DNA from: Gimesia chilikensis
Lineage (GTDB): Bacteria > Planctomycetota > Planctomycetia > Planctomycetales > Planctomycetaceae
Reading direction: 5' to 3'
Length of the DNA: 64,000 bases
NCBI RefSeq assembly: GCF_007744075.1
Contig: NZ_CP036266.1
Coordinates: 5,379,748-5,443,747, forward strand
Part shown: positions 1-64,000 of the stretch, in pieces
Numbering within the stretch: position 1 is the first letter of the stretch
Layout: each line of letters opens with the position of its first letter
The notes under the pieces: generated by a model
What the model was told of the DNA's origin: nothing
Database searches by the model: none
Seen by the model: the letters and a program-made list of their open reading frames with translations, nothing else
Translations under genes and position numbers: made by a program

Positions 1-112
1 GATAATCAAAAAATTCTGGAGCGAACCTTTAAGGGCGTAGGAGATAACGTTTTTGAAGGGCCGTCGCTATTGGATCTTTTTAAGGATCAATTTAGGAAGA
101 AATAGAATTGTT

Positions 113-1594
113 ATGAAAATTTTGATAATTCTACAGCTTTGGTTATCTCTATTATTAATATCACCGCGTTTGGTAGAGACTCATTTAGTTGTAATGGCTA
201 GTCCAGAAGTACAGCCAAATAGAAAAGAAATTCTCTTGCAGAAGAAAGAGGCAACTACTACCCCTAACAAACGGGCTAGCCAGGCAATAGAAGAACTAGG
301 GGGGACTGTGCAATATGCCCAGTCCGGAAAAACTATTGTTGGAATTCATGTTTCCAATATAAAGATAGACAATAAGATTCTATCTCTTCTCAAAGGTTTA
401 CCGTCCCTGCAATTACTCATCCTCCAAAAAACCACATTCACACCTCAAGATCTGCAACAATTAAGTCAAATAAATTCTTTAAAAAGATTGAATCTATTTG
501 AATGCAAATTAACATCTAGAGATATCGATGTTCTGGCTCACGATTTCGATCTGGATTATCTTGGGCTAAGTGCTACCAATCTCACCGATGAACAGCTAAT
601 GCTTTTAAAAGATGAAACTAGCCTGAAGAGTCTTGATTTAGCCTATACCAAAATTTCAGATAAAGGATTAAGAGCTCTCAAAAACCTTTCTCAGCTAAAA
701 TATCTTGATCTGACTAAAACGAAAATTTCAGATGCAGGATTAAGCGAGCTGAAATCGCTATCTAGCCTCCAGATCTTAGATCTTACCTGGAATCGAATTG
801 ATGGTCAGGGTTTAGAATCGATTGGAGAATTAGGCCAACTGCGTCAACTGTATCTAAATGCTACGCTTATTAGTGATACAGGAATCAGCCATCTTAAATC
901 TTTAACAAAACTGGAACTGCTTGATCTTGGAAATTTAGAGATTACAGATAGCACTTTAGATACTATTGGCTTACTACAAACATTAAAAACGTTATCCCTC
1001 AGTGGATCGAATATCACTGGTAAGGGTCTTCAGAAACTCAACACCCTATCAATGCTCGAGGACTTGTATCTTAGGAAGACGGATCTCAGAAATAATGACC
1101 TGATATATTTAAAACCATTCGACAAACTTGAACGCCTCAATCTTAGCCAAACGAAAATTACAGATGCAGGATTGCAGCATCTTGAAAAATTAACAAATCT
1201 TAAGTTTCTGAACCTCTCCAATACAGACATCAGAGATCCTGGTCTTATTTTTTTGCGGCCTTTAAATAAATTGAATACACTTTATTTAGACCTCACTGAG
1301 ATTTCGGATATAGGTCTGAAAGAGGTCGGACGACATGTCCAAATTGAGAAATTGATGTTAAGTCATACTAATGTGTCTGATAAAGGGCTAGCATATCTCG
1401 ACCAGATTCAGAATCTTCAAATACTCTATCTGGACTATACCGAAGTGACTTCTATGGGATTGGTATACATTAAAAAACATAATAACTTAAAAGTTCTTAG
1501 TCTACTTAGAACAAAAATCAGTGATTCAGAAGCAGCCTTGTTCCAAAAAATGCTTCCCGATTGCGAAATTCGTCATTCCCAACTCAGAGAGTAA
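113..1594 (+). CDS. Secreted leucine-rich repeat protein
   Basis: The 493-residue product starts with a hydrophobic stretch (KILIILQLWLSLLLIS) that reads as a signal peptide or N-terminal anchor, so it probably acts outside the cytoplasm. From about residue 75 to the end it is built of some fifteen leucine-rich repeats of about 24 residues with the pattern L-x-x-L-x-L-x-x-T-x-I-[ST]-D-x-G-L, the ribonuclease-inhibitor/BspA-like type common in planctomycetes. Such solenoids usually bind other proteins; no enzymatic domain is visible. I chose the ATG at 113 over an in-frame upstream start at 53 because it places the hydrophobic segment at the N terminus and has an AGGAAG-type ribosome site at 94-100. 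It stands alone; its partner is unknown. Confidence 0.85.
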   Translation: MKILIILQLWLSLLLISPRLVETHLVVMASPEVQPNRKEILLQKKEATTTPNKRASQAIEELGGTVQYAQSGKTIVGIHVSNIKIDNKILSLLKGLPSLQLLILQKTTFTPQDLQQLSQINSLKRLNLFECKLTSRDIDVLAHDFDLDYLGLSATNLTDEQLMLLKDETSLKSLDLAYTKISDKGLRALKNLSQLKYLDLTKTKISDAGLSELKSLSSLQILDLTWNRIDGQGLESIGELGQLRQLYLNATLISDTGISHLKSLTKLELLDLGNLEITDSTLDTIGLLQTLKTLSLSGSNITGKGLQKLNTLSMLEDLYLRKTDLRNNDLIYLKPFDKLERLNLSQTKITDAGLQHLEKLTNLKFLNLSNTDIRDPGLIFLRPLNKLNTLYLDLTEISDIGLKEVGRHVQIEKLMLSHTNVSDKGLAYLDQIQNLQILYLDYTEVTSMGLVYIKKHNNLKVLSLLRTKISDSEAALFQKMLPDCEIRHSQLRE

Positions 1595-1980
1595 TTATGA
1601 GACAAAGTTGTATTACTTTATGTTTCATATGATAAGGTGCTGTAAAATGATAAGACACAATAATCTCGACTCTTAAAATTAACTGACTTGATGAGATAAC
1701 ACTAACATTGAATTATAAAACACAAACATGAAAATTGCCTTCGGTCTCTTAATGCCGGAGTTTGTTCCTTGGCAATAGATTAGTCAGGATCAAGCAGCGG
1801 AAATTGATACCGACTGGAAAGCTCTACATCAGTGCGACTGTGTCAATTCTCATGCCCCCCTTTCAAAATATTTCGTATGATTACATATGTCGAATTCCTG
1901 GATTATCATCTCAAGTTTACGATTCCCCGTCAGCTCAAGCACAAAACGAATTACCTCATTTTCAGGTCTAGTAATGCCGG
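1595..1980. other. Intergenic stretch, no gene seen
   Basis: AT-rich DNA between the LRR gene and the IS3 end. Short open frames here have no recognisable protein features. The nonamer TAATGCCGG occurs near 1749 and again directly before the IS3 terminus at 1981, but it is too short to interpret. Confidence 0.5.
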
Positions 1981-2011
1981 TGACCTGCCTCAAAAACCTG
2001 TACCAGGTCTT
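1981..2011 (-). repeat. IS3-type terminal inverted repeat
   Basis: TGACCTGCCTCAAAAACCTG and the next 11 bases form the transposon end. The reverse complement of about 30 bases of this end recurs, with one mismatch, at 45986-46016 (see that entry), showing that the same element family has acted elsewhere in the window. Confidence 0.7.
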
Positions 2012-2023
2012 ATGAAGGTTGGG

Positions 2024-2870
2024 TTAGGTAATTTCGCTGTGCAGTTGGAATGAGGGCGCAGCCCGATTGTAAACTGCACAGCGACTCGCAAACTCTGCCG
2101 GGGTAACATATCCCAGCGAACTGTGTGGGCGTTGCCCGTTGTAATCTTCCTTCCAGGCAGCCGTGAGGCTGCGGGCTGTTCCCAGACTCTCAAACACTTC
2201 GACTGCCAGGAATTCATCCCGGAATCGACTGTTGAAACTTTCTGCATAACCGTTTTCCCAGGGGCTCCCGGCTCGATATAAAACGAGTTGATCTCCAGTT
2301 GATTCAGCCAGCATTGAATTGCTCTGGAGACAAATTCCGGACCGTTGTCACTCCGGATGCACTGCGGCACTCCCCTGGAAGAAAACAGTTCAGCCAGAGT
2401 ATCAATCACATCCTCGCTGCGAATGCTTCGATCAACCTTCAAAGCCAGACACTCCCGGGTAAATTCATCGACTATGGAAAACCACTTCAGGGAACTGCCC
2501 GAGGCGGTGCGATCAAACACAAAATCCCAGCACCAGACATGATCTTTCTGTTCTGGCCGCAGCCGGTGACAGCCATTACGGGAGTCACCGGTCCTGCGAC
2601 GTTTTCTCTTCTTTTGAGGCACTTTCAGCCCTTCCCGACGCCATAAACGGTACACACGGGTGAAACTGGCCTGCCAGCCTTCCCGCTGCAGTAGCCTGGC
2701 GATCCGGCGATAGCCGAACCGGGGCCGTGACCGCACCAGTTCATACATGCGTTTGACCAGGGACGGCTCATCATTGCGTGGGCTCGACTGGTAACGCTGA
2801 GTGGAACGTGGCTGATCCAGAGCCACACAGGCTGTAACCGGCCCACAAAATACACCTTGACGGCTGTAGT
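2024..2870 (-). pseudogene. IS3-family transposase OrfB, frameshifted
   Basis: The reverse-strand translation has the OrfB landmarks in order: the DQPRSTQRY start region, RPRFGYRRIARLL, the rve integrase core with the first Asp (WCWDF), the second Asp (RSDNGPEF), then, in a different frame, GSPWENGYAESFNSRFRDEF with the catalytic Glu and the C-terminal RPHSSLGY motif. The two frames meet near 2258-2264 where one base appears lost (IEPGAP / WENGY). The N terminus and OrfA are missing because of the neighbouring IS66 sequence. It should be non-functional unless programmed frameshifting rescues it, which is not expected at this position in OrfB. Confidence 0.8.
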
Positions 2871-2915
2871 ATTCTGAATGTGTTTCAACCACCAGCATAT
2901 TCAGGAGCAAAAGCG

Positions 2916-3263
2916 ATGCCCGCATCCCAGCCAACCCCGCGTGCCGACCAGCGACGGAACCCGAACCGTGAAGCGTTCTGGCGACAAACCCTTTCAGACC
3001 GACTGCAGTCCGGACTCTCGATCCGTGCCTTCTGCCAGCGTGAGGGACTGAGCGAACCAGCTTACCACTACTGGCGACGGGAACTGAAAAAACGGGATGC
3101 CGAGACAACCGCTGCAGCTTCCTTTCTTCCCGTTGAAGTCCAACTCCCTGCCACGCCGATTGAAATCGTGTTCTCACAGGGCACCACAGTTCGCGTCGGA
3201 AACGGCTGTGATCGGACCACTCTCGAAACCGTGCTCGCCGCGTTGGAGCAGCGCACATGCTGA
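2916..3263 (+). CDS. tnpA: IS66 accessory protein TnpA (HTH)
   Basis: A 115-residue protein with the helix-turn-helix region typical of the first IS66 gene (FWRQTLSDRLQSGLSIRAFC then YHYWRRELKKR). It should bind the transposon ends as part of the IS66 transposition complex. An in-frame GTG at 2880 is possible, but the ATG at 2916 has AGGAG at 2903-2907, eight bases upstream, and is preferred. The stop overlaps the start of tnpB (ATG at 3257), the usual translationally coupled arrangement. Confidence 0.8.
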   Translation: MPASQPTPRADQRRNPNREAFWRQTLSDRLQSGLSIRAFCQREGLSEPAYHYWRRELKKRDAETTAAASFLPVEVQLPATPIEIVFSQGTTVRVGNGCDRTTLETVLAALEQRTC

Positions 3264-3619
3264 ATCTGCCGACCCGCATTTATTTCTGCACGGTCCCCAC
3301 CGATATGCGAAAAAGTTTCGACGGTCTGCTGCGAATGACCGAAGTCTACCTGCAGCAAAACGTACTCGACGGGGGACTGTTTGTGTTCCTCAACAAAAAA
3401 CAGGATCGGATCAAGCTGCTGTATTGGGACCACGATGGTCTGGCCATCTGGTATAAACGGCTGGAAGCGGGCACATACCAGAGTCTCTCCAGCCCGGAAG
3501 GCATACACGGCCTGCAACTTTCCTCCACCGATCTGGCACTCCTGCTGCAGGGCATCGACCTGACCAGTGTGCAGCGCAGAAAACGCTATCAGATTTCAGA
3601 AAAAGTATCGACTTCATAA
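3257..3619 (+). CDS. tnpB: IS66 accessory protein TnpB (Orf2)
   Basis: A 120-residue protein carrying the IS66 Orf2 signature: TDMRKSFDGL near residue 15, LFVFLNKKQDRIKLLYWDHDG in the middle and the C-terminal LxLLLQGIDLT region. The family is needed for IS66 transposition, though its biochemical role is not established. It appears intact and of normal length. It overlaps tnpA by seven bases and is followed by a 44-base gap before tnpC. Confidence 0.88.
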   Translation: MLNLPTRIYFCTVPTDMRKSFDGLLRMTEVYLQQNVLDGGLFVFLNKKQDRIKLLYWDHDGLAIWYKRLEAGTYQSLSSPEGIHGLQLSSTDLALLLQGIDLTSVQRRKRYQISEKVSTS

Positions 3620-3663
3620 AAAAACAGTTCCCGCCTGACAACGATTATGTTAAGACGAGGAAC

Positions 3664-4827
3664 ATGAACCAGAAACGATCCTCATTGCCGAACGACGTCC
3701 AATCCTGCCATGATATGATTCACCAGTTGGGTGAGACCGTGGGAGAGCAACAGCGGGAAGTCGAGCAACTCAAACATTTCATTGATCGGCTACTGCGACA
3801 ACGCTTTGGTGCCCGTTCTGAAAAGATCGCCCCCAATCAAATGAACCTGTTTGACGAACCCGATACTCCAGAGGAAGCGGCCGAGCCCGAGGACGATGAA
3901 CCTCCTCCCACGACGGTTTCCGCACATCGCCGTCGTGGCGGCGGCCGCAACAAGCTACCCGATCATCTGCCTCGGGAACGGGTCGAACATGACCTGACCG
4001 ACTTAGAAAAACGTTGTCCCTGCTGTAACCAGACACGGCAGCGCATCGGAGAGGTTAGCCACGAACAGCTGGAATTCATTCCTGCCAGCCTTAAAGTGAT
4101 CGAACACGTGCGTTTCAAATATGCGTGCCGGAAGTGTGAAGAGCATGTAGCACTGGCTCCTGCTCCTGTCCGGCCGATTGCCAAAGGCTTCGCCGGCCCC
4201 GGCCTGCTCTCGACGATCCTGGTGGGGAAATACTCAGATCATCTCCCCCTGTATCGTCATGAATCCATTCTCAGCCGTAACGGCGTACAGCTTTCGCGGA
4301 GCACGATGAGCCGCTGGGTACTGGAAACTGCGGAATTACTGCAACCACTGACTGATCTGATGAAAAGTCGCGTTCTGCAATCCAGTGTTGTGCATACGGA
4401 TGATACGACGGTTCCGGAACGTTTCATACGAGGTTTGATGTCCGAACTACGGTCCAGAGACGGAAAGACTCTGTTAAATTCAGACGTCACGGTTCTTAAT
4501 TCATCCAAACAGCAACCTTTAGATGGTTGCTGGCTCAGAGTCCAGGAGCCAATTAAACACTGTCATCAAAAGCTCTTTCTTGAAGAGATGATATCACGCA
4601 ATGATTTTGCGCGTACGGCTCCCCCGAATCGTATTGAAGGTGGCTACGTGAAATTGTGGGGAGTTCTGTTTCCGGAGGAAGTTGGCTGGCGAACTGAGGG
4701 GGAAGGCTGGATTTTCCTGTGCGTGTTCAATGTAAATCAAACGAAATTGATCCGATTTGATCAACCCATGAAGTCCCCAAAAGGCCCGAAAAATAAACGA
4801 AATAGTAAACGGAAGAAACGAAATTGA
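3664..4827 (+). pseudogene. Chimeric ORF: truncated IS66 TnpC plus unknown tail
   Basis: Residues 1 to about 252 are an IS66 transposase N-terminal half: the leucine-rich start, LRQRFGARSEK, the zinc-ribbon CPCC...CRKC, KGFAGPGLLSTILVGKYSDHLPLYR and the beginning of the DDE domain ending VHTDDTTVP. The following 135 residues (4418-4827) do not look like TnpC: they lack the remaining catalytic residues and end in a basic run (PKGPKNKRNSKRKKRN). Most likely a deletion fused the transposase in frame to the 3' part of a resident gene that once preceded the E1 gene. The stop TGA at 4825-4827 overlaps the E1 start, which supports the tail having belonged to that operon. I do not recognise the tail family. 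Confidence 0.7.
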
Positions 4828-5693
4828 TAGATTCAAATCAAGCTTATTTTTCTCGGCAGGGGCGTGTCGGCAATATGGATGTCATGGTAAGGACACCGGA
4901 GTTGCAGACAATGAGAGAAAAATCGATTGCCGTCTTTGGCGTAGGGTGCCTGGGATCCATTAGTGTGCTTGAATTTGCTCGCGCTGGCGTTGGCAACTTG
5001 AGATTGATGGATCATGACTTCGTAGATCCGGCTACTATGGGGCGTTGGCCCCTTGGGTTGATCGAAGCTGGGCGATATAAAGTGCACGCAATTTCCGAGT
5101 TTCTTAATAGCAATTACCCATCGACACAGGTGACCCCAGTTCTCCATCGCATTGGGGGTGTTCGGGATTGTTCTAACTCAGACTCCGATAATTCGGTCAT
5201 TCAGAATTTTGTATCTGATGTCTCCTTAATTTTTGATGCGACTGCGGAAATAGGTGTGCAGCATTATTTATCAACACTGGCACGAGACCTGGAGATTCCC
5301 TACATAGCCGTATCAGGAACATATGGTGCGTGGGGAGGGAAGGTCCTGTCAATCATACCAGACAAAACCGTAGGTTGCTGGATGTGCTATCGATATGCCT
5401 GCAATGACGGTACCATCCAAGAACCGCCGTCTGATCCTCAAGGAAATGTACAACCTCAAGGCTGTGGTGAAGTCACATTCACGGGGGCGGGGTTTGATAT
5501 GGCAGAAATTTCGCTTTCTGGTGTTCGTACTGCAATTTCCACACTTTGCAATCAGCATCGGGATGGTTACCCCTCTACTCCTTGGGATGTCTTAACAATG
5601 GCATTCAGGGACGATTCAGGGCAGCTTATTGTCCCAAAGTTCACAGATTACCGACTGGAACGCCATCCAGAGTGCTCCCTATGTCACAATTAA
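4824..5693 (+). CDS. E1-like ThiF/HesA family adenylyltransferase
   Basis: This 289-residue protein has the E1/ThiF fold markers: FSRQGR near the N terminus, the Rossmann loop VFGVGCLGS, the MDHDFVDPATMGRW segment, and paired zinc cysteines (CWMC in the middle, CSLC at the C terminus). Family members use ATP to adenylate the C terminus of a ubiquitin-like protein or sulfur carrier. The TTG at 4824 is preferred because the FSRQGR motif lies upstream of the next ATG (4875), and GGAAG lies eight bases before the TTG. The gene overlaps the upstream chimeric ORF by four bases and the JAB gene downstream by 13. No ubiquitin-like protein or E2 gene is visible beside it, probably lost with the IS66 deletion. 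Confidence 0.85.
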   Translation: MIDSNQAYFSRQGRVGNMDVMVRTPELQTMREKSIAVFGVGCLGSISVLEFARAGVGNLRLMDHDFVDPATMGRWPLGLIEAGRYKVHAISEFLNSNYPSTQVTPVLHRIGGVRDCSNSDSDNSVIQNFVSDVSLIFDATAEIGVQHYLSTLARDLEIPYIAVSGTYGAWGGKVLSIIPDKTVGCWMCYRYACNDGTIQEPPSDPQGNVQPQGCGEVTFTGAGFDMAEISLSGVRTAISTLCNQHRDGYPSTPWDVLTMAFRDDSGQLIVPKFTDYRLERHPECSLCHN

Positions 5694-6184
5694 TAGATAA
5701 GCCGGATATAATTTGGATCGAAACGTCAACCGTAACTGAGTTAATCTCTGAATGCGAAAAAACGACACCGAATGAAACTGGGGGCGTGTTGATGGGTTAT
5801 TGGGGAAGCCCAAAAGCTGAGCCAGTCATTACCCATGTCATTGGACCCGGGCCTGCTGCAATTCATGAACCCTGCCGTTTTGTGCCTGACCACGATTATC
5901 AGCTAAATGAAATTGCCAGAGTTTACGAATTAAGTCAAAGAACTCTCTGCTATTTAGGCGACTGGCATTCCCATCCTGGCGGCACAGGGAACCTTAGCTA
6001 CCGTGACCTTTTGACTTTACGTCGGATCGCAAACAGTCACACTGCGCGTGTTGATTACCCTTTAATGCTGATCGTGTCTGGAGGATCAAAGTGGGAATTA
6101 AATGGGTGGCAGTATGAAATTCATAGGAAATGGTTCTGGAGCTTCTCTGGGATACGATCAATGCAGATTACTACTTATGAATAA
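5681..6184 (+). CDS. JAB/MPN (JAMM) isopeptidase-like protein
   Basis: A 167-residue Prok-JAB domain. The metal-binding JAMM signature is complete: Glu32 in ETGGVLMG, then H96-S-H98, seven residues, S106-x-x-D109 (WHSHPGGTGNLSYRD). JAB proteins beside E1 genes normally process or remove ubiquitin-like proteins. The ATG at 5681 lies inside the end of the E1 gene, so the two are translationally coupled. Catalytic residues are intact. The substrate is not apparent here. Confidence 0.85.
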   Translation: MSQLIDKPDIIWIETSTVTELISECEKTTPNETGGVLMGYWGSPKAEPVITHVIGPGPAAIHEPCRFVPDHDYQLNEIARVYELSQRTLCYLGDWHSHPGGTGNLSYRDLLTLRRIANSHTARVDYPLMLIVSGGSKWELNGWQYEIHRKWFWSFSGIRSMQITTYE

Positions 6185-6669
6185 TCTGGAATGATGATTG
6201 TGATCACTTGCATGAAGGTGTGGGGGATTGTGCTCAAGTTCAATGAAGGTTTAGTAACCATTCTCTGAAGAGAACCAACTATATACCTTCATTGGGTGAT
6301 ATTGCAGCATGCCCTTGTATTTCAGCCACTTACGAGAACGCCAATCGGCGGATAATATTGTAAAAAGGCTTTAATATTACGATTCGGAACCATTAATTGG
6401 CCAGCCTGGCTTCTTCTGTTTTAACGATTCACGATTTCCGGGGAACTTCAGCGTTCTAATTGAATACGCTTTGAATACGGTTTTGTCATTAAAAACGATT
6501 TATAGTATTTTGACTTCGAATATAGCAAGCTAGTATTCAGCACGTATAGATTAAATTGATGAGACACTGATTTTTTAGCTGTTCGCGAAAACGTATAATA
6601 AAACGGACACTGCAAGAGTCCTAAGAAGCTACCCGAAAAAATCCTGATAAATATTAGTTATGCAGTAAA
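6185..6669. other. Intergenic region before cassette-like genes
   Basis: 485 AT-rich bases without a convincing ORF. It contains the first copy of a 30-base repeat at 6600-6629. The base composition differs from the preceding E1-JAB pair, and this may be the edge of the cassette-like region. Confidence 0.4.
6600..6629 (+). repeat. 30-bp direct repeat, copy 1
   Basis: Begins AAAACGGACACT and ends GAGTCCTAAGAAGC. It matches 7971-8000 at about 25 of 30 positions. Both copies lie upstream of cassette-like genes (6670 and 8157) on the same strand, so they may be promoter or cassette-border sequence. Confidence 0.45.
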
Positions 6670-7734
6670 ATGTTGGATCACCTCCTCACTCAATTAATTG
6701 CCGATCCCGAGAACACCAAACTTGTATTCATGCCAATCTCCCGCCTCCTGGTCGGATCCGTTTGTGCGATCGGAGATATTCGTATTCTTCCCCCCGGCGA
6801 GATTGATATCGGCAAGTTTCGTCCCATACCCAATAAAGAACTACCTGCGTCAGGACAAAGCATATCATATTTTGCTGGGCAAGATCTTCGAGAGATAAAG
6901 ACATCCGCAACCGGGTTCAACTGTGACGTGCTCGCGAACACGCCGTTGGTCGTATTTACTACACAAATCGATTGGAACACGTTTCTTGGTCAGGATCACA
7001 TATCCGACCTTGAACTCATAAAGCTATTATCGGCAACTGCTGAGCGTGCGTTTGACCTAATACGATTCCACTTTTGTCGCTTCGATTTGCCGGACACCTT
7101 GCCGGGCAAGGTGGGCTCGTGGTTTGGTTCCGGGACATTTCTTGGCGCAATGCTCTACACCCTTTCCGATAATGAGAGCTATTTAATTGCTGGTGAGGCA
7201 ATTGATTGTTCAATTGTGGCAAAAGGATTGGGACTAGACCTTAACGTGAATCTTCCCGACAAACAGCTGACGGTAAATGATGGTGAGGTGGCAAGCGTTG
7301 CGATTCATGGTCTATCACTTTTATCAGACGTCATGATTGCAAGCAACGATACAATTAAATTCGTTCGAGCAATGACATTGCTTGAGTTCCTTGCAAATCC
7401 TGATGAGTTTAAGAATTGGAAGTCACTCAAGGGAGATATTATCTGCCACTGCGCGTCCAACAAAACTGAATATCACGAACTTGCGTATCGCTTCAGGGAG
7501 TTAACATCTTTAGAAGACGCTACTGGCAAACAAATCGGCTTACGCACGCTGGTAGTGCATAACGGACGATTTCTTACTGATATAGTTCCAGACCCCGATG
7601 ATCGACGATCACTGTTTCGAGAACTCCAATCATTTGCCTCAGGTGTCTTGGGTGACATGCTAGAAAATGCAACGATGAGTTGGAGCGAATTTGAAACCTT
7701 TCGGTCTGAGAAAAAGCAATCACTCGGAGTCTAA
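6670..7734 (+). CDS. Unknown protein with possible ApeA-like HEPN domain
   Basis: A 354-residue protein without signal peptide or membrane segment. The C-terminal third contains LRTLVVHNGR, an R-x4-H motif in a helical context that resembles the ApeA-like HEPN ribonuclease site; the rest is not recognised. If correct, it could be a defence RNase with an N-terminal sensing region. It is a single gene whose stop codon lies inside the 5' core of an attC-like site (7729), as in integron cassettes. The HEPN call is a motif-level inference only. Confidence 0.5.
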   Translation: MLDHLLTQLIADPENTKLVFMPISRLLVGSVCAIGDIRILPPGEIDIGKFRPIPNKELPASGQSISYFAGQDLREIKTSATGFNCDVLANTPLVVFTTQIDWNTFLGQDHISDLELIKLLSATAERAFDLIRFHFCRFDLPDTLPGKVGSWFGSGTFLGAMLYTLSDNESYLIAGEAIDCSIVAKGLGLDLNVNLPDKQLTVNDGEVASVAIHGLSLLSDVMIASNDTIKFVRAMTLLEFLANPDEFKNWKSLKGDIICHCASNKTEYHELAYRFRELTSLEDATGKQIGLRTLVVHNGRFLTDIVPDPDDRRSLFRELQSFASGVLGDMLENATMSWSEFETFRSEKKQSLGV

Positions 7735-7830
7735 CAAGGCTGCATAACAATCCAAATGAACTGGAGCGGTGGTGGCCAGAATTCATGGATCTAAGCCAAC
7801 TCTCGCTACTTGGTGATGGCGATAATTATT
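7729..7830 (+). repeat. Degenerate attC-like recombination site
   Basis: GTCTAAC at 7729-7735 fits the integron R'' consensus RYYYAAC exactly and contains the stop codon of the preceding gene. The following ATAACAATCC and the later GGTGATGGCGATAATTATT resemble the architecture of planctomycete cassette attC sites, but the terminal GTTRRRY box is degenerate. It would be a decayed site. Confidence 0.45.
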
Positions 7831-7970
7831 TCTTCGGATGTCTGGTTATTCGACAGTTAAAACGGTTTCGCACCACTTCGATCTGATCTGAAATTGATTA
7901 TTACTAGTCCGACTGCTCATTTTGTCTGCGAAACTCATCGTTTGCAGTACAGTAATTTTTAACGAAAAAT

Positions 7971-8000
7971 AAAACGGACACTATAAGCGTCTTGAGAAGC
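7971..8000 (+). repeat. 30-bp direct repeat, copy 2
   Basis: Partner of 6600-6629 (AAAACGGACACT shared exactly, about 25 of 30 bases overall). Immediately downstream, 8004-8032 resembles 10531-10560 (ACATTTTC...CGGTCGGT), so leader-type sequence seems to have been copied between cassette units. Confidence 0.45.
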
Positions 8001-8156
8001 CATACATTTTCTCGGAACACCTTTCGGTCGGTCTGGTGGATTGGTGAATTCACCAAAGCGTATTCACATTGTGTCAATTGATAACAAGCAGAAATTCTGA
8101 TAGATTTAGACAGAAATATATTCTGCCTATCAATCAGTTAGCATGTAGGGGCTGGT

Positions 8157-8510
8157 ATGAGCAAATACCCGATGGATCGCGAATTAAACCCGGAAGAGTT
8201 TGTCGATTTCATCTCCGACCTGATTGTAGACATGAAGGCTGGTCTGCCTGAGGTCGCCTCGGAGTTCTATGAAGCCAGTGGACGAGGGGCGATTGCGCTT
8301 CAATTCCAAGATGCGGTGACACCACAGGATCGTCGGATGGGTATCGACTACGTTACACCCGCCCGACTTCCCGATCACAAATATTTAAAGCAACTAATCC
8401 AGGAGTACGACCCAACTTCTGAACTTGTGGTATTTGCGACAACGAAGAACGGTCAAGTTCAATTCGTCTCTCATCTTACTTTCGCAGAGTTGCAGTCGGC
8501 CCCGGAGTGA
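8157..8510 (+). CDS. Small hypothetical cassette protein
   Basis: A 117-residue, acidic, soluble protein with no family I recognise; it starts SKYPMDRELNPEEFVDFISD and contains two predicted helical halves. The ATG at 8157 is preceded by GGGG about eight bases upstream. It is alone between a degenerate attC-like site upstream and a clearer one 115 bases downstream, as a single-gene cassette would be. Confidence 0.6.
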   Translation: MSKYPMDRELNPEEFVDFISDLIVDMKAGLPEVASEFYEASGRGAIALQFQDAVTPQDRRMGIDYVTPARLPDHKYLKQLIQEYDPTSELVVFATTKNGQVQFVSHLTFAELQSAPE

Positions 8511-8624
8511 GTGAGCACTACCACTGCGAAATATGTGTGCTTGCACAATTTGATTACATAGTTCAATCTAAGTAATTTACAATCGCAGGTTTCATCGCCC
8601 CCGAAATGAGCCTGTTTACAACCC

Positions 8625-8704
8625 GGTCAACCCGAGCGGTAAATGACGCGGCTTTTTGAAATCACAGTCACTTGGCCACCGCCGGTTTACCTCAGGCGTT
8701 AGGT
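8625..8704 (+). repeat. attC-like integron recombination site
   Basis: The site ends in GTTAGGT (8698-8704), an exact match to the R' consensus GTTRRRY. The inner arms pair (CCGAGCGGTAAA near 8631 against TTTACCTCAGG near 8687), and GGTCAAC at the 5' end opposes GTTAGGT imperfectly. Total length of about 80 bases is within the attC range. A remnant gene starts 25 bases after it, as expected for the next cassette. Confidence 0.5.
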
Positions 8705-8728
8705 GGCTTTGAAGCACTGGGGCAGATA

Positions 8729-8848
8729 TTGACTATCGAGATCGATCACATTTTCGTGTTCACCGTCTTCGGTGCGCCGCAGGCGAGTCGCCTTATCAAG
8801 TTCGATCTAACGGAGAAGCGATCGAAAACGAAGGTATTTTTTGCCTGA
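8729..8848 (+). pseudogene. VOC-family (glyoxalase-like) gene remnant
   Basis: TTG at 8729 opens a 39-codon frame whose product contains IEIDHIFVFTVFGAPQASRL and then IKFDLTE, the beginning of the VOC-type proteins that typically read E-I-D-H-I-F-x-x-x-x-x-x-G-A-P-x-A-x-x-L. The frame then ends at TGA 8846, where the family would continue for another 100 residues. It is therefore the stump of a cassette gene directly after an attC-like site. Confidence 0.6.
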
Positions 8849-9189
8849 TTATGAAAAAATGAAGAAGCAAAGAAACTGCCGTTTCAACTGTTTGCGTATC
8901 ATTGTTTCTTCTAGTTGCTCAAGCAGTGTCATTGTTGTACCCCTTGCTCAATTTTGTATTTCATAATTTGAATCAATTATCTTTAAAACGTTATACAGTA
9001 GAGATTTATCGCTTGAAATCAATAACAACAAAACTATCATGTACAGTATCAATGTGTGTTATGAAACCCGTAGGACATCATAACTGTACAAAAACAGTCG
9101 ATTTGCGCGTATTTGTTCCATATCAGCATCTTATTTGAACAAATCCTTGGAATTGAATAAATATTTAACCCCATAGAGACGTACAGCAC
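8849..9189. other. Intergenic, no supported gene
   Basis: 341 bases of AT-rich DNA following the VOC stump. One short open frame (8902-9138) has no protein-like features or ribosome site. Confidence 0.4.
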
Positions 9190-9603
9190 GTGAACGTCTT
9201 CGGACAGCCATACTTTCTGCAATTCTGCGTCCCGTTGATCGCAGTAGGCGCTTCGGTATTCCTGAAGTACGTCACACGAAACGATGCGCATAAAAGCTTT
9301 CGCAAAGAAGATTTGGCTGTTGGTCTTGATGTATCTGTGACCGCATTGCTGCTTTTCATTGCAGCGGGATCGAAAATGACGGCACAACTTGCCGCGAATC
9401 CACAGGATACTGCGCTGCAATCCAAGCTCGCGGGAGCGCCGTGGATCATTGCGGCATTCACAATAGGGATTTGGGGAATATCTACGCTTGTTCGTAAGGC
9501 CGGATGGGATGGCGAAGATCAACTAAAACCGCTCTGGGGAATCGCTGTCCCAGACATCTTTGGAATAATCTCGCTGCTGCTAGTAGTGAATTGGATTTCG
9601 TAA
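9190..9603 (+). CDS. Small multi-pass membrane protein, TIR partner
   Basis: A 137-residue protein with about four hydrophobic segments (residues 8-25, 44-62, 85-100 and 118-135), so it is an inner-membrane protein. It starts with GTG at 9190. Its stop is followed after one base by the ATG of the TIR gene, so the two are co-expressed. No family is recognised. The pairing with a membrane-anchored TIR protein suggests a two-component defence module, with this protein perhaps sensing or anchoring. Confidence 0.6.
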   Translation: MNVFGQPYFLQFCVPLIAVGASVFLKYVTRNDAHKSFRKEDLAVGLDVSVTALLLFIAAGSKMTAQLAANPQDTALQSKLAGAPWIIAAFTIGIWGISTLVRKAGWDGEDQLKPLWGIAVPDIFGIISLLLVVNWIS

Positions 9604-9604
9604 C

Positions 9605-10204
9605 ATGAATCGATGGTTCATCAAACACTTGACTCACAATGTCTCAATGATCATACCAGTGCTCGCAGCATCAGCGTCTCTGGTTGCATTGATGTCGTTC
9701 TTTCTCAAGGATATTGGATCATCCACGACATTTCCGCTTTTAACTGGTGTGGTCGCGTCCATCACGGGAGCAGCAGTCGCATACGCCGCGGCGCTTGCAA
9801 TGAAAACTGTCTCGCGCCAAGCTCCATCCGTATTCATCTCATATTCACATCAGGACACCGCCTTCACAGACAAACTGGCTAAGTCCCTCAAAGATGCGGA
9901 TGTTGACCCGATTGTCGATCGGCTGGAACTGAACGTTGGCGATGATATCCGCTCTGCCGTGGACGACATGATCGATAGATCAGATTACTTTCTATGTGTC
10001 ATCTCAAAGAATTCGGCAAAATCTGATTGGGCAAAGAAAGAGATTGAACAAGCTGTAAGAAGGGGCAAACGAATCTTGCCACTCGTCCTTGATGCTGATG
10101 CTATTCCAGAACCGCTATCTGGTGTCTACTACGCCGATTTCACCAATGAGTTTGATGCTGGACTTGCTCAACTCCTCAAAACCCTACAGAGATCAAAAAG
10201 GTAG
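9605..10204 (+). CDS. Membrane-anchored TIR-domain protein
   Basis: A 199-residue protein with two N-terminal membrane helices (about residues 12-34 and 43-64) followed by a TIR domain from residue 74: SVFISYSHQD, DRLELNVGDDI, then SDYFLCVISKNSAKSDWAKKEIEQA and ILPLVLD. Trp142 and Glu146 sit in the W-x-x-x-E position that holds the catalytic glutamate of NAD-cleaving TIR domains. Bacterial TIR proteins commonly deplete NAD as an antiphage response. It is coupled to the upstream small membrane protein (one-base gap). Confidence 0.8.
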   Translation: MNRWFIKHLTHNVSMIIPVLAASASLVALMSFFLKDIGSSTTFPLLTGVVASITGAAVAYAAALAMKTVSRQAPSVFISYSHQDTAFTDKLAKSLKDADVDPIVDRLELNVGDDIRSAVDDMIDRSDYFLCVISKNSAKSDWAKKEIEQAVRRGKRILPLVLDADAIPEPLSGVYYADFTNEFDAGLAQLLKTLQRSKR

Positions 10205-10817
10205 CAAATCTGTGAACCAGGATTGACTCGCTTTTTCGTTCTCAATGTTATTTCCTTCTTTTACAATTCGCACTTGTTCATCCTTTGCTCAGTTGGTCCG
10301 CTAAACAGAAAAAAACTATTGACTGTGGATTGTCGCTACGAAAACGAGAGCAATCATAGTGCCCAATAGAACGATGGTATCCACATTGATAAAGGCAGAA
10401 CTCAAGTCACTGCACGATATAGCCCTTGGGTAGATGAAATCAGATCTTCGCCTCGACGCTTTCTTGCAAGAGACGCGTTTTGCCGATCTCCACGCACGAG
10501 GAACTGAAACTATCACCTAACCCCAAACGAACATTTTCGAGAAAACATCTTACGGTCGGTTCAATGGAGCAAGTTCACATTGACCTTAAAATTGCCGAAA
10601 TTGATGCAAACGAAGTGCGTTTGAGAGATGTCGAATCGCGTTCGAAATTCAATATTCTCCGATTCGAGTCTCTCTCCCTAACGATTTTCTTCATTGCAAT
10701 TTCCTCTTGACTCTATCATCCTTGGTTAAACAGAATTCTTGAAAATCCACCCTTAATGGGTTAAATTGATATAGTTCTGTATAACTCTAGTTAGCCAACA
10801 AAGGTGGAACTCCAAGA
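10205..10817. other. Intergenic region between TIR genes
   Basis: 613 bases without a confident gene. A 76-codon frame (10480-10710) and a reverse frame (10316-10516) with a hydrophobic C terminus are both unsupported by a ribosome site or recognisable sequence. Bases 10531-10560 resemble 8004-8032, pointing to copied leader sequence. Confidence 0.4.
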
Positions 10818-11669
10818 GTGTCATCCATATTCATTAGCCATAACACCAAGGACAAGCCGTTTGTCCGCAAGCTTGCAACACGCTTGAGTGAAGAGGACGT
10901 CGTTGTTTGGCTGGATGAAGCTGTCCTTAATATCGGCGATTCGCTTATCGAAAAGATCAGCGAGGGAATTCAAGATATGGAATTCGTTGCCGCAATTATC
11001 TCGCATAACTCGATTGCTTCGTCATGGGTTCAAAAGGAACTCAGCCTCGCGATGTCTAAAGAGATCAAGGGGCGTCAAGTTGTCGTACTACCGATCATGA
11101 TAGATGACTGCGAACTCCCAGAACCGCTGCGTGACAAGCTGTATGCAGATTTTCGTGACGTGAATGAATTTGAGACGTCGACCGTGAAACTGCTGAAAGC
11201 GATGGGCATCACCCCAAGAACTGCAGCGGTGGGGGGCCCTGAATCCAGCCGTCCGGCCAATCCAACAATGGCACAAGTCGACAAGTTCACGGATCTTCAC
11301 ATCATTGGCGTTGATAAAGAACAGACATATAATCCTGATCCTCGAAAAGCGATGTTCAACGTGTATTTGGAACTTTCCAGTTTGCCCCCAAGTGGTTGGG
11401 TTCAGCTTTTCGCCCAAGAACGTTCGTTCCCGCGGCATACGATGTGGCGTCGTGCATGGCTCGAAGGCAGGTACATCGTCATACATTGTCCGATTGATGA
11501 GGTGGGCAAGCATCACCTCACTGACCTTAAACAAGACGTTGCAAATACAAATCGCAAGTACCGGGAAGTGCTTGCCAAACACTTACAGCAAGTTGCGCGT
11601 GAACAAGAACGACAACGCATTGAAGAACAAGAGCGAAATAACCATCTCGATTCACTAGACTTCTCGTGA
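10818..11669 (+). CDS. TIR-domain protein with unknown C-terminal region
   Basis: A 283-residue soluble protein. The TIR domain covers residues 1-130: SSIFISHNTKD, VWLDEAVLNIGDSL, FVAAIISHNSIASSWVQKEL with Trp70 and Glu74 at the catalytic W-x-x-x-E position, and VVLPIMIDDCELP. The C-terminal 130 residues end in a charged coiled-coil-like stretch rich in Gln, Glu and Arg. The GTG start at 10818 follows GGTGG about ten bases upstream. An attC-like site follows 23 bases after the stop, so this may be a cassette gene. The likely role is an NAD-cleaving defence effector. Confidence 0.75.
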   Translation: MSSIFISHNTKDKPFVRKLATRLSEEDVVVWLDEAVLNIGDSLIEKISEGIQDMEFVAAIISHNSIASSWVQKELSLAMSKEIKGRQVVVLPIMIDDCELPEPLRDKLYADFRDVNEFETSTVKLLKAMGITPRTAAVGGPESSRPANPTMAQVDKFTDLHIIGVDKEQTYNPDPRKAMFNVYLELSSLPPSGWVQLFAQERSFPRHTMWRRAWLEGRYIVIHCPIDEVGKHHLTDLKQDVANTNRKYREVLAKHLQQVAREQERQRIEEQERNNHLDSLDFS

Positions 11670-11692
11670 AACGAGTTGGCTAGGCTAACAAT

Positions 11693-11771
11693 AAATGTTC
11701 CGGAGTTTTCGTTCGGGCAGAGTCTGAAATCAACGTCGCTAGCGGTAACCTCGGGGTTTTAGGCGTTACCC
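11693..11771 (+). repeat. attC-like recombination site
   Basis: GGCTAAC at 11693-11699 and GTTACCC at 11765-11771 are complementary except for one base, and the inner arms TTCCGGAG and CCTCGGGG can partly pair. The 79-base length and its place just after a gene stop on the same strand match attC sites. Both outer boxes deviate by one base or more from RYYYAAC/GTTRRRY, so this is a candidate only. Confidence 0.4.
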
Positions 11772-12090
11772 GGCTGCCCCTGGTAAAGCGAGACTCAACG
11801 GAATGAAGCCACACGATTTTCAGTCAGGCTTCGCAAACTTGATGCGTCACCCACTACATCCGACTTAGGGAGATATCTATACTTGGGAGCAGCAATCCCA
11901 AAGCCTCATCCGCATTAAAATGCCATTGTCATTTGTTCCCACATCTATTGACTCAAGTAATATCGATGCTTATTGTATTTTTGTGCTTGGCATCATAATA
12001 CAATTGGAGACTGAGACCATATTGTTAGTTTTCGAATGAAAATCGCGGGTAGTTCCTCACCCCGCATTTTTTCGTGAAGGAGTATAAGAT

Positions 12091-12336
12091 TCAATAATCG
12101 TGGTTCAGAATGGCCACGAAACGATACAACCAAAATGACGCGCGAGCGTCAAGAACTGCTTCCTCAGAAACGACCAACCTGAGCTCAAAAAAGCTCTTGA
12201 ATGTACAGAAGCAGTGCTTGTGCCGCGCCCCGTACGGGGCGTTGGCCAGGTACTGTTCTGTACGCCCCTTGGTCGGGGTCTGAGGAGCGGGCCTGGTCCA
12301 GCGTCCTATTTTTTTGCTAACCAGCGTTATCGACAC
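12091..12336 (-). CDS. Short hypothetical protein, doubtful
   Basis: An 81-codon frame whose product starts with SITLVSKKIGRWTRPAPQTP. The wording resembles short ORFs that I recall recurring in planctomycete genomes, suggesting a dispersed repeat rather than an expressed protein, but I cannot verify this. There is no clear ribosome site. Confidence 0.25.
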   Translation of the reverse strand: MSITLVSKKIGRWTRPAPQTPTKGRTEQYLANAPYGARHKHCFCTFKSFFELRLVVSEEAVLDARASFWLYRFVAILNHDY

Positions 12337-12401
12337 TCGCGATCCTCAGTTTCTCATTAGCTGAAAAGAAATGAGAAGTACTATTGATGGGAGTGAGTGA
12401 T

Positions 12402-13742
12402 ATGGAATTCCAAGAGGTTGATTCCAAATGGTGGCTGGCGAATAGCGATCAACATGAGGGGCCGTTCTCTGTAGAAGAAATACTTGCTCGGGTGGCTCAG
12501 TCCGACTTGAGAAACGATCAACTGGCGTGTCCTGTCGGAGGCAGTGAGTGGAAACCGCTCAGAGAATGGGACGCATTTGCTGAAAAGATAGATGACTCTG
12601 AACTGATCCCCCCTCCCCCTCCGTTACCGTCACAAAAACCTGGCAAAGCTCCCTGGAACCCGACTCATCTCTGGTACCTGGGACTTCTTTTCAGCCCACT
12701 ATGGCTGGGAATTCTAACCGCCATTAACAGCAAAAGACTGGGACTGAAAATATCAATCTGGGGTCCCTTGGGATTGGGGATAGGCTGGCTTGTCGCTGAC
12801 ATCTTTTTTGATCAGTTCGTTGTAAGCTCCCTGATTGTCTCGGTATTGCTGCTGGGGGGATTTGCGTTCGCTTGCTGGTACATATTTCTTGAGAAACAAC
12901 TGAACCAGTTTGAATCGAATACGGCGTCCAACCAGAGCCCCGGTAGTTGGTTAGTCCCTTGCCTTGCCGGATCTCCGCTGGCTCTGCTTCAGTTGGCTGG
13001 GATTGCCGTTGCATTTCTTCCAACTGGTCCACGGGATGTCTGTAGTGAGTTTCTAGCCGCTGATACTCCCGATGAAGCAAAACAATATGTCACATCTAAC
13101 ATGATGCCGATTATCCGGCAGTTCGAGCTTCTCGAAACTCTTGCCAAACAGCTTCCAGAATTACAGGAAGACGAAGATGAGATTGAATACTTTCAACTGA
13201 CTGACGAAGCTGAAGCTGCTCCCAATGTCGGGGGATATTTAGTTGGCTACCAATCTACGATGCCTGATGAAAATGGTGGTACTTTTACATTGGATGGCTA
13301 TTTTCATTTACTAGAAGTGAAAGGTGAATGGAAAATCGACAGCTGGATCATTACACAATTTAATAATCAGCCTCTGGATAACGGTCCCACATCGATGTTG
13401 ACTTTTTTCAAGGGTATCACTGATGAATTGCAGCGACAGATTGATCAGAAAACTTCAATCGAAAAAGGTAAAAGCCCGCTAAAACGAGATTACTCATTTT
13501 ATAACTATGGGATCACACCGACAGACAATTCTCCGCCGTCCACTCCTGTGAAGCAAGAAGACTCACAGCGCAATCCCGCTCCCAAAGACGCAAAGAAAAA
13601 GACCGAAACCAAGAGAAACAATCTTCCTGCTCTGATTGTGTCATTTCTCCAAAGCATCTTTGGTGAAACAGGAGGCCGTATTGTGTTTATTCTCATCATC
13701 ATAGGGGTGCTCTCCTACAATTGGAGAAACAGTCGCTCTTGA
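12402..13742 (+). CDS. GYF-domain multi-pass membrane protein
   Basis: A 446-residue protein. Residues 8-60 form a GYF_2-type domain (KWWLANSDQHEGPFSVEEIL, then LACPVGGSEWKPL), a peptide-binding module frequent in planctomycete membrane proteins. About four hydrophobic segments follow between residues 85 and 215, then a soluble region and a last C-terminal membrane helix (IVFILIIIGVLSYNW). ATG 12402 is preferred over upstream TTG/ATG codons at 12384/12387 because GGGAG at 12389-12393 is eight bases upstream. The next gene begins 72 bases later with a similar GYF domain, so they probably form an operon. Function unknown. Confidence 0.7.
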   Translation: MEFQEVDSKWWLANSDQHEGPFSVEEILARVAQSDLRNDQLACPVGGSEWKPLREWDAFAEKIDDSELIPPPPPLPSQKPGKAPWNPTHLWYLGLLFSPLWLGILTAINSKRLGLKISIWGPLGLGIGWLVADIFFDQFVVSSLIVSVLLLGGFAFACWYIFLEKQLNQFESNTASNQSPGSWLVPCLAGSPLALLQLAGIAVAFLPTGPRDVCSEFLAADTPDEAKQYVTSNMMPIIRQFELLETLAKQLPELQEDEDEIEYFQLTDEAEAAPNVGGYLVGYQSTMPDENGGTFTLDGYFHLLEVKGEWKIDSWIITQFNNQPLDNGPTSMLTFFKGITDELQRQIDQKTSIEKGKSPLKRDYSFYNYGITPTDNSPPSTPVKQEDSQRNPAPKDAKKKTETKRNNLPALIVSFLQSIFGETGGRIVFILIIIGVLSYNWRNSRS

Positions 13743-13814
13743 TTCAGTCCCAGGAATGCTACCAGAAAATCTGAATCACAGATTAGATATATTTTTTATT
13801 GCGGGACTTCATCG

Positions 13815-15143
13815 ATGCCAGAGCGAACAGTTGAACCTAAGTGGTGGATTTCGAACGGTAGCAAACCAGACGGCCCATTTGACATTGACATTATACGCGC
13901 ACGAATCAAGGCTCTCGAGCTCTTTCCGGATAATCTCGCCTGTCCGGTCGGCGGTGATGAGTGGAGACCACTTAGAGACTGGAAGGAAGCATTTGGAGAC
14001 GCAATTTCTGTTGCTGTATCACGACTTCCACCACCTCCACCGCTCAATTCCACAAATGATCGTATACAGGCGAGTTCTGCTCCTGAAGAGCTAACTCTTC
14101 AACCAGGTGGAGAAAGGAAACCAATCGCAGAAAACACAGAGGGGCAGCCTATTACCTCATCTGAATCTCCCCCCAAGATTGCCTACGGAGCAAATGTCAC
14201 ATTCGAACCCTATCTCCAGAATATCCTGGATCTAAAAAAATACGTGCAACCGGGTTGGATCTTATACCTAATGATAATGGTTCCGTTTTTTCTACCAAAC
14301 TTTGGTTCGACTCCTGGCAGTCCCTGGTTCATTGCCATCGTTGCGACGATCTTCGGTGGCATCCTCTTCTCTGTTTTGATTCAACCCCAGGAAAATGATT
14401 ACGGGATCGCGATCGGTGCCTTCATCTTTACATTCATCATTGGGTTACCGTTACTCTTTTTCTTCCAGGAGATGGCTACCAAATATGCAGGTACTCCATT
14501 TTCGGAAGTCATGAAGACCGGCGGAGGGCGTTTCAAAATCTTTCTCTGTTTAACCTGGTTAATCGGAAATGGCTACAACCAGATCTCTCCAGATGATCTG
14601 GGAGCGAGCCTACCTTTCTTTTACCATTTTGTTGCAATGTTCTCGAGTGTCGCTTTATGCGAGGAAGTATTGAAATTCATTCCTGTAATGTACGTGGCAA
14701 AATCTACCGCGGGAGACTGGAAGCAGAGAGGCTTGTTCGTGGGAGCCCTGTCAGGGCTCGGCTTCGGTATTGTGGAAGGAGTGATGTACCATTCCCAGAT
14801 GTATCAACCCCAGGAAATGCCGCTCTCGATCTATTTGCTGCGATTCTTCTCAGTAGCAATGTTGCATGGCTGCTGGACAACAATTTCTGCAGCCTGTTTT
14901 TATTATCTATTAGAAAATCCGGATGATTATTCTCATAAACCGCCAACAGACATCTTTGAATATACGTTTTTGATTCTAGTTTCAGTATTAGCTTCGATGG
15001 GACTGCATAGTCTCTATAACGTTCTCGTTGCGCGGTCGTTGTTTCTGGGTTTACTAATAGCATGGTTGACTGTATTTATCACTGTGCGATTATTTGACTC
15101 TCGACATGAGCCCCAGAACCTGCATTGTGCGGATCCAGCTTAA
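13815..15143 (+). CDS. GYF-domain PrsW-family intramembrane protease
   Basis: A 442-residue protein: an N-terminal GYF_2-type domain (KWWISNGSKPDGPFDIDII, CPVGGDEWRPL), a proline-rich linker (PPPPPL), then seven or more membrane helices. The PrsW motifs are present: Glu283-Glu284 in CEEVLKF, the GFGIVEG motif some 30 residues later, and a histidine at about 351 in AMLHGCWT. PrsW-type enzymes are glutamic intramembrane proteases that cleave anti-sigma factors or other membrane substrates; the GYF domain may recruit substrate. ATG 13815 has GGGA upstream. Probably co-transcribed with the preceding GYF protein. Confidence 0.75.
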   Translation: MPERTVEPKWWISNGSKPDGPFDIDIIRARIKALELFPDNLACPVGGDEWRPLRDWKEAFGDAISVAVSRLPPPPPLNSTNDRIQASSAPEELTLQPGGERKPIAENTEGQPITSSESPPKIAYGANVTFEPYLQNILDLKKYVQPGWILYLMIMVPFFLPNFGSTPGSPWFIAIVATIFGGILFSVLIQPQENDYGIAIGAFIFTFIIGLPLLFFFQEMATKYAGTPFSEVMKTGGGRFKIFLCLTWLIGNGYNQISPDDLGASLPFFYHFVAMFSSVALCEEVLKFIPVMYVAKSTAGDWKQRGLFVGALSGLGFGIVEGVMYHSQMYQPQEMPLSIYLLRFFSVAMLHGCWTTISAACFYYLLENPDDYSHKPPTDIFEYTFLILVSVLASMGLHSLYNVLVARSLFLGLLIAWLTVFITVRLFDSRHEPQNLHCADPA

Positions 15144-15348
15144 ACGGAGTGATCCGCCTGTTTCCTTTGGCTGGTGCAACCAATCCCAGGCCTTGGAACA
15201 CAATCGGCCCACTCTCGACGGCCGATCAGTTCGAAATCCCTGAACGGTATGGCTGCTGCCGCCACTGTGCCTGTGCGGTATCCAGGCACAGCAACGTGGA
15301 CGTCGCTGCCCCTGATGCCAGCAGATTGTACATTCTGTACTGCATGTC

Positions 15349-16914
15349 TCATTCAATATTGACGACGAATTCACCGCTTCTCGCGACACAGACACCGTTC
15401 TTGACAACGAAACATTCCACCCAATGCATCCCTGGGAATTTAGTTGACTCAGTTCGCTGCTTCCCGGACTTGTTACTCTCGTAGAAGTCGCCTCGCAACT
15501 GGCCAGCTCTGGCAGCCTCTAGGCCAGTATTAACCACCTGCCAATGCATTTTGTATGGCTTCGGCACATTCGTGTTCGCCTCGAAACGCAAATCAACACC
15601 TTTAGGCAGCGGAGAGGAATTGCTGACAAATGGTATCGGTCTGAAGCCCCGTCGAGTGTAGCGTGCTTGAACCGAGGCCGAGTATCTCGTACTGGATACA
15701 TGCCATTGGGGGGCCTGTCGGTGCCCAACATCAAAACGCAGAAACCCTCTGGTAACACGACCGAATAGAGATTGCGGTTGTTGGTGTGCCCCGGGCATCG
15801 CTCCTGAATACTTATTTGCAACCCGGCTGCCTGCGGAAGCACCGAATGCCTTCTGCAATCTGTCACTCAGTTCCAGTGGAGTAGCTGCGTTGAGAAGCTC
15901 ATCAATGTCTTCCTGGACCCAGTGCAGCCACTTGAAGAATGCATCAGGTTTGCGACTGCCGGTTTCATTCCAGCGATCAGCAAAATTCTCATCCGGATTC
16001 ACTGGGTTCGGTATGTACCATTGCTCGTCAATGCACTTGATCACTCCCGTGTCGGTGTAGCGCTGCACCCGGTCCAGAAATGTGGCCAGCGTTGAAAAAA
16101 CGTCGCTTTCTTGTGCATAGCAAGTGGCTGCCAGCGTGGTAATGATCATCGAAATCGGCTTGTCACCTTCAAGATCGTCTCCCGAAAAACGCACGTCTCG
16201 GTGTCGCTTCAGGATCTGAATCGCCCTTTGCAGAGGCGTCCGCACCAACTGATCTGGAACGTCATCGACGCTGGCGAAGATGTGCGAGTGCTGGCGTTGA
16301 AGTTCGGTTTTCCGCAACGCAGCCACCCGGGTAAAGACCGGCCGCTGTCGTCCGAAGAACCAGTCAGCGTAACCAGCAGGATTAGTGGACCCCCAGCCGT
16401 ATACTGCTCCATCGTCGTTTCGGTCCGTGAGGCTGACGGCCTTCAGGCCGTGTTCCGTGCCGGTCAACTGGTGCGGATTCGGAATACAAGGCAGGACATC
16501 TAGATGAAATCCGATTCCATCGTCCTCGGCGTACAGCAGCGTCCAGCACCGGCGTCCTTCCTTAGTCAGGAGTTTTTTGTAGGTGCCGTGCTCTTTCAGG
16601 CGATCGCCCACCGAATGTTTCACCTGCCGGGCCGAAGTATCACCCGCCCGCACCGGCAAATTGCACACCAGATCGATGTCGTATTCTGCTTCAACTCCGC
16701 CCCGCAGCGGTTTTACGACCGTCCCCAACCGAAACGATCCCTGGGGATAGATGACCGGTGTGGCGACAACGGCTGGATACTCGCCGTCTTCCAGCCAGTT
16801 GCCGACACTGGTGTATCGTTCCACCGCTTCCTTGTACTTCGACGGTGGAATGTCGAGTTCTTCGGCGATCTCCCGCAGGAGCGTATTAACAATGAGGATA
16901 CGGTTGTCAGCCAT
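15349..16914 (-). CDS. CBASS CD-NTase with AGS-C sensor domain
   Basis: A 521-residue cyclic-oligonucleotide synthase. The nucleotidyltransferase core shows YPQGSFRLGT (Gly59-Ser60), the metal ligands Asp79 and Asp81 in EYDIDLVC, and the third Asp in GFHLDVLPC. The last 80 residues match the adenylyl/guanylyl-SMODS C-terminal sensor domain: HWQVVNTGLEA, LRGDFYES, TKFPGMHWVECFV, and a final beta strand. On phage infection it should make a cyclic di- or trinucleotide that activates the downstream SAVED effector. The ATG follows GGAG by six bases. The gene is last in the operon, 15 bases after the effector gene. Confidence 0.9.
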   Translation of the reverse strand: MADNRILIVNTLLREIAEELDIPPSKYKEAVERYTSVGNWLEDGEYPAVVATPVIYPQGSFRLGTVVKPLRGGVEAEYDIDLVCNLPVRAGDTSARQVKHSVGDRLKEHGTYKKLLTKEGRRCWTLLYAEDDGIGFHLDVLPCIPNPHQLTGTEHGLKAVSLTDRNDDGAVYGWGSTNPAGYADWFFGRQRPVFTRVAALRKTELQRQHSHIFASVDDVPDQLVRTPLQRAIQILKRHRDVRFSGDDLEGDKPISMIITTLAATCYAQESDVFSTLATFLDRVQRYTDTGVIKCIDEQWYIPNPVNPDENFADRWNETGSRKPDAFFKWLHWVQEDIDELLNAATPLELSDRLQKAFGASAGSRVANKYSGAMPGAHQQPQSLFGRVTRGFLRFDVGHRQAPQWHVSSTRYSASVQARYTRRGFRPIPFVSNSSPLPKGVDLRFEANTNVPKPYKMHWQVVNTGLEAARAGQLRGDFYESNKSGKQRTESTKFPGMHWVECFVVKNGVCVARSGEFVVNIE

Positions 16915-16929
16915 AATTTCTCCGCTTAG

Positions 16930-18060
16930 TTAGGTATTGGAAATACGAAGTGCTCGACTGAATCCCCCCGTGCTCCGATTCTGGTCGTAGACTTCGATCG
17001 GTAGGTCTGCTTTGGGCATCCACACGCGCCCGACCTCTATTGCACAAGCTACGGGGACTGCCGGAAACAGATGAAGTTCCGCTTCTTCGCCGTGTTTTTT
17101 CTTGATCTCATTGAAGACAAAACGTAGCGTCTCCCTGAATTGCTGGAGCTGCTCACGAGACTTAAGGAAGTCGTTGCCCGGGTTGCTGTGCGTTATGGTC
17201 CAGCAGGCCGCTTGTTCACCGACAATCGGCCGGACGCGATCCAGCACGACGTCAGCACTGAGCCCGAGTATGAGGGCAACCGTCTGAGATGTCTCATCAC
17301 CGTCGCAGCCCACTTCATATTTAAAAGCGTCCGGGTTTTTCTGCCAGCCCCAGTCCGGCGGTTCGCGATGTAACTGAAACACATCTGTTGCTGGAATATC
17401 CGAAAGCAACCTGCCAAGCTCGATCAGCAGTGGTATCGGCGCCAGCCCGAAGATCGACAGATGCTGGATATCATCTGGCCTGAGCCGGGACTTCACCTCA
17501 GTCTGGAACTGCCGCCGCAGATGTTCCGATTCCATTTCCCAGTAGCGATTTTCAGCATCACTGATACTGCGATTGTTAAGGCTCAGCTCTATGGGCCTGG
17601 GATTCGCGGGACTACGTTCCGGAACCAGTGCAGCTGCTGCTTTCTGGAAAGTGAGCGGCACGTCGTGATCACCGATACGTGCACCGTACAAGACGATATG
17701 TGACTGCCGGTCGGGAGCGATAGATGTCACCAGTTCGATACGTTTCTCGTGCTCGTCCTTCATGTGTCGGAGACGATCTACCGGGTGCCCCTCAACATCT
17801 GCAATGTCCACCAATCGATGATGCGCATCGCAGAGTAACATCAGGTTGCTCAGATCGCTTTTCAGCTTCTCTGACAGCACTGGATCGCCACGCGGCCCTC
17901 CAGGCTTGTCAGCAATGATGTGGGCAATGTATGCCTTATTAAACTCAAACTGCGTCAAACCGTCTCGGTAGAGTGCAAGATTACAGCCGTCGTACTGGCA
18001 GCGGCCAGCGGCTTTTCCCCATAGGCACAGCTTAGTCGGATCGGGAATGTAAGTGACTGA
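16930..18060 (-). CDS. CBASS effector, HNH-SAVED (Cap5-like) nuclease
   Basis: A 376-residue two-domain effector. Residues 1-120 hold an HNH endonuclease: GRCQYDGC, AYIAHIIADKPGG, SNLMLLCDAHHRLVD, with zinc cysteines and catalytic His residues. The C-terminal half is a SAVED domain (HLSIFGLAPIPLLIELGRLL, FQLHREPPDWGW, HLFPAVPVACAIEVGRVW) that binds the cyclic nucleotide and switches on DNA degradation. A start at 18060 gives the family-typical N terminus (SVTYIPDPTKLCLWGKAAGR); an in-frame ATG at 18090 is the alternative. Operon order: DUF2188 gene, this effector, CD-NTase. Confidence 0.9.
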   Translation of the reverse strand, partial: SVTYIPDPTKLCLWGKAAGRCQYDGCNLALYRDGLTQFEFNKAYIAHIIADKPGGPRGDPVLSEKLKSDLSNLMLLCDAHHRLVDIADVEGHPVDRLRHMKDEHEKRIELVTSIAPDRQSHIVLYGARIGDHDVPLTFQKAAAALVPERSPANPRPIELSLNNRSISDAENRYWEMESEHLRRQFQTEVKSRLRPDDIQHLSIFGLAPIPLLIELGRLLSDIPATDVFQLHREPPDWGWQKNPDAFKYEVGCDGDETSQTVALILGLSADVVLDRVRPIVGEQAACWTITHSNPGNDFLKSREQLQQFRETLRFVFNEIKKKHGEEAELHLFPAVPVACAIEVGRVWMPKADLPIEVYDQNRSTGGFSRALRISNT

Positions 18061-18107
18061 CATAGGATTTTCTCTACTAAGAAGATGCAAAGGCGACGAC
18101 TGACGTT

Positions 18108-18341
18108 TCAGTGTTTTTTGTCTTTCGGCGGTACTGGATCGTTGCCATAGCTGTCTGAATCCCGGATCTGGCCATTCGGCCGGTGGATGACCAGTTCGGT
18201 TTGTTGTTTCTTTGCAAGTTCTTTACCCGCTGTGATGGCGTCGGCCTGAGTCGAGTGTAACGATGATGCTCTTTGAGCATTTTCCCGCTTCAGTGCCCAG
18301 CCTTCTCCTTGTGGAACAACGTGATAGTCCTTCTTCGTCAT
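18108..18341 (-). CDS. DUF2188 small protein, first gene of CBASS operon
   Basis: A 77-residue protein with the DUF2188 pattern: YHVVPQGEGWALKRENAQRA, then ITAGKELAKKQQTELVIHRP and GQIRDSDSYGND. The biochemical function of DUF2188 is unknown. It lies 47 bases upstream of the HNH-SAVED gene and directly downstream of the divergent control region, so it should be the first gene of the transcript. It could be an accessory or regulatory CBASS component. Confidence 0.75.
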   Translation of the reverse strand: MTKKDYHVVPQGEGWALKRENAQRASSLHSTQADAITAGKELAKKQQTELVIHRPNGQIRDSDSYGNDPVPPKDKKH

Positions 18342-18380
18342 GATCGCGCCTTTCGAAGTAATGAGAGTGACTGTGCGAAG

Positions 18381-18432
18381 ATTCGTAATCGAATCGTCGC
18401 AACGAATATATATTCAACTATAACGAATATAC
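18381..18432. promoter_or_regulatory. Candidate CapH operator in divergent promoter
   Basis: Between the DUF2188 gene (start 18341) and the HTH gene (start 18507) lie ATTCG-TAAT-CGAAT (18381-18394), the perfect 12-base palindrome GAATATATATTC (18404-18415) and another ACGAATATA at 18423-18431. Repeated CGAAT half-sites in a divergent promoter next to an XRE repressor gene suggest an operator controlling CBASS expression. Confidence 0.5.
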
Positions 18433-18506
18433 CAAATGCACCAACTTATTCAACCCCAGCGAACAAGAATCTTGCCAAGACGAATGATGTTTGATAGACT
18501 CTTGGA

Positions 18507-18959
18507 ATGGAAAAAAGTTCGCAACAAAACGATTTACGTTCCGAAGAGTCGGTGATGTCACTGGCTCATCGAATCCAGATGGCCCGTAAACAAGCCGGCC
18601 TCACTCTGGAGCAATTAGCCAGTCAGGCCGAGGTATCAAAGACTTACATCTGGGAACTCGAAAACGACCAGAAGGGTGAAAAGAAACCGTCAGCAGATGT
18701 CCTGCTTCGCATCGCGAACGCTCTGAAAACTACTATCGCCGAGCTTCTGGGGCTTCCGACTGTCCAGGCCGACGACAGGAATATCGAAATCAGTAAGTCG
18801 TTACGTGAATTCTGTGAATGGATGGAAAAAACCGACCGAAAGCTGTCCGAAGAAGAGATTCGTGATCTCGCAGCGATGCGGTTTCGTGGTGGACAACCGA
18901 AATCCCGCGATGATTGGGATGACCTGTATAGGACACTCAAAAGAATCACGAAGGGGTAA
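18507..18959 (+). CDS. XRE-family repressor, CapH-like
   Basis: A 150-residue protein with an HTH_XRE domain at residues 21-78 (RIQMARKQAGLTLEQLASQA, then VSKTYIWELEND and IANALKTTIAELLGL), followed by an acidic helical tail. A HTH repressor paired with an ImmA/IrrE-type peptidase next to CBASS matches the published CapH-CapP switch, in which CapP cleaves CapH after DNA damage and derepresses the operon. The gene is divergent from the CBASS operon and four bases upstream of the peptidase gene. Confidence 0.85.
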   Translation: MEKSSQQNDLRSEESVMSLAHRIQMARKQAGLTLEQLASQAEVSKTYIWELENDQKGEKKPSADVLLRIANALKTTIAELLGLPTVQADDRNIEISKSLREFCEWMEKTDRKLSEEEIRDLAAMRFRGGQPKSRDDWDDLYRTLKRITKG

Positions 18960-18963
18960 GACG

Positions 18964-19908
18964 ATGTCGCCGGGCCGCCAGAATTACCATAAACACGTTC
19001 AGGCCATTATCGATGAAACCGGAGAGGAGGATCCCTTTGAGGCAGTCAAGGTGAAGGCACGCCGTGTCATCACGGACTACGTTTCGCTCTTCGGCGAACA
19101 ACCCCCGTTCAACCTCAAGGCCATTGCCAGTGTACGCGGACTACACTGGTCGGATGACGATCCGCGATTCAGCCCGGATTCCGAGATTGCTCCGGAAGCT
19201 GATGGGCGAGTTGTATTACGAGTAAGCAAATCGCGGCCGGAATCACGCCAACGGTTCAGCATCGGCCACGAAATTGGACACACTCTATTTCCGGAATACC
19301 AACTGGCCGTCCGGTGTCGAAAGGGGACCGAACGCAACTGGGCAGCCCCAGAAGACCTGCTCGAAACGCTGTGTGATGTTGCTGCTTCGGAGCTGATGTT
19401 TCCCGATCCCTGGTTTCGTGATCGAATCGATAGCTTCGAACTCTCAGCAGCAAACATCGCAGAGCTTGCAAACTATTATATCGCCTCCCGCGATGCCACG
19501 GTTCGACGTTTGGTCGAACTGCATCCCGAACCGATGGCGGCTGTGTTTTTCAGCTGGAAACTGAAACCCACCGAACAACGGCTCGTCAACCGCAACCGGC
19601 GTCAAAAACCGTTGTTCGGGGAAGCATTGCGGATGCCGTCACCAATGTTGCGAGTCGACTATGCCATCTTGAACGATGCATTCGAACGCGTCGGCACCAG
19701 TCACATCCCCAAAGACAAGTCGGTTCCGAGCGTAGGTCCAATCCATGCTGCATCAGTTAGTCAAACTATTCAGGACGGACATTGTCACCTCGATCTTGGG
19801 ACACTTCACGGACGTTTTCGTATTCATGCATTGCCCGTGTTCACATCTGAAGAAGCAACCGGTCCCGACGGCGCCTCAAGCATCGTCGCCATCCTGCGTC
19901 CCTTGTAA
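18964..19908 (+). CDS. ImmA/IrrE zinc peptidase, CapP-like
   Basis: A 314-residue protein with the zinc-peptidase motif H102-E-I-G-H106 (FSIGHEIGHTLFPE) and the downstream helix LCDVAASELMFP supplying the third ligand, as in ImmA/IrrE (DUF955). The C-terminal half is a separate domain, likely the sensing region. By analogy with CapP it would cleave the adjacent HTH repressor and so induce CBASS. ATG 18964 sits four bases after the repressor stop, so the pair is translationally coupled. Confidence 0.85.
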   Translation: MSPGRQNYHKHVQAIIDETGEEDPFEAVKVKARRVITDYVSLFGEQPPFNLKAIASVRGLHWSDDDPRFSPDSEIAPEADGRVVLRVSKSRPESRQRFSIGHEIGHTLFPEYQLAVRCRKGTERNWAAPEDLLETLCDVAASELMFPDPWFRDRIDSFELSAANIAELANYYIASRDATVRRLVELHPEPMAAVFFSWKLKPTEQRLVNRNRRQKPLFGEALRMPSPMLRVDYAILNDAFERVGTSHIPKDKSVPSVGPIHAASVSQTIQDGHCHLDLGTLHGRFRIHALPVFTSEEATGPDGASSIVAILRPL

Positions 19909-20367
19909 TTGCGTTGATGGCCCGCTTACATCGTGACTTCAACTTGAAAGAAACACGTTGGCCGAACCGATTCCTGACATCGAAGCGGATATGATTCAAT
20001 TGATAGACTTTCAGTGCGGCTGTCCGGATTCAGCTGGAGCCGAGTGATCACACTGCTTCAAATAACCTCAAAAACGCCTTGCTAAACTGAGTATTTAGAG
20101 GCACATCCAGGTTCCGGTACAGAAATCTGGTAATATTTAGCTGAGTGAGGCATATTTTTGCTATTTCTCACCTGGTGGCAGTCATCTTTTCCCCATCGTC
20201 TCTGTCTTGATCGCCTTATCCTTATCAGTAGCACTTTTGACCTAAATTTTGGCCAAAAACGTGTCATAATAAATAGGATGGAAAATGCTTATCTATTGCT
20301 TTTCCAAGCCAATTAAATGGGACTATGAATTCTCAGAATCTTAGTACTTGGTGACTGTTTATTGACT
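19909..20367. other. Intergenic, nothing recognised
   Basis: 459 bases between convergent genes. I see no protein-like frame, strong hairpin or repeat. Confidence 0.4.
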
Positions 20368-21483
20368 TCATGTTCCCATTGCTTCCCGACATTTTTTCAA
20401 TCTACGTTGTAATTCTTGTCTGGTTTTTCGAGTACTCTGGAATTTTTTATCCAACTCTAATGGATCGAGCTCAATACCCTCCAGGAATTCTGTAAACGCT
20501 TCATCGATATTTCTTACCTTTCGGTTCAATCGCTCTCTGTATCTGGCAAACAAACCACATTCCAGGAAAACAAACATTTTCAGCATGGTCGAAAATCTGT
20601 TGTATCCCCACCCAGGTTTATCTTCTCCCCGATTGTCGTTGCCGAACCAACCCTGAAGATGTTTTTTATGACCATACATCAAATGATGATTTGCGATGTC
20701 ATGTAATTTCAGATCCTGATCAGCAAGCAAATACCAAGGGATGAACAGTGTCAGTCCAGCTGCTCCATCGACTTCCTCGCTGTATTGGGAAACCCCGACT
20801 GGATTCGAATGCATCGGAACTGGAAGATGTGGTGTCGCCAGTCTTTCCAGACTCCAATCGTAATAAAACTGAGTATAACCTGCATAAAAGGGTCTCTGAC
20901 TTTTGGGCAGCGGGGTAGCGTCTCTCAGCATCTTCATAGGAGGCACACTAGGGAACTCTCCCCTTTGTTGAATCATTCCCCACCACTCCCCCAGAAACAC
21001 TGTGTTGGAAAGCTGAAACCCAGGATCAGTCACCAACCAGCCAGCATATCCAATTTGGCGTTCCTGGGCCTGTAACTTATATTTCTCTTCCTCCTTGAAA
21101 TAGTTTTTGATCATGAGCTCAGAGCTACCATTGCTTCTCATGCAATCTTCAATCGTTAAACGAAGATCATGACTGATTCTAGTATGCTCAGCCTGGAAAT
21201 GGCGGGTACCGTCATTAGAAGGAGGAAAATATTCTTTTAGCAGGGGATACCAAAAAGGCTGTTTTAAAAAGAGCCCCATCCCTGCGATCTCATTCAGATC
21301 ATACTCAAACTGAAGTTCTTGTTTACTCCACAGACCGGGAAGATGTTTATTCAGGGCATGTATAAAATCAACTGGCAAGGCATAAATTACATCTTTATCC
21401 AGGCATAATCGATCTGGATATCGCCTCTTCAGCTCGTCCCAAGCGGTATGGTACTTTTCTTGAATCTTTGAGTCCTGCGACAT
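20368..21483 (-). CDS. Hypothetical soluble protein
   Basis: A 371-residue protein with no family I recognise. It has no signal peptide or membrane segment and is rich in aromatic residues, with motifs FWYPLLKEYFPPSNDGTRHF and YGHKKHLQGWFGNDNRGED. The C terminus is a basic helix (LQRRLKKCREAMGT). The ATG at 21483 has a strong site (AAGGAGG, six bases before). It stands alone, between the CBASS regulators and an integrase gene, and might be cargo of an integrated element. Confidence 0.6.
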   Translation of the reverse strand: MSQDSKIQEKYHTAWDELKRRYPDRLCLDKDVIYALPVDFIHALNKHLPGLWSKQELQFEYDLNEIAGMGLFLKQPFWYPLLKEYFPPSNDGTRHFQAEHTRISHDLRLTIEDCMRSNGSSELMIKNYFKEEEKYKLQAQERQIGYAGWLVTDPGFQLSNTVFLGEWWGMIQQRGEFPSVPPMKMLRDATPLPKSQRPFYAGYTQFYYDWSLERLATPHLPVPMHSNPVGVSQYSEEVDGAAGLTLFIPWYLLADQDLKLHDIANHHLMYGHKKHLQGWFGNDNRGEDKPGWGYNRFSTMLKMFVFLECGLFARYRERLNRKVRNIDEAFTEFLEGIELDPLELDKKFQSTRKTRQELQRRLKKCREAMGT

Positions 21484-21661
21484 TCTGAGCCTCCTTCAAC
21501 AGCATGCCATGATGTATACAAAGGTGCAAATAAATATAATCTAATCAATGACTCCCCAATTGAGGTAAACGAATTCTAAAACGCTTACCTCGATATCTTC
21601 CGACCATCTTGGAATAGTTCTGCCGGATCTAATATTTTCTTCTAGCTCTCCGGTGTTTCTA

Positions 21662-23230
21662 ATGTCCACAGATGTGCAGATGAATTCTAACCAGCCTGAT
21701 CGGGAAAAAGAATCTCAGGATGCTGCTCGTGATGATTCTTTAAAGACCGTCCGAAAGTCACCCTCTAAATCTCGCAAGATGGTTCGTTCAGAACTAATGG
21801 GAGATCATACCCATGAAACGAGTGTTGGTGTCAACGTCCACATCTACGAAAGAGATGGGAAATATCTGGCGCGTGGCCGTTTTGAAAGAAGACCGTTTGG
21901 AGAAACACTAGGAACAGATCTACAGGAAGCCAAATCTAAGCTGAGAGAATTGCTGCATAGGCTTGACTCTGGCACATTTGTTCCTCCGAGTGACGCCCGA
22001 AAGCAGATATTAAAAACCAGAAGAATTCCGAACCTGACTCTGCGCCAACTTTGCGATAGATTCTTGAGCGAAAAACGCAAAACCCGGGGAAAAAAAACTA
22101 CCAGAAGCTATATGAATCGGCTTGCACCTGCCCTGGATTATGCGGAATTAGCTCAATCACTTAAAAAATGGCCCGCTGCAAATTTACTCAACAGAGACTT
22201 TACTCTCGGCTTAGTCGAATTTCTATTCAACCGAAAGGTGACCAGGAACGGTAGCACAAATGCTCCCACGAAACCGATGTCCGCACGTCAGATACAAAAT
22301 TGTCTGGACACGTTAAGGATGGTTTTAAAATGGGCCTGTAGAGCAGACGTACGCAATCTTCCACCTGATTTTGTCAATCCTGTTTCGACCGACCTTTTTG
22401 ATCAATCATTTAATAAAGATCCTCTCCGGCGATGTGTATTTCCACTTGAACGAAGGCTTGCCCTCTTAAATACCATGGATGACTGGCAATTCATAACGTT
22501 GAGCATAATATTCGTTTTGCCTCTTCGTTTAGAAGACGTCGAAGGACTCCTCGTCAGTGATGTAGACTTCGAAAAGCAACAGGTACATTTTGGAAGTCGA
22601 TTTGGTGGATCAGATTTCAATAAAGGAAAAGTGGAAGTTCAATTCCCGTTACCTGAAGAGCTGATGCCTTTGTTACGTATATCGGTGGGAGAGCGGGTTG
22701 AAGGTCCACTTTTCCTGAATCGGAAGATTTACCAAGGGAAATCCTCAATAAGATATGCATTCGACTCGAAGTCAGATTTAGAACAACAGTATCAACTTGA
22801 ATTAGCTAAGGCTCCGAAAGGTACTATTCTTAACAGCCAGGATCGGAAAGCTGCGTTCCGTAAGTTCTTGAGCAAAGCTGGTGGCGTTACCAGTGACTAT
22901 GTAGGAAAACAACTGCGTCAGGTAATTGGAAAAGGTCAACCTGGTAAACCACATGACTTCCGCGGTTCCATAACACAGGAGATGAAAGAAGCTGGTGTAC
23001 CATTTTTAGAATTACGGTACCTAACTGCGCACGCTGTGAATGACATTATTAACGTGTATTCCGGCCTGAATCCCAAACACGAAATCGCTAAATATTACGA
23101 CAAGATTCGTCCCCTGCTGGAGGCGATTAAGACTCGCACGGAACAACTTGTAACGTCGGAAATAAGTGCTTGCCAAAGTCGATCGAATCCAGTACAAGAT
23201 ACATTACCTGAAGGTGGTCAGAATGTTTAA
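21662..23230 (+). CDS. Tyrosine recombinase / phage-type integrase
   Basis: A 522-residue protein. The N-terminal part has an arm-type DNA-binding segment (HIYERDGKYLARGRFERRPF), then a core-binding region and the catalytic domain with Arg in LPLRLEDVEGL, H-x-x-R in HDFRGS, the second His in YLTAHAVNDI and the nucleophile Tyr in NVYSGLN. The set R-H-R-H-Y is complete though the surrounding sequence is divergent. It should integrate a mobile element. A GTG at 21653 is an alternative start. A strong terminator follows at 23403. The associated att sites were not identified. Confidence 0.8.
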   Translation: MSTDVQMNSNQPDREKESQDAARDDSLKTVRKSPSKSRKMVRSELMGDHTHETSVGVNVHIYERDGKYLARGRFERRPFGETLGTDLQEAKSKLRELLHRLDSGTFVPPSDARKQILKTRRIPNLTLRQLCDRFLSEKRKTRGKKTTRSYMNRLAPALDYAELAQSLKKWPAANLLNRDFTLGLVEFLFNRKVTRNGSTNAPTKPMSARQIQNCLDTLRMVLKWACRADVRNLPPDFVNPVSTDLFDQSFNKDPLRRCVFPLERRLALLNTMDDWQFITLSIIFVLPLRLEDVEGLLVSDVDFEKQQVHFGSRFGGSDFNKGKVEVQFPLPEELMPLLRISVGERVEGPLFLNRKIYQGKSSIRYAFDSKSDLEQQYQLELAKAPKGTILNSQDRKAAFRKFLSKAGGVTSDYVGKQLRQVIGKGQPGKPHDFRGSITQEMKEAGVPFLELRYLTAHAVNDIINVYSGLNPKHEIAKYYDKIRPLLEAIKTRTEQLVTSEISACQSRSNPVQDTLPEGGQNV

Positions 23231-23402
23231 ATTCGGTTGGTGCACCGCTGGTGCACAACTGGTGCAAACGCCAGACAGCCGGATCAAGTGTGTGGTTGCA
23301 GAACCGAAAAACCATCGAAGTAAGCAACTGTTTTATTTTCAATTAGTTACGCACCATTAGGTTTATTTTCGTCGCGTTGAAATCAGCTTTGAAACCACCC
23401 AG

Positions 23403-23431
23403 GCGGAGAGTCCCCCTCTCTCCGCTTATTT
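23403..23431 (+). terminator. Intrinsic terminator after integrase
   Basis: GCGGAGAG (23403-23410), loop TCCCCCT, CTCTCCGC (23418-23425), then TTATTTTT: a perfect 8-bp stem followed by a T-rich run. The right arm also resembles the 3' end of a serine tRNA, so an attachment-site relic is a possible second reading. Confidence 0.75.
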
Positions 23432-23896
23432 TTGTACAAGACCGCTTTTGACCCTTTTTTTGTAGGACCAAACGATCAACCGGAATTGAAGATTCTGATT
23501 TTGTGCTAGATTTGTGCTGATTAGAAAACCGGTTCACCCTGAGCATTCCTGAAAATAAGGTTTCGACATTGGTGTTATACAAGTGAGTCTGCAGGAACAA
23601 GCTGTGAGCTAAAAGCAGCGGACACTCTGAGAATGACGGGAGGCCTGCGATGTTTTTTAAAGCAACCTCTCAAGCACGTTCCTGTCCTGAAGGCTGATAA
23701 AGCCAACATCTATGCATGCGGCTGATACTCTCACTACATCGCAGCCTGAGATCTCAATTCAGTGAAATGTGTATAGTACCTTGCGGCGACATACCCCATG
23801 GGCATTCTGAAGTCGTCACTCACTTTATAATCAGGCGACTGTAACCAAACCGGCGCCCATTCCGGAAGGCAACCGGGGTCAACTCATTATCGCCAG

Positions 23897-24204
23897 TCAT
23901 AACACCACCCGGCTTAAGACTGTCGTTGTGGTCTTCAATCCCACGTACAGAATCCCCGGCGTTCCTTCACGGGTGATGTAGAAGAACGTGACGGTATCCA
24001 GAGGTCTGGATTTGTTGGTTTCCTGATCGAAGCTCACCAGCAGATCCTGTTGGTGGCTCTCCTTTCCGCCTGCAGCGCGTTGCTGGGAGTCTGGTTCAAG
24101 GATTCTTTCCACCGTGACTTGGGTAACTCCCAAGTACGGAGACCGATGGGCCGCAAGACAAACTGAATCTGCCCCTCTTCACCCTTGATTTCGTCCCCCA
24201 GCAT
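23897..24204 (-). pseudogene. Frameshifted hypothetical gene
   Basis: From ATG 24204 one frame reads LGDEIKGEEGQIQFVLRPIG, and the continuation LGVTQVTVERILEPDSQ up to 23897 is in the next frame, with the shift near 24130-24140. The combined product looks like a normal soluble domain (VSFDQETNKSRPLDTVTFFY). I do not recognise the family. It follows directly on the HEAT-like fragment upstream (stop 24208), so both probably derive from one decayed planctomycete operon. Confidence 0.45.
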
Positions 24205-24207
24205 ATC

Positions 24208-24753
24208 TTATCCCTGCCCGGCCGCCCATTTCCGGATTTCATTAAATAGATCGTCTAACAGTTTTTGATTACTCCAGCGTTCCGACAATGCTGTCGACCG
24301 CCCCGCATCAAGATCATAAAACACGAGCCCTCCCGGTGCGCTACGTAGCGACTGCAGAACCGAGTTGCTCGTGCCACTTTCCGTCATCAATGGTGCAGAG
24401 GACGAAACCGAATCGGCGGGTGCCGGAGCAGGCAACGGCGGCAGGTTCACTTTTAAAAACGCGGGGTCATCAGTGAATTCCCATCTGTGCTTCTGCCACC
24501 ACCGTGCCCAACGTGCTGCAACCTGGTGGAACAGCTCTGCCTTGGCACGTTTCTGACTGGAGAAATCGCTCTCATTCAAAAAGATGTGAAACAGTTGCTG
24601 ATCACCAAAATTCTGACCGGTCAGCGACCCCAGGGCGCCAAAGATCTCGCGGGCAGGCCGCCCAAATCCATACTCGTTGTCACTGTGTTTCGGACTCAGA
24701 TCGTGCTCCTGCATGAATTTGAGCAGTGTGACATCGGTGCTCTTCAGCCGCTC
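24208..24753 (-). pseudogene. 3' fragment of a larger hypothetical gene
   Basis: The open frame begins right after a stop at 24754 and encodes RLKSTDVTLLKFMQEHDLSP and YGFGRPAREIFGALGSLTGQ, then a Trp-rich segment (ARWARWWQKHRWEFTDD) and a proline-rich linker. It reads as the C-terminal part of a repeat protein whose start is missing; an internal ATG at 24714 could still produce 168 residues. Intact family members are, in my recollection, large planctomycete proteins; this is not verified. Confidence 0.45.
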
Positions 24754-24784
24754 TTAAACAACTAAATTAACCCCTCAATATCTA

Positions 24785-24823
24785 AAAAAAGCACAAAGCC
24801 GGCCACCATTACAGGTGGCCGGC
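24785..24823 (-). terminator. Intrinsic terminator of serine recombinase gene
   Basis: On the minus strand, GCCGGCCACC (24823-24814), loop TGTAAT, GGTGGCCGGC (24807-24798), followed by TTTGTGCTTTTTTT. It lies 33 bases after the recombinase stop. Confidence 0.75.
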
Positions 24824-24855
24824 CATGCTGACAGGATCTTTATCTGCAATCTCAG

Positions 24856-27303
24856 CTAAAGGTTTTTCCTGCGGCTTCGCCCGTCTGGAACAGGCAACCC
24901 ACGTTGCTCATGCCAGTATTTCACAGACTCGGTAACTACGTTTCGGTCAATTTCCAATTCTTTGGCAATCTTGCCGTAAGTCATCTTTCGATCGAAGCGT
25001 TCCATCACTTTTTCAGCAACACTCTGATGAAGCAGAGTCTTTTGATGTTTATCGTCCAGTTGCCACCGCCGCTGGCGCCCATCTGGCTTCTTGAGCCCCA
25101 GTAGGGCAAACGCTTCATGTAAGAGAGTCGTTACTCGCGTCCTCCCCACTTTGAGAGCAACGGCAATGTTCTTTTCAGGTTCTCCAGCATCATACATCTT
25201 CTTTGCAGTCTCGCGCTGAAGGTCTGTCCGACTAGACTGAATGAAGTCGATAGAAATCTGCTTTGTATGTTCAGATCCGTCTCGATCTGGAGCGAAGTTT
25301 TTTAACTCACACGAAACACTGTGTGCGGAGATGCAGAATGCTCCACGTAAGGCCTTTCGTTTCCTCAAGGGGATATCAATCTCTTCAAGAATGATGTCAC
25401 CATCAATCAGACTGCGTAATGCATGGTTTGCGGAGGGCGACGTTTTCTGCAAATCCTCGTAAAGGTTTAATAGCCGCTCCTTCAGCCATGCAGCATCGGG
25501 AGCTTCTCCGTCATGTATGCATTCACGACGTAATTCAGTGAGTTCTTCCTGAAGAGCTTTCCGTTCTTCATTTCGTCTCTGTAGCCGTGAGTTCAGGTCC
25601 TGAGGGGGATCTCCCTCCTCAACAATATCCAGTAAACGTTCAATCTTCTGGTTCACCTTACTCAGTGCCCGCTCTTTTTCTCTAATTGCTGCCGGCACTC
25701 TACTCTCATACTCATGATAGCAGCGTTTTGTCTCTTTGAGAGCATAATCGAACCAGACTGCATCGTTCAGGATAATCTCACCGATCCGGTCCACGATCAT
25801 TTTCTCTACGTCTTTTATCTGCACAGAAGTGATCACATTGCAAATACCACGCTTGGCATCGCGACACTGAAACCTTCTCCCAGTGTTGTAAAATGGATTG
25901 CCGCACTTGGCGCATTTCAAGAGACCGTGCAGAAGCCTTACTTTTCGTCTTCCGTTGGTTTCCGATGACGATCCCTTCAATCGACCTTTAGCTTTTCGAT
26001 GCTGCTCCCATTTTTCAGAGTTGGCATCCAGCTTCTCTTGCGCTTTCCGAAATGTATGTTCATCCACAATACGGAGATCTGGACGTTCGCGCGTCCATTT
26101 TTCAGATTCTTCCTCTGGTCTTATTTCCTGAGTTAGCTTACCTGTTTCCGGATCCCGATCGTTCTGACACTCTCCCCAGGGCCAGATACCGATATACTTC
26201 CTGTTTGAGAGGATCCCCACCACGAGGTTGTGATGCCAATCATCAGTTGTAGATCGATGATCTTTGGGAGCTTTTTGCTGATTCAGCATTCTCACAATTT
26301 GGCCGATAGAGTATCCCTCATCTACATACCAGGTATAAATCTTGCTGACCCACTCTGCATGTTCCTCATTGATGACATACACCTTCCGCGGCTTACTGTT
26401 CCGACCTGATCGAGTTTGCTCCGTCCCCGGTACCGGTTCAGAGCCATATCCAAAACACCAGTCCCCCACGGAGTAGCCCTGCCTTAGTGCCAGCTCCTGG
26501 CCATCATGCACAGATTCACTCAGGTCCTTGATGAATTGTTCATGTATGACGGAGAAAATGGATGCAATCACTTCCCAGCCAGTCACTTCTGTGTCAATAC
26601 CTTCCATGACGCATATGCACCTGACCTTGTAGGTGTGAACGAGTTTTTTCAGGAGTGGCATCGTGATCACAGATTCCCGTGCCAGACGGCTGAGGCTGTA
26701 TAAATATAAAACGTTAAATTTCCCATCACTGGCTTCCTCAAGCAACCGGTCCAACCCCTCTCGCTTCAGCTTGGTTCCGGAGACAGCCTTATCTGTATAT
26801 TCCAGATCGTGGGAAATAGAATGCCCGTTGGAAATTGCCTTTTGTCTGCATTTTTCCTGTTGCCTTTCAATACTATCATCTCTCTGAAGCGAAGAACTGA
26901 AACGTGCATAACTGGCAGCTTTATCCTGTGCCTCATCCTTCCTGTGCTTTGTATTTCCACGTTTTCTCCTGCGGGGATATACAGATGAGTTCTCCACCGA
27001 TTGCGAGGACTGATTTACATCAGCCCGCATGAAAGCCCAAACCGAAGACTGGCCATAGAGCAGGAGAACTCCCGCGCACAAAACAAGCATTAAAAGAATC
27101 TGGCTCAGATACCCGCTATATGTCTTGCGGCTGGTCTTCGCCGTACCAGTAGAGAATGAAGACAAGGAAAAAGGAGTTCTCCCATGCGCGGTTATTGTTG
27201 CTGTCAAGACGGACATCCATTCCAGTGTCTGCCGGATACAGGTCACAGGAGTGGAAGACTTAGAAACATTTTCTGACTTCAGGTCGAAGAAACGGTGTAA
27301 CAT
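24856..27303 (-). CDS. Large serine recombinase with N-terminal membrane segment
   Basis: An 815-residue protein. The resolvase domain starts near residue 128: AASYARFSSSLQRDDSIERQ (catalytic Ser in the FSS at about 136-138), LYSLSRLARE, then the recombinase domain (YTWYVDEGYSIGQIVRMLNQ, LSNRKYIG), a zinc ribbon (LLKCAKCGNPFY...FQC...C) and a coiled coil. Two HTH-like segments close the protein. Unusually, about 125 residues precede the catalytic domain and include a hydrophobic helix at 66-90. The start at 27303 is supported by GGAG eight bases upstream; an ATG at 27030 would remove the membrane segment but lacks a ribosome site. It lies 87 bases after an integrase gene. Confidence 0.8.
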   Translation of the reverse strand: MLHRFFDLKSENVSKSSTPVTCIRQTLEWMSVLTATITAHGRTPFSLSSFSTGTAKTSRKTYSGYLSQILLMLVLCAGVLLLYGQSSVWAFMRADVNQSSQSVENSSVYPRRRKRGNTKHRKDEAQDKAASYARFSSSLQRDDSIERQQEKCRQKAISNGHSISHDLEYTDKAVSGTKLKREGLDRLLEEASDGKFNVLYLYSLSRLARESVITMPLLKKLVHTYKVRCICVMEGIDTEVTGWEVIASIFSVIHEQFIKDLSESVHDGQELALRQGYSVGDWCFGYGSEPVPGTEQTRSGRNSKPRKVYVINEEHAEWVSKIYTWYVDEGYSIGQIVRMLNQQKAPKDHRSTTDDWHHNLVVGILSNRKYIGIWPWGECQNDRDPETGKLTQEIRPEEESEKWTRERPDLRIVDEHTFRKAQEKLDANSEKWEQHRKAKGRLKGSSSETNGRRKVRLLHGLLKCAKCGNPFYNTGRRFQCRDAKRGICNVITSVQIKDVEKMIVDRIGEIILNDAVWFDYALKETKRCYHEYESRVPAAIREKERALSKVNQKIERLLDIVEEGDPPQDLNSRLQRRNEERKALQEELTELRRECIHDGEAPDAAWLKERLLNLYEDLQKTSPSANHALRSLIDGDIILEEIDIPLRKRKALRGAFCISAHSVSCELKNFAPDRDGSEHTKQISIDFIQSSRTDLQRETAKKMYDAGEPEKNIAVALKVGRTRVTTLLHEAFALLGLKKPDGRQRRWQLDDKHQKTLLHQSVAEKVMERFDRKMTYGKIAKELEIDRNVVTESVKYWHEQRGLPVPDGRSRRKNL

Positions 27304-27390
27304 TTTGTGATCTCCATTTAAATCGGGAGGTAACATAAATTTTTTGCGATCTGTTCCATCAGACCGCCAGATAAATAAGGGAGCAGAAAA

Positions 27391-28494
27391 CTATGGCTCT
27401 GACCGATTCAATCGCTGCATCGCAGCCTGTGACTCCCGGTCAGCGATATGCGTGTAGTGTTGCAGTGTCTTATGATCGACGTGACCCACCCACTTGCGGA
27501 TGATCGCTTCAGGGATGCCCTGCACAATGGCCCGCGAAATAAAGCTGTGCCGGAACGTGTGCAGGTGCCCTTTCAGTCCCAGCTTTTTAAGAGTCCGTTT
27601 GAGAGACTCCAGCAGTCTGCGTTCCGAGATCTGATGATCGCCTTGGGGATATCGCTTGGACGCCCTGGCCGTAAAGACCCAGCGACTGCGCCGGGGCTGT
27701 GCCTGCAGAACCTTACGAGCACGAGCAGAGATCGGGATCGAACGTACGTTCCCGGTCTTTGTCGTCCAGTCATCCTTAGGCCGGACATGAATTAGTCCCT
27801 GCTTCAGCTCAACATCGTCCCAGGTCAGCCACCGGAGTTCCCCGATCCGCAGTCCGGTTTCTGCCAAGAATGTAAATACCGGCCAGTGAACCTTGGAACT
27901 GGACGTAAGGACCTGTTCGACCTCCTCCCAACTCCAGAACGGTTGCGGTTCTGATTTAGGTTCAGTGAGCTTCAAACCTTCCAGCGGATCCTCGTTGAGC
28001 ATGCGACGCGTCTTGGCAAAGAGTAAGAGGCGACGGATCACTCCCACTTCGGTATAGATCGTCTTGGGTTTTGCCCCATCCTGTTTTCGGTATTGCCGGT
28101 AGGCATCCACAAAGCGCATGTCGAGCTGTTCCAGCTTATAAAGATCACGTGATTCAGCAAAATCAGCGACCCCTTTCAGAACCTGTCTGTATTTACTGAT
28201 GGTCTTCGGACGCAACTCTTCCGTTTTGCAACTTTGAATGAGTGCTTCTATCGCATCGGTAATCAGAGCTGGTTCAGATTCAACCGTTTTTACCGCCTCT
28301 CCTTTTAACAGTTCTCGCTCCAGGGCAAGTGCCCTGGCACGCGCTTCCTTCTTATTCGAAGTTTTCAGAGATTTGCGAATCTGTTTACCGCGAAATTGCA
28401 TATTGAGATACCAGACACCGTTCCGGTTAAATATCGATGCAACCTCACCTACACGTTCATTATTCATATTGACGTTTTTAATTTTCGTATTCAT
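27391..28494 (-). CDS. Tyrosine recombinase / integrase
   Basis: A 367-residue site-specific recombinase with an N-terminal core-binding domain (about residues 60-160) and a canonical catalytic domain: Arg in TGLRIGELRWL, beta-strand Lys region KTGNVRSIPI, HTFRHSF, WVGHVDHKT and the nucleophile Tyr in LQHYTHIADRE. All catalytic residues are intact. The ATG at 28494 is preceded by AAGGAG, which lies in the end of the upstream HTH gene. Together with the HTH protein and the serine recombinase it forms a mobility module. Confidence 0.9.
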   Translation of the reverse strand: MNTKIKNVNMNNERVGEVASIFNRNGVWYLNMQFRGKQIRKSLKTSNKKEARARALALERELLKGEAVKTVESEPALITDAIEALIQSCKTEELRPKTISKYRQVLKGVADFAESRDLYKLEQLDMRFVDAYRQYRKQDGAKPKTIYTEVGVIRRLLLFAKTRRMLNEDPLEGLKLTEPKSEPQPFWSWEEVEQVLTSSSKVHWPVFTFLAETGLRIGELRWLTWDDVELKQGLIHVRPKDDWTTKTGNVRSIPISARARKVLQAQPRRSRWVFTARASKRYPQGDHQISERRLLESLKRTLKKLGLKGHLHTFRHSFISRAIVQGIPEAIIRKWVGHVDHKTLQHYTHIADRESQAAMQRLNRSEP

Positions 28495-28499
28495 AATTT

Positions 28500-28751
28500 C
28501 TATACTCCTTTACTCATCAGCTTGAGAACCAAGCGATCACGGAGAAAACGCAGATGCTTGCCTAACCGCTGAACACAGCCCGTTAGCTTGCCTTCTGAGT
28601 TCCACTGGTAGATGGTCGCTTTGGGGACCTGTAACAGATCTGCTGCCTGGTCGATGGACAGCAATGGTGGGTATCTGATGCCCCAGTCCCCGACTGAAAA
28701 AGCCTGAGTAACTTCCTTCTGAGTGACCTTGAGAGTTTTCCTGTCTCTCAT
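28500..28751 (-). CDS. Excisionase-like helix-turn-helix protein
   Basis: An 83-residue protein with a MerR/HTH_17-type DNA-binding fold: LLSIDQAADLLQVPKATIYQ followed by WNSEGKLTGCVQRLGKHLRF. Such proteins direct excision by the partner integrase or control its promoter. The ATG at 28751 has AGGAGG six bases upstream, so a longer frame to 28823 is rejected. It ends five bases before the integrase start. Confidence 0.85.
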   Translation of the reverse strand: MRDRKTLKVTQKEVTQAFSVGDWGIRYPPLLSIDQAADLLQVPKATIYQWNSEGKLTGCVQRLGKHLRFLRDRLVLKLMSKGV

Positions 28752-28910
28752 TGCAGACCTCCTGCTCTGGGGTTCAAAAGTGGGGGACAAGACACCACGC
28801 CAAAAGTGGGCCTCCCTCGGCAAGGTGATTTCCGGACGGGTTCAATTTATAAAAAAATAGAAATTGGCAGCAGGTGGCTGCCATATGTCATTCTTATGTA
28901 AGGGATTACA

Positions 28911-30251
28911 GTGATTATGGTTTCAGGAAACTGCGCAGAATCGAATTTCGGCACTGTCAGAATTGAACTCCCGGAAAGTCATAGTGAGTTAACCCCAGGG
29001 TTAGAAAGGGCGTGTCAAGTAGCCACTGCCAGACATGTCTACCGGTGGGGCCCATCAGACACCTTGCGAGGTGAGTTACCGGCTGATTTTGAGCTACGGT
29101 TTAACTGTCTGACAGACAAAGACGGCTTACGGCGTTTTTATCCGACACTGGGCAGTGAGGGGTTAATCAGTATGCTTTTCGCCGGTGGGCTGGCCATTTC
29201 AATCAAGCAGAATGGACTCAGTGGTGAGCAGGCCCGGAACTCTCGAATGAAGTTTCTGCTGTTTCAGAAAATGCGAAAGCTGAATAATCGTCAGCAAAGA
29301 AAGTTTCAGGGGATCAAGGACCTCTATATAAAGAGACCGGGACGTTCTGATAAAGGCCAACGCAATGTACTGCCTGACTCCCTAGGTATGATTTCTGATT
29401 GCGACGACTTCCCTTGGGGGATGAATAAACTGCGAATAGAGGGAGAGAAACTGGCCAGGGCGTATGGATACAATCGACCAAGTATGCATCAGACGATTGA
29501 GTACGGATTATTCGCAGCGGCGCGATCGCGCCCTCTCATGATTGAAGAGCCAGAGCAAGTCGAAGGTCTGTTGCGCATTGCCCTGTATAACGAACAGAAT
29601 ACTTGTGACTGCGATTTTCAGACCAGAGAATGGATTGAGGGTGAAGTAGTGGCGGCGACTGATGCTCATCTGAATGACTCGCAAGATGATTTCAATGAGT
29701 GGTTTTGGGGAAGCAAAAACTCCTTCTTGAAGCAAATCGCCAGAAAACGATGTCCTTACGGAAATGTTACGAATCCCATGGTCCGTAAGGTCCTACTGGA
29801 TTTAGGATGGCAAGCTTATACCTACGTTGCTGACTGCATTCACGCGCAGATGTGTAACTTTCAGAATGCCCTGTTAAATCCTTTGAATAAACAGGAGCGA
29901 CAGATTTATGAGATGCTTTATCAGAAGCAAAGCTATCTGGCAAATTTACCGCTATTACTGCTCTATGAACGAATACCCTTTTTGAAAGCCCCCATGCTGG
30001 CCGTTCTCAACGGCCAAAACGATTTTGAGTTTGCGGGTACTGTCCATCAGCTTTTGTATTACTATTCGCAAATGTCTGATTCGCGTCGCGGGGCAGATCG
30101 CCTGATACAAGATTTTCATGTGTCCTGCCGATCACAGAACCGTCCCATAAAAATTTTGGAATTTGATGAGTCATGCCCCGTGGAAGACAATGGAAAACGT
30201 CGAAAGTACAAACCGCTCTATGATGAAGATAATCAAGGCTGGGATGACTGA
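28911..30251 (+). CDS. Hypothetical protein
   Basis: A 446-residue soluble protein of no recognised family. The N-terminal region is cysteine-poor; the middle holds KFLLFQKMRKLNNRQQRKFQ and an acidic-aromatic stretch DFNEWFWGSKNSFLKQIARK; the C terminus is charged. AGGG at 28901-28904 is six bases before the GTG at 28911; ATG 28917 is the alternative. The gene is divergent from the recombinase module and converges on the small gene at 30233, overlapping it by 19 bases. Confidence 0.55.
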   Translation: MIMVSGNCAESNFGTVRIELPESHSELTPGLERACQVATARHVYRWGPSDTLRGELPADFELRFNCLTDKDGLRRFYPTLGSEGLISMLFAGGLAISIKQNGLSGEQARNSRMKFLLFQKMRKLNNRQQRKFQGIKDLYIKRPGRSDKGQRNVLPDSLGMISDCDDFPWGMNKLRIEGEKLARAYGYNRPSMHQTIEYGLFAAARSRPLMIEEPEQVEGLLRIALYNEQNTCDCDFQTREWIEGEVVAATDAHLNDSQDDFNEWFWGSKNSFLKQIARKRCPYGNVTNPMVRKVLLDLGWQAYTYVADCIHAQMCNFQNALLNPLNKQERQIYEMLYQKQSYLANLPLLLLYERIPFLKAPMLAVLNGQNDFEFAGTVHQLLYYYSQMSDSRRGADRLIQDFHVSCRSQNRPIKILEFDESCPVEDNGKRRKYKPLYDEDNQGWDD

Positions 30252-30391
30252 TTTTTCTTGTGCTTTATTTTCTGCTCTGTATGCCAGCGTTTTGCCAGTG
30301 CAGTTGCGATCACGCGTGCAAATTCCTTTGCTCCTGTATTTAATGCTTGTTTTTTACCAGATCGATTTGAGCGTTGTATTTTAGGTTGCAT
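30233..30391 (-). CDS. Small basic protein downstream of E1
   Basis: A 52-residue lysine- and arginine-rich product (QPKIQRSNRSGKKQALNTGA, then KEFARVIATALAKRWH). The ATG at 30391 has a strong AAGGAG seven bases before it, which is the main support. It lies 157 bases after the E1 gene on the same strand and could be the last gene of that operon. It overlaps the 3' end of the convergent gene. No family is recognised. Confidence 0.45.
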   Translation of the reverse strand: MQPKIQRSNRSGKKQALNTGAKEFARVIATALAKRWHTEQKIKHKKNQSSQP

Positions 30392-30548
30392 TCTTTCTCT
30401 CCTTACAATGTCTGATGATAAATTAAACGACTTTAGAGATATGGGCTGACCAGATCATAAAACTGCCATTTAGGTGTCGGAAAACTGTTGCTGACATTGC
30501 TGATTTTCAACAAAACAGGTTTTCCTGATAAACAATTAGCTCCTGTTT

Positions 30549-31202
30549 TCAAATACAAAGCTCTCCCGCAAGCAGATTCAAAGTCAGATCTCGATCTACA
30601 GACAGGTCGCGTAGCCAGCGTGTGCACTGATGTAGCATCAGTCCTGCGGCAATACCGGCGGTATAGATCGTACTGCGGGAAGTGCAGGTCCCGGTCTGCG
30701 CTTCTGCCTGGGGAAACAGCGCAGTGTCGTAGTGCGTGCGGGATGGTGAGTCTACGGCTGTCAGGATCCGCAGGACCTCGCCTCGCATGCGTCCGTCACT
30801 CCAGAATGCGCACTGATCACGGAGCGTCCTCCAGATGGCAGCCCGGCTGCTGATTGAGTCCACGCAGCAGAAGACGACTTCTCCCGTTCCCAGCCCCGGC
30901 CGGAAACGGTCATTTACCATTTCAACTTCAATCCCGGCATCAATGGCCAGCAGCGCCCGGGCCGTTGCTGCCACCTTAAACTGCCCCAGATCCCTTTCCA
31001 GGTAGCCCTGCGTGGTAATGTTTGTCGCTTCCACCCGATCGAAGTCCACCAGCTGGAGCTGACGTACCCCCAGGGACGCCAGTTGCAGGGCCACCTGCCT
31101 GCCGATGGCCCCTACTCCGATGACGGTCACCGTTAAGGAGCGCAGTTTTTCAGCGGGAACGAGTTCCGACTGACGTTCAAAACGATCCAGAGTTGTATTC
31201 AT
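30549..31202 (-). CDS. E1-like ThiF-family adenylyltransferase of Ubl operon
   Basis: A 217-residue compact E1-like protein: FERQSEL, the ATP-binding loop [11 protein letters not shown] (about residues 27-36), [17 protein letters not shown], and a C-terminal [20 protein letters not shown] segment whose cysteine is a candidate for thioester formation. It resembles the ThiF protein of PRTRC-type gene clusters. It should adenylate the small ubiquitin-like protein at 33094 and pass it to the E2 at 31802. It is 55 bases downstream of the JAB gene. It lacks the CxxC zinc pair seen in the other two E1 proteins of this window. Confidence 0.85.
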
Positions 31203-31257
31203 AAAAGTCTCTTTCTTTTAAAAAATGATTGATTTAGAACATGCTGCACCTGGCCCC

Positions 31258-31917
31258 TCAGATGGGGAGCCAGGGCCATTGTTCGGAAAGATAAGGTTCG
31301 TCACCGGGCAGGAAATCCAGGTCCCAGATGGGAGCCACGGGGGTTTCCTGCACACACTGCTGGAATTCCCCCTCCCAGGCAGCCTGATTGCTGCCGGTAA
31401 ATTCCTCCCGAAAATCAATGCCCACAGAAAGCGGCTCTGGCTGGGAGTGACCTGTGCGTTTCAGCTCAGCATAGCTGGCTCCGTTTCGAGCCAGAATAAA
31501 CATCACTGCCCAGTCACAGTTGCCAAAAACGCGGGCAAAGGTTTCGTGATCGACACCACTCGGCTCCGCAGAATTTCCCGGATGTGTATGAATCCAGATC
31601 CGGGCAAACTGCTCTGGATGCCGCCCCGCGTCGATTTGGTCGTCAAAGTAATCGGCAACCGCTGTGTCGTCGAAAGCGACGGTGACTTCGGTGCAGGACT
31701 GGCTGACCAGGACGATGTCCTTGACGAATCGGGGCTGCCCGGGATCGGTAATCCCGAAGCCGCCCACCTCAGTCATTCCGCGGTCACGCAGGTAGATCAG
31801 CTTAGCCCAGGCATACGGGCTGAACTTCAACAGGCGACGTTTCCTGCGCTGGGGACGCTTCCGACGCGGACGATGCAGCAGGCGATGTGTTACTGGATGA
31901 GTCTTCGGATGGGGCAT
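31258..31917 (-). CDS. JAB/MPN (JAMM) peptidase of Ubl operon
   Basis: A 219-residue protein with a basic N terminus and a JAB domain. The metal site is complete: Glu50 in TEVGGFGI, H110-T-H112, seven residues, S120-x-x-D123 (HTHPGNSAEPSGVDHE). It should mature the ubiquitin-like precursor and/or remove it from targets. The ATG at 31917 has GAGGAAG about eight bases upstream and lies 116 bases inside the end of the E2 gene, so the two genes overlap in different frames; the basic N-terminal tail is read from the same DNA as the Ser-rich E2 tail. Confidence 0.85.
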   Translation of the reverse strand: MPHPKTHPVTHRLLHRPRRKRPQRRKRRLLKFSPYAWAKLIYLRDRGMTEVGGFGITDPGQPRFVKDIVLVSQSCTEVTVAFDDTAVADYFDDQIDAGRHPEQFARIWIHTHPGNSAEPSGVDHETFARVFGNCDWAVMFILARNGASYAELKRTGHSQPEPLSVGIDFREEFTGSNQAAWEGEFQQCVQETPVAPIWDLDFLPGDEPYLSEQWPWLPI

Positions 31918-32866
31918 GAGAATCTTCCTCGCTTTCTTTAAGACAGGCAGGACAGGTTTCAGAACAGAGACAGGAGTGACAGCAGCATTCGCTGCAGGAA
32001 GCACAGGTCGACAGGCAGCTGCGACAGAAGATTTCGTTACACGATTCGCAACAGTCAGCGCAACTGGAACAGAGGGCGTCCCCACAACGGGCACAGCCCC
32101 GCCTGCAATAACCGCAGGTGGTCTGCTCACAAATCGAGCAGGTGTGACTCTCATTGCGCGAAACAGAGTCACCGCAGTCGGCACACTCGAGACTGTACCA
32201 GCGACTCAGCGGGACGTAAGCCGAACCCGAGTTGTACGTGTGCAGGATCTGCTGGACCAACAGAAAGAAATCACCGATCCGCCCCTCGGCCAGAGCCCTG
32301 CTGATGGGGATTTTTCCTTCCCCCTCACACAGGGTATCCGCCTGCACGTGCGGATGATGGACATCGTCGTCTCCGGTTTCGGCCAGGGAGACGACCCGGT
32401 AAGGTTGTGGCTCTCCGAGCTCACTCCAGCGCAGTCGGATCTCGAAACAGCCCAGATCGATGCCTTCCAGAACAATGGGCGGCGTCTGAACGACAATTTC
32501 TTTTTCGTCCCAGTCAATCGCGACAGCTTCAAACTCGGAGGAGAGTGCACGGAGTTCAGCATCAATCTCGCGTAGCGAGGGGACGGTCGTGGTAACCTGA
32601 TTTTGCAGCAGTCCGTCCCGGTAAGCCGCCCACTCCCGGATGGCTGAAGTCAGAGACTGCTGGAACCTTTCACGACAACGTCGGCTGGCGATCGGATACT
32701 GTTTTAAACAGGCTTTGTGATAGAGACGCTCCCAGCGGTTCACCCTGAGCCAGGCATCTTGGGGAAGCGGTGGCAGTCGCTCCTGCCGGGATGCAACTTC
32801 GACATACCGCACTGCGACCTCCCGTGCCACACGGAGCCAATGCCGCGACTCCTGATCTTGGTGCAT
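31802..32866 (-). CDS. E2-like conjugating enzyme fused to cysteine-rich RING-like region
   Basis: A 354-residue protein in three parts. Residues 1-95 are helical. Residues 98-225 form an RWD/UBC-like domain with HPHVQADTLCEG (His171-Pro-His173, Cys180), matching the HPN...C catalytic layout of E2 enzymes, then FFLLVQQILHTYNSGSAYVP. Residues 228-308 hold about thirteen CxxC-type pairs (CADCG, CSIC, CGYC, CARCGD, CSSC, CESCNEIF and so on), consistent with RING/B-box-like zinc fingers. The acidic Ser-rich tail is probably disordered. E2 and an E3-like zinc region in one chain would allow direct ligation. AGGAG lies before ATG 32866, under a hairpin at 32885. Confidence 0.8.
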   Translation of the reverse strand: MHQDQESRHWLRVAREVAVRYVEVASRQERLPPLPQDAWLRVNRWERLYHKACLKQYPIASRRCRERFQQSLTSAIREWAAYRDGLLQNQVTTTVPSLREIDAELRALSSEFEAVAIDWDEKEIVVQTPPIVLEGIDLGCFEIRLRWSELGEPQPYRVVSLAETGDDDVHHPHVQADTLCEGEGKIPISRALAEGRIGDFFLLVQQILHTYNSGSAYVPLSRWYSLECADCGDSVSRNESHTCSICEQTTCGYCRRGCARCGDALCSSCADCCESCNEIFCRSCLSTCASCSECCCHSCLCSETCPACLKESEEDSHAPSEDSSSNTSPAASSASEASPAQETSPVEVQPVCLG

Positions 32867-32884
32867 AACAGACTCCTTAAAATG

Positions 32885-32916
32885 AAGAGACCACCCGGTT
32901 TCACAGGTGGTCTCTT
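32885..32916 (-). promoter_or_regulatory. Intergenic hairpin before the E2 gene
   Basis: AAGAGACCACC (32885-32895) pairs perfectly with GGTGGTCTCTT (32906-32916), 11 bp, 10-base loop. It ends 18 bases before the E2 start and has no long T-run, so an RNA-processing, stability or partial-termination role is more likely than full termination. Confidence 0.6.
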
Positions 32917-32950
32917 TGATGGAATAAAAACTCGAAACGACGGGGATCGT

Positions 32951-33142
32951 TCAACGACGTCGGCGAAACGGCTTACTGGATCGACTGTGGGGACGAATCT
33001 CACCCCCATGCAGCATGCTTGCTGCCATGACGCCGACACTGATCCAGAAGACAAGCCATGACTCGGTGGCCCCGCCGATCGATGCTGAGACGATCACGAT
33101 AATGTAGAAATAGAGACTGTTGAGTCGTTGTCGGGCTCCCAT
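32951..33142 (-). CDS. Small membrane protein in Ubl operon
   Basis: A 63-residue protein with two hydrophobic segments ([14 protein letters not shown] and [17 protein letters not shown]) and a very basic C terminus ([11 protein letters not shown]). AGGAG lies five bases before the ATG at 33142. It overlaps the 3' end of the ubiquitin-like gene by 49 bases in another frame. The role is unknown; it could tether the pathway to the membrane. Confidence 0.6.
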
Positions 33143-33417
33143 AGGGCTCCTTTCAACCGGGACAAGAGAAAACAGACGAGCGGTAACAGGGGCAATCGTG
33201 CCGCCCCCTCAATCTTGGTGGGAGTGATCGAAACACGATCTCCTTCCTGCAGGATGTAGTTGGCAGTTGTTGGCTGACGATTGACACGGATCAGGTAGTC
33301 TTGTGGACGTCCATGGGGCAGTCGCTGCTGAAACAGCGCCGCCACACTCAGGCCGGCACTGATTTCAATCTGGTCAGCAAACCCGGAACCGTCATTGTTG
33401 ATAAATAGAATTTGCAT
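33094..33417 (-). CDS. Ubiquitin-like (PRTRC-C/ThiS-like) protein
   Basis: A 107-residue protein. Residues 1-72 have the beta-grasp signature of the PRTRC system protein C and related ubiquitin-like proteins: [39 protein letters not shown], then [18 protein letters not shown] 35-residue hydrophobic tail follows Gly71-Ala72-Ala73, where related proteins end or are cut, suggesting a precursor that the operon's JAB peptidase might process. AGGAGA is five bases before ATG 33417, so the frame extending to 33450 is rejected. It should be the conjugated or carrier component for the E1, E2 and JAB genes downstream. Confidence 0.8.
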
Positions 33418-33471
33418 ACATTTCTCCTGGATGTTTGAGTAAAAATTCATTCGCTGTGGTCAGCGAAGAGG

Positions 33472-33753
33472 TCAGTAGTCTTCGGGTAACAGAATGTTGG
33501 TCGCAGAGCGGTCTGCCACGGTGATGATCCAGAACTTGATCTGGTCCGCTGTGTGGTAAACCGACAGCAGTCGATCACCGTTCAGTAAAGCGGCATCATT
33601 GGCTTCCGCATCCGCGGGACAGCAGTCGCCCCAGTCACCGGCAAGATGGCGGGCCAGGGCGCGCTGCATCTCATGCTGTGGTAACTGCTCCAGCGCGTTG
33701 CGTGTGGCCAGAATCATGCCCAGCGAAAACCGGGGACGATTGGATCGAACCAT
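33472..33753 (-). CDS. Small conserved accessory protein
   Basis: A 93-residue protein with the pattern GMILATRNALEQL, ARHLAGDWGDC, AALLNGDRLLSVYHT and WIITVADRSATNILLPEDY. I recognise this as a widespread small protein of plasmids and mobile islands with no assigned function. The ATG at 33753 follows GGGAG; an in-frame GTG at 33759 is the alternative. It precedes the ubiquitin-like gene by 54 bases. Confidence 0.7.
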   Translation of the reverse strand: MVRSNRPRFSLGMILATRNALEQLPQHEMQRALARHLAGDWGDCCPADAEANDAALLNGDRLLSVYHTADQIKFWIITVADRSATNILLPEDY

Positions 33754-33792
33754 AGTCACTCCCTGTCAAATAGTAGATGATTCATGACCAGA

Positions 33793-33975
33793 TCAGTCTT
33801 CGTTGGTCTGAAAGTAGAATTGCCACATGCCCCAGAGCGTGGCGGGCAAAGCCAGCAAGAGAGGCCAGCCCAGAAAACAGCCGGCAATCAGACAGGCCAC
33901 AGTCCAGAAACTGATCGAATGGAGAGTGTGCTCCAGTAATTGGGCTTCTCGGGTATCTTTAGGATGAGAGTCCAT
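33793..33975 (-). CDS. Small two-helix membrane protein
   Basis: A 60-residue protein with hydrophobic helices at about residues 21-38 and 40-54 (FWTVACLIAGCFLGWPLLLA...LWGMWQFYF). It starts three bases after the stop of the upstream gene, which makes coupling likely. No family is recognised. Confidence 0.55.
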   Translation of the reverse strand: MDSHPKDTREAQLLEHTLHSISFWTVACLIAGCFLGWPLLLALPATLWGMWQFYFQTNED

Positions 33976-33978
33976 GGT

Positions 33979-34200
33979 CTAAATCAACCCTGGTACTCGG
34001 CCACAGCGTTGGGCAAACAACGCCACATTCTGCTGCAGACTGAGCTCATCCCAGTCCACTGACTGAGGCGGCCGCAGGTCTGGTTCGGGATCAAAGTTCA
34101 CTTGCATTGGGTTGGCGAGACTGAAGCCCCGCTGCCGAATGGCCCGCAGATCTTCGCCGGTGGCTGCGGCCACCGCCTGGTCCAGGTCCTGTTGAGTCAT
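33979..34200 (-). CDS. Small acidic protein in Ubl operon
   Basis: A 73-residue soluble protein: LDQAVAAATGEDLRAIRQRG and a Pro/Asp-rich middle (NFDPEPDLRPPQSVDWDEL). It has a good site (GAGGAG five bases before ATG 34200). I believe this type recurs in similar planctomycete clusters, but have no functional assignment. A hairpin sits 26 bases upstream of the start. Confidence 0.6.
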   Translation of the reverse strand: MTQQDLDQAVAAATGEDLRAIRQRGFSLANPMQVNFDPEPDLRPPQSVDWDELSLQQNVALFAQRCGRVPGLI

Positions 34201-34225
34201 CGTTCACTCCTCATGAAAAGAGAAT

Positions 34226-34251
34226 ACGACCACCGGCACGCGGGTGGTCGT
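34226..34251 (-). promoter_or_regulatory. Intergenic hairpin in Ubl operon
   Basis: ACGACCACC (34226-34234) pairs with GGTGGTCGT (34243-34251), 9 bp, 8-base loop, followed on the minus strand by ATTCTCTTTTC. It shares the GACCACC/GGTGGTC core with the hairpin at 32885. Confidence 0.55.
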
Positions 34252-34293
34252 GAGAAAATACACAACCACCCCGCGCTCACAGGGCAGTACCGT

Positions 34294-34539
34294 TTACGTG
34301 TTCGAGAGCAGCCAGTGCTGCTCCAGCCAGGCGACCTCGGCGGCCAGGGCCTCTGATCTCAGGGGAAACGGCCCCAGCAGGGGACCGCTCACCGGACTGA
34401 GGTCAGCCGTCCATTGTCCGTCTGCCGTTGGTTCCACATGGGAGCCCCGCTGGATCTGTGGTGTTCCCAGCGCAGTCAGTTCCAGAGTTTCGTCATAGAG
34501 GCAACGGATGGTTGCTTCCGGGGTAATCAGCAGCTCCAT
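34294..34539 (-). CDS. Small conserved accessory protein
   Basis: An 81-residue protein: ELLITPEATIRCLYDETLEL, SHVEPTADGQWTADLSPVSG, then LRSEALAAEVAWLEQHWL. It reads as a complete small domain that I associate with the same type of island; function unknown. Its ribosome site (AGGTGA) overlaps the stop codon of the DUF3150-like gene, indicating coupled translation. Confidence 0.65.
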   Translation of the reverse strand: MELLITPEATIRCLYDETLELTALGTPQIQRGSHVEPTADGQWTADLSPVSGPLLGPFPLRSEALAAEVAWLEQHWLLSNT

Positions 34540-34548
34540 CTGGTCACC

Positions 34549-35499
34549 TCACTGCGCACGCCGCAAGATATTACGGCGGGGGCGATCCAGCAGCAGTCCT
34601 TCCAGGGAAGACTGGACTCCCGAGAGCTGCGAGGCGACCTTTTGCCGCAGATTGCCGTTATCCCGCAACTGCTGCGGAGCAACACCAGTCACAATCTGCT
34701 GCGCCCGTTCTACGAGTGCATCGAGTTGATCATTGGAGCGGACATTGAGCTGCTGAAATCGTTCAAAGAAGTCTGACAGATTGGAAACCGCGGTATCGCG
34801 GAACACCTTTGGTTTGCCATCGGATTGACCACTCAAACGCTCGGTCAGGTGTTCGACCAGTCGTCCCAGTTCTTCCAGGAAAGCCTGTTCGGCCAGTTGC
34901 ACGGCCTCATCAAACCGCTGCTGTACCCGCTGGCATTCCTGGACATAGACTTCCGGGTTCAGTTGTTTGAGATAGTTTGGTGGCTCCACCGCCGGAAAAT
35001 CATGCTCGATGGCAAACAGCCCTGCCAGGGAGTGGGGATAGTCGGCGGGATCATAGAGGTCCCCCAGGCGGATGCGCGCGGCCGCCTTGAGTTCTTCGAA
35101 ATGCCGGTCCAGTTCGCGTACCGCGGTTTCCAGTTCTACCTGGAACTCGCTCATCCGCTGATCAAAGTCGGTGATCTCTGACTGCCGGATCAGGCGAATA
35201 CCCGCTTCAGGATAGGGCAAGGAGATGCCTTTCCAGTAAGCGACAGCCCTTCCTCGGACCGCGGTCACGGCTTTGAAGGCGGGATGCGTGGTATCCAGCA
35301 GCTTTTTCCCGGCGGAGAGAAATTTCCCCTCGGCACCGAAGGAATCCGCGGCCTGGTTTTTCTGGACGGCCGTGAGGGACTTGCGGACGCCCAGCCAGGT
35401 GAAACTGAGTCGGGCTGCCGCCATCGTGGTCCGCAGTCGCTCGGCTGGCCTGCCGCTGGAGGCGGCAGGCTGTGGTTCATCGAGAATAGAGTGATTCAT
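34549..35499 (-). CDS. DUF3150-like coiled protein
   Basis: A 316-residue, largely helical protein. The arrangement LLDTTHPAFKAVTAVRGRAV, YPEAGIRLIRQSEITDFDQR and long amphipathic helices (ELETAVRELDRHFEELKAAA) is like DUF3150, a family found on plasmids and phages. It has no catalytic motif. AAAGGAG lies four bases before ATG 35499. Its conserved place among the small accessory genes suggests it is part of the same system, perhaps a scaffold or substrate. Confidence 0.55.
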   Translation of the reverse strand: MNHSILDEPQPAASSGRPAERLRTTMAAARLSFTWLGVRKSLTAVQKNQAADSFGAEGKFLSAGKKLLDTTHPAFKAVTAVRGRAVAYWKGISLPYPEAGIRLIRQSEITDFDQRMSEFQVELETAVRELDRHFEELKAAARIRLGDLYDPADYPHSLAGLFAIEHDFPAVEPPNYLKQLNPEVYVQECQRVQQRFDEAVQLAEQAFLEELGRLVEHLTERLSGQSDGKPKVFRDTAVSNLSDFFERFQQLNVRSNDQLDALVERAQQIVTGVAPQQLRDNGNLRQKVASQLSGVQSSLEGLLLDRPRRNILRRAQ

Positions 35500-35531
35500 A
35501 ATGCTCCTTTATTAAGAGTGGGAAATGAAAA

Positions 35532-35563
35532 ATGCCGCCCAGCCCCAAAGGACTGAACGGCAT
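35532..35563 (-). promoter_or_regulatory. Intergenic hairpin before DUF3150-like gene
   Basis: ATGCCG (35532-35537) pairs with CGGCAT (35558-35563); on the minus strand it is followed by TTTTTC, so a weak terminator or attenuator is possible. Confidence 0.45.
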
Positions 35564-35600
35564 CAACAGGAGAACCAGAGTCTCTTTAAATGATCGCATG

Positions 35601-35999
35601 TCAGCGTGGGGGTGGGCTGAGTGGAGTTTTCGCTGTGGACGGGGGCAGGTTCAGGTTCAATGACTTGGCCACCGTGACTTTCAGGCCCCCATGCAGGGTG
35701 TCAGTCAGCATGACGCGTTTCGGTGTGAATTCTTCGTCTTCCACGAGAATCACGTTCCCGGATTTGAGGTTGATGAAGTGATGCGAGGTCAGAAAGCCTG
35801 TCTCGTCAAGATAGGACATCTGCAGTATCCCTTCCGGAGTAATTTTCACATCGTGCACGTTCAGCAGGTCAGACGCGTGGCGTTTGATCTCAACGGAACT
35901 CCCCTGGGGACCGACGCCTTGCTCGTCCTCGGGGGCAATCAACAGTATGGCGATCAGAATCACCAGGAAAATGATCGCACTGAGAGTGACTTTTTCCAT
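35601..35999 (-). CDS. Membrane-anchored hypothetical protein
   Basis: A 132-residue protein with one N-terminal membrane helix (VTLSAIIFLVILIAILLIAP) and a beta-rich soluble domain ending in a Pro-rich tail (LPPSTAKTPLSPPPR). GGAGA lies before ATG 35999, which is preferred to the upstream in-frame start at 36035. It is the first gene of the operon and divergent from the HTH gene. Function unknown. Confidence 0.6.
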   Translation of the reverse strand: MEKVTLSAIIFLVILIAILLIAPEDEQGVGPQGSSVEIKRHASDLLNVHDVKITPEGILQMSYLDETGFLTSHHFINLKSGNVILVEDEEFTPKRVMLTDTLHGGLKVTVAKSLNLNLPPSTAKTPLSPPPR

Positions 36000-36123
36000 A
36001 TTTGTCTCCTGTCTGGGCTGCAGTTCTGTATCCAAAACGCAGCGGTCATAGTCAATTGTGGACCATTAGGATGATACTTATAGTCCGTGGTTTTATCGTC
36101 GCTGTCAAGTGTTAAATGTCTGC

Positions 36124-36345
36124 ATGGCAAAACGCAAAGACATTTTGAAGCGATTCGGCGAACGGGTGCGGGAACTCCGCAAGGAACAAGGCTATTCCCA
36201 AGAGAATTTTGCCTACGCCTGCGAGCTGGACCGGACCTATGTAGGCGGGATTGAACGGGGCGAACGGAATGTCGCCCTGCGGAACATTGAGCGGATTGCC
36301 GCTACGCTGGGAATCAGCGTGGCTGAGCTGATGGACGGGGTCTGA
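36124..36345 (+). CDS. XRE-family HTH regulator
   Basis: A 73-residue single-domain regulator: [20 protein letters not shown], then [20 protein letters not shown] and [13 protein letters not shown], the standard HTH_XRE layout. It is transcribed opposite to the Ubl operon, whose first start (35999) lies 124 bases away, so it likely represses or activates that promoter and its own. Its stop abuts the end of the convergent gene at 36346. Confidence 0.85.
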
Positions 36346-36666
36346 TCAGACCTCGGAAGAGGCCTCTGGCAACAGCAGTGTGCCGACCAGATCGGTAGGA
36401 TTGTTACAGGCCTCGAAAGCGCCCTGCAATGAAGAGTGTAATTCTCTGTCTTGCAACACGGTTCTCGATTCGTTGGAAACAACGTACTTGAGGTGAGCCG
36501 TTTTCAGACGCGATCTCAGTTGCTGGATTTCCGCTGGCGTCCAGATTTGCTCAGAGTGTGGAGTCTCAGCATAGATCCTCAAACACTGTTCGTCCTCAGG
36601 ATCCATTTCTTCTGCCCAGAACTGCAGGGCCGCGATGATGAGCGTAATATCTGCTTGTATCAGCAT
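36346..36666 (-). CDS. Hypothetical protein downstream of AAA+ ATPase
   Basis: A 106-residue soluble helical protein (LIQADITLIIAALQFWAEEM, TPAEIQQLRSRLKTAHLKYV). It follows the AAA+ ATPase gene by 25 bases on the same strand and is the last gene of that block. No family is recognised. Confidence 0.6.
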   Translation of the reverse strand: MLIQADITLIIAALQFWAEEMDPEDEQCLRIYAETPHSEQIWTPAEIQQLRSRLKTAHLKYVVSNESRTVLQDRELHSSLQGAFEACNNPTDLVGTLLLPEASSEV

Positions 36667-36691
36667 GTTGCTCCTTTCCGGGACTTATGAG

Positions 36692-38179
36692 TCAGTTGAC
36701 AGAAGCCAGGTGTTTGAGGTTCCGGCGGGACGGTTTTCTCTGATCCTGTGCATGATAAATGCCTGGACGATCGGCATCCAGACAGCGACCGCTGGCCCAT
36801 TCACGCAAACGGTGGATGGATTCCGCAGCCGTGACCGCAACTGGGACCACATTCTGCTGGGCTTGGACCAGGGTAATCTGTAGTAGTCCCGCCAGCCGGC
36901 AGCAACTGCGGATCTCTGCCCCGGTCCAGTCGGTATCGTCGGGACGGGATTGCTCCGGATCGAGGTCATACAGCTGGATGTACTGACTCCAGATCCGGTC
37001 TTTCTGTTCCCGTCCCGGCAGATCGACAAAGAACAGACCGTCGAAGCGTTCCGAGCGACCGAATTCGGGTGGGAGTTTGGAGATGTCGTTGCTGGTGGCC
37101 ACAACGAATACATCGGAAGTATGGTCATTCAGCCAGGTCAGAAACTGGCCAAACAGGCGGGACGCAACTCCGCTGTCAGTCTGCCCCGAGTTGCCGGCAC
37201 CAGCAAACGCTTTTTCGATCTCATCAATCATGAGTACGCACGGCGCCATGGCATCCACGATCTGTAACGCCTGACGTGTTCGTTTCTCTGATTCCCCAAC
37301 GAGGGAACCCAACAGGGCTCCCACATCCAGGATCAGTACTGGGCGGCTGACCTCCCGGCCCAAGCTTTTACAGAACGCGGATTTCCCGCAGCCGGGTGGA
37401 GAGAGTAATAACACGCCTCGCGGCCGCAAGTGCTGGTTTTGTCGTTGCGGTGAGAGTAGTGCAGAGCGAGTGAATTCCTTGAGGGATTCAAGGCCCCCCA
37501 GGCTATCGAACCGTTCATCCCCGCGGTGCAGAGTCAGTAGTCCTGATTTTTTCAGCGTCTGGGTTTTCAGTTCCCAGATGGCAGCGGGGCTGATCCGTCC
37601 TTCTCGCACCAAGGAAAGTGAAAAAGCGCCCTCCGCTTCGAAGCGACTGAGTCCGCTGGTGGCATCCAAGACGGACTCTAGTTCCTGGTCCTCAGGCAGT
37701 TCGCCTGGTTCGGTCGCGATCTCCCGGGCGATTTCAGCCAGCTGGTCCCGATCCGGAAGGGCATGTTCGAGCACCACGAACAGTTTTTCCAGCTCCGCAG
37801 GTAGCGAAACGACTGGAGCAAGCACAACGATGAAGGTCCGGTTCTGTTTGCCGGTTAAGATCTGTTGCGCCAGGGCCTGTACGATCTCGGCGGACTGGAT
37901 AAAGCGGTGGAAGTTCTGCAGTACCAGGACCGCGGTACCTTCAGGTGTGGCAAACGCGTTGATGGCTTTGATGGCAGCCAGGGGATCGGTGCTACCCACG
38001 ATACTCGTGTCGTCCGTGCCCTGCAGTCCCTGATCGATATCCCAGGTGGCCAGTCGCCAGGATTCCTCGCGACAGAGCTGAGCCAGTTCAACCAGGGCTT
38101 CCTGTTGTTCGTGACTTACGACCCAGATACCGGTGAAGCAGGCACGAACGTACTCGATAAAAGTTGTTTTCAATGTCAT
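36692..38179 (-). CDS. Ycf46-like AAA+ ATPase
   Basis: A 495-residue protein: an N-terminal RecA-like region (residues 1-210, WVVSHEQQEALVELAQLCRE) and a C-terminal AAA+ domain with Walker A LLLSPPGCGKSAFCKSLGRE, Walker B CVLMIDEIEKAFAG, a sensor segment VVATSNDISKLPPEFGRSER and an arginine finger. This is the arrangement of Ycf46-type ATPases of cyanobacteria and planctomycetes. It sits directly downstream of DUF2997 and DUF1257 (Ycf35-like) genes, a known partnership. Possible roles are unfolding or remodelling of targets; a link with the adjacent ubiquitin-like pathway is inferred from position only. Confidence 0.8.
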   Translation of the reverse strand: MTLKTTFIEYVRACFTGIWVVSHEQQEALVELAQLCREESWRLATWDIDQGLQGTDDTSIVGSTDPLAAIKAINAFATPEGTAVLVLQNFHRFIQSAEIVQALAQQILTGKQNRTFIVVLAPVVSLPAELEKLFVVLEHALPDRDQLAEIAREIATEPGELPEDQELESVLDATSGLSRFEAEGAFSLSLVREGRISPAAIWELKTQTLKKSGLLTLHRGDERFDSLGGLESLKEFTRSALLSPQRQNQHLRPRGVLLLSPPGCGKSAFCKSLGREVSRPVLILDVGALLGSLVGESEKRTRQALQIVDAMAPCVLMIDEIEKAFAGAGNSGQTDSGVASRLFGQFLTWLNDHTSDVFVVATSNDISKLPPEFGRSERFDGLFFVDLPGREQKDRIWSQYIQLYDLDPEQSRPDDTDWTGAEIRSCCRLAGLLQITLVQAQQNVVPVAVTAAESIHRLREWASGRCLDADRPGIYHAQDQRKPSRRNLKHLASVN

Positions 38180-38220
38180 AAGCAGTCTCCCGTATAAAGA
38201 TTTGGTAATTAAGAACCAAC

Positions 38221-38415
38221 TCAGTGTCCTTCCTGCAGGTGCTCTTCTTCTGAGGCATGCTGATGGAAGTCCGATTTGAGTTGTTCTGACGTTGCTTTGC
38301 CAAGGGCTTGTTCCAGCAACCGGCTGGCATCACGGCAGTCGTTGCCAGTGAAGCCGTGTGTTTCGATGCGGGATTGGCCGTCCGGGGCGATGATGATTTC
38401 GATTGATTGGTTCAT
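38221..38415 (-). CDS. DUF2997 family protein
   Basis: A 64-residue protein with the DUF2997 pattern: SIEIIIAPDGQSRIETHGFT, DCRDASRLLEQALG and the C-terminal SEQLKSDFHQ. It overlaps the DUF1257 gene by four bases and precedes the AAA+ gene. DUF2997 and DUF1257 proteins are habitual small partners of Ycf46-like ATPases; their biochemical role is unknown. Confidence 0.8.
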   Translation of the reverse strand: MNQSIEIIIAPDGQSRIETHGFTGNDCRDASRLLEQALGKATSEQLKSDFHQHASEEEHLQEGH

Positions 38416-38780
38416 GCAGCACCTCCAACCTGAACCGTGAGCTTGATTGAACCATCTTCCAGGGGTTGCTCACGGACTGTGTGTCCCAGCTTGTGGGCTT
38501 CCAATTTGGCTTTTTCGACGGCATACCCTTGCAGGAATCTGTCCAATTCGTGGCGAGTACCCCAGCGACCTTCGAAATTGTCATAGGCCAGCTGGGCCGT
38601 TTTGACGTCGCAGACAACGGGGTAACGCCAGTTGCGTAATTGGACCGCCCAGCCGGCAGCGGTGCTGTTGAAGAGCTGGAATTCCCCCTGGACCGGGGGC
38701 GGCAATTGCAGGCGCTGACAAGCCGTGCGTATTGCTGCTGGATCTCTGATTTCGGTTTGAATCTGCACGATGTGTGACAC
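38412..38780 (-). CDS. DUF1257 (Ycf35-like) family protein
   Basis: A 122-residue protein: SHIVQIQTEIRDPAAIRTAC, WAVQLRNWRYPVVCDVKTAQ, YDNFEGRWG, FLQGYAVEKAKLEAHKLGHT, the DUF1257/Ycf35 signature. The GTG at 38780 gives the family-typical SHIV start and has GGAG six bases upstream; a longer frame to 38819 is rejected. It is the first gene of the AAA+ block, below a leader hairpin with a T-run. Confidence 0.85.
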   Translation of the reverse strand: MSHIVQIQTEIRDPAAIRTACQRLQLPPPVQGEFQLFNSTAAGWAVQLRNWRYPVVCDVKTAQLAYDNFEGRWGTRHELDRFLQGYAVEKAKLEAHKLGHTVREQPLEDGSIKLTVQVGGAA

Positions 38781-38837
38781 ACTGGACTCCTTTGTGAAAC
38801 GGACAAGGGAAAAAGTCATACTGGCGAGACCTGAAGC

Positions 38838-38882
38838 GAAAAAGCCCGCTGCAGAGCGGAAATCATCGGTCGGCAGCGGGCT
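38838..38882 (-). terminator. Leader hairpin with T-run upstream of DUF1257 gene
   Basis: On the minus strand AGCCCGCTGC (38882-38873), a 20-base loop, GCAGCGGGCT (38852-38843), then TTTTCG: a perfect 10-bp stem with a T-run, 63 bases before the GTG start. Since no minus-strand gene is evident just upstream, it may act as an attenuator of the operon. Confidence 0.6.
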
Positions 38883-39124
38883 GAGAAGAGCAAAAAGCAG
38901 AGCTCTGATAGTTATGCTAGAGGACTCATCTTATATGCCACATTTTGCGGCTGGATTTAGCTCTTTAAGCCATTTTATGTCCCTTCAGATAATCTCTGTA
39001 AGCAGTTGGAACATAAGGGGAGCGTTGTTGGCATGCTGGTGATCCGGAAACATCGCTCGATGTCCTGCACGAATTTGCGACGCTGATCAGTCTGCCCGGA
39101 TCCGTCTACAAGGTCAAAGGGATC

Positions 39125-39580
39125 GTGATCCCGCATTACCTGTTGAACCAGCGGCAACGTGGTCGGGCGATCGTTGAAGGGGCGATGTTCCTGGATGAAG
39201 CTGGCGTCGAATCCATGGAGAAATCCTGGAAGCTCCCCATGATCGGGATCCATTCCACGGTTTCAGTTCTTCCAGGGAAACAGATCACGAATCATGTGCG
39301 ACGTACTTTCGGTCATCGGGATCTGCAGCCTGGTGCGCTCATGAAGGCGGCCGTCCGGATCCAGGGCGACCTGGGCGTTACAACCCGGGTGATTCGCGTC
39401 GTCTCAGTTCGCCGGGAGGCCTTGAGCAAAATGGAACACGATCCCGATTACGGCCGACGGGAAGCGGAGCTCGAAGGCTGGCCGCAACTGTCCGGCCCCG
39501 AGTTCGTGAGCTGTTTCTGCAAGAAGTTTAAAGTCGTTCCGGCGACGCCGGTTACTCGGATCGAATTCACTTACGTTTGA
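39125..39580 (+). pseudogene. Phage-like protein, probably 5'-truncated
   Basis: The 151-residue frame from GTG 39125 continues open upstream to a stop near 39015, and the upstream codons also look coding (SLDVLHEFATLISLPGSVYK), but no good start exists there, so the N terminus is probably lost. The C-terminal part (EAELEGWPQLSGPEFVSCFC) has the LEGW-x-x-LSG-x-EF-x-x-F-C pattern of ASCH-like phage proteins. It overlaps the next small gene by four bases. Confidence 0.45.
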
Positions 39581-39774
39581 AGGGAGTTGAGGTGCAGGAA
39601 CCAAGAACGCTCGGTGATTGCAAAGTCGGAGAAAAAGTGACCTTGATCACTGGTCACGAGGTTGAATTGCTCGGAACGAATCATGAGTTCCCCAGCTGGC
39701 GATTAGTCAAGAATCTGGCCGATGGTGCTTTGTTCGAATATCACAAAACGTGCCGGCTGAAGGAAGGGAGTTAG
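39577..39774 (+). CDS. Small hypothetical protein
   Basis: A 65-residue, probably beta-rich protein (LGDCKVGEKVTLITGHEVEL, WRLVKNLADGALFEYHKTC). The start overlaps the end of the preceding frame, so it is coupled to that phage-like gene. A TCCGGGTAAT hairpin follows 17 bases after the stop. Confidence 0.45.
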   Translation: MKGVEVQEPRTLGDCKVGEKVTLITGHEVELLGTNHEFPSWRLVKNLADGALFEYHKTCRLKEGS

Positions 39775-39790
39775 TTCATTTGGATTAAGC

Positions 39791-39820
39791 ATGTCCGGGT
39801 AATGGTGATTACCCGGACAT
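39791..39820. repeat. CCGGGTAA hairpin, copy 1
   Basis: ATGTCCGGGTAAT (39791-39803) pairs perfectly with ATTACCCGGACAT (39808-39820), 13 bp, loop GGTG. It lies between convergent genes and could terminate both. Confidence 0.8.
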
Positions 39821-39858
39821 TATGAGACATCAGAAAAGTTCCTCCGAAACAAACTCCT

Positions 39859-40458
39859 TCATTTTGCAACTGACCGTACTGACCCTTCCTCCATATCAAA
39901 TTCATATTTGCCACTCGCCAGGTCATTGGCAAACGTGATTACAAAGTCCCCAAAACTCGGAGCAAGAACGTGTGATGGCCCTGTCTCATGCTGGAACTTG
40001 ATAAATTGTCCTACTACACCGTCGACAGCTGGGTCCATGTCTACGCAATGGTAGTCACCTCCGCCGTTATGAAGAACTGGAATCCAATGTGGATTCCACC
40101 ATATCTGTTTGATCGGTCCATCCGGCCTGGCATCTGAGTCGTCGAAGAGACCATTGTCGACTGGTTCCTTGAACATATTCCAAGTCGTGAGTACTTCATC
40201 TAGATCCATGAGGTAACCTCCTGGCAATACCCACATCTTGTTGTCACCGTTGAACATCAGATAGGTATCACGAAGATCGCTGGGTAGCTTGCACATGATT
40301 GCCTCCTCCACCGTTTCGAAGGCTGCATCACTCGCAGGAGATCCCCAATCAAAGAAGTCTGCATAGGGGGGCTCTTTGACATTGGCTTCGTACCAAGTAC
40401 GAATACTTGCCCAGGCCTTTTCTGTTTCGGTCATCTTGTTTTGATTCTCCGACTTCAT
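39859..40458 (-). CDS. SMI1/KNR4 (SUKH) family protein
   Basis: A 199-residue protein with the SUKH layout: the early Trp (WASIRTWYEANV), the LPSDLRDTYLMFNGDNKMWV segment, LMDLDEVLTTWNMF, QIWWNPHWIPVLHNGGGDYH and GPSHVLAPSFGDFV. SUKH proteins are frequent immunity proteins against polymorphic toxins; no cognate toxin is visible here. An ATG at 40434, with GGAG 11 bases upstream, is an alternative start. It lies between two CCGGGTAA hairpins. Confidence 0.8.
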   Translation of the reverse strand: MKSENQNKMTETEKAWASIRTWYEANVKEPPYADFFDWGSPASDAAFETVEEAIMCKLPSDLRDTYLMFNGDNKMWVLPGGYLMDLDEVLTTWNMFKEPVDNGLFDDSDARPDGPIKQIWWNPHWIPVLHNGGGDYHCVDMDPAVDGVVGQFIKFQHETGPSHVLAPSFGDFVITFANDLASGKYEFDMEEGSVRSVAK

Positions 40459-40512
40459 TTGGGATGAGTTACATCAGTTTCCTGGACATTCTATGATCTG
40501 GATATCAAACAA

Positions 40513-40546
40513 AGACCGGGTAAATGATGTTACCCGGTCTTTTCTT
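40513..40546. repeat. CCGGGTAA hairpin, copy 2
   Basis: AGACCGGGTAA (40513-40523) pairs with TTACCCGGTCT (40530-40540), followed by TTTCTT. It lies just upstream of the SUKH gene start. The sequence after it (TTATGCGCTGGGGTCAAGCA) resembles that after copies 3 and 6. Confidence 0.75.
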
Positions 40547-40732
40547 ATGCGCTGGGGTCAAGCATTTACTACTGGAAACTGTTGATCGCTTAACATTATG
40601 CAGAAATATTTTGGAACATCACAATCTGTCTGGGCATTGCATGCTGTGTTGATTGATTAATTTCAGAGCATCTGTTCATATGGTGAAGGAGACGCAAATA
40701 CAGAGCTAAGGAAATGATAAGGAGTGTATCCA

Positions 40733-41665
40733 ATGTCTGACGAGATCTACCAAATATCAAAAGGCTTAGGTGAATCAGCAAGTAAACCTCTTTGTAAATT
40801 GATTGGGGCAGTTCAATCTGCTGTGGGGATGGTATATGAACCTACCCACATTCGTCGCATTGCAAAAGCAGAGTCCGATAAACTTTTGATTATGGAAGAA
40901 ACTCAAATTGCGTTATCAGAATTAAGAGAGCGCGCAGTCGCCAGAATATCCAATACTGAAATTCGACGACAGGAAAATATAGAATCTATCGTTCATAATG
41001 CCTCAAATAATTTACCTGAAGAATGTTCTGAAGATCTTGTTGATCAAGACTGGATGGCTGATTTCTTCGATTGCTGTAAAGATGTTGGTAATGAGCAAGT
41101 ACAGTCACTCTGGGGTAAATTACTCGCTGGGGAAGTCACTGAGCCAGGTACTTATTCTCGGCGAGCATTGAATACATTGAAGTTAATGAGTTCAAGCGAA
41201 GCTTCTTTATTCATGCTAATTAGCTTTCGTATTTGGCATCTTGATGGTTGGCCAATTCTTTTAATCCCTAGTGATATGAGTGGGAAATGGTCTGATTCTT
41301 GCCCATTCAATTGGTCTCACATTTCAACTTTAACTGATGCTGGATTATTGGAATCAGATCTTAAAAATGAGATTCACTATCTAGATTCGCGAAAAGAGGA
41401 TTATGTATTTGATTACTTCGGCCAACGATTTATTGGTCGTACTAATCCAATTCATAATTCGATACTTTCTTGGATTAATTTTTCAGCAATCGGAGTTGAG
41501 CTTCTATCTTTGGTCGAAAAAGAAGGAGGCGTGAGGGACGACTATTATGATGATTGTGCTCAATACCTGTCTGTACCAAAATGGATTTCTGATGATTCAG
41601 ATGCCTGTATATTAGAAATACCTGATGAAGAACTTCTTCAGTCTCTTAATCTCAATCGACCTTAA
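40733..41665 (+). CDS. DUF2806-family protein
   Basis: A 310-residue protein. DUF2806 markers: KPLCKLIGAVQSAVGMVYEP with RRIAKAESDKL, then DWMADFFDCCKDVGNEQVQS, LWGKLLAGEVTEPGTYSRRA and LMSSSEASLFMLI. The family is often found near restriction and other defence genes but its activity is unknown. ATG 40733 follows AAGGAG; an upstream ATG at 40724 is rejected. A SIR2 gene follows 148 bases later on the same strand. Confidence 0.75.
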   Translation: MSDEIYQISKGLGESASKPLCKLIGAVQSAVGMVYEPTHIRRIAKAESDKLLIMEETQIALSELRERAVARISNTEIRRQENIESIVHNASNNLPEECSEDLVDQDWMADFFDCCKDVGNEQVQSLWGKLLAGEVTEPGTYSRRALNTLKLMSSSEASLFMLISFRIWHLDGWPILLIPSDMSGKWSDSCPFNWSHISTLTDAGLLESDLKNEIHYLDSRKEDYVFDYFGQRFIGRTNPIHNSILSWINFSAIGVELLSLVEKEGGVRDDYYDDCAQYLSVPKWISDDSDACILEIPDEELLQSLNLNRP

Positions 41666-41813
41666 TGATTTTTAGGATGTCTGATTCGCAACTCAAATTT
41701 CTTATTGTTCACTTCCTCCACGTCTATGATCAGATCTAATAAGTTCTTGTGAAAAATGATGCATGCTCTCGATCTTGATCACCAAAATATATCTTTAAAT
41801 CAGAGAATAATTC

Positions 41814-43205
41814 ATGACGCACTACTCAGAGTACCAGGAAAAATGCTCGAATGTCATTCGTGAAGTGATATCTGATCGCGGATGTCAACCAATTCTATTC
41901 GTTGGTTCTGGTCTGTCTAAACGATTTTTCGACGCCCCGAATTGGGATGAACTGCTTGAACATCTCTGCTCAACGTGCCCTGCGATTCAATATGAGTACG
42001 GATACTATAAGCAGAAATATGAAAGTATGCCCCAAATAGGGTCTATCATCGCAGAACATTATCGCGAATGGGCATGGAGTAAATCTGGAAAAAAACACTT
42101 CCCAGCAGAATTGTTTGGTGCGGATCTTCCCAATGATATATACATGAAGCATGCCGTAGCTCAACACTTCAATGATATTACTCCGACGCTTTCGAAAATT
42201 CGGAAAGTCGCTGTAAGGAAAGAAATAGAAGCATTAAGAAATATTCAGCCCCACGCTGTGATATCAACAAATTATGATCAATTTCTCGAACATATATTTC
42301 CTGATTATGAGCCCATTATTGGACAGCAAATACTTCGGGCAAATTACGTAAGCGTCGGAGAAATATTTAAAATCCATGGTTGTGCAACAAATCCCCAGTC
42401 ACTCGTACTCACAGCTGAAGATTATGAAGACTGGACCAGTAAAAAGAAGTATTTAAGTGCAAAGCTTCTTACTTACTTTGCTGAGCATCCGCTAGTCTTT
42501 CTTGGGTATAGTGGATCTGATGCTAACATTCGGGCAATTTTGTCGGACATTGACGAAATCCTTGCAGAGCCAGATGGTCTCGTATCGAATCTGTTTTTCA
42601 TTCGTTTTAATCGGAATGCTGAAGCTGCAGAAAATCTACCCACAGAGAAATTGATCGAACTTCAAGAGGGACGTTCAATTCGTGTACGAAATATCGATGC
42701 GAGTAACTATGAATGGATATTTAATGCATTGGGAACTGGAGCACCGATCGAGCACATTAACCCTAAAATACTCAGGGCATTATTGGCAAGAAATTATGAG
42801 CTTGTACGTCATGATATTCCGAGGAAGACAGTGCAGATCAATTTTGAGACATTAGAGCATGCCATAAATGTGGAAGGCCAATTCGCCCAGCTGCTCGGAA
42901 TATCCACTTTAGATAATCCAAGTGTATTCAACGCCGTCTATCCATTTACACTTTCGGGAGTGGCAAAAGAGCTTGGATATTCGTATTGGTCTCATGCAGA
43001 TAAATTGATCAAACAGATACGGGATGAACGTGGTGTTGACATTAAGAGCTTCGATAATAAATACCACATTACCGTAAAGACAGGATCGTCTGATACTTCT
43101 GTAACTCAGAAATATTCGCAGGCATGTGTGGACTTACTACAAGCCGTTAGGAATGGAACCGAGTACACCTTAGACCTCACAGAACTGAGTGGTCCCGATC
43201 AATAA
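41814..43205 (+). CDS. SIR2-family defence NADase-like protein
   Basis: A 463-residue protein. Residues 25-300 form a SIR2-like domain: PILFVGSGLSKRF (NAD-binding loop), AVISTNYDQFLE with Asn153, FKIHGC with His188 and VFLGYSGSDANIR. The remaining 160 residues are a separate helical domain that may sense the trigger or oligomerise. SIR2 domains of this defence type usually degrade NAD after phage sensing. No partner gene is certain; the DUF2806 gene just upstream is a candidate. Confidence 0.8.
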   Translation: MTHYSEYQEKCSNVIREVISDRGCQPILFVGSGLSKRFFDAPNWDELLEHLCSTCPAIQYEYGYYKQKYESMPQIGSIIAEHYREWAWSKSGKKHFPAELFGADLPNDIYMKHAVAQHFNDITPTLSKIRKVAVRKEIEALRNIQPHAVISTNYDQFLEHIFPDYEPIIGQQILRANYVSVGEIFKIHGCATNPQSLVLTAEDYEDWTSKKKYLSAKLLTYFAEHPLVFLGYSGSDANIRAILSDIDEILAEPDGLVSNLFFIRFNRNAEAAENLPTEKLIELQEGRSIRVRNIDASNYEWIFNALGTGAPIEHINPKILRALLARNYELVRHDIPRKTVQINFETLEHAINVEGQFAQLLGISTLDNPSVFNAVYPFTLSGVAKELGYSYWSHADKLIKQIRDERGVDIKSFDNKYHITVKTGSSDTSVTQKYSQACVDLLQAVRNGTEYTLDLTELSGPDQ

Positions 43206-43275
43206 AATCGTGATTGAGCATTGAGTGATGGGATCATGTATTTAATTCTTTCATAATCTTAAAAGGAGAGACGTA

Positions 43276-43413
43276 ATGGCCGCGCCATGTTGTGCAAACT
43301 GCAAAAGTAAGAGTATTTCTTGGACGACTGTAACTTATGGAGGGATTCAGGGAGTCTTGGTATTTTGTAGCTCTTGCGGTTCAATTATTAGCTGGGCTCC
43401 GAAACCTCAATAG
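43276..43413 (+). CDS. Tiny zinc-ribbon protein
   Basis: A 45-residue protein with two CxxC knuckles (CCANC near residue 6 and CSSCG near 32), a minimal zinc ribbon. AGGAGAG lies eight bases before ATG 43276, a strong site, which is why I accept such a short gene. It follows the SIR2 gene by 70 bases. Function unknown. Confidence 0.6.
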   Translation: MAAPCCANCKSKSISWTTVTYGGIQGVLVFCSSCGSIISWAPKPQ

Positions 43414-43476
43414 TCCAAAGTCTGAGAATTACCCTCATATTTGGATTGATGAGTCTATCTTGTGAATAGGGTTGTT

Positions 43477-43866
43477 ATGAAAAAAGAATTGAATCTGTCT
43501 TTGGATGTGTATTCACCTCGGTGGGGACGGAACGATACCTATAATTTATCTTTCGACCGTGAAGGAATTTCGATCTCGAATCAAAGTAATGCATTTAGTA
43601 CTTCTGCCAAGAAAGACGAATTCGGGTATTTCAGTTGGACTGGCTACAAAGATACGTTAGAGAAAAACTCACTCATGACTATCTTCGCCAATGACAGTAT
43701 CTATGCTCCATCAATTATTCCATTCGCTATCGAGAGTGCTTGGCAAAGCTGGATTGACGGAACCCCTGATGATGTGATTTCTCAAGCGATTATAGAATTG
43801 TTTGATTGGATCAGTTTGACAGCAGAGAATAAACCATCTTCTGACTATTGGGTGGGGATTTTTTAG
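43477..43866 (+). CDS. Hypothetical small protein, immunity-like size
   Basis: A 129-residue acidic soluble protein: beta-rich first half (LSFDREGISISNQSNAFSTS) and helical end (FAIESAWQSWIDGTPDDVIS). Size and composition are like immunity proteins, but no family is recognised. GTG 43462 is an alternative start. Confidence 0.5.
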   Translation: MKKELNLSLDVYSPRWGRNDTYNLSFDREGISISNQSNAFSTSAKKDEFGYFSWTGYKDTLEKNSLMTIFANDSIYAPSIIPFAIESAWQSWIDGTPDDVISQAIIELFDWISLTAENKPSSDYWVGIF

Positions 43867-43935
43867 GACGTCTATTATCACTGGGAGAATAATGCTCGCT
43901 GGGTGAGTGAGCAATTATGGCAACATAGAATATGC

Positions 43936-44337
43936 TTAATTCTCCGGAGAGGCATTTTGATCTTCGAGCCAAAATGGTATCTGGGAAAGGATGTCGCCTG
44001 ATTCTGTGACGAGCCTGGCAATATATTTGCCATATTCTGGGAATTCAGCTTCCGGGATGTGTGCCAATAGATGAAGGAGACCACGTGGATGTTCTGCAGA
44101 TATAGTAAGTGGCGCTGATCGTATTCCTTCGTATTCCGTCCTGGCGTCCGAAAATGTAATGAAAAGATTTGTCTCGCCGCGAATACTTGAGATGGCAATG
44201 AACGCGGACAAATCAAGGCAGATAGGCTTCGTACAGAGGAATGTACAAGACACGTCAATAAGGTTGTAACCATTGTTGGTTTTGACAGCCGATTTACAGA
44301 GTGTGAATGATTGAACTATGGGTGGGACCGATGCCAT
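43936..44337 (-). CDS. Hypothetical protein (DUF6941-like)
   Basis: A 133-residue soluble protein, probably a beta-sandwich: FTLCKSAVKTNNGYNLIDVS, FITFSDARTEYEGIRSAPLT and FPEYGKYIARLVTESGDILS. The pattern resembles DUF6941, proteins of unknown role. It is convergent with the preceding gene and stands alone on the minus strand. Confidence 0.5.
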   Translation of the reverse strand: MASVPPIVQSFTLCKSAVKTNNGYNLIDVSCTFLCTKPICLDLSAFIAISSIRGETNLFITFSDARTEYEGIRSAPLTISAEHPRGLLHLLAHIPEAEFPEYGKYIARLVTESGDILSQIPFWLEDQNASPEN

Positions 44338-44466
44338 ACCTTTTGCCTATTAATGATTGATTGAGTGAATTTTATTGTGTCCAAACCTATCAGGATTTCT
44401 GCCTATTATCAATTCACTCAGTGTGATCTGGTTTTCTCATTATTATTCATTTTCATGGTCAAGAGT

Positions 44467-44499
44467 GTCCGGGTAATAAGAGTTACCCGGACGTTTTTT
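44467..44499 (+). repeat. CCGGGTAA hairpin, copy 3
   Basis: GTCCGGGTAA (44467-44476), loop TAAGAG, TTACCCGGAC (44483-44492), then GTTTTTTC, the form of an intrinsic terminator. The following 60 bases (GGATTCAGATGTCGTGGTAA and onward to 44555) recur after copy 6 at 46061-46100. Confidence 0.8.
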
Positions 44500-44675
44500 C
44501 TGCACTGGTCCTGGATTCAGATGTCGTGGTAACGATGTTTTCCTGGACTATCTGCTGTGAGAGCAGTGGGGTTCAGGATGATCTATATGATAAATCCCGA
44601 GACAAACAGTCCGACACGGCCGGCGACGAGTAAACCGGCTGAAGACCGTTGTTCTGTAAAGGAAAGCCAACTCTA

Positions 44676-45212
44676 ATGAGCGATAAGAAACCATTTAGCT
44701 TTCTGAAAGGGTATTCATTTTCGTTTGAGGATGAGGGAAGAAAAATCGAATCTTGGTTCAGTTCTTTATCTGGTCAGGAAAAAGTGTTTGTGAATGGGGC
44801 TCAAGTATCGTCAAAGATAAATATTTCCAAAGAAGCACTTCACGAGTTTTCGATTGCTGATGACAGATACTCAATCAGATTGAATATAGTTGACCTCATC
44901 CGGGGGCCATTCGAATGCACATTGAGCAAAAATGGGAAGGAAATCAAACGACAGAAACTGATATTTCCTCCGGTACCTTCATTAAAAAACACATTTCGAA
45001 AAGTTTCATATTGGTTATCGTGTCTGTTCTACCTGTTTTTGTACGGCCTAGTAATATTCGCTTTAGTACTTGTCAAAGTTTACTGGAATCTTCCTGAAGA
45101 GTCATACTTAGCATTTATCATCGTATTACTCATTCTGAGCTTTACCATAATCGCTTACACTTTTCTTAAATGGTCCTCAGGAGTACAAGTTATAGAAGAA
45201 GATGTTCCCTGA
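44676..45212 (+). CDS. Membrane protein with cytosolic N-terminal domain
   Basis: A 178-residue protein: a beta-rich N-terminal domain (residues 1-100) and two membrane helices (about 110-132, 142-163, the first YWLSCLFYLFLYGLVIFALV). AGGAAAG lies before ATG 44676. No family is recognised. It is flanked by hairpin copies 3 and 4. Confidence 0.55.
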   Translation: MSDKKPFSFLKGYSFSFEDEGRKIESWFSSLSGQEKVFVNGAQVSSKINISKEALHEFSIADDRYSIRLNIVDLIRGPFECTLSKNGKEIKRQKLIFPPVPSLKNTFRKVSYWLSCLFYLFLYGLVIFALVLVKVYWNLPEESYLAFIIVLLILSFTIIAYTFLKWSSGVQVIEEDVP

Positions 45213-45268
45213 CCAACTGTGCTAAGTGAGAGACATTCTCTTACAAATTATCCGATTCCCGTTGATGT

Positions 45269-45290
45269 CCGGGTAATGTATATTACCCGG
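45269..45290 (+). repeat. CCGGGTAA hairpin, copy 4
   Basis: CCGGGTAAT (45269-45277) pairs with ATTACCCGG (45282-45290), loop GTAT. It separates the membrane-protein gene from the next cassette. Confidence 0.75.
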
Positions 45291-45364
45291 TCATATAAAC
45301 TGAGTTCTAAGCTCAGGCTGAGTGAGGAAAGTCGCATCCATTTTTCGTTCGGAGGTAAATCGTT

Positions 45365-45673
45365 ATGAAGTTGAAAATCCTAGTACCAGTTCTTCTGATC
45401 ATTGGGGTTTTCTTTTCAGCGTTTTATTATCGAAATGAATTGATACTTTATTGGCATACTGATCCTGAATTTCATGCCCGCTTTGAAAAAGTCAAATTGG
45501 GGCAAACTCAGCCTGAAATCGAGGCTCTGCTGGGTAAACCAGTTCACTCTTTACGGTTTGAGGATTCTTCAGATTTCGTTCTCGGTTGGCCACGGTATGA
45601 ACACATTACCTACGCTGTGCTGTTTCGTAATGATCGGGCAGAAATAATCTCTGATAGATTTGGCTCATTTTAA
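45365..45673 (+). CDS. Small exported BamE/SmpA-like protein
   Basis: A 102-residue protein with an N-terminal hydrophobic segment (ILVPVLLIIGVFFSAFYY), then FEKVKLGQTQPEIEALLGKP, the helix pattern of SmpA/OmlA-like domains, and a final beta strand. GGAGG precedes ATG 45365. It may be a periplasmic or envelope-anchored protein; role unknown. Confidence 0.55.
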   Translation: MKLKILVPVLLIIGVFFSAFYYRNELILYWHTDPEFHARFEKVKLGQTQPEIEALLGKPVHSLRFEDSSDFVLGWPRYEHITYAVLFRNDRAEIISDRFGSF

Positions 45674-45712
45674 ACATACGTTCGAATGGAAATCGCTATC
45701 AGAGAAGAATGG

Positions 45713-45741
45713 CCGGGTAATATCCGTTACCCGGTTTTCTT
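45713..45741 (+). repeat. CCGGGTAA hairpin, copy 5
   Basis: CCGGGTAA (45713-45720) pairs with TTACCCGG (45727-45734), followed by TTTTCTTTC, consistent with a terminator for the BamE-like gene. Confidence 0.75.
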
Positions 45742-45794
45742 TCTTCAAAGTTTAAAAAATAATAAGACGTATATTTAAAACGATCGGTATCGAT

Positions 45795-45986
45795 ATGGAT
45801 TTTCAGAACGCAACTTCCTTTGTCACATTCATCTTTGCGATATGTGGTTTTGTTTTTGGAGGTAATGCTTTGAGAAAAACTCATCTTTTAGAAAAAAAAA
45901 TTATTGAGATAGATATAGAGAATCGAATACTAGAGCTAGAAAAACTAAAGACAAAAACTCGCAAGCATGATTATGACCTGCCTTAA
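45795..45986 (+). CDS. Small membrane protein
   Basis: A 63-residue protein with one hydrophobic helix (TFIFAICGFVFGGNAL) and a charged coiled-coil-like tail. Its last codons (GACCTGCCT plus stop TAA) are part of the IS3-type end at 45974, so the natural C terminus may have been altered by that insertion. Confidence 0.4.
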   Translation: MDFQNATSFVTFIFAICGFVFGGNALRKTHLLEKKIIEIDIENRILELEKLKTKTRKHDYDLP

Positions 45987-46016
45987 AGACTTGGTACAGG
46001 TTTTTGAGGCAGGTCA
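45974..46016. repeat. Collapsed IS3 end pair
   Basis: TGACCTGCCT (45974-45983) and AGGCAGGTCA (46007-46016) are perfect inverted repeats. Bases 45986-46016 match the reverse complement of the IS3 end at 1981-2011 with one mismatch. This is a 43-bp remnant of an IS3-type element that lost its interior, abutting hairpin copy 6. Confidence 0.65.
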
Positions 46017-46036
46017 CGGGTAATACACGTTACCCG
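46017..46036 (+). repeat. CCGGGTAA hairpin, copy 6 (left-trimmed)
   Basis: CGGGTAA (46017-46023) pairs with TTACCCG (46030-46036). The outer TCC of the left arm is replaced by the IS3 end. The next 60 bases (GGTTTCAGATGTCCTGGTAA and onward) match those after copy 3. Confidence 0.7.
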
Positions 46037-46244
46037 GATTTCATTTTGCGCGGGACCTGGTTTCAGATGTCCTGGTAACGATGTTTCCCCGGACATCATG
46101 TCCACCGGTGTACTCTACCGTATGTTGAAATTACTGCAGATCGTATAGCTCGAAAATGGGGTAGCTATATAATGGGCATCACGGGAATGGAGAGAGAGAA
46201 CACGTGATTTTTAAACCAATAGTTTTCCTTTTCGGAGCCCCGCA

Positions 46245-46430
46245 ATGAAATTCGATTTCAAAATTGTAATTCAGTGCCCCAAATGCAACTGTCCCCACTT
46301 CTCTAAAACCGATCCTGGCAACGAGAACTCGGATCGAAGATGTACCTCCTGTGGTACTATCACCAGCTTAACGGAACTTCGGCGAATTGGTCGATCTAGG
46401 GCCGTCGATAAAATCAAAAAGTTAATATGA
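46245..46430 (+). CDS. Small zinc-ribbon protein
   Basis: A 61-residue protein with CPKCNC near residue 11 and CTSCG near 35, a classic zinc ribbon, and a basic C terminus (RRIGRSRAVDKIKKLI) suited to nucleic-acid binding. Function unknown. It is flanked by hairpin copies 6 and 7 together with the next gene. Confidence 0.55.
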   Translation: MKFDFKIVIQCPKCNCPHFSKTDPGNENSDRRCTSCGTITSLTELRRIGRSRAVDKIKKLI

Positions 46431-46462
46431 GCAGGTAACTGGTATCACCAGGGTAATTCAGA

Positions 46463-46720
46463 ATGAAAATCACTCCTGAAATTCAGGAAAAGATTAATCG
46501 CGTTAGAAAGGCGATTGAGAAGACTCAACTGGCTTTCGCGAGATCTGTCCCCCCTGAAGTCCGGTTACAGTTGAATCAGAATTACGATCGATTCAGAAAA
46601 CAGCTCTCCGATTCTGATATCCTCCGGATGACGCTGAAAGCGGACGTCATTACCCCCAGGGAGCCGGTTCATTCTTGGGATCTACCTCTCAGGCCGGCAG
46701 AACGGGGCGATTCCCGCTGA
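46463..46720 (+). CDS. Small hypothetical protein
   Basis: An 85-residue charged helical protein (EIQEKINRVRKAIEKTQLAF, VPPEVRLQLNQNYDRFRKQL). Starts 32 bases after the zinc-ribbon gene; its stop codon touches hairpin copy 7 at 46721. No family is recognised. Confidence 0.45.
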   Translation: MKITPEIQEKINRVRKAIEKTQLAFARSVPPEVRLQLNQNYDRFRKQLSDSDILRMTLKADVITPREPVHSWDLPLRPAERGDSR

Positions 46721-46748
46721 TGTCCGGGTAATGTGAATTACCCGGACA
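46721..46748 (+). repeat. CCGGGTAA hairpin, copy 7
   Basis: TGTCCGGGTAAT (46721-46732) pairs with ATTACCCGGACA (46737-46748), 12 bp, loop GTGA, directly after the stop of the preceding gene. Confidence 0.8.
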
Positions 46749-46797
46749 CATTTGGGGTCCGGCATGCTTTGAGGATTATGATTGAGGTGATTTAAAG

Positions 46798-47103
46798 ATG
46801 GGGATTGATTATCTTGACCTGCTTTTTCGTGCCGAAAAACGGTTTGACATTAAAATCCCACGGGAGAAAGCTCATGAGCTTCTCAATAACGGTAATACAT
46901 CCGATCCTCCCTCAAACGCTTGGACAGATATTCGGGTTTCTGATTTTGTTGGGTTGATAGAAACTCTGGTGTCAGAACAGAATCCGGAATACAATCTCGA
47001 AATATTTGAAAGTGTTAAGCAGGATATAATCGAATGCCTGCATGTTGAGGAGAGTGAGGTCACACTTGATGCATGGCTGTATCGCGACCTTGGGATGGAG
47101 TAG
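46798..47103 (+). CDS. Acyl-carrier-like protein without the usual serine
   Basis: A 101-residue protein whose ends read GIDYLDLLFRAEKRFDIKIP and VTLDAWLYRDLGME, like paired halves of small planctomycete acyl-carrier-like proteins. The DSL phosphopantetheine motif is not visible; GIDYLD is at that position but lacks the serine. It may be a degenerate carrier or a structural homologue. Confidence 0.45.
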   Translation: MGIDYLDLLFRAEKRFDIKIPREKAHELLNNGNTSDPPSNAWTDIRVSDFVGLIETLVSEQNPEYNLEIFESVKQDIIECLHVEESEVTLDAWLYRDLGME

Positions 47104-47130
47104 GATCGTGATTCGATTGGCGAATTAAAT

Positions 47131-47149
47131 GTCCGGGTAATAAGAGTTA
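47131..47149 (+). repeat. CCGGGTAA hairpin, copy 8, left half
   Basis: GTCCGGGTAATAAGAGTTA is identical to the left arm and loop of copy 3, but the right arm is absent. The matching right half TTACCCGGACGTTTTTC is at 47628-47644, 478 bases away. Confidence 0.7.
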
Positions 47150-47627
47150 AGGCACCTCCTTGTTAAAAGATTATGATGATGAATGATGGAAAAGAAAAAG
47201 TTGTTCCTAATCGAAGGAACTTCAAAAGCTTTGTATGGATAGCATTTTCGTTTGTTTTGATTTGCGTTGCAGTAATAGTGTATGGATCTATTAGCCTCCC
47301 CAACATCCAAACATCACAAACAAATTTAATGATCGTTAATAAGACAAACAGACTTATTAAGAATTGCGTGATCCATAACGAAAATGGTACTGAAATAATC
47401 AAAACATCTATTTCACCCAGTAGTACTTTTTTCGGATTTATTGGTGATGATGTGAAGTCCTTGAATTTGTTTATACATGTGACTTTTGCAAATGGAACTT
47501 CTATTTCAGCAGAAGACGTTGTTCGTGGCGTCGATGGTCATACGCACCGGTTTGACTCAATTATAGTTGAAGTTAAGAATACACATATTTCATCAAAATC
47601 AAAAATAACTCAAAAAGGTGCCAACTT
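47150..47627 (+). mobile_element. Small insertion splitting hairpin copy 8
   Basis: The insert is bounded by TTA at both sides (47147-47149 and 47628-47630), a possible 3-base target duplication, and carries GGCACCT near its left end (47151-47157) and AGGTGCC near its right end (47616-47622) as inverted repeats. It contains one gene and no transposase, so it could be a non-autonomous element or a recombination product. Confidence 0.4.
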
Positions 47628-47649
47628 TTACCCGGACGTTTTTCATTAA
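47173..47649 (+). CDS. Single-pass membrane protein carried by the insertion
   Basis: A 158-residue protein with a basic N terminus, one membrane helix (VWIAFSFVLICVAVIVYGSI) and an extracytoplasmic beta-rich domain. The last codons (FYPDVFH) are read from the right half of the split hairpin, so the present C terminus was created by the insertion. No family is recognised. Confidence 0.45.
   Translation: MMMNDGKEKVVPNRRNFKSFVWIAFSFVLICVAVIVYGSISLPNIQTSQTNLMIVNKTNRLIKNCVIHNENGTEIIKTSISPSSTFFGFIGDDVKSLNLFIHVTFANGTSISAEDVVRGVDGHTHRFDSIIVEVKNTHISSKSKITQKGANFYPDVFH
47628..47644 (+). repeat. CCGGGTAA hairpin, copy 8, right half
   Basis: TTACCCGGACGTTTTTC equals the right arm and T-run of copy 3 (44483-44499). 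A further isolated ACCGGACGTTTC follows at 47691. Confidence 0.65.
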
Positions 47650-47758
47650 TGGATGGCCCCTATTTCGCGATATCTTTTCATTTAAGGCCTACCGGACGTT
47701 TCCAGCCAGCGACGCGATACAGGGCCTCATACGGGCGAATCTGCCAAAATCGGTGATT

Positions 47759-47956
47759 TCAGCGATTATCTGAGGGTTTCACCTGGGGAGGCTCCGGAAT
47801 CTGGATCTGTTTGCAGATTTCTTGAATCCTGGGAGCCAGTATCTCTCTCACCAGGCCGCGGAGTGATTTTCCCTGGCGAGCTGCGTAAATGCTTAGTGGA
47901 CGCCACTCTTCGATCGTCTTCAGGTCGACCGTTACCCGCTTTGTCTTTCTGATCAT
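47759..47956 (-). CDS. Small ribbon-helix-helix-like protein
   Basis: A 65-residue protein: KRVTVDLKTIEEWRPLSIYA and ARQGKSLRGLVREILAPRIQ form a strand-helix-helix pattern like CopG/Arc DNA-binding proteins, followed by a Pro-rich tail. No partner toxin gene is apparent. It may be an autoregulator from a mobile element. Confidence 0.5.
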   Translation of the reverse strand: MIRKTKRVTVDLKTIEEWRPLSIYAARQGKSLRGLVREILAPRIQEICKQIQIPEPPQVKPSDNR

Positions 47957-48119
47957 CTATTGCCCTTGACTTTTGATCGTGAGTCAACGCGAAATTATAC
48001 CTGCGAGGATGAGCCGAGACCAATGAGGGATCAGAAAGTTTCGGTGAAATCAAGAGCGGATGAGCATGGAAGCGAGTCCGCTTTATATCATTTCTATCCC
48101 AGGCAAGGAAGCCGGATCA

Positions 48120-48236
48120 ATGCTGGATAAACTCCCCCTCAACGGTAAGAAGACTTATGTTGTCGCTGCCCTTACCGTCGTCTATGCCGTCTGCGGAATT
48201 CTCCTGGGCGAGATGCCCTGGCTCTGCTCCTTCTAA
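48120..48236 (+). pseudogene. Truncated phage-type small membrane protein
   Basis: A 38-codon frame starting LDKLPLNGKKTYVVAALTVV and continuing YAVCGILLGEMPW. This start resembles small phage/prophage membrane (holin-like) proteins that normally continue for another 20-60 residues. AAGGAAG lies before ATG 48120. The abrupt end suggests truncation. Confidence 0.45.
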
Positions 48237-48371
48237 ATGATGATTTCTACTTAGTATTCTGGAATACATGGATCTTTCTTGGTACGATCAGGCCTGGTAG
48301 ACAATCGAGCACTCCCTTCTCTGCCAAAACTTCAACATTTTCAAGTGAGCAACATTTCCGGAGTATTTAAA

Positions 48372-51300
48372 ATGAGGAAATCTGGGCAGGCTGCCGTGCA
48401 ACCGGATGGGGACACTGGTAAAACAAAACGCTCACCTAAAGAACGAGCTATTGTGTGGGGACTAATTGCTGCCGCATTGGTTGTGATTCTGATTGAATGG
48501 AATGCACGATCAGGCTACAGCAAATCATTAGCCGCGCTGCAGAAACGGATTGAACTTTCCGACCAGCCGAACGGCGAACCTTTTCGGCTCGACGAAGCCA
48601 AATCAATGGTCACAGGATTTCCGCTGGGAACAGAAGAGCTGACAGATCGGGGGAAACGGCTGCAGTATCACTGGTTCAGCCTGTTTCGCAATTATGACCT
48701 CCAGTTAACAACTGACGACGAGGATATCATCCTCGCATTGAAAACAGAAGCCGATCCTTCGGGAGAAGCCCCGCCTCAGCTCGCTGCACCACAGAATCAG
48801 GCGCAGCCAAACACACCGACGATCGCAGCGCATCAGTTGTCACTACCTGACAAAGGACTGGATCGGGAACTCAAAGATGAGGTCGTGCTGTCCACAGATC
48901 AGCTCGATTCACAGGTCGATGAGTTACAGGGAATTCTCACCAGGGAAATCGTACGACAGGCGCTGCTGATTGGAGGGCGGGATGGACTCGGACGAAAAAC
49001 CCGCGACACCTCACTGCGAGGTGATGTCAAGCTGATAGAAAATCCGGAGCGGTTCCCCATCCAACTGATTACACATATTAATCGCAACCGCGAAGTCTCG
49101 ATCGATTTGATTTTGCCGTACAAAACCGAACTGCCTTACCGCTGGAATTCAGAACCGTTCATACTCCCGGAAGAGAATGCCTTTGAGGCATTGGTGGAAC
49201 AGTCGGAGGCACTCTCGCGGGACGGCTTTGTTGATGCCCTCAAAGAAGCAGGTTTTTCAGGTAAAGCTGCCGACTGGAAAGCAGAGTCTGAAATTCCTGA
49301 AAAGACATTGAAGCAGATCAAAGAGTGGAGTTTTATCTCCCAGTACACCATCGCCCAGGACATGCACGCCGCAATCGCAACCGAGGGTGAATCTCCCGAA
49401 CGCCTGGCGATGCTGGCCCGCGCTTACGCCAACCTGGGCAGTCTGACGGAGCGGTTCCAGAGTCCGGCGCATAAAGTTTTCAAGGCACGGGCCCTGTTGT
49501 ATGCAGAACGACTGACAGATCGCTGTGAGGATTCTCCCTGGTCCCTGGCACATCGCGCTTACGTCCGAACGTTTGTCGGCCGGCATCAGAGTGCCATCGC
49601 CGATTTGAAAACACTTGAATCTACGGAGAAGAACAAAGATACAAAACGCCCATTACCAGACTGGCTGGAACTGATCGAGGCCTACTGTCTGTATCAACCA
49701 GAAGTGCTGAAGAAAGCAACGCGTGACGAAAACCTGCAATACATGGCGATCTACTTAAGGGCTCTGCAGACGGACCCGGTTCTGGACGGACAAGCTGCGG
49801 GAACTCGTACCGAAGAACTGCTGGCAGTTGAACCGGCCTGCATCCGGGCCCTGGATTATCTGAATGATCTTGAGTCATTCCAGCACCTCAGTGAACTTAC
49901 AGAAGTGCGACAAAAGCAGATCTGGGAGCAGCTCTATAAAAAACTACAGGCAGGGAATCTTCCAGCAGAGATTAAAGAACCACTCGACGACCACATGGCG
50001 TTTCTCTTCAAAGTAAAAACGAAACTCCCCTTCCGTAACCAGATTACGAGGCAGCTGCAAAACACCATTACCCATGATCAGGAGCCTTCTATAAATGCTC
50101 TGGGGCAACTTTTACAGGAAGTCTCATATCTGCAAGCCTGTCGGCGGCTGTATTTTCTGACCGAATTTCTCAGCAGGAGTGCCGACGATGATATCGCTGA
50201 AGTCCAGTCCCTGCTCGCCGGACATCCTTATGCCCCCTACATCAAGATTTATTCCTCCGTTCCTGCTGAAGTTCAGGAGACCTACCGAAAGCTGCTCGCT
50301 AATTACGATCCCACAGAACTGGAATTGTCTTCAGCAAAACTGATCACTGGCAGCTACGGCTACCTGAAGTACGAGGACTACGACAAAATCAAGGCCGCCG
50401 CTGTCGCTAACCAGGACCACATCTTTCAGGATCAGCTTCAATACCAGCGATTTCTGGTCAAACAGAAGATGTACAGCAGAAACCTGCTGGGTGATATCGC
50501 CCGATTGATGCTGGAAATCAGCCCGCATCAGCCTCAGACGGTCTCACTAAACATCGACGCCAACAAGGGGTATGCGGACCAGCATCATACTGAGATCGTG
50601 GAGAAATACGGCGACAATCCTGAGATACTGTCCGCGATGGGGAAACGGCACCTGCGGGAATTGAACGATGAGAAAGCAGAAGAGATCCTGTTCCGCCGAC
50701 TGGAATTCACTAAGGATTTTCAGACCTACAACTCGCTGGCGGAACTTTACATGCGCAGGGGCGAGATGGAGAAGTGGCTGGACATCATGAAAAAGTCGTT
50801 GCGGGTTCCTACCACTGGCCTGGAGAACGCAGAGATTCGCAGTAAGATCGCCTACTATTATATGGGCGAGGGTAAATGGAAAGAGGCTGAACCGTATGCG
50901 ATGGATGCAGCCAAAACCTATTCCGCCTGGGGGCTGATCTGTGGCGCCCACTATCTGGAAGGAGTCGGCCAACTGGATGCAGCCGAAGAGTTAATGGAAA
51001 ACTGCTCCAAGCGTTATGAAGCGAATGCCGCCGGCTGGTACTTCTGGTGTATTCGCACCAACCATGGAGACCAGAAAACAGCCCGGCTGCTGGCCGAACG
51101 GATGATTCTCGAGCATCCCTATCCTGATCATTATACCCGTACTCTAGAAATCGCCGTCATACATTTGATGCAGGGTTCGAAGAAGGAAGCCTACGAAAAC
51201 TTTTTAACCGCTTATCAGAAACATCATGACGGCTACTGTGGCCTGCATGCGGCTTTGCTAGCAGATGAGCTGGAACTGACCTATGAGCGCGACGAACTGC

Positions 51301-52148
51301 TTAAAGGGATCGCCGGTTTGTGGAACCGGGATTATGCTTCTGCCGAACTGGCCAATTACTTTCAGCGGATGCTCCAAGAAAAAGATCCCATCAAGTGGGA
51401 CCCGGACTGGTTTCAGTCATTGATGGTACACCAGCCGGTGGGCACTCCCACGAATTTCTACTTCTTCGCTGGAAAATTCCTGAAGCTTCGCGGACAGGAT
51501 GAGCTGGCAGAGACATACCTCCAACTGGCTGCCGCGTCACCTGACACCAGCAAGTATAACTGTGCCCTGGCCAGCCAGTATCTACGGGCTCTGGATAAGA
51601 AAATTGAACCACGGCGCATCAAGGAATTAACCGCTGATTTCAATGATGTTAAACAGCAAGCGGGCCACGCAGCATACCTCGTACAACGAGGCAAACGGGA
51701 AGAAGCAATTCAGGCTTACGACGACATTCTGAAATCTCACCCGGAACTGACAGGCGTGCTGATCAGCCGAGCCCAGGAATTTGAGCGTCTGGGAAGATAC
51801 GAGTCTGCGATCGCAGACTATCAGCGGGTTATCGAACTCGATCCGGAAAACTGGATCCCGCATAAATGTCTTGCCATGGCGTACGGAGCGAGCGAAGATG
51901 AAAAAATTCGTGATTCGGCACTTTCGCTACAGCACGCTCAGCGCGCATATGACCTGCTACCGACCCGGTACTGGGTGATTTACGGTGCGTTGGCGGTCGC
52001 TTATGCCGCCCAGGGAGAGTTTGACAAAGCGATTGAATTCCAGAAGGAAACACTGGAGCGCGCCCCCACCATGGAGAAAAATGCTGTCAACCGGAGATTG
52101 CGACAGTTCAACGAAGGCAAGCCGTATATACGATCTGTGGCAGATTGA
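48372..52148 (+). CDS. Large TPR-repeat membrane-anchored protein
   Basis: A 1258-residue protein. One N-terminal membrane helix (about residues 27-45, AIVWGLIAAALVVILIEW) is followed by a region with Gln/Pro-rich linker and then helical repeats. Clear TPR units are visible in the C-terminal part, for example AGHAAYLVQRGKREEAIQAY, RAQEFERLGRYESAIADYQR and YGALAVAYAAQGEFDKAIEF. Such proteins act as interaction scaffolds; catalytic motifs are absent. The ATG at 48372 places the membrane helix near the N terminus and is preferred over 48279. It is a single gene, probably part of the host genome rather than the mobile regions. Confidence 0.75.
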   Translation: MRKSGQAAVQPDGDTGKTKRSPKERAIVWGLIAAALVVILIEWNARSGYSKSLAALQKRIELSDQPNGEPFRLDEAKSMVTGFPLGTEELTDRGKRLQYHWFSLFRNYDLQLTTDDEDIILALKTEADPSGEAPPQLAAPQNQAQPNTPTIAAHQLSLPDKGLDRELKDEVVLSTDQLDSQVDELQGILTREIVRQALLIGGRDGLGRKTRDTSLRGDVKLIENPERFPIQLITHINRNREVSIDLILPYKTELPYRWNSEPFILPEENAFEALVEQSEALSRDGFVDALKEAGFSGKAADWKAESEIPEKTLKQIKEWSFISQYTIAQDMHAAIATEGESPERLAMLARAYANLGSLTERFQSPAHKVFKARALLYAERLTDRCEDSPWSLAHRAYVRTFVGRHQSAIADLKTLESTEKNKDTKRPLPDWLELIEAYCLYQPEVLKKATRDENLQYMAIYLRALQTDPVLDGQAAGTRTEELLAVEPACIRALDYLNDLESFQHLSELTEVRQKQIWEQLYKKLQAGNLPAEIKEPLDDHMAFLFKVKTKLPFRNQITRQLQNTITHDQEPSINALGQLLQEVSYLQACRRLYFLTEFLSRSADDDIAEVQSLLAGHPYAPYIKIYSSVPAEVQETYRKLLANYDPTELELSSAKLITGSYGYLKYEDYDKIKAAAVANQDHIFQDQLQYQRFLVKQKMYSRNLLGDIARLMLEISPHQPQTVSLNIDANKGYADQHHTEIVEKYGDNPEILSAMGKRHLRELNDEKAEEILFRRLEFTKDFQTYNSLAELYMRRGEMEKWLDIMKKSLRVPTTGLENAEIRSKIAYYYMGEGKWKEAEPYAMDAAKTYSAWGLICGAHYLEGVGQLDAAEELMENCSKRYEANAAGWYFWCIRTNHGDQKTARLLAERMILEHPYPDHYTRTLEIAVIHLMQGSKKEAYENFLTAYQKHHDGYCGLHAALLADELELTYERDELLKGIAGLWNRDYASAELANYFQRMLQEKDPIKWDPDWFQSLMVHQPVGTPTNFYFFAGKFLKLRGQDELAETYLQLAAASPDTSKYNCALASQYLRALDKKIEPRRIKELTADFNDVKQQAGHAAYLVQRGKREEAIQAYDDILKSHPELTGVLISRAQEFERLGRYESAIADYQRVIELDPENWIPHKCLAMAYGASEDEKIRDSALSLQHAQRAYDLLPTRYWVIYGALAVAYAAQGEFDKAIEFQKETLERAPTMEKNAVNRRLRQFNEGKPYIRSVAD

Positions 52149-52462
52149 TCGGGTTTACGTCGAGCAATTATCGCTGATTGTTCTTCTCACTTTTCCGGCG
52201 TATTTTCTCTGCTTCATATTGTGCTCAGTCAATGAGTCATTCTCTCGGATTTCCTGATTTAGAATTATCAGAACACGTCTAGAAGCATTAGTTGTTTATG
52301 GTGAAGGTGAATTGTGAAACGATGATAAATTTAATAAAACCGGCCTTGATGTCGGCATCTACTGGTGTACGGTTACATGGGTGACGGATTGCCCGTTTAT
52401 CCTGGATGGCTTTGAAATCGGGACTTGACCTTGAGATGCTGTCCTCTATGATTTCCCTGTTA

Positions 52463-52476
52463 GTGGGAATTCCCAC
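52463..52476. repeat. Palindrome upstream of riboswitch
   Basis: GTGGGAATTCCCAC is a perfect 14-base palindrome ending seven bases before the SAM riboswitch P1 stem. It could be an operator or form a short leader hairpin. Confidence 0.5.
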
Positions 52477-52482
52477 CTGATT

Positions 52483-52580
52483 GCATCACGAGTGGCGTTG
52501 AGGGATCTGGCCCTTTGAAACGCCCGGCAACCTGGTTCAGCCACCAAGGTGCCACAGCCTTTCCGAGAGGAAAACGATGC
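52483..52580 (+). ncRNA. SAM-I riboswitch aptamer
   Basis: All parts of the S-adenosylmethionine class I fold are readable: P1 GCATC/GATGC (52483-52487, 52576-52580); P2 GGCG/CGCC around the kink-turn TTGAGGGA...TTTGAAA; the GGCCC segment; the highly conserved CCCGGCAACC; P3 ending CCAAGGTGCCA; and P4 as TTTCC-GAGA-GGAAA with a GNRA loop. This class turns genes off when SAM is abundant. The first downstream gene is a cysteine-rich orphan at 52696. Confidence 0.85.
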
Positions 52581-52651
52581 GGCCTGAAAAAGCAAAGAAT
52601 GGCTCTGAGCCCCCAGTGTGGCCTCTCTCTGCTGACGACTGCTCGCCAGTG

Positions 52652-52696
52652 TTGCCCGTGATAATTCTATTTTGATTTTAAAGGAGATACGGGCAA
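52652..52696 (+). promoter_or_regulatory. Hairpin enclosing the ribosome site (expression platform)
   Basis: TTGCCCGT (52652-52659) pairs perfectly with ACGGGCAA (52689-52696). The AAAGGAG ribosome site lies in the loop and the A of the start codon is the last paired base, so the structure could control translation start. CCAGTGT occurs twice between aptamer and hairpin (52613, 52646). Confidence 0.55.
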
Positions 52697-52998
52697 TGTT
52701 ATTCAGCGGAAAACAATATCTGTACACAAAACCGGGCGAGAAAGCAGAACTGAACTGTCCCATCTGTGGCACGAAATGTGATGTTGAACGCAACTGCTAT
52801 GGACCGACCGGTTTTGCCGAAGCCGTCGGCGGCCTCGGGCATCTGCATGATTGCTTTACCTGCCCCCACCGGGACGAAGACTGGCATTGCTACGCCAGTC
52901 AACTGATCGCACAGAAGCATGAATGTGCCAGTCGACGCGTGCGGGAACTGATTGACCTAGATCTGCAGGAAACACTGACAACACGTTCTGTACTATGA
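52696..52998 (+). CDS. Cysteine-rich zinc-binding protein under SAM riboswitch
   Basis: A 100-residue soluble protein with CPICGTKCD near residue 21, CYGPTGFAEAVGGLGHLHDC and CPHRDEDWHC, so at least two zinc-knuckle pairs and three conserved His are likely metal ligands. The C-terminal part is helical. It does not resemble known methionine- or SAM-cycle enzymes that SAM riboswitches control. AAGGAG lies nine bases upstream of ATG 52696. Next gene on the strand is over 500 bases away, so it is the only visible target. Confidence 0.7.
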   Translation: MLFSGKQYLYTKPGEKAELNCPICGTKCDVERNCYGPTGFAEAVGGLGHLHDCFTCPHRDEDWHCYASQLIAQKHECASRRVRELIDLDLQETLTTRSVL

Positions 52999-53528
52999 TC
53001 AGAAGGCACTATTGTTAGATGACATCTCAAAATCAATGACCTTTAAGTCTTTTAATATCATCAGCTTAAAAAACGCATTCGTTAAGTTTACTTCAGACTC
53101 ACTTTCGGCGCGGTTGTATCAGCAACGATGCCGATAAATTGCCCTCGATGAATTATGCTCTCGCATTAATAGCCATGACTGGACTCAGTTAACTGTCAGA
53201 ACGTATTTTTATTCGATCATGCAGCGCACATACTAATAGCATGTTTAGCCATAAGTTCACGATATGCTGTTGCACTGCTTATTGCGATAGCCCAGGACTG
53301 GCGGCATAATTCACTCTTCTGGAGTCCACCAGTCCTGGGCTATCGAATACATACATATGACACCTATATTTTTTTGTGCACTCAGGGTGTCGAATTGATC
53401 CAAAATGGTTTAATATTTTTTCACTCCGTAATATCAACTTAAATATAGAGTTAAGTGCGTAAGTGGAGGTGACATGGTTGGCGTGACAGTCGAACAACAG
53501 AAACATCAATCTCAAATAATAAGTATTC
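52999..53528. other. Intergenic region with a large hairpin
   Basis: 530 bases without a supported gene. The notable feature is the inverted repeat at 53285-53345. The rest is AT-rich. Confidence 0.4.
53285..53345. repeat. Perfect 17-bp inverted repeat
   Basis: CGATAGCCCAGGACTGG (53285-53301) and CCAGTCCTGGGCTATCG (53329-53345) are exact reverse complements with a 27-base loop; allowing one mismatch the stem extends to 20 bp. There is no T-run, so a transposon remnant, operator or structured RNA is more likely than a terminator. Confidence 0.7.
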
Positions 53529-53984
53529 ATGTATAACCAATATTTTGAACACCCGATCCTAAATTCCCCGCACGATTATCCAACTCGACACTGGGAGGGA
53601 GAATTATGTCGAATTGCTGAGGCACATCCCAAAATGAAATCGTATGTAAAGAATCATAACCTGGGCTTGGAAGTTCCTTACCAGTATGGTTCGACAATGC
53701 GAAAATACCGTCCTGACTGCATTGTGCTCGTTGACGATGGTCACGGCGAAGATAATTTGCTCCACCTGGTTGTTGAAATCAAAGGATATCGTAAGGAAGA
53801 TGCAAAGGAAAAGAAGGCAACAATGGAAACTCAATGGGTTCCCGGAGTCAATAACCTCAAGACGTACGGCCGCTGGGATTTCGCTGAGTTTACCGACGTT
53901 TACGAAATGGAAGATGACTTTGAAACAAAAGTCGAACAGAAGTTCAACGAGATGATTGTTAAGTGCGGAGGAAGTAATGGTTAA
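53529..53984 (+). pseudogene. Internally deleted type III-like restriction nuclease (BPTD_3080-like)
   Basis: A 151-residue frame. Residues 7-23 (EHPILNSPHDYPTRHWE) match the very start of the roughly 1000-residue BPTD_3080-type restriction enzymes; residues 24-151 match their C-terminal end, including the PD-(D/E)xK nuclease motif: Pro62-Asp63 (RPDCIVLVDDG) and Glu83-x-Lys85 (VVEIKG). The helicase middle is absent, so an in-frame deletion joined the two ends. The frame is open and could still make a nuclease-domain protein. It overlaps the next gene by eight bases. Confidence 0.65.
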
Positions 53985-55494
53985 ATATAACCCCCGTGCA
54001 ATGATGGAGCGGGCAGTCAAAGTAATGGCTCAATCCATTCCTGAGCGTCGTGATGATGGGAAAATTTCTCCCAAAGTTGGTGCCGTTCTCGTCGATATTG
54101 GTGAAGAAGTTCCATCAGTTCCAAGAATAATGGAAGCCTATCGAGGGGAATTACGAGAAGGAGATCACGCAGAGTTTACCCTGCTAGAACGGAAGAATCG
54201 AGATCGAATTCTTGATACTTGCATACTCTTCGCCACTCTCGAACCCTGTGCACCAGGTGCCCGTAATCCTCCGAAAATGAGTTGTGCAGAACGCATCGTA
54301 TTGGCAAGAATCAAAGAAATATGGATTGGAATCGAAGACCCCGATCCAACTGTCGCTCAGAAAGGAATCAAATACCTACAAGACAATAATGTCAAAGTGA
54401 ATTTGTTTGATCGTGATTTGCAGGAGATCATTCGTGAAGAAAATAAAGAGTTTCTTGAGCAAGCTCTTGAACGTGCTGCCGAGGCAGAAGAAGCTCCTTG
54501 TAAAATAGTTCTTTCTCCTTTGGAGTCAGCAGCAGAGAATATGCAAATCGAAGATTTTTCTCGAAAAGCTCTGAAAGACTATCGCTCGCTGGCAAAAATT
54601 AAAGAGTCCATCAATTCCGAAGACTTTCAACGCAGGTTGTCTCGCCAAGGATTATTAAAGTCGGTCGGCGAACAATTAGTCCCAACCGGTTTTGGAACAA
54701 TTCTATTCGGTGAAGAACCGAGGACGGCAATTCCACAATCAGGTTTGATGGCAACAATTCACTATCCAGATGGCACAGAAGAAGTCAAAGATTTTGACGG
54801 CCCTCAAGTTCTTGTCCCTGGCGAAACAATTAAATGGCTGAAGGACAAACTGCCGAACATTATTGATCGCTCTGATGCTGTCCGCACTCAAAAGAATGAT
54901 CAGTTCTTTGAGCTGATTCGCGAAGGAATTGTCAATGCTCTCGTGCACCGAGATTACGCCATTGCCGGTGCAAAATGCCAACTTATCGTCTCTCAGAATA
55001 AGATAGAAATTCACAGCCCTGGCAAACCAATTAAGCCAATCACCTTCGAACAAATGAATTCATTCGATGCTCCCATGCTCAGTCGTAACCCCATTCTGCA
55101 CTATGTATTTGCAAAAATGGATCTGGCAGAGGAACGTGGGCTTGGTCTCAAATCGTTGAAACAGAAAACGCAACTGGCAGGACTACCATTACCAAAGTAT
55201 TCTTGGACCAATCCATACCTGGTTCTCACACTATTTCCAAATGTGGCTGCCAGCATCGCATCATTACCGCCTGAAATTCAAGACGAATTGAGTTCTCTTG
55301 AACTTGAGGGATGGAAGTGGCTGACAACTCAAGGACGCACGAACTCTACCGACTATGCAAAGAAATTTGGAATTGACTCGCGCAATGCCCGCAGACATTT
55401 GAATCACTTTATCAAACTTGGGCTTGTGCAGAAAACAGGCTTAGCTCGTGCAACGGAATATGTGGTACTACAAGACAGAACGCTGGAAAAGTAA
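53977..55494 (+). CDS. Deaminase-like/ATPase (RecG-related AlbA/HATPase_c_4) fusion
   Basis: A 505-residue protein. Residues 1-140 form a cytidine-deaminase fold of the RibD/CMP type with the zinc site His64-Ala-Glu66 (GDHAEFTLL) and Pro90-Cys91...Cys103 (LEPCAPGARNPPKMSC). The C-terminal half is the ATP-binding domain of AAA_4/RecG-like regulators: REGIVNALVHRDYAIAGA, IEIHSPGKP and a final winged helix (STDYAKKFGIDSRNARRHLN). ATG 53977 follows GGAGGAA and lies in the end of the truncated restriction gene. It is likely an accessory or regulator of that restriction system, possibly a nucleotide-editing defence protein. Confidence 0.7.
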   Translation: MVKYNPRAMMERAVKVMAQSIPERRDDGKISPKVGAVLVDIGEEVPSVPRIMEAYRGELREGDHAEFTLLERKNRDRILDTCILFATLEPCAPGARNPPKMSCAERIVLARIKEIWIGIEDPDPTVAQKGIKYLQDNNVKVNLFDRDLQEIIREENKEFLEQALERAAEAEEAPCKIVLSPLESAAENMQIEDFSRKALKDYRSLAKIKESINSEDFQRRLSRQGLLKSVGEQLVPTGFGTILFGEEPRTAIPQSGLMATIHYPDGTEEVKDFDGPQVLVPGETIKWLKDKLPNIIDRSDAVRTQKNDQFFELIREGIVNALVHRDYAIAGAKCQLIVSQNKIEIHSPGKPIKPITFEQMNSFDAPMLSRNPILHYVFAKMDLAEERGLGLKSLKQKTQLAGLPLPKYSWTNPYLVLTLFPNVAASIASLPPEIQDELSSLELEGWKWLTTQGRTNSTDYAKKFGIDSRNARRHLNHFIKLGLVQKTGLARATEYVVLQDRTLEK

Positions 55495-55525
55495 CCGGAC
55501 ATGAATGCGGACATTGCGTCCGGTT
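55493..55525. repeat. Tandem hairpin repeat, copy A
   Basis: AACCGGAC (55493-55500) pairs with GTCCGGTT (55518-55525), loop containing AATGCGGACATTGC. The gene stop TAA overlaps the left arm. Confidence 0.6.
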
Positions 55526-55548
55526 AATTGAAATCGAATTTAATTAAT

Positions 55549-55589
55549 GAGTATTCGGACACAAATGCGGACATTGCGTCCGGATACTC
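55549..55589. repeat. Tandem hairpin repeat, copy B
   Basis: GAGTATTCGGAC (55549-55560) pairs with GTCCGGATACTC (55578-55589) with one wobble. The inner 26 bases match copy A at all but two positions, 60 bases apart. A third partial copy (ATTCGGACACCGGACAT) is near 55611. Confidence 0.6.
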
Positions 55590-55686
55590 GCAAATATCAA
55601 AGAGAAGTATATTCGGACACCGGACATCCCGAGACATCACAACCTCTTAATATTTCAGAAGATACATCAATACCATAGGGCAGGAA

Positions 55687-55806
55687 ATGGCAAAGAAACG
55701 CACTAAGCAGAAAAAACTATCGCCACCATCAAGCATGAAGAGGCGACACGCACGTAAAGATAACAAAATTGTACTTAGTGATCCCGACATCGGACAGGCT
55801 GAGTAA
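55687..55806 (+). CDS. Tiny basic protein, doubtful
   Basis: A 39-codon frame (AKKRTKQKKLSPPSSMKRRH, then an acidic end SDPDIGQAE). The preceding GGCAGGA is very close to the ATG at 55687, so translation is uncertain. The Lys/Arg-rich start could bind nucleic acid. Confidence 0.3.
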   Translation: MAKKRTKQKKLSPPSSMKRRHARKDNKIVLSDPDIGQAE

Positions 55807-55891
55807 TCTCTCACAGAACCCGAATGGATGACCGAGAGTCCCTGCCCGATTGTGGACATATGGATATGTGCTTCGATTTCTCCATGACGAT

Positions 55892-55940
55892 CAATAAAAA
55901 ACAGAGGTGGCCGAACGGGTATGTTCAGCCATCTCTGTTT
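55892..55940 (-). terminator. Intrinsic terminator of the JAB-E1 operon
   Basis: On the minus strand AAACAGAGATGGC, a 16-base loop, GCCACCTCTGTTT (one mismatch), then TTTATT. It starts 21 bases after the JAB-E1 stop. Confidence 0.75.
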
Positions 55941-55961
55941 CATTATCTGAGAACAAGGTTT

Positions 55962-57590
55962 TCATTCACTCTGTTGTTGACAGTCAATACACCGAGGATT
56001 ACCCCCCTCCCCTGTTTCCGGCTTCTGGGGAAGCCAGATGGTTTCATCAAAGGCAAGCCTGCTCTGGTCGGCCTCAGCAAACACGCGAGAAAAGACCGAC
56101 ATCTCTGCGGAATTCGCGCTGGCAGGTGCCATCCGAATCAAGACCAGGTTGCGATCTGCGATTTCACCCATGATAGCCGACCAGCGAGGATGCTCGACTC
56201 CAGCGTGAAGTAATGCCATTGCCACCATCCCTTTGATGGAATTCAGGCGCTCTGTGGCAAATACAGGCGTCGCGTCCGAGGTCACCGTGTTTTCGAAGTC
56301 CTGTTCTTCATATGCCCGGTAACGGGACGCCAGCATACAGCGATGACAGGCTTTGGTCCGCTTCGGGTGCGTAAAGGTGACTTCCGCAGCCATCCCTGCC
56401 ATGTGAACCTGTGCACAAAGGCTGGGGACCTGATACTTGATCGCCAGACGATTGATCTGCGCCTGAGCAGCAAACTGGTCTGTGAATCCACACAACAGGG
56501 TCGTCCTGGGGAACAACGGCCGGGATTGCGCTTTGCCATCAGGGCCCAGCCGGTATTCAGAGCCGATTGGCTCCCGCAACAGCTTTCGCAGTTCGTCCTC
56601 TTCAATCTCTTCCAGTCCCTTCTGGTACATCTCCACCTTCAGGTTGGGATTGATATCCTGTAATCGCTCCGCGAGCACTTCCACTTTGGGGCGTCCCAGG
56701 TCCTTCCGATAGACCTGTTGAGTCCCCAGGTTGGATTCAGTTACCATGTCAGGATCAATGAGCACCACCTCTCCAATCCCGGTTCGCACCACAGATTCTG
56801 CAAACTGAGCGGCACCTCCCGTACCCACAATCACTGCGCGACAAGCTGCCAGGTGCGGAATATCATAAGCCGTGTTCACACGCGCAAATGTTTCTCCCAT
56901 GTCAGTCCATTCCCGTTTTTCCTGTTTGCTGTACTCTTTTTGCAAAGCTCTCCATCCTTTGTTGTTGAGCAGCCGATCTTCCGGCAACGATTCGTACATG
57001 CAGAAGGTTTCAGGAACAGAAACCCGGTCCTCCTGCTGAGGTACTTCGACAGGCTCCAGACTCTCGTTTTCCGTTTCACATTCAGAAGTCGTGAATTCGG
57101 TAGACATTACAATCTCCTTGGAAATAGTCACAATTCGGGCATCATTATCGTCACGCAAGGCTGCGTACGCATTGAATTCACAAGCATCAGTCGCAGTCTC
57201 TGGCAAGACAATGGGTAATAACAGATATGGCAATGAGGGGATCGCGTTCAGGATGCGAGCTGCATAGATACGATCACCGGTAGAGGGATATCCCATCGAA
57301 CCAGGATGGCTATGCACAAATCCCATCAGGCGAATTCCCTGTTCATTCCATTCGGAAAGGACATGATTCAGCACAGAAGTGTCTGGCGAATAGGTTACCG
57401 CTGTGGTTGCCGCCCATTCATCAAACAGGAAGTGGGTCACTATACCGGTTTCGCGATCCCCTCCCAGCAGTCCCCCGGTCTCCGGGGACTTGACGCCAAT
57501 CGAGTCGCGAATCTGTTCGTAGACTTCTTCTGTCATTTTCATAATGGGAAGTGAGGACTTTGCTGAGTGTTTCAAAGTCTCATCTTCCAT
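55962..57590 (-). CDS. JAB-E1 fusion (JAMM peptidase plus ThiF adenylyltransferase)
   Basis: A 542-residue two-enzyme protein. Residues 15-150 are a JAB domain with complete JAMM site: Glu37 (PETGGLLGG), H93-S-H95, seven residues, S103-x-x-D106. After an acidic linker, residues about 240-540 are an E1/ThiF domain: VIVGTGGAAQFAES, VVLIDPDMVTESNLGTQQVY, and zinc pairs CHRC and CIDC. Activation and removal or maturation of a ubiquitin-like protein are thus combined in one chain. The ATG at 57590 begins one base after the stop of the upstream gene, so an upstream frame extension is rejected. No obvious ubiquitin-like protein is encoded here. Confidence 0.88.
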   Translation of the reverse strand: MEDETLKHSAKSSLPIMKMTEEVYEQIRDSIGVKSPETGGLLGGDRETGIVTHFLFDEWAATTAVTYSPDTSVLNHVLSEWNEQGIRLMGFVHSHPGSMGYPSTGDRIYAARILNAIPSLPYLLLPIVLPETATDACEFNAYAALRDDNDARIVTISKEIVMSTEFTTSECETENESLEPVEVPQQEDRVSVPETFCMYESLPEDRLLNNKGWRALQKEYSKQEKREWTDMGETFARVNTAYDIPHLAACRAVIVGTGGAAQFAESVVRTGIGEVVLIDPDMVTESNLGTQQVYRKDLGRPKVEVLAERLQDINPNLKVEMYQKGLEEIEEDELRKLLREPIGSEYRLGPDGKAQSRPLFPRTTLLCGFTDQFAAQAQINRLAIKYQVPSLCAQVHMAGMAAEVTFTHPKRTKACHRCMLASRYRAYEEQDFENTVTSDATPVFATERLNSIKGMVAMALLHAGVEHPRWSAIMGEIADRNLVLIRMAPASANSAEMSVFSRVFAEADQSRLAFDETIWLPQKPETGEGGNPRCIDCQQQSE

Positions 57591-57591
57591 T

Positions 57592-57870
57592 TCACGGGGC
57601 GAGAATGTCTGTTCCTGTTTTGATGTATCTCTGTGTCCGATCTGCCCAAAGAGCGGCGATTTGCATAACCGATTCTTTTGATGTTGGTTCTGGTGTCCAG
57701 CAGACATAATATCGATCTCCCTCCTGCAGGCGGTGTGAATCATGGAGAGATTCAGAACGGCCCTGGTAGTCGGGCTGGCTTACGATGTAGGCACGCCAGA
57801 TCCCTTCCGGGAGACGTTCTATTGAAAAACCGTAGTCTTGCTCTCCATCTTTGGTTCTGTAATAAATCAC
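57592..57870 (-). CDS. Small partner protein of the JAB-E1 fusion
   Basis: A 92-residue soluble protein: DYGFSIERLPEGIWRAYIVS, QPDYQGRSES, HRLQEGDRYYVCWTPEPTSK and AALWADRTQRYI. The pattern WRAYI...QPxYxGR...YVCW...WADxTQxYI looks conserved, but I cannot name the family; one cysteine (YVCW) is present. The GTG at 57870 has AGGAAAGG upstream; an ATG at 57924 would sit in the loop of a hairpin. Directly coupled to the JAB-E1 gene, so it is a candidate substrate, E2-like or adaptor component. Confidence 0.6.
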   Translation of the reverse strand: MIYYRTKDGEQDYGFSIERLPEGIWRAYIVSQPDYQGRSESLHDSHRLQEGDRYYVCWTPEPTSKESVMQIAALWADRTQRYIKTGTDILAP

Positions 57871-57906
57871 GGGGCTACCTTTCCTGGCGAAAAGCCAATG
57901 AGAGAA

Positions 57907-57934
57907 GTGAGGCTGCGCATACACGCAGCCTCAC
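57907..57934 (-). promoter_or_regulatory. Hairpin upstream of the partner gene
   Basis: GTGAGGCTGCG (57907-57917) pairs perfectly with CGCAGCCTCAC (57924-57934), 11 bp, 6-base loop. On the minus strand it lies between the repeat-peptide gene and the GTG at 57870, like the intergenic hairpins of the 30-39 kb operon. Confidence 0.6.
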
Positions 57935-57952
57935 TATGGAAGTGGACTCATC

Positions 57953-58138
57953 TCATAGCACGTGAAACGTTCCTGGCGGAATTTCGTCCTTATCAGAGGA
58001 CTCGCCATGAAACGTGCCGGGAGGGATTTCATCTTTATCAGATGAATCGGAGTGATTCTTCTCAGGCTCCCCGGCAGCAAAGATTCCCCGCGGAATCACA
58101 TCAATCCCCGCATGAGGGGGAGACGAAGGTGTCGACAT
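57953..58138 (-). CDS. Short peptide with three D-x-IP-x-G-x-F repeats
   Basis: A 61-residue, Ser/Pro/Asp-rich, probably unstructured peptide. DKDEIPPGTFH occurs twice in tandem (separated by GESS), preceded by the looser GIDVIPRGIFA. GGAG is seven bases before ATG 58138. Repeated short cores at the C terminus, next to an E1-like adenylylating enzyme and a protease, resemble a multi-core precursor peptide or a tail carrying repeated recognition motifs. No family is recognised. Confidence 0.6.
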   Translation of the reverse strand: MSTPSSPPHAGIDVIPRGIFAAGEPEKNHSDSSDKDEIPPGTFHGESSDKDEIPPGTFHVL

Positions 58139-58263
58139 GAGCATTCTCCTTCTGAGGGTTCTACCCTGATCTGTTTTGCCACTTTACAAAACGAAAATAA
58201 TCAGGACTTCACTCAGAGAAGGAGAAAGGTCGAAAGATTTCAGTTAGTTTCGGTTGAATCTAA

Positions 58264-61200
58264 TTAGTTTGTTACGAATTCATAGATCTCCAGTTTATTG
58301 TCAACGACACAGACTAATCGGTTATTAAATTTATCAATTGCAAAAGAATTAGCTTCGATGAAAAGTGTATTTATTGGCTTAGATGGAATTGACGTGGTTT
58401 CACCATCAGTAAGAAATACTTCAAATTCCCAAAAGCATAATCGCCCATCCCAACCTGCAGAAATTAGTTGTGGGCCTTTGATTCCTTTGTATAAATCAAC
58501 ACCAAATAATCCTCCTCGGTGCGTTCTAGAAATACATTTTATAAGCTGCTCATTTTCGAGGTCGCTGATTCTAATCTCATTCTCAGTAGAAGAGATGAGC
58601 ATAATTCCTTCAGGACCTTCGTATAATGCTGCACAGATAATTGGTCTACTATGAATTCCTTTGATTGACCGTTCTATCTGTCCATTCTGAGGGTTACTAA
58701 ACACGATTTGTTTATCATACCCTGCTGATACTATAAGAGGTCCTCTCGAGCTTTCAAATACTGCCACACCAAGAATCCAGTTGGTGTGGGCTCCTGTTAT
58801 AATTCTTTGAAGCTGTCCAGTATGGATGTCATGGATGATAATTTTGCTATCCCATCCAACAGAAATTAGCCATGAACCCTCAATTCCCGAATAGGCTGCC
58901 AGACTCGTAATAGCATTCGAATGCTCCCCCTTAAAACTCTTAATTTCCTGTCCATTATTTGAATCGATTATCATTAAATCATCATCATTTACTAGTGCGA
59001 TAATTTGGGCTTCATCTTGCTCCTGATGCACAGTCACACACCTGAACTCGTATGTGTTTTCCTTGCTTGAGTGTATCCCCATCTCGATATTCTGAAGATC
59101 TGTAATTACGATTCTACAATCTCTTCCTGCTGTGATAATGTAAGAACCATTACTTCCTTGATAATTTGCCACACAGTTGATCACATCAACATGTAAACCC
59201 TCAAGACTCTTAACAAGCTGGCCAGTTTGTGGATCACTGATCACGATCTGGCTATCATTGCCCACCGAGACGATCCGCGGGCCATCTGGCCCTTCATAGA
59301 CCGCTAGGCTGTTAATGCAGCTTTGATGTGCGCCCTTGATGGTCCGCACGACAGTACCGGTTCGGGGATCACTGATCACGATCCATTCGTCTTCCCCTGC
59401 CGAAACGATTTGTAAGCCATTCGGTCCTTCATAGACTACCACACTATTAATTGCATTTGTATATGCAAATGAGTCTGCATGGGCATCATCAATGGTTCGC
59501 TCGACGGTTCCGGTCCGGGGATTACTGATCACGATCCGTTTGTCTTCCCCCACCGAGACGACCCGCGGGCCATCTGGCCCTTCATAGACTGCTAGGCTGT
59601 TTATTGTCTTTGTATGAACTCCTTTTATTATTTTTTCAATCTGTTTGGTTTGTGGATTACTTATCACAATTTCCTTTTCATACCCAGCTGAGACAATATA
59701 AAATTCATTATTACATTCATAAGTTACTAGACTAAGAACATCCTCTCCGTGGTGTCCTTTGAGATTAGTCACTAACTTACCTAATTCAGGGTCTATGATC
59801 ATTATTTCAGTGTCATTGGGATGGCTTCCAGCCACCACGATGAGTGGCCCCTCAATACCTTCATAAACAGCAACACTATTCATCTCATCTGACTCAATAT
59901 CGTTAATAACCCAGTCCACGATACCAGTCTGTAATTCAAAACTTATAATACGCTTGTCAGTACCCACTGAGACTATATGTGGTCCATCAGTTCCCTCATA
60001 TATTGCTAAACTAAGAATATCATCACAATGTGCCTTCTCAATTGTTAGAGAATTTTCTTCCCGTATTCCCTTTATTTTCTTGATCCACTCTGGACGAGAG
60101 CCGTCCCCTGTGAATTCATCCAGTTGCCTGGCCCACTGCTCTACTTCATTCCCTGTTGCCCCAAACCAGCAACAGCGGTTCATCACTTCCTGCAACAGGA
60201 GATGAGGATGTTCCCAAGCAAACCGGCTGTGATCATTGCTCGCCTTATAAACCTGCTGCAAGACCCGGTCATGTGGTTGGCTATTGGATAAACGAGAGAC
60301 CAGTTCGGGTACTGGTTCCATAAACGCGATCGCTGCTTCACGGGGTAAATCAGGCCAGAAGGCAACCAGCCGTGATACCAACTCCCGTAGTAGACTCTGA
60401 TTATGCCTGCAAATTTCCTCACCTGATCCCTCATCGCGGGTTTGGACCATTTCTCCCAGGAATTCTGCTACCAGCAGCCAGCGGGCAGGATCGTCCAGAA
60501 AGGTTTCTGATATTGCCTGAGGCCATGCGTCGTCTAACGGCTCGTCTTGTGAAGGGAGACCAATGCCTTCGTACTCACGCAGCGCACGCGCAGCAAAATA
60601 GTATATCAGTGAGTCATGCGCAAACCCGAGACTGTCATCTGTTTTTCTCAGCAGCCCCAGTTCAAAGAGTGCGGCCACTTCTTCCTCTGTGAAGACACGA
60701 GAATAAGTGAGTGACTGCGTCAATAATTCTCCTATCGGCATCCAGGCGCGGCGGACTGGAATGCGAGTGTTGCCTCCCTGAGGCCGGGTGAGTAAACGTT
60801 TTGCCTCTGTTGCAGATAGACGGGTTTCTCCCTGTTGTGCCAGCATCGCCAGGGCCAGTCGTTGCATGGCGATGAGTAAATCTTCGGGAGAGATTTGAGT
60901 TTTAGTACGATTTTCATCTGACTCTTCACGTTGGAGATGCTGTTGAGTGAGTTGAGCATAAATGTCTGCCAGGGTTTTGATACGATTGAGGACTTCAGGA
61001 GGAAACGTGGAGACCCAGTGCATTAGCAGCGGAATACTGATGACCGTCTCCTGTTCCCAGAGATCATCGTCGGTTCCACGCTGACGAATGGCGGCACGAC
61101 GCCGAATACGGAGCAGTCGTTTGAGATGTGTCAGTTCGGTCTCGGGGTCGTGTTCGCTGCGGGGAAGCCTTGTGTCTGGCTTACCTGACCAGTCTTGCAG

Positions 61201-62241
61201 CCAGAGATCGAGGTGGTCAAACAGATCGTTTTCCACCTTACGAATTCGCGAGAGATAATCGATGGCCACCTCATCATCCAGAGGTAACAGATCGTACTCC
61301 ACGAACTGGGGGGCGCGTGTGCCTTGATGAGTCAGGTTGTGCAGAACCTTGTCCTCTTGACCGGCGGCCCGGTAAATGACGATACAGCGATGTCCCAGTT
61401 GAGGACCGTAACGTTCTTGAAATCGGATGAGTGCCTCGGCGTAGCAATCACGGGTCTTGGCCGGGGCATGATTGAGGTCAAAAAACAGGAGATACTTCTG
61501 CGAACCCAGTTGCAGGTAGCGTTCCAGGAGTCGCAGTTGTGCAGCTTCATCAAGATTCAGATGTCTCAGACACTGCCTGGTGATCAGCTTTAAAATAAAG
61601 TCGTTTTCGTTGCCTTCAGGCAGCGCGCTCTCGGCGACATCGATCCACACCGGCGTAAAGCCTGCCAGCGGGGCAGTAATTCTGTCTGCGGACGCGGGAG
61701 CAAGTCGATTTGTCCCGGGCTGGTTTGGATAAGGAGTCCAGGCCCGATCACTGAAACAGCGAAACCAGGCACACCACGATCCCACTGTTTTCCCGCCACC
61801 ACTGCGGGCACTGATCAGCAGGCCGTGGGAGTCGCCGGCTGTTTTGAGGAGTAAATCAGTCAGATCCTCCCAGGTTCGATGACGATCATGGGCCAGGCAG
61901 ATGGGAACCGGACAATAGAGGTCGGCATCCGGCATGGCGGCGAAGAAGCGATCCGCCGAGGTCCAGAAGAACAGTTCACGACAAAATTCTCGTAGCGCTG
62001 GCTCATACTCTATTGCTATCTCGCTTCCATGTGCCGTCCACCACTTTTGAAAAGCCTGTCTGGCACGGTCGCGGAGATCTGTCATTCCCAACAGATCACG
62101 CACAGGATCATCTGCCGTGGAGTAATTAGATGAATCGACGGCGATATCAGAAGTCACCAGTCGTTTCGATATGGCAGTTCGAAAGGGCGTTAACCGGAAT
62201 GTGCCATCAAAGCTGCGTATCGACATCAGATTATTATCCAC
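58264..62241 (-). CDS. STAND-like NTPase with WD40-like repeat C terminus
   Basis: A 1325-residue protein. A P-loop (SARSGGGKT, about residues 144-152) and a Walker B-like strand (KYLLFFDLNHAP, near 254) define an NTPase domain, followed by a helical region to about 730. The C-terminal 590 residues are about twelve to thirteen repeats of some 45 residues, each like INSLAVYEGPDGPRIVSVG followed by D-x-x-IVISDPxTG, i.e. WD40-like blades, several nearly identical. NTPase plus sensor repeats is the layout of STAND/Avs-type immune receptors, but no effector domain is obvious; N-terminal residues 1-110 could be one. GTG 62241 or ATG 62226 starts it. Confidence 0.75.
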   Translation of the reverse strand: MDNNLMSIRSFDGTFRLTPFRTAISKRLVTSDIAVDSSNYSTADDPVRDLLGMTDLRDRARQAFQKWWTAHGSEIAIEYEPALREFCRELFFWTSADRFFAAMPDADLYCPVPICLAHDRHRTWEDLTDLLLKTAGDSHGLLISARSGGGKTVGSWCAWFRCFSDRAWTPYPNQPGTNRLAPASADRITAPLAGFTPVWIDVAESALPEGNENDFILKLITRQCLRHLNLDEAAQLRLLERYLQLGSQKYLLFFDLNHAPAKTRDCYAEALIRFQERYGPQLGHRCIVIYRAAGQEDKVLHNLTHQGTRAPQFVEYDLLPLDDEVAIDYLSRIRKVENDLFDHLDLWLQDWSGKPDTRLPRSEHDPETELTHLKRLLRIRRRAAIRQRGTDDDLWEQETVISIPLLMHWVSTFPPEVLNRIKTLADIYAQLTQQHLQREESDENRTKTQISPEDLLIAMQRLALAMLAQQGETRLSATEAKRLLTRPQGGNTRIPVRRAWMPIGELLTQSLTYSRVFTEEEVAALFELGLLRKTDDSLGFAHDSLIYYFAARALREYEGIGLPSQDEPLDDAWPQAISETFLDDPARWLLVAEFLGEMVQTRDEGSGEEICRHNQSLLRELVSRLVAFWPDLPREAAIAFMEPVPELVSRLSNSQPHDRVLQQVYKASNDHSRFAWEHPHLLLQEVMNRCCWFGATGNEVEQWARQLDEFTGDGSRPEWIKKIKGIREENSLTIEKAHCDDILSLAIYEGTDGPHIVSVGTDKRIISFELQTGIVDWVINDIESDEMNSVAVYEGIEGPLIVVAGSHPNDTEIMIIDPELGKLVTNLKGHHGEDVLSLVTYECNNEFYIVSAGYEKEIVISNPQTKQIEKIIKGVHTKTINSLAVYEGPDGPRVVSVGEDKRIVISNPRTGTVERTIDDAHADSFAYTNAINSVVVYEGPNGLQIVSAGEDEWIVISDPRTGTVVRTIKGAHQSCINSLAVYEGPDGPRIVSVGNDSQIVISDPQTGQLVKSLEGLHVDVINCVANYQGSNGSYIITAGRDCRIVITDLQNIEMGIHSSKENTYEFRCVTVHQEQDEAQIIALVNDDDLMIIDSNNGQEIKSFKGEHSNAITSLAAYSGIEGSWLISVGWDSKIIIHDIHTGQLQRIITGAHTNWILGVAVFESSRGPLIVSAGYDKQIVFSNPQNGQIERSIKGIHSRPIICAALYEGPEGIMLISSTENEIRISDLENEQLIKCISRTHRGGLFGVDLYKGIKGPQLISAGWDGRLCFWEFEVFLTDGETTSIPSKPINTLFIEANSFAIDKFNNRLVCVVDNKLEIYEFVTN

Positions 62242-62373
62242 GGGAATATCATTTTAGGGATTCACATTGTTACTATGAATATGACCACCGGCGACGCGAT
62301 TCGCAAGTTCTTTGGTGACTGTTCCTTAATCTCATTATGATCTGGTAAGAGATAACAACAAAATAGAAATATT

Positions 62374-63024
62374 TCAGTTGTCAATCTGTCTGACCAGTGT
62401 GGCCAGCCGTCGGTGATTCTCATCGGATTGATCTTCCGAATAATCCAGGTATGCCTGTAGTCCCTGTCGAACCAGCGCGGCCAACTCGGTGTTTTCATCA
62501 GCACGGGCATCTTTAAATGATGTGGAAGCAGATCGCCCGGCAACCACTGGAGGGTCTTGAACCGGCAGTTCCGTTTGAGAGGCAACCTCATTCGACACGA
62601 CAGGTGTCGGAACCAGATGGGCATAGCCAAATCTGTATAACAACTGTCGTTTCTGTTCCGGATTATCAACGGACTCCAGAGTGATGGCGGCAGCCAACTG
62701 TTGACGGGTGATCGTCTGACTCTCTTGATTGTCCTTGGAGGCAATCTCAAAGGCTCGGACCAGAGCAGCACGCACACGAGGGTGATTGGTCATCGGTTGA
62801 CTCTGAACCGGAGACTCTCTGGAACTGGAATCGCTTGAAATCAATTCGGTCGGGATCAGGCAACGGTCATTGACCAGTTCTGCAAACTCATTGAGCGCTT
62901 CCGCGAGATGCGATATCCGAACCAGTCCGTGTTCCGCCCGGAGCATCGCCAGGCGGAACACGGAATAAGCCTCGTCATTCATCAACGAGTAGATTCGGCT
63001 AAGAGTGATCGTCGTTTCCGGCAT
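62374..63024 (-). CDS. Possible ClpN-like double-helical-repeat protein
   Basis: A 216-residue protein. Residues 15-50 (YSVFRLAMLRAEHGLVRISH) and 85-115 (ALVRAFEIASKDNQESQTIT) look like the paired helical repeats of the Clp N-terminal domain, which binds substrates for AAA+ unfoldases. The rest is a Ser/Pro linker and C-terminal helices. GGAGG precedes ATG 63024. It lies between the STAND gene and another small gene on the same strand, so the three are likely co-expressed. Confidence 0.5.
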   Translation of the reverse strand: MPETTITLSRIYSLMNDEAYSVFRLAMLRAEHGLVRISHLAEALNEFAELVNDRCLIPTELISSDSSSRESPVQSQPMTNHPRVRAALVRAFEIASKDNQESQTITRQQLAAAITLESVDNPEQKRQLLYRFGYAHLVPTPVVSNEVASQTELPVQDPPVVAGRSASTSFKDARADENTELAALVRQGLQAYLDYSEDQSDENHRRLATLVRQIDN

Positions 63025-63063
63025 CTGAACCTCCCTGCTGAGAAGGAAACAGCTGGATAGATT

Positions 63064-63780
63064 TCAGCCAAGGTGCAACAGCCTCTTGAAAATATTGACC
63101 AATGAACCGTCGGAATGATGCGCTTCCCCAGTTTCATTCGGACCGGGATCGACCTGGATCTGTTCCTGCTCCTGCAAAACCTGGACTACCGCCTCATAAG
63201 TCAACTGGGCTTGCAGTTCCGACAAGCGATTTCCCTGCTCAGCAGCGATCCGGCTCTTCAGATCCATCACTCCCATCAGAATCATCGCCGCGGTCAGCTT
63301 GGGTTCCTGCCTGAAATCGTCGTTAAGCTGCTTCAGGGCGCGCTGAATCTGCTGGCGGCGTTCATCATCCTCGCTCAAACCGGCAACCAGTTCCTCTGCG
63401 GTTAAAGAGACGGGTTTCGGGGACTTAGCAGGGTCTACAGCTGGCTGTTGATCCTCAACAGTGCGACCTTTATAAGGCCGTCGAACCTGTGTTTTATCTT
63501 TTAAGGCCAGCTGACAATGAATGCCTCTGGCTCCATCATGGATGCATTCCACCTGGTAGATCACCGGAGGTTGTCCTCTCTCAGGCCGAAATTCAAATTC
63601 TGCCTCTTTCTGTTTTGTCGTGAGTTTACGATAAAATTTCTGAAATTGAGCAGATAGTTCTGCGAAGTTTGGAGGTTTATTCCCTTTGGAGATCGTTAGC
63701 ACGTGCATGCCTCCTTTACCCTGTGGGGCGAACGTCATTTTCTCGGGATACCTGATTTTATGAGTGATAGTCTGCGACAT
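63064..63780 (-). CDS. Hypothetical protein of the STAND operon
   Basis: A 238-residue soluble protein: an N-terminal region (MTFAPQGKGGMHVLTISKGN, PPVIYQVECIHDGARGIHCQ) and a C-terminal helical region (ERRQQIQRALKQLNDDFRQE). No family is recognised. AGGAG precedes ATG 63780. A hairpin lies 35 bases upstream. Confidence 0.55.
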   Translation of the reverse strand: MSQTITHKIRYPEKMTFAPQGKGGMHVLTISKGNKPPNFAELSAQFQKFYRKLTTKQKEAEFEFRPERGQPPVIYQVECIHDGARGIHCQLALKDKTQVRRPYKGRTVEDQQPAVDPAKSPKPVSLTAEELVAGLSEDDERRQQIQRALKQLNDDFRQEPKLTAAMILMGVMDLKSRIAAEQGNRLSELQAQLTYEAVVQVLQEQEQIQVDPGPNETGEAHHSDGSLVNIFKRLLHLG

Positions 63781-63815
63781 GGGATTCAGCTCCTGTGAGT
63801 GAGATTTACGGCAAA

Positions 63816-63850
63816 ATCACGAGCCCCACCACACCGGTGAGACTCGTGAT
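63816..63850 (-). promoter_or_regulatory. Hairpin upstream of 63064-63780 gene
   Basis: ATCACGAG (63816-63823) pairs with CTCGTGAT (63843-63850), followed on the minus strand by TTTGCC. Weak terminator or processing hairpin, in the same position as those of the other operons. Confidence 0.5.
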
Positions 63851-63892
63851 CTGAGAGATTGCTGTGGTGATTGTGATCTTCATTCCGGCGGT

Positions 63893-64000
63893 TCAAATCA
63901 ATGAACGACCTGCTTCTTTAATCGGAATGGACCAGTGGGGCATATGCTCCAGGTCACTATCCAGCATGTGAACCACGCGGCTGACAGCAGCCTCCTGTTC
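63893..64000 (-). CDS. C-terminal end of a gene running off the window
   Basis: An open reverse frame of 35 codons ends at TGA 63893-63895 and reads EQEAAVSRVVHMLDSDLEHM then PHWSIPIKEAGRSLI. It is in the same direction as the operon that follows and is likely its upstream member. Identity cannot be judged. Confidence 0.45.
   Translation of the reverse strand, partial: EQEAAVSRVVHMLDSDLEHMPHWSIPIKEAGRSLI

Follow-up and report, generated by a model that had tools for sequence, protein, structure and literature searches.

A predicted ubiquitin-like conjugation cassette with an E2–zinc fusion in Gimesia chilikensis and in large uncultured phages

Introduction

The stretch of Gimesia chilikensis DNA analysed here, a window of 64,000 nucleotides, carries a minus-strand run of genes encoding, in order, a ThiS-like ubiquitin-like protein (Ubl), an E2–zinc fusion, a peptidase of the JAMM type and an E1 of the ThiF type. 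An earlier note on the window described this run as an operon for a ubiquitin-like pathway of a separate planctomycete type, possibly antiviral. Do these genes form a conjugation pathway, is the pathway distinct from the bacterial systems already described, and whom does it serve? Conjugation by the Ubl/E2/E1 set can be strongly inferred, and the locus probably encodes a compact, mobile pathway for conjugation and deconjugation of the Ubl, most likely one that serves conflict between phages, mobile elements and their hosts.

Organisation and recurrence of the locus

The open reading frames described in the earlier note are present where it had placed them and the minus-strand operon is real, but the range given for it (30233–36035) is too short: upstream of the four core genes the operon goes on past p316 and an AAA ATPase to DUF2997 and DUF1257 proteins, ending at base 38819. 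The features are as follows.

24856..28494, minus strand: large serine recombinase and tyrosine integrase, mobility genes adjoining the operon (PF00239, PF07508, PF00589)
30549..31202, minus strand: E1, ThiF-type adenylating enzyme, 217 amino acids, one adenylation domain, Cys in a GTCTSRST motif (PF00899, E 7e-25)
31258..31917, minus strand: JAB/JAMM peptidase, start overlapping the E2 gene (HTHPx9D; match to Prok-JAB at E 6e-4, which does not reach the curated cut-off)
31802..32866, minus strand: E2–zinc fusion, 354 amino acids (motif, model, homologues)
32591..32866, minus strand: N-terminal helical region, residues 1–92, preceding the UBC domain (model)
32195..32578, minus strand: UBC-like E2 domain, residues 97–224 (AlphaFold model, Foldseek E2 matches)
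32348–32356, minus strand: HPH of the E2 (sequence)
32327–32329, minus strand: codon of the predicted catalytic Cys180 of the E2 (sequence)
31943..32185, minus strand: zinc array C228–C308 with ten CxxC conserved, whose 20 Cys would make five tetrahedral sites (conservation, model)
33094..33450, minus strand: Ubl, ThiS-like beta-grasp, core ending KIEGA, then a C-terminal extension probably needing trimming (ThiS match)
33472..33759, minus strand: p95, small conserved protein, in some copies (locus comparison)
33793..33975, minus strand: p60, small protein, not found in other loci (locus comparison)
33979..34200, minus strand: p73, small conserved operon protein (locus comparison)
34294..34539, minus strand: p81, small conserved operon protein (locus comparison)
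34549..35499, minus strand: p316, strongly conserved, without a Pfam family (Pfam search, locus comparison)
35601..36035, minus strand: p144, only in this copy (locus comparison)
36109..36666, plus and minus strands: pair of HTH regulator (plus) and p106 (minus), inside the operon here, upstream or alongside in other copies
36692..38179, minus strand: AAA ATPase, N-terminal domain and one AAA domain (PF00004, E 9e-28)
38221..38415, minus strand: DUF2997 protein (PF11211, E 5e-16)
38412..38819, minus strand: DUF1257 protein, conserved in the operon (PF06868, E 0.011, sub-threshold)

The AAA ATPase is CDC48-like. The protein p316 had been described as DUF3150-like, an identity that we dropped because the Pfam search returned no DUF3150 match.

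When the same gene order was sought elsewhere, 76 independent loci with enough DNA were available for comparison. All four core genes, the Ubl and E1 genes among them, occur together in 69 of these loci, and the canonical order recurs in 67, which excludes chance. The family distances correlate (r 0.45–0.82), exceeding all permutations.

E1, JAB and Ubl

The three proteins that accompany the E2 are as the earlier note had described them. The E1 has a ThiF domain with the catalytic Cys, which is retained in complete bacterial and phage relatives. All of the JAMM ligands are present in the peptidase, namely the glutamate (TEVGGFG), the HxH and the aspartate (HTHPx9D), and HTHPx9D is kept in 81 of 83 relatives. 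As the boundary at 31866 has no start codon, this gene probably starts near 31917, at the Met of MPHPKTH, some 116 nucleotides within the E2 gene. The Ubl is a single beta-grasp domain of 118 amino acids; all 12 aligned members match ThiS (best 8e-6), and a search of PDB sequences with the Ubl profile gave no match. Across the loci the Ubl mostly ends in Gly-Ala, with a tail beyond the Gly-Ala being frequent.

That ThiS and ThiF are the closest models for the Ubl and E1 might point to a sulfur-carrier or cofactor pathway. We regard this as very improbable, however, given that the operon encodes an E2 with an invariant catalytic motif and a JAB but no cofactor enzymes, and that the Ubl ends mostly in Gly-Ala.

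The E2 domain

The catalytic layout proposed for the E2, H171-P172-H173 followed by C180, is found exactly as claimed, with a spacing of HPHx6C. HPH...C is present in all 86 bacterial homologues whose motif could be read, and the classical HPN occupies the same position in two phage relatives (L207 and L244). A spurious motif in locus L090, produced by a misread frame, was disregarded. HPH instead of HPN is a mark of the Ube2w family (PMC4630614).

Structure prediction supports a UBC fold around Cys180 from which the C-terminal helices are absent. E2 enzymes, with UbcA1 and Ube2W of the Ube2w family among the top matches, head the Foldseek list for the model (prob up to 0.87) but with weak E-values (best 0.066), and structural alignment of the model gave a UEV match at Z 7.1 (rmsd 3.6 over 124). 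VIA-align of the full-length model was dominated by the helical N-terminus. No E2 family, Prok-E2 included, was matched in a Pfam search of 58 E2 domains, a profile of the domain found no match among PDB sequences, the A1 alignment was too divergent to yield patterns, and a genome-wide scan with the E2 alone as query found nothing where the Ubl query succeeded. Because sequence methods fail here and the Foldseek E-values are weak, it is the predicted fold and the motif jointly that assign this domain to the UBC/E2 group.

The zinc array

The CxxC region fused to the E2 is likewise real. It is modelled at pLDDT 90 and takes the place of the UBC C-terminal helices. The earlier note had called it RING-like; the model supports a cross-braced FYVE/RING/PHD-like array of ten CxxC, the closest folds of which are FYVE and PHD rather than RING specifically. 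In the fold search FYVE was matched at prob 1.00 (Z 6.3 in structural alignment) and HOIP RING1 at prob 0.97, over 31 residues. There are sequence links to B-box, and a Pfam search of 63 zinc domains matched no RING family, Prok-RING included. Relatives differ in the size of the array, which is missing from some and reaches about 21 CxxC in others.

That the array acts like a RING E3 is hypothetical, and it could instead bind DNA, lipid or a partner rather than promote transfer. Conjugation would then be real, with the array serving as a targeting module for DNA, lipid or phage structures in the manner of FYVE, B-box or PHD domains. The best folds, the B-box links and the widely varying array size all agree with such a role, but the array directly substitutes the UBC C-terminal helices and HOIP RING1 matches too. 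We hold a targeting role to be a serious contender, if somewhat the less probable of outcomes.

Relation to known systems

The set resembles the Bil systems in having Ubl, E2, JAB and E1 in one operon and in its defence setting. BilA has two Ubl domains, BilB a CEHH motif and BilD two adenylation domains (PMC11354881). In contrast, the Ubl here, at 118 amino acids, has one domain where BilA has two, the E2 has HPHx6C and a zinc array in place of CEHH, and the 217 amino acid E1 has one ThiF domain rather than the inactive and active adenylation domains of BilD. We therefore rejected Bil membership on Ubl, E2 motif and E1 features alike. With the type 6d/PRTRC sets of Iyer 2006 the locus shares Ubl, E2, JAB and E1 as separate genes; the type 6d E2 is without the His that is conserved in classical E2 folds (PMC1779556), and PRTRC membership was rejected because the PRTRC_ThiF model scores 32.6 bits against a cut-off of 144.75.

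The logic of E1, E2 and JAB in defence is shared with CBASS type II (Cap2/Cap3) and 6A-MBL, but here E1 and E2 are unfused and the operon has no nucleotidyltransferase or metallo-beta-lactamase gene. The absence of a CD-NTase from the operon genes and the separate E1 and E2 chains led us to reject CBASS type II membership. A SMODS gene lies at 15349–16914, outside the operon.

Since the Bil, PRTRC and CBASS type II features are lacking and neither Prok-E2 nor Prok-RING is matched in Pfam, the E2–zinc system is a separate type relative to those three. The Bub operons, which stand outside this comparison, are likened to it by description rather than by sequence: bacterial ubiquitin-like conjugation, nearby regulators and an immune-type setting (PMC13373217). 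The E1/E2/RING/JAMM/Ub operon of Caldiarchaeum subterraneum (PMC5654768) also has a full cascade with a RING-type part, but there the RING is a separate small protein whereas here the E2 chain itself carries the zinc array. Ube2w-family E2s, which share HPH and are top fold matches, have no zinc array and act with eukaryotic ubiquitin; N-terminal tagging has been shown for them (PMC4630614). Among bacterial Ubl systems the present one would stand out by its distinct design, with E2 and zinc array in a single chain, and it would be a minimal system for asking whether an E3-like function fits inside an E2.

A proposed pathway

We infer the following steps. The JAB would trim the Ubl extension to expose –Gly-Ala, and the E1 would adenylate the Ubl, form a thioester with it and hand it on to Cys180 of the E2. 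H173, the second motif histidine, is predicted to sit at the position of the HPN Asn, which stabilises the oxyanion. The zinc array may hold the acceptor, or keep E2~Ubl active, as a built-in E3-like part. The JAB might afterwards strip the tag from its putative targets, and the AAA ATPase, p316, DUF1257 and DUF2997, which are inherited together, may form a module for remodelling or sensing. As HPH and HPN alternate inside one family, it should be possible to test what the oxyanion residue does, and the tail often present past Gly-Ala offers a handle for testing JAB processing.

Mobility, hosts and phages

The operon is flanked by defence islands with recombinases. Genes in the flanks matched 324 PADLOC models versus 9 for control genes, these being counts of models and not of genes, as related models match one protein. 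No tRNA was found near the operon and a search of plasmids for the E1 gave no match. CRISPR spacers adjoin the operon copy L056; compared with the viral loci they gave no convincing match.

The CDC48-like AAA partner and a JAB that allows reversal would also suit a host regulatory or protein-quality pathway unrelated to phages, in which the ATPase unfolds tagged proteins, and the G. chilikensis genome holds six operon copies. The patchy presence of the operon (30 of 120 family genomes), its recombinase neighbours and defence-island flanks, and its carriage by phages nevertheless make such a pathway unlikely.

The proposal that the type is confined to planctomycetes did not hold. At least 23 distinct viral contigs, of up to 181 kb, carry the full four-gene cassette with catalytic residues retained, and several encode terminase, portal or head protease. 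The cassette thus occurs in many large uncultured phages. Deposited phages gave no match to the phage E2 and JAB queries, and so the phage finding comes from IMG/VR contigs; a search for the T4 capsid protein Gp23 was empty everywhere, controls included, and is thus uninformative.

Given these contigs, an antiviral role is one of at least two readings, and phage carriage argues against a purely defensive one. The cassette might primarily be a phage weapon that tags host or rival-phage proteins (for counter-defence, takeover or superinfection exclusion), the planctomycete copies being captured or prophage-derived. Besides the number of viral carriers, viral E1s are more diverse than bacterial ones (mean identity 0.43 versus 0.55), and in the E1 tree the bacterial clade takes in three of them, most of the others branching outside it. 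Against this, the root of the tree is uncertain and its deep nodes are unsupported, and bacterial copies are surrounded by defence genes and recombinases; we entertain the idea tentatively. It is similarly conceivable, and somewhat doubtful, that large phages encode complete and self-sufficient Ubl cascades (Ubl, E2 with a built-in zinc E3-like array, E1, deconjugase and sometimes an AAA unfoldase), and that the operons of planctomycetes represent a single branch of this viral diversity, either captured or shared. If true, whole Ubl cascades would be seen to travel in phages, as a viral ubiquitin-like pathway in bacteria.

Our preferred reading is of a mobile pathway in phage, mobile-element and host conflict, with the cassette travelling alongside recombinases, both within defence islands and aboard large phages. 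Bacteria and phages have the same cassette in common, apparently as a Ubl tool that either side can use to fight or hijack the other, and the six copies in one genome, together with the variable size of the zinc array, suggest an arms race. Another arrangement is seen in crAss-like phages, where a JAB and ThiF pair occurs but without the HPH E2 or zinc array; these were set aside as another type.

The operon and its genes

Operons encoding ubiquitin-like pathways have been known in bacteria since 2006 (PMC1779556). In the window, a single minus-strand operon spanning 30549-38819 encodes, in order, DUF1257 and DUF2997 proteins, an AAA ATPase, p316, p81, p73, p60 and p95 (proteins named by their length), a ubiquitin-like protein (Ubl), the 354 amino acid E2-zinc protein (31802-32866), a JAB peptidase and an E1, with an inserted HTH/p106 pair and a 144-aa protein lying between the AAA and p316 genes. 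The earlier note's operon holds at the level of sequence, but the end given for it, 36035, was too short. The inserted HTH regulator and p106 (36109-36666) occupy other positions in other copies of the operon and look like a mobile regulator pair. The JAB protein carries the full set of JAMM metal ligands claimed for it (E...HxHPx9D); because 31866 is not a start codon, its start was placed at the Met of MPHPKTH near 31917, within the E2 gene. The E1 is a plain ThiF protein of 217 aa. p316, previously described as DUF3150-like, matches no Pfam profile and that name is therefore unsupported.

The E2 domain

The catalytic layout of the E2-zinc protein, H171-P172-H173 and C180, lies exactly where it had been placed. 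An AlphaFold model (mean pLDDT 81) runs from a helix through four strands and the HPH/Cys segment to further helices, an order which, on our reading of the predicted secondary structure, would be that of a UBC domain with the usual last helices absent and the zinc array in their place. The first eight Foldseek hits are all E2 enzymes, including UBE2H, UbcA1, E2-25K and Ube2W, with weak E-values (0.07-0.27) and probabilities of up to 0.87. VIA-align returned a UEV domain with Z 7.1 over 124 residues, in a list dominated by the helical N-terminus of the model. Sequence profile searches with the E2 recovered no E2 family, and the case for homology consequently rests on fold and motif.

The HPH motif is kept in all 86 bacterial relatives in which it could be read and in most phage relatives; two phage relatives, L207 and L244, have the classical HPN in the same place. 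HPH marks the Ube2w family, in which the second His replaces Asn at the oxyanion hole (PMC4630614); that this E2 may tag N-termini too, as that family does, is a lead only.

The zinc array

The C-terminal part of the protein contains ten CxxC motifs, and these 20 cysteines are conserved among homologues. Modelled in isolation (pLDDT 90), the region is predicted to form a cross-braced array of the RING/FYVE/PHD kind: the nearest folds are FYVE (probability 1.00; Z 6.3, rmsd 2.1 over 49), PHD, LIM and the RING1 of HOIP (probability 0.97 over 31 residues), whilst its sequence links, of a kind that cysteine-rich sequences give easily, lead to B-box zinc fingers. A 2011 paper reportedly proposed bacterial RING E3s; for this array the label of RING ligase is not yet justified.

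The Ubl and a proposed mechanism

All 12 aligned Ubl members match ThiS (best 8e-6). The core ends in KIEGA in 87 of 95 proteins and in KIEGG in three, and only ten proteins stop there, the remainder extending for 1 to 48 residues. Conservation of the last core residue (Ala, in rare cases Gly or Ser), set against a tail that is not conserved, leads us to infer a mature Gly-Ala end and trimming of the tail by JAB.

Reasoning throughout from the anatomy of the proteins, the Ubl, once trimmed by JAB, would be activated by E1 and passed on to C180 of the E2, with either the E2~Ubl or its target held by the zinc array; JAB would reverse tagging, and the AAA module would probably remodel or sense the tagged target. 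Such a pathway could act in conflict between phages, mobile elements and hosts, as host defence, phage counter-defence or both.

Copies, distribution and co-inheritance

Six copies of the E2-zinc gene are present in the single-contig, 8.29 Mb host genome, each within such an operon. The gene is patchily distributed in the Planctomycetaceae (30 of 120 genomes) and rarer in a sample of the phylum (14 of 294, several of them matched through the zinc region alone). When 84,980 genomes were scanned with the Ubl, 85 relatives came up, of which 80 were kept, nearly all titled planctomycetes. Among 76 distinct loci with sufficient downstream DNA, Ubl, E2-zinc, JAB and E1 are all present in 69 and their order is preserved in 67. 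Protein-family distances are correlated, with r values (0.45-0.82) that exceed all 500 permutations, as expected of units inherited together.

Two architectures are seen: type A (DUF1257-DUF2997-AAA-p316-p81-p73) and a Phycisphaerae-like type B without the AAA module, several loci of which have a GHKL ATPase and a DUF2958 protein. Some copies, not including that in the window, encode between DUF2997 and AAA a protein with an EGxxD...DRE motif that appears TOPRIM-like by eye and has no Pfam match.

Cassettes on viral contigs

The type is not confined to planctomycetes: the cassette (Ubl, E2-zinc, JAB and E1 together) is also found on at least 23 distinct viral contigs. Scanning IMG/VR with the Ubl identified four contigs with the whole cassette, and scanning with the E1 many more. 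HPx...C is present in all 23 and HPH in at least 18; 22 have the JAMM, and every E1 that was read keeps its Cys. Six contigs also carry the AAA gene, most of these with p316. The terminase large subunit was matched in nine of 25 records tested, and portal, head maturation protease and terminase families are among the genes sampled from such contigs. One phage contig (L235) combines a complete bacterial-type operon with a terminase. Diversity is greater among viral E1s (mean identity 0.43) than among those of bacteria (0.55), and in a tree whose deep nodes are weak most viral E1s branch outside the bacterial clade.

The zinc array of phage relatives ranges from about 21 CxxC to none; the E2 without one (L246, 6444-7190) has HPF...C, a naked-UBC variant. 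Two contigs encode a 221-aa Ubl protein and a second E1/E2-like pair (L208, 2288-5230; L209, 2020-5220), near Rad50/Mre11-like genes.

No close relatives were found in deposited phages. The cultured jumbo Xanthomonas phage PhiXhv-12 (L298, 3247-6621) encodes, beside a ThiF-type E1, a protein of 892 aa that contains HPH...LCLG and has a tail rich in cysteine. Our family profiles fail to detect this protein; it is a possible distant relative, and a lead only. In two crAss-like phages (L297 and L299), a JAB-type protein (HSHN...D) is encoded directly ahead of a ThiF-type E1 and additional genes lie upstream; this is probably a phage ubiquitin-like set of another (6d/PRTRC-like) type. Literature searches found no fused E2-zinc array, multi-copy island setting or phage cassettes, which does not prove their absence.

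The defence-island setting

The window is a defence island, in which serine and tyrosine recombinases adjoin the operon. Its other features include:

4824-6184, plus strand: another ubiquitin-like set, ThiF (4824-5693) overlapping a JAB gene (5546-6184)
10818-11669: TIR domain protein, a typical defence effector
15349-18090, minus strand: SMODS/AGS-C nucleotidyltransferase and adjoining SAVED protein, a CBASS-type pair
41814-43205: SIR2_2 domain protein, a typical defence effector
53956-55494, plus strand: cytidine-deaminase-like domain joined to a HATPase_c_4 region
55962-57743, minus strand: JAB-ThiF fusion protein, the third ubiquitin-like system of the window

At E ≤ 1e-8, the 135 genes compared from the flanks of operon copies gave matches to 324 PADLOC models, against nine for 134 control genes taken at arbitrary places in the same genomes, a contrast that is qualitative (many models match one protein) but clear in direction. 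Serine recombinases lie near 27 loci.

Elsewhere in the genome, at 7068953, lies a ThiF match close in score and length to that at 4824-5693, and a WD40 protein (58264-62241) adjoins the JAB-ThiF fusion. A CRISPR array of about 30 repeats lies near one operon copy (L056, 11590-13872), and a single copy of the repeat beside another in the same genome (L078). Beside the operon on the opposite (plus) strand, 28911-30251 encodes a 446-aa protein of no Pfam family, a 48% relative of which is found beside the operon copy in L051.

Follow-up and report, generated by a model that had tools for sequence, protein, structure and literature searches.

Integrons and the dif modules of Acinetobacter are two well-known bacterial stores of exchangeable one-gene cassettes. 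Integron cassette genes lie nearly all in one orientation, and the R'' and R' boxes of their attC sites read RYYYAAC and GTTRRRY. The single-protein Xer systems XerH/difH and archaeal XerA resolve chromosome dimers at one site. For Acinetobacter plasmids and chromosomes, two reports (PMC13141974, PMC12907356) describe pdif/dif modules with 28-bp sites in an 11-6-11 layout, in which the 6-bp spacer varies; the sites flank small gene modules that form arrays ('module islands'), and shuffling involves crossover within the site. Xer recombination of these modules is reported only between sites whose spacers are identical or nearly so (PMC13141974).

The arrays that we analysed in Gimesia prophages resemble the Acinetobacter modules in their 11-6-11 sites, in the arrangement of gene modules in arrays, and in a shuffling that probably involves crossover in the site. 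They differ in having two like arms that depart from the likely host dif, in their planctomycete prophage setting, in the unlike spacers of neighbouring sites, and in that the phage may supply an enzyme itself. With integrons and CALINs, including phage-borne ones (PMC9892861), they share arrays in which most cassettes hold one gene, and relic arrays without an enzyme; unlike integrons, the prophage arrays have no integron integrase, no attC consensus, and mixed gene orientation. Overall, this looks like integron-like gene shuffling on sites that resemble Xer/dif sites, and not on an integron. We assign a probability of about 0.6 to the reading that the hairpins are Xer/dif-type 28-bp sites bounding mostly single-gene cassettes, which form the cargo arrays of a family of tRNA-integrated prophages.

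Results

The window, i.e., the whole 64-kb stretch of DNA analysed, was described in a sequence-only reading as carrying repeated hairpins between 39.8 and 47.6 kb. These are real: CCGGGTAA-N6-TTACCCGG occurs in six exact copies (39795, 40516, 44469, 45269, 45713, and 46724), accompanied by worn and split ones, and 100 dinucleotide shuffles yielded none. The 8.29-Mb genome holds no further exact copies. The copy at 46017 lacks the first C of the left arm. A copy split at 47131/47628 had also been proposed, and its left arm with the spacer TAAGAG and TTA was located at 47130–47149 and its right arm, TTACCCGGACG, at 47628–47638; between the halves sits a 158-aa ORF (47173–47649, plus strand) that was not found elsewhere in the genus. 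The similarity of about 60 bases noted after copies 3 and 6 was confirmed as well, since 44498–44548 and 46044–46094 are 84% alike. Both stretches contain a worn inverted second site (44522, 5 mismatches; 46068, 2 mismatches; all mismatches in the window were counted against the 28-bp TGWCCGGGTAA-N6-TTACCCGGWCA). The '90-bp unit' of the earlier reading is really a pair of inverted sites, which had been overlooked. The prophage setting and the dif-like geometry had also gone unnoticed.

The array is preceded by a prophage relic at 39041–39580 (plus strand; window ORF 39125–39580), the 3' part of a gene that borders the array in related prophages (blastn to loci L027, L028, L029, L030, and L034), which gave no Pfam or PHROG match. 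A 65-aa ORF (39577–39774, plus) lies ahead of site 1 (39792–39819, spacer TGGTGA, 0 mismatches). Pfam agreed with the SUKH, DUF2806, and SIR2 identities suggested previously. The SUKH-1 cassette gene (PF09346; 39859–40458, minus) is common, at the DNA level, only to the window's genome and G009, where the site adjoining it carries the spacer of site 2 (40513–40540, ATGATG) in inverted form. Cassette genes for DUF2806 (PF10987; 40733–41665, plus), SIR2_2 (41814–43205, plus; PADLOC candidate defence family PDC-S25), and an M1E1E6-like protein (PF21648; 43462–43866, plus) follow, then an ORF without a Pfam match (43936–44337, minus). Site 3 (44466–44493, spacer TAAGAG) and its worn inverted partner (44522–44549) precede a cassette ORF of 178 aa, whose translation has hydrophobic stretches (44676–45212, plus). 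Site 4 (45266–45293, TGTATA), site 5 (45710–45737, TATCCG, 3 mismatches), and site 6 (46013–46040, TACACG, left arm worn, 6 mismatches), the last with an inverted partner at 46068–46095, are followed by cassette ORFs at 45365–45673, 45795–45986, and 46245–46430, respectively (all plus). A badly worn, uncertain candidate site (46428–46455, 6 mismatches) separates the last of these ORFs from the next (46463–46720, plus). The ORF behind site 7 (46721–46748, TGTGAA, 0 mismatches) lies at 46798–47103 (plus), and it recurs in G013, G003, and G002 beside sites with other neighbours. Beyond site 8 lies the right prophage relic (47642–48218; blastn to L027, L029, L030, and L032), with a border ORF (47759–47956, minus) and a truncated ORF (48061–48237, plus) that we read as holin-like.

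Compared over 17 genomes of the genus, the repeated element proved to be 28 bp long, with two 11-bp inverted arms and a near-random spacer, which is 6 nt long in 149 of 153 sites and 7 nt in the remaining four. This 11-6-11 bp layout is that of dif/pdif sites. The sequence logo showed well-conserved arms around the near-random spacer, with an almost invariant inner TAA/TTA and spacer ends that are mostly Y...R. The near-invariant TAA/TTA hide the exact base of exchange. The 17 genomes contain 0–78 sites each, and a reversed-pattern control found none in them. Perfect cores occurred in 9 of 59 genomes, every one within the genus (outside it, 0/42). An exact scan of viral contigs returned 0 matches, and that of genome contigs returned one Planctomycetaceae MAG, from a set that may leave out near genomes; Rfam contained no matching family. 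Among 116 pairs of adjacent sites, two had spacers matching at five or more positions when compared directly and two when one spacer was inverted (expected: 2.7 and 2.8). Sites with up to 4 mismatches were admitted to this analysis and to the arm-compensation and near-identical-pair analyses. A role as phage operators was rejected, as the scanned late regions and ends contained no sites.

All arrays with placeable flanks lie in tRNA-integrated prophages, marked by tRNA-Phe and tRNA-Leu direct repeats and by genes for terminase, portal, protease, major head, tape-measure, and Gam proteins. Up to five related, mosaic elements reside in one genome. A Gam-like protein was found in 3 of 294 genomes of the phylum, all three in the genus. 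In the window, one such prophage survives as a relic, together with its array.

One ORF occupies 88 of the 107 site-to-site intervals (median 699 bp), and in these 88 the site follows the stop codon at a median of 45 bp. Cassette genes run with the phage direction in 78 cases and against it in 55. Family searches, covering 101 of 133 ORFs and four window ORFs, revealed diverse cargo, which does not bear out the earlier idea of an immunity-gene array. A scan for the SUKH protein across 84,980 species gave nothing useful. The arrays, of mostly single-gene cassettes, are carried by prophages of a single planctomycete genus.

The units had been proposed to be the recombination borders of a cassette system, with a comparison of the genes between them across genomes as the check. 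Gene content differs between genomes, site-bounded genes recur beside unrelated neighbours, and homology breaks at the sites, all of which supports this core idea. Homologous site-adjacent flanks had unlike DNA on the other side in 108 of 127 pairs, leaving out double coordinates and sites <300 bases from the locus start or <330 from its end. The ends of 33 shared segments fell within 20 bp of a site in 53 of 123 cases, against a mean of 5.6 and a maximum of 19 in 1000 circular shifts. In G003 and G002, a 1674-bp segment that is 99.9% identical terminates with a site; their early regions are 94% alike. Fifteen independent near-identical pairs were then compared within the site, pairs of <88% identity or <150 bp being excluded here and from the spacer comparison. 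The arm on the shared side agreed at 10.7 of 11 positions (random 9.1, reached in 0/5000 draws) and the spacer at 4.4 of 6 (random 1.9, reached in 0/5000 draws), whereas the far arm, with 8.9 of 11, matched the random 9.1 (P = 0.78). In 11 of the 15 pairs, the spacer had stayed with the flank that is shared; in four, it had not. Retention of the shared-side arm, and in most pairs of the spacer, next to a random far arm places the exchange at a spacer edge, as for tyrosine recombinases.

The same breaks could arise if the 28-bp palindromes were merely shared module edges of mosaic phages, at which homologous recombination by phage or host enzymes swaps cassettes. The mosaic prophages, with up to five relatives per genome, and the Gam-like gene suit this explanation, to which unlike neighbouring spacers are no hindrance. 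It leaves the fixed 6-nt random spacer and the near-invariant TAA/TTA edges without reason, and the far arm is random up to its last variable positions, yet the spacer is kept. We consider it unlikely.

For site-specific exchange, the best candidate enzyme, we infer, is a second, Xer-like recombinase of ~295 aa, which three prophages (G016, G010, and G003) encode besides their tRNA integrase. These proteins (295–297 aa) are 72–79% identical, and in all of them R, K, R, H, and Y occupy the expected places. The gene lies 2.4 kb (G016) and 1.7 kb (G010) inside attR. The nearest solved structures to the 295-aa protein are XerC/XerA-like and XerH; in contrast to the systems of these relatives, archaeal XerA and XerH/difH (the latter: PMC5241119), the prophage arrays have many sites, which bound cargo genes. 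The AlphaFold model (mean pLDDT 48) was too poor for use. The enzyme was not found in G002 (25 sites), G013 (19 sites), or the window's genome, and no array site lies near its gene in the stretches scanned. The tRNA integrases were rejected for this role, because two integrase families without mutual search hits occur beside the same kind of sites and because their att repeats are tRNA ends.

Host XerC/XerD might instead use the sites, as with pdif modules. Each of the six genomes with all tyrosine recombinases listed has two strong Xer-like genes, and the likely chromosomal dif, ACGTCCGATAA-TGTCCG-TTATGTTAAGT (core TAA-TGTCCG-TTA; itself a prediction), has the 11-6-11 layout and T...G spacer ends of the array sites. 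Its arms, however, mismatch those of the array sites at 6 and 7 of the 11 positions, which is no better than chance once TAA is fixed, and host action is quite improbable. An earlier survey found no dif in this phylum (PMC3025954), for which our analysis offers a candidate.

Alternatively, the sites might terminate or insulate the transcription of phage cargo genes ('morons') and have spread by being copied along with those genes. Their closeness to stop codons fits this, as do A-rich DNA before and T-rich DNA after the site, and three window sites (40513, 45710, and 46013) are called as terminators on one strand or both; arm pairing also exceeded chance at one position (z = 4.3) and more weakly at three more (z = 2.5 to 4.0). 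No other window site is so called, and 12 terminator-like sites compared with 8.2 in shuffles are no clear excess. There is little compensation between the arms: positions 4 and 5 vary uncompensated (z = 1.0 and −0.4), and 128 of the 151 unique sites carry one or more arm mismatches. Loop length is fixed. With these results, termination is not supported as the point of the unit, and we rejected a REP/terminator-only reading; the chance that copying of terminators explains the arrays is slim, although termination may be a second function of the sites. That the arrays are integron cassettes (CALIN) with unusual attC sites is scarcely credible: small unrelated genes with the site at the 3' end and PF21648, which Pfam names 'Integron cassette protein', speak for it, but TIGR02249 is above cut-off in 0/17 genus genomes, gene orientations are mixed, the pattern is a palindrome of ~28–32 bp, and the site ends GGGTAAY...RTTACCC misfit the attC boxes when compared by eye with the logo.

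Discussion

In the Xer/dif-type reading, a tyrosine recombinase would bind the two like arms and carry out strand exchange where they meet the 6-bp spacer, so that a cassette would keep the arm of its own side and the spacer would leave with either side. In this way, co-resident prophages could lose and gain cassettes and pass them to one another. The recombinase would probably be the second Xer-like 295-aa protein of the three prophages, and it would also reach arrays at other places in the cell. Points against this reading are the unlike spacers of neighbouring sites, the four pairs in which the spacer parted from the shared flank, the absence of the candidate enzyme from G002, G013, and the window's genome, the lack of sites near its gene in the scanned stretches, and the above-chance pairing of some arm positions. 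Relics lacking the enzyme, such as that in the window, would be silent unless a recombinase were supplied in trans.

We tentatively extend this to a phage-encoded, integron-like platform. Here, the prophage family would carry a single Xer-type recombinase of its own besides its tRNA integrase. Acting on palindromic dif-like sites whose spacers are free, this enzyme might let the prophages gather one-gene cassettes, invert them, and trade them, both inside one element and among co-resident ones. Some elements might end as element-sized arrays (~28 kb of a 38.6-kb element), with most late genes lost.

If true, this would be a third cassette arrangement, located on prophages and built on dif-like sites unlike the likely dif of the host. 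It would mean that tyrosine recombinases repeatedly give rise to cassette platforms, and that phages gain a way of trading cargo. One protein and one 28-bp site would also make up a small two-part system that is directly testable.

The arrayed sites

The repeated hairpin that the sequence-only reading had noticed between 39791 and 47644 proved to be real. The window contains six exact copies of CCGGGTAA-N6-TTACCCGG, which are the sole exact copies in its 8.29-Mb genome, and shuffled sequence gave none. In a seventh copy (46013–46040) the left arm is worn, and 47173–47649 interrupts an eighth. The 60 bases said to be shared after copies 3 and 6 are present, and turned out to be mostly worn inverted copies of the site (44522 and 46068, respectively).

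Three neighbouring elements were also observed. The DNA splitting site 8 (47141–47627) starts with AGGCACC, ends with GGTGCC plus a few bases, and has TTA on either side; single-copy in the genus, it may be inserted DNA or a cassette whose arms are of another kind. The stretch 44341–44433 is a dispersed repeat of ~60–90 nt, with hits in many genomes of the genus and on both strands. A short inverted-repeat element (45986–46026) adjoins site 6, and recurs near the window start (1971–2011) and in two other genus genomes (G009, G001).

Alignment of the sites revealed well-conserved arms (TGWCCGGGTAA / TTACCCGGWCA) flanking a spacer that is close to random in sequence; of the 153 sites, 149 have a spacer of 6 nt and the other four one of 7 nt. 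The TAA/TTA at the inner arm ends was near-invariant, and the spacer ends were mostly Y...R. The two arms of a site differed on average by 1.79 pairs, and among the 151 unique sites just 23 had perfect arms. No compensation accompanied the variation at arm positions 4 and 5; pairing exceeded chance at position 2 (z 4.3) and more weakly at positions 0, 1, and 7 (z 4.0, 2.5, and 3.8). This pattern looks more like a protein's dyad site of constant spacing than like an RNA hairpin. The array sites have the same layout as dif/pdif sites, which PMC13141974 describes as an 11-bp XerC arm, a 6-bp spacer, and an 11-bp XerD arm. Two perfect lone arms (TGTCCGGGTAA) occur without partners, 76 bp apart, in the late region of one prophage locus (L077, 1400 and 1476).

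Distribution and prophage setting

Exact cores were scanned for in 59 genomes (the window's own, 16 others of the genus, and 42 others), and were found in nine, all within the genus, which is probably Gimesia. Allowing up to three mismatches, 15 of the 17 genus genomes carried sites: 78 in G003, 34 in G016, 25 in G002, 19 in G013, 8 in G010, and 7 in the window's genome, with zero in G001 and G015. In an exact scan of genome contigs, from which near genomes may be missing, the sole named relative with a site match was a Planctomycetaceae MAG. The reversed pattern, used as a control, had zero matches in any genome scanned.

The arrays with flanks read sit between early and late phage genes; this placement covers part of the arrays in the genus, without the second one of G013 and several short ones of G003. 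The early side encodes a tyrosine integrase, a replication-initiation-like protein, and a DUF4031 protein, and the late side small and large terminase subunits, portal, S49 protease, Mu-gpT-like head, tape measure, and Gam-like proteins. Three of these prophages are flanked by direct repeats at tRNA genes: 46 bp at tRNA-Phe in G016 (~3,603,007–3,649,870), 49 bp at tRNA-Phe in G010 (~2,710,550–2,752,713), and 57 bp at tRNA-Leu in G003 (approximately G003:C1:4384682-4423318; L023, L024, L075). In the G003 element, sites span 4,391.4–4,419.4 kb, ~28 of 38.6 kb, and the late genes are mostly gone. Being mostly array, it retains integrase, replication-like, and small-terminase-like genes, and may be a decayed prophage or a phage satellite. 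The window retains 39041–48218 of such a prophage, each end matching prophage flanks, with an AAA-ATPase gene to the left and a long ORF (TPR-like by eye) to the right.

Cassette content and exchange

Twelve loci yielded 107 intervals of 120–4000 bp between neighbouring sites (median 699 bp), 88 of which hold one ORF. The median stop-to-site distance was 45 bp and the median site-to-start distance 138 bp; 78 ORFs run along the phage direction and 55 opposite. The cargo is diverse: the 105 proteins submitted gave 105 Pfam families with at most three members each, a number reached by TIR and TPR. The window SIR2 protein matches the PADLOC candidate PDC-S25 (9e-86). At the DNA level, neither its gene nor the DUF2806 gene has a match elsewhere in the genus, and the SUKH gene matches within the genus in G009 only. 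Several genomes contain the 101-aa gene at 46798, which in G013, G003, and G002 adjoins sites and has different neighbours.

Cassette shuffling at the sites is well supported. In 108 of 127 homologous flank pairs touching a site, the DNA beyond the site was unlike. Among the 123 ends of 33 non-redundant common segments, 53 lay within 20 bp of a site, as compared with a mean of 5.6 and a maximum of 19 in 1000 circular shifts. A 1674-bp segment is 99.9% identical between G003 and G002, the early regions of which are 94% alike; it stops with a site whose far-side arm differs between the two. The earlier proposal that the hairpins are cassette borders is supported as regards site-bounded, shuffled arrays, but not as regards a terminator as the essential part of the unit.

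To locate the exchange point, 15 independent pairs were compared, with identity of 88% or more over 150 bp and no site entering twice. Compared with random pairs, agreement was 10.7/11 vs 9.1 for the shared-side arm, 4.4/6 vs 1.9 for the spacer, and 8.9/11 vs 9.1 for the far arm. The spacer was kept (at least 4 matches) in 11 pairs and lost in four, so exchange occurs at one or the other spacer edge, the place where tyrosine recombinases cut. Beside the SUKH gene, the spacer of the next site has opposite orientations in G009 and in the window, between equal arms.

Candidate recombinase and likely host dif

No integron integrase scored over the cut-off in the 17 genomes. The tRNA integrases were rejected as the array enzyme because they form two families that do not retrieve each other in these searches, and do not account for a common site. 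A distinct, conserved protein of 295–297 aa (72–79% identity) is present in G016, G010, and G003. Its gene lies 2.4 kb (G016) and 1.7 kb (G010) inside attR; in G003 it lies ~25 kb past the Gam-like gene of another prophage, and a remnant persists in the tRNA-Leu element. The protein matched XerA/XerC/XerD profiles, all under cut-offs, and its solved-structure matches were XerC/XerA-like proteins and XerH. As the best candidate enzyme, it may act on the array sites. G002, G013, and the window's genome lack it; for them, one would have to assume that it was lost, that it is supplied in trans, or that a different enzyme acts. The window's genome has two equal-score copies of a 298-aa Xer-like recombinase, one ~20 kb before the window (L001, G000:C1:5358687) and the other at 6.99 Mb (L002, 6989235).

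According to PMC3025954, its survey for dif failed in Planctomycetes. We found TAATGTCCGTTATGTTAA once in 15 of the 17 genus genomes, namely in the window's genome (G000:C1:2854090-2854107, L044) and 14 others; the two exceptions are the least complete genomes. The nine copies read were ACGTCCGATAA-TGTCCG-TTATGTTAAGT or close to that, which is likely the chromosomal dif of the genus, as predicted from sequence. Compared with the array arms, those of this candidate have 6 and 7 mismatches in 11 positions. A second dif-like sequence with its own arms, TAATGGTGGTTATGTTAA, possibly belonging to a mobile element, occurs in the window's genome (G000:C1:707263-707280, L053), at G001:C1:3038488 (L054), and in G005.

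In a body of papers without most subscription papers, the literature on integrons, dif modules, prophage cassettes, and Gimesia prophages yielded no description of such arrays. The feature in the window is more than a set of terminators: it is one of the cassette arrays that prophages carry, with dif-like sites as borders.
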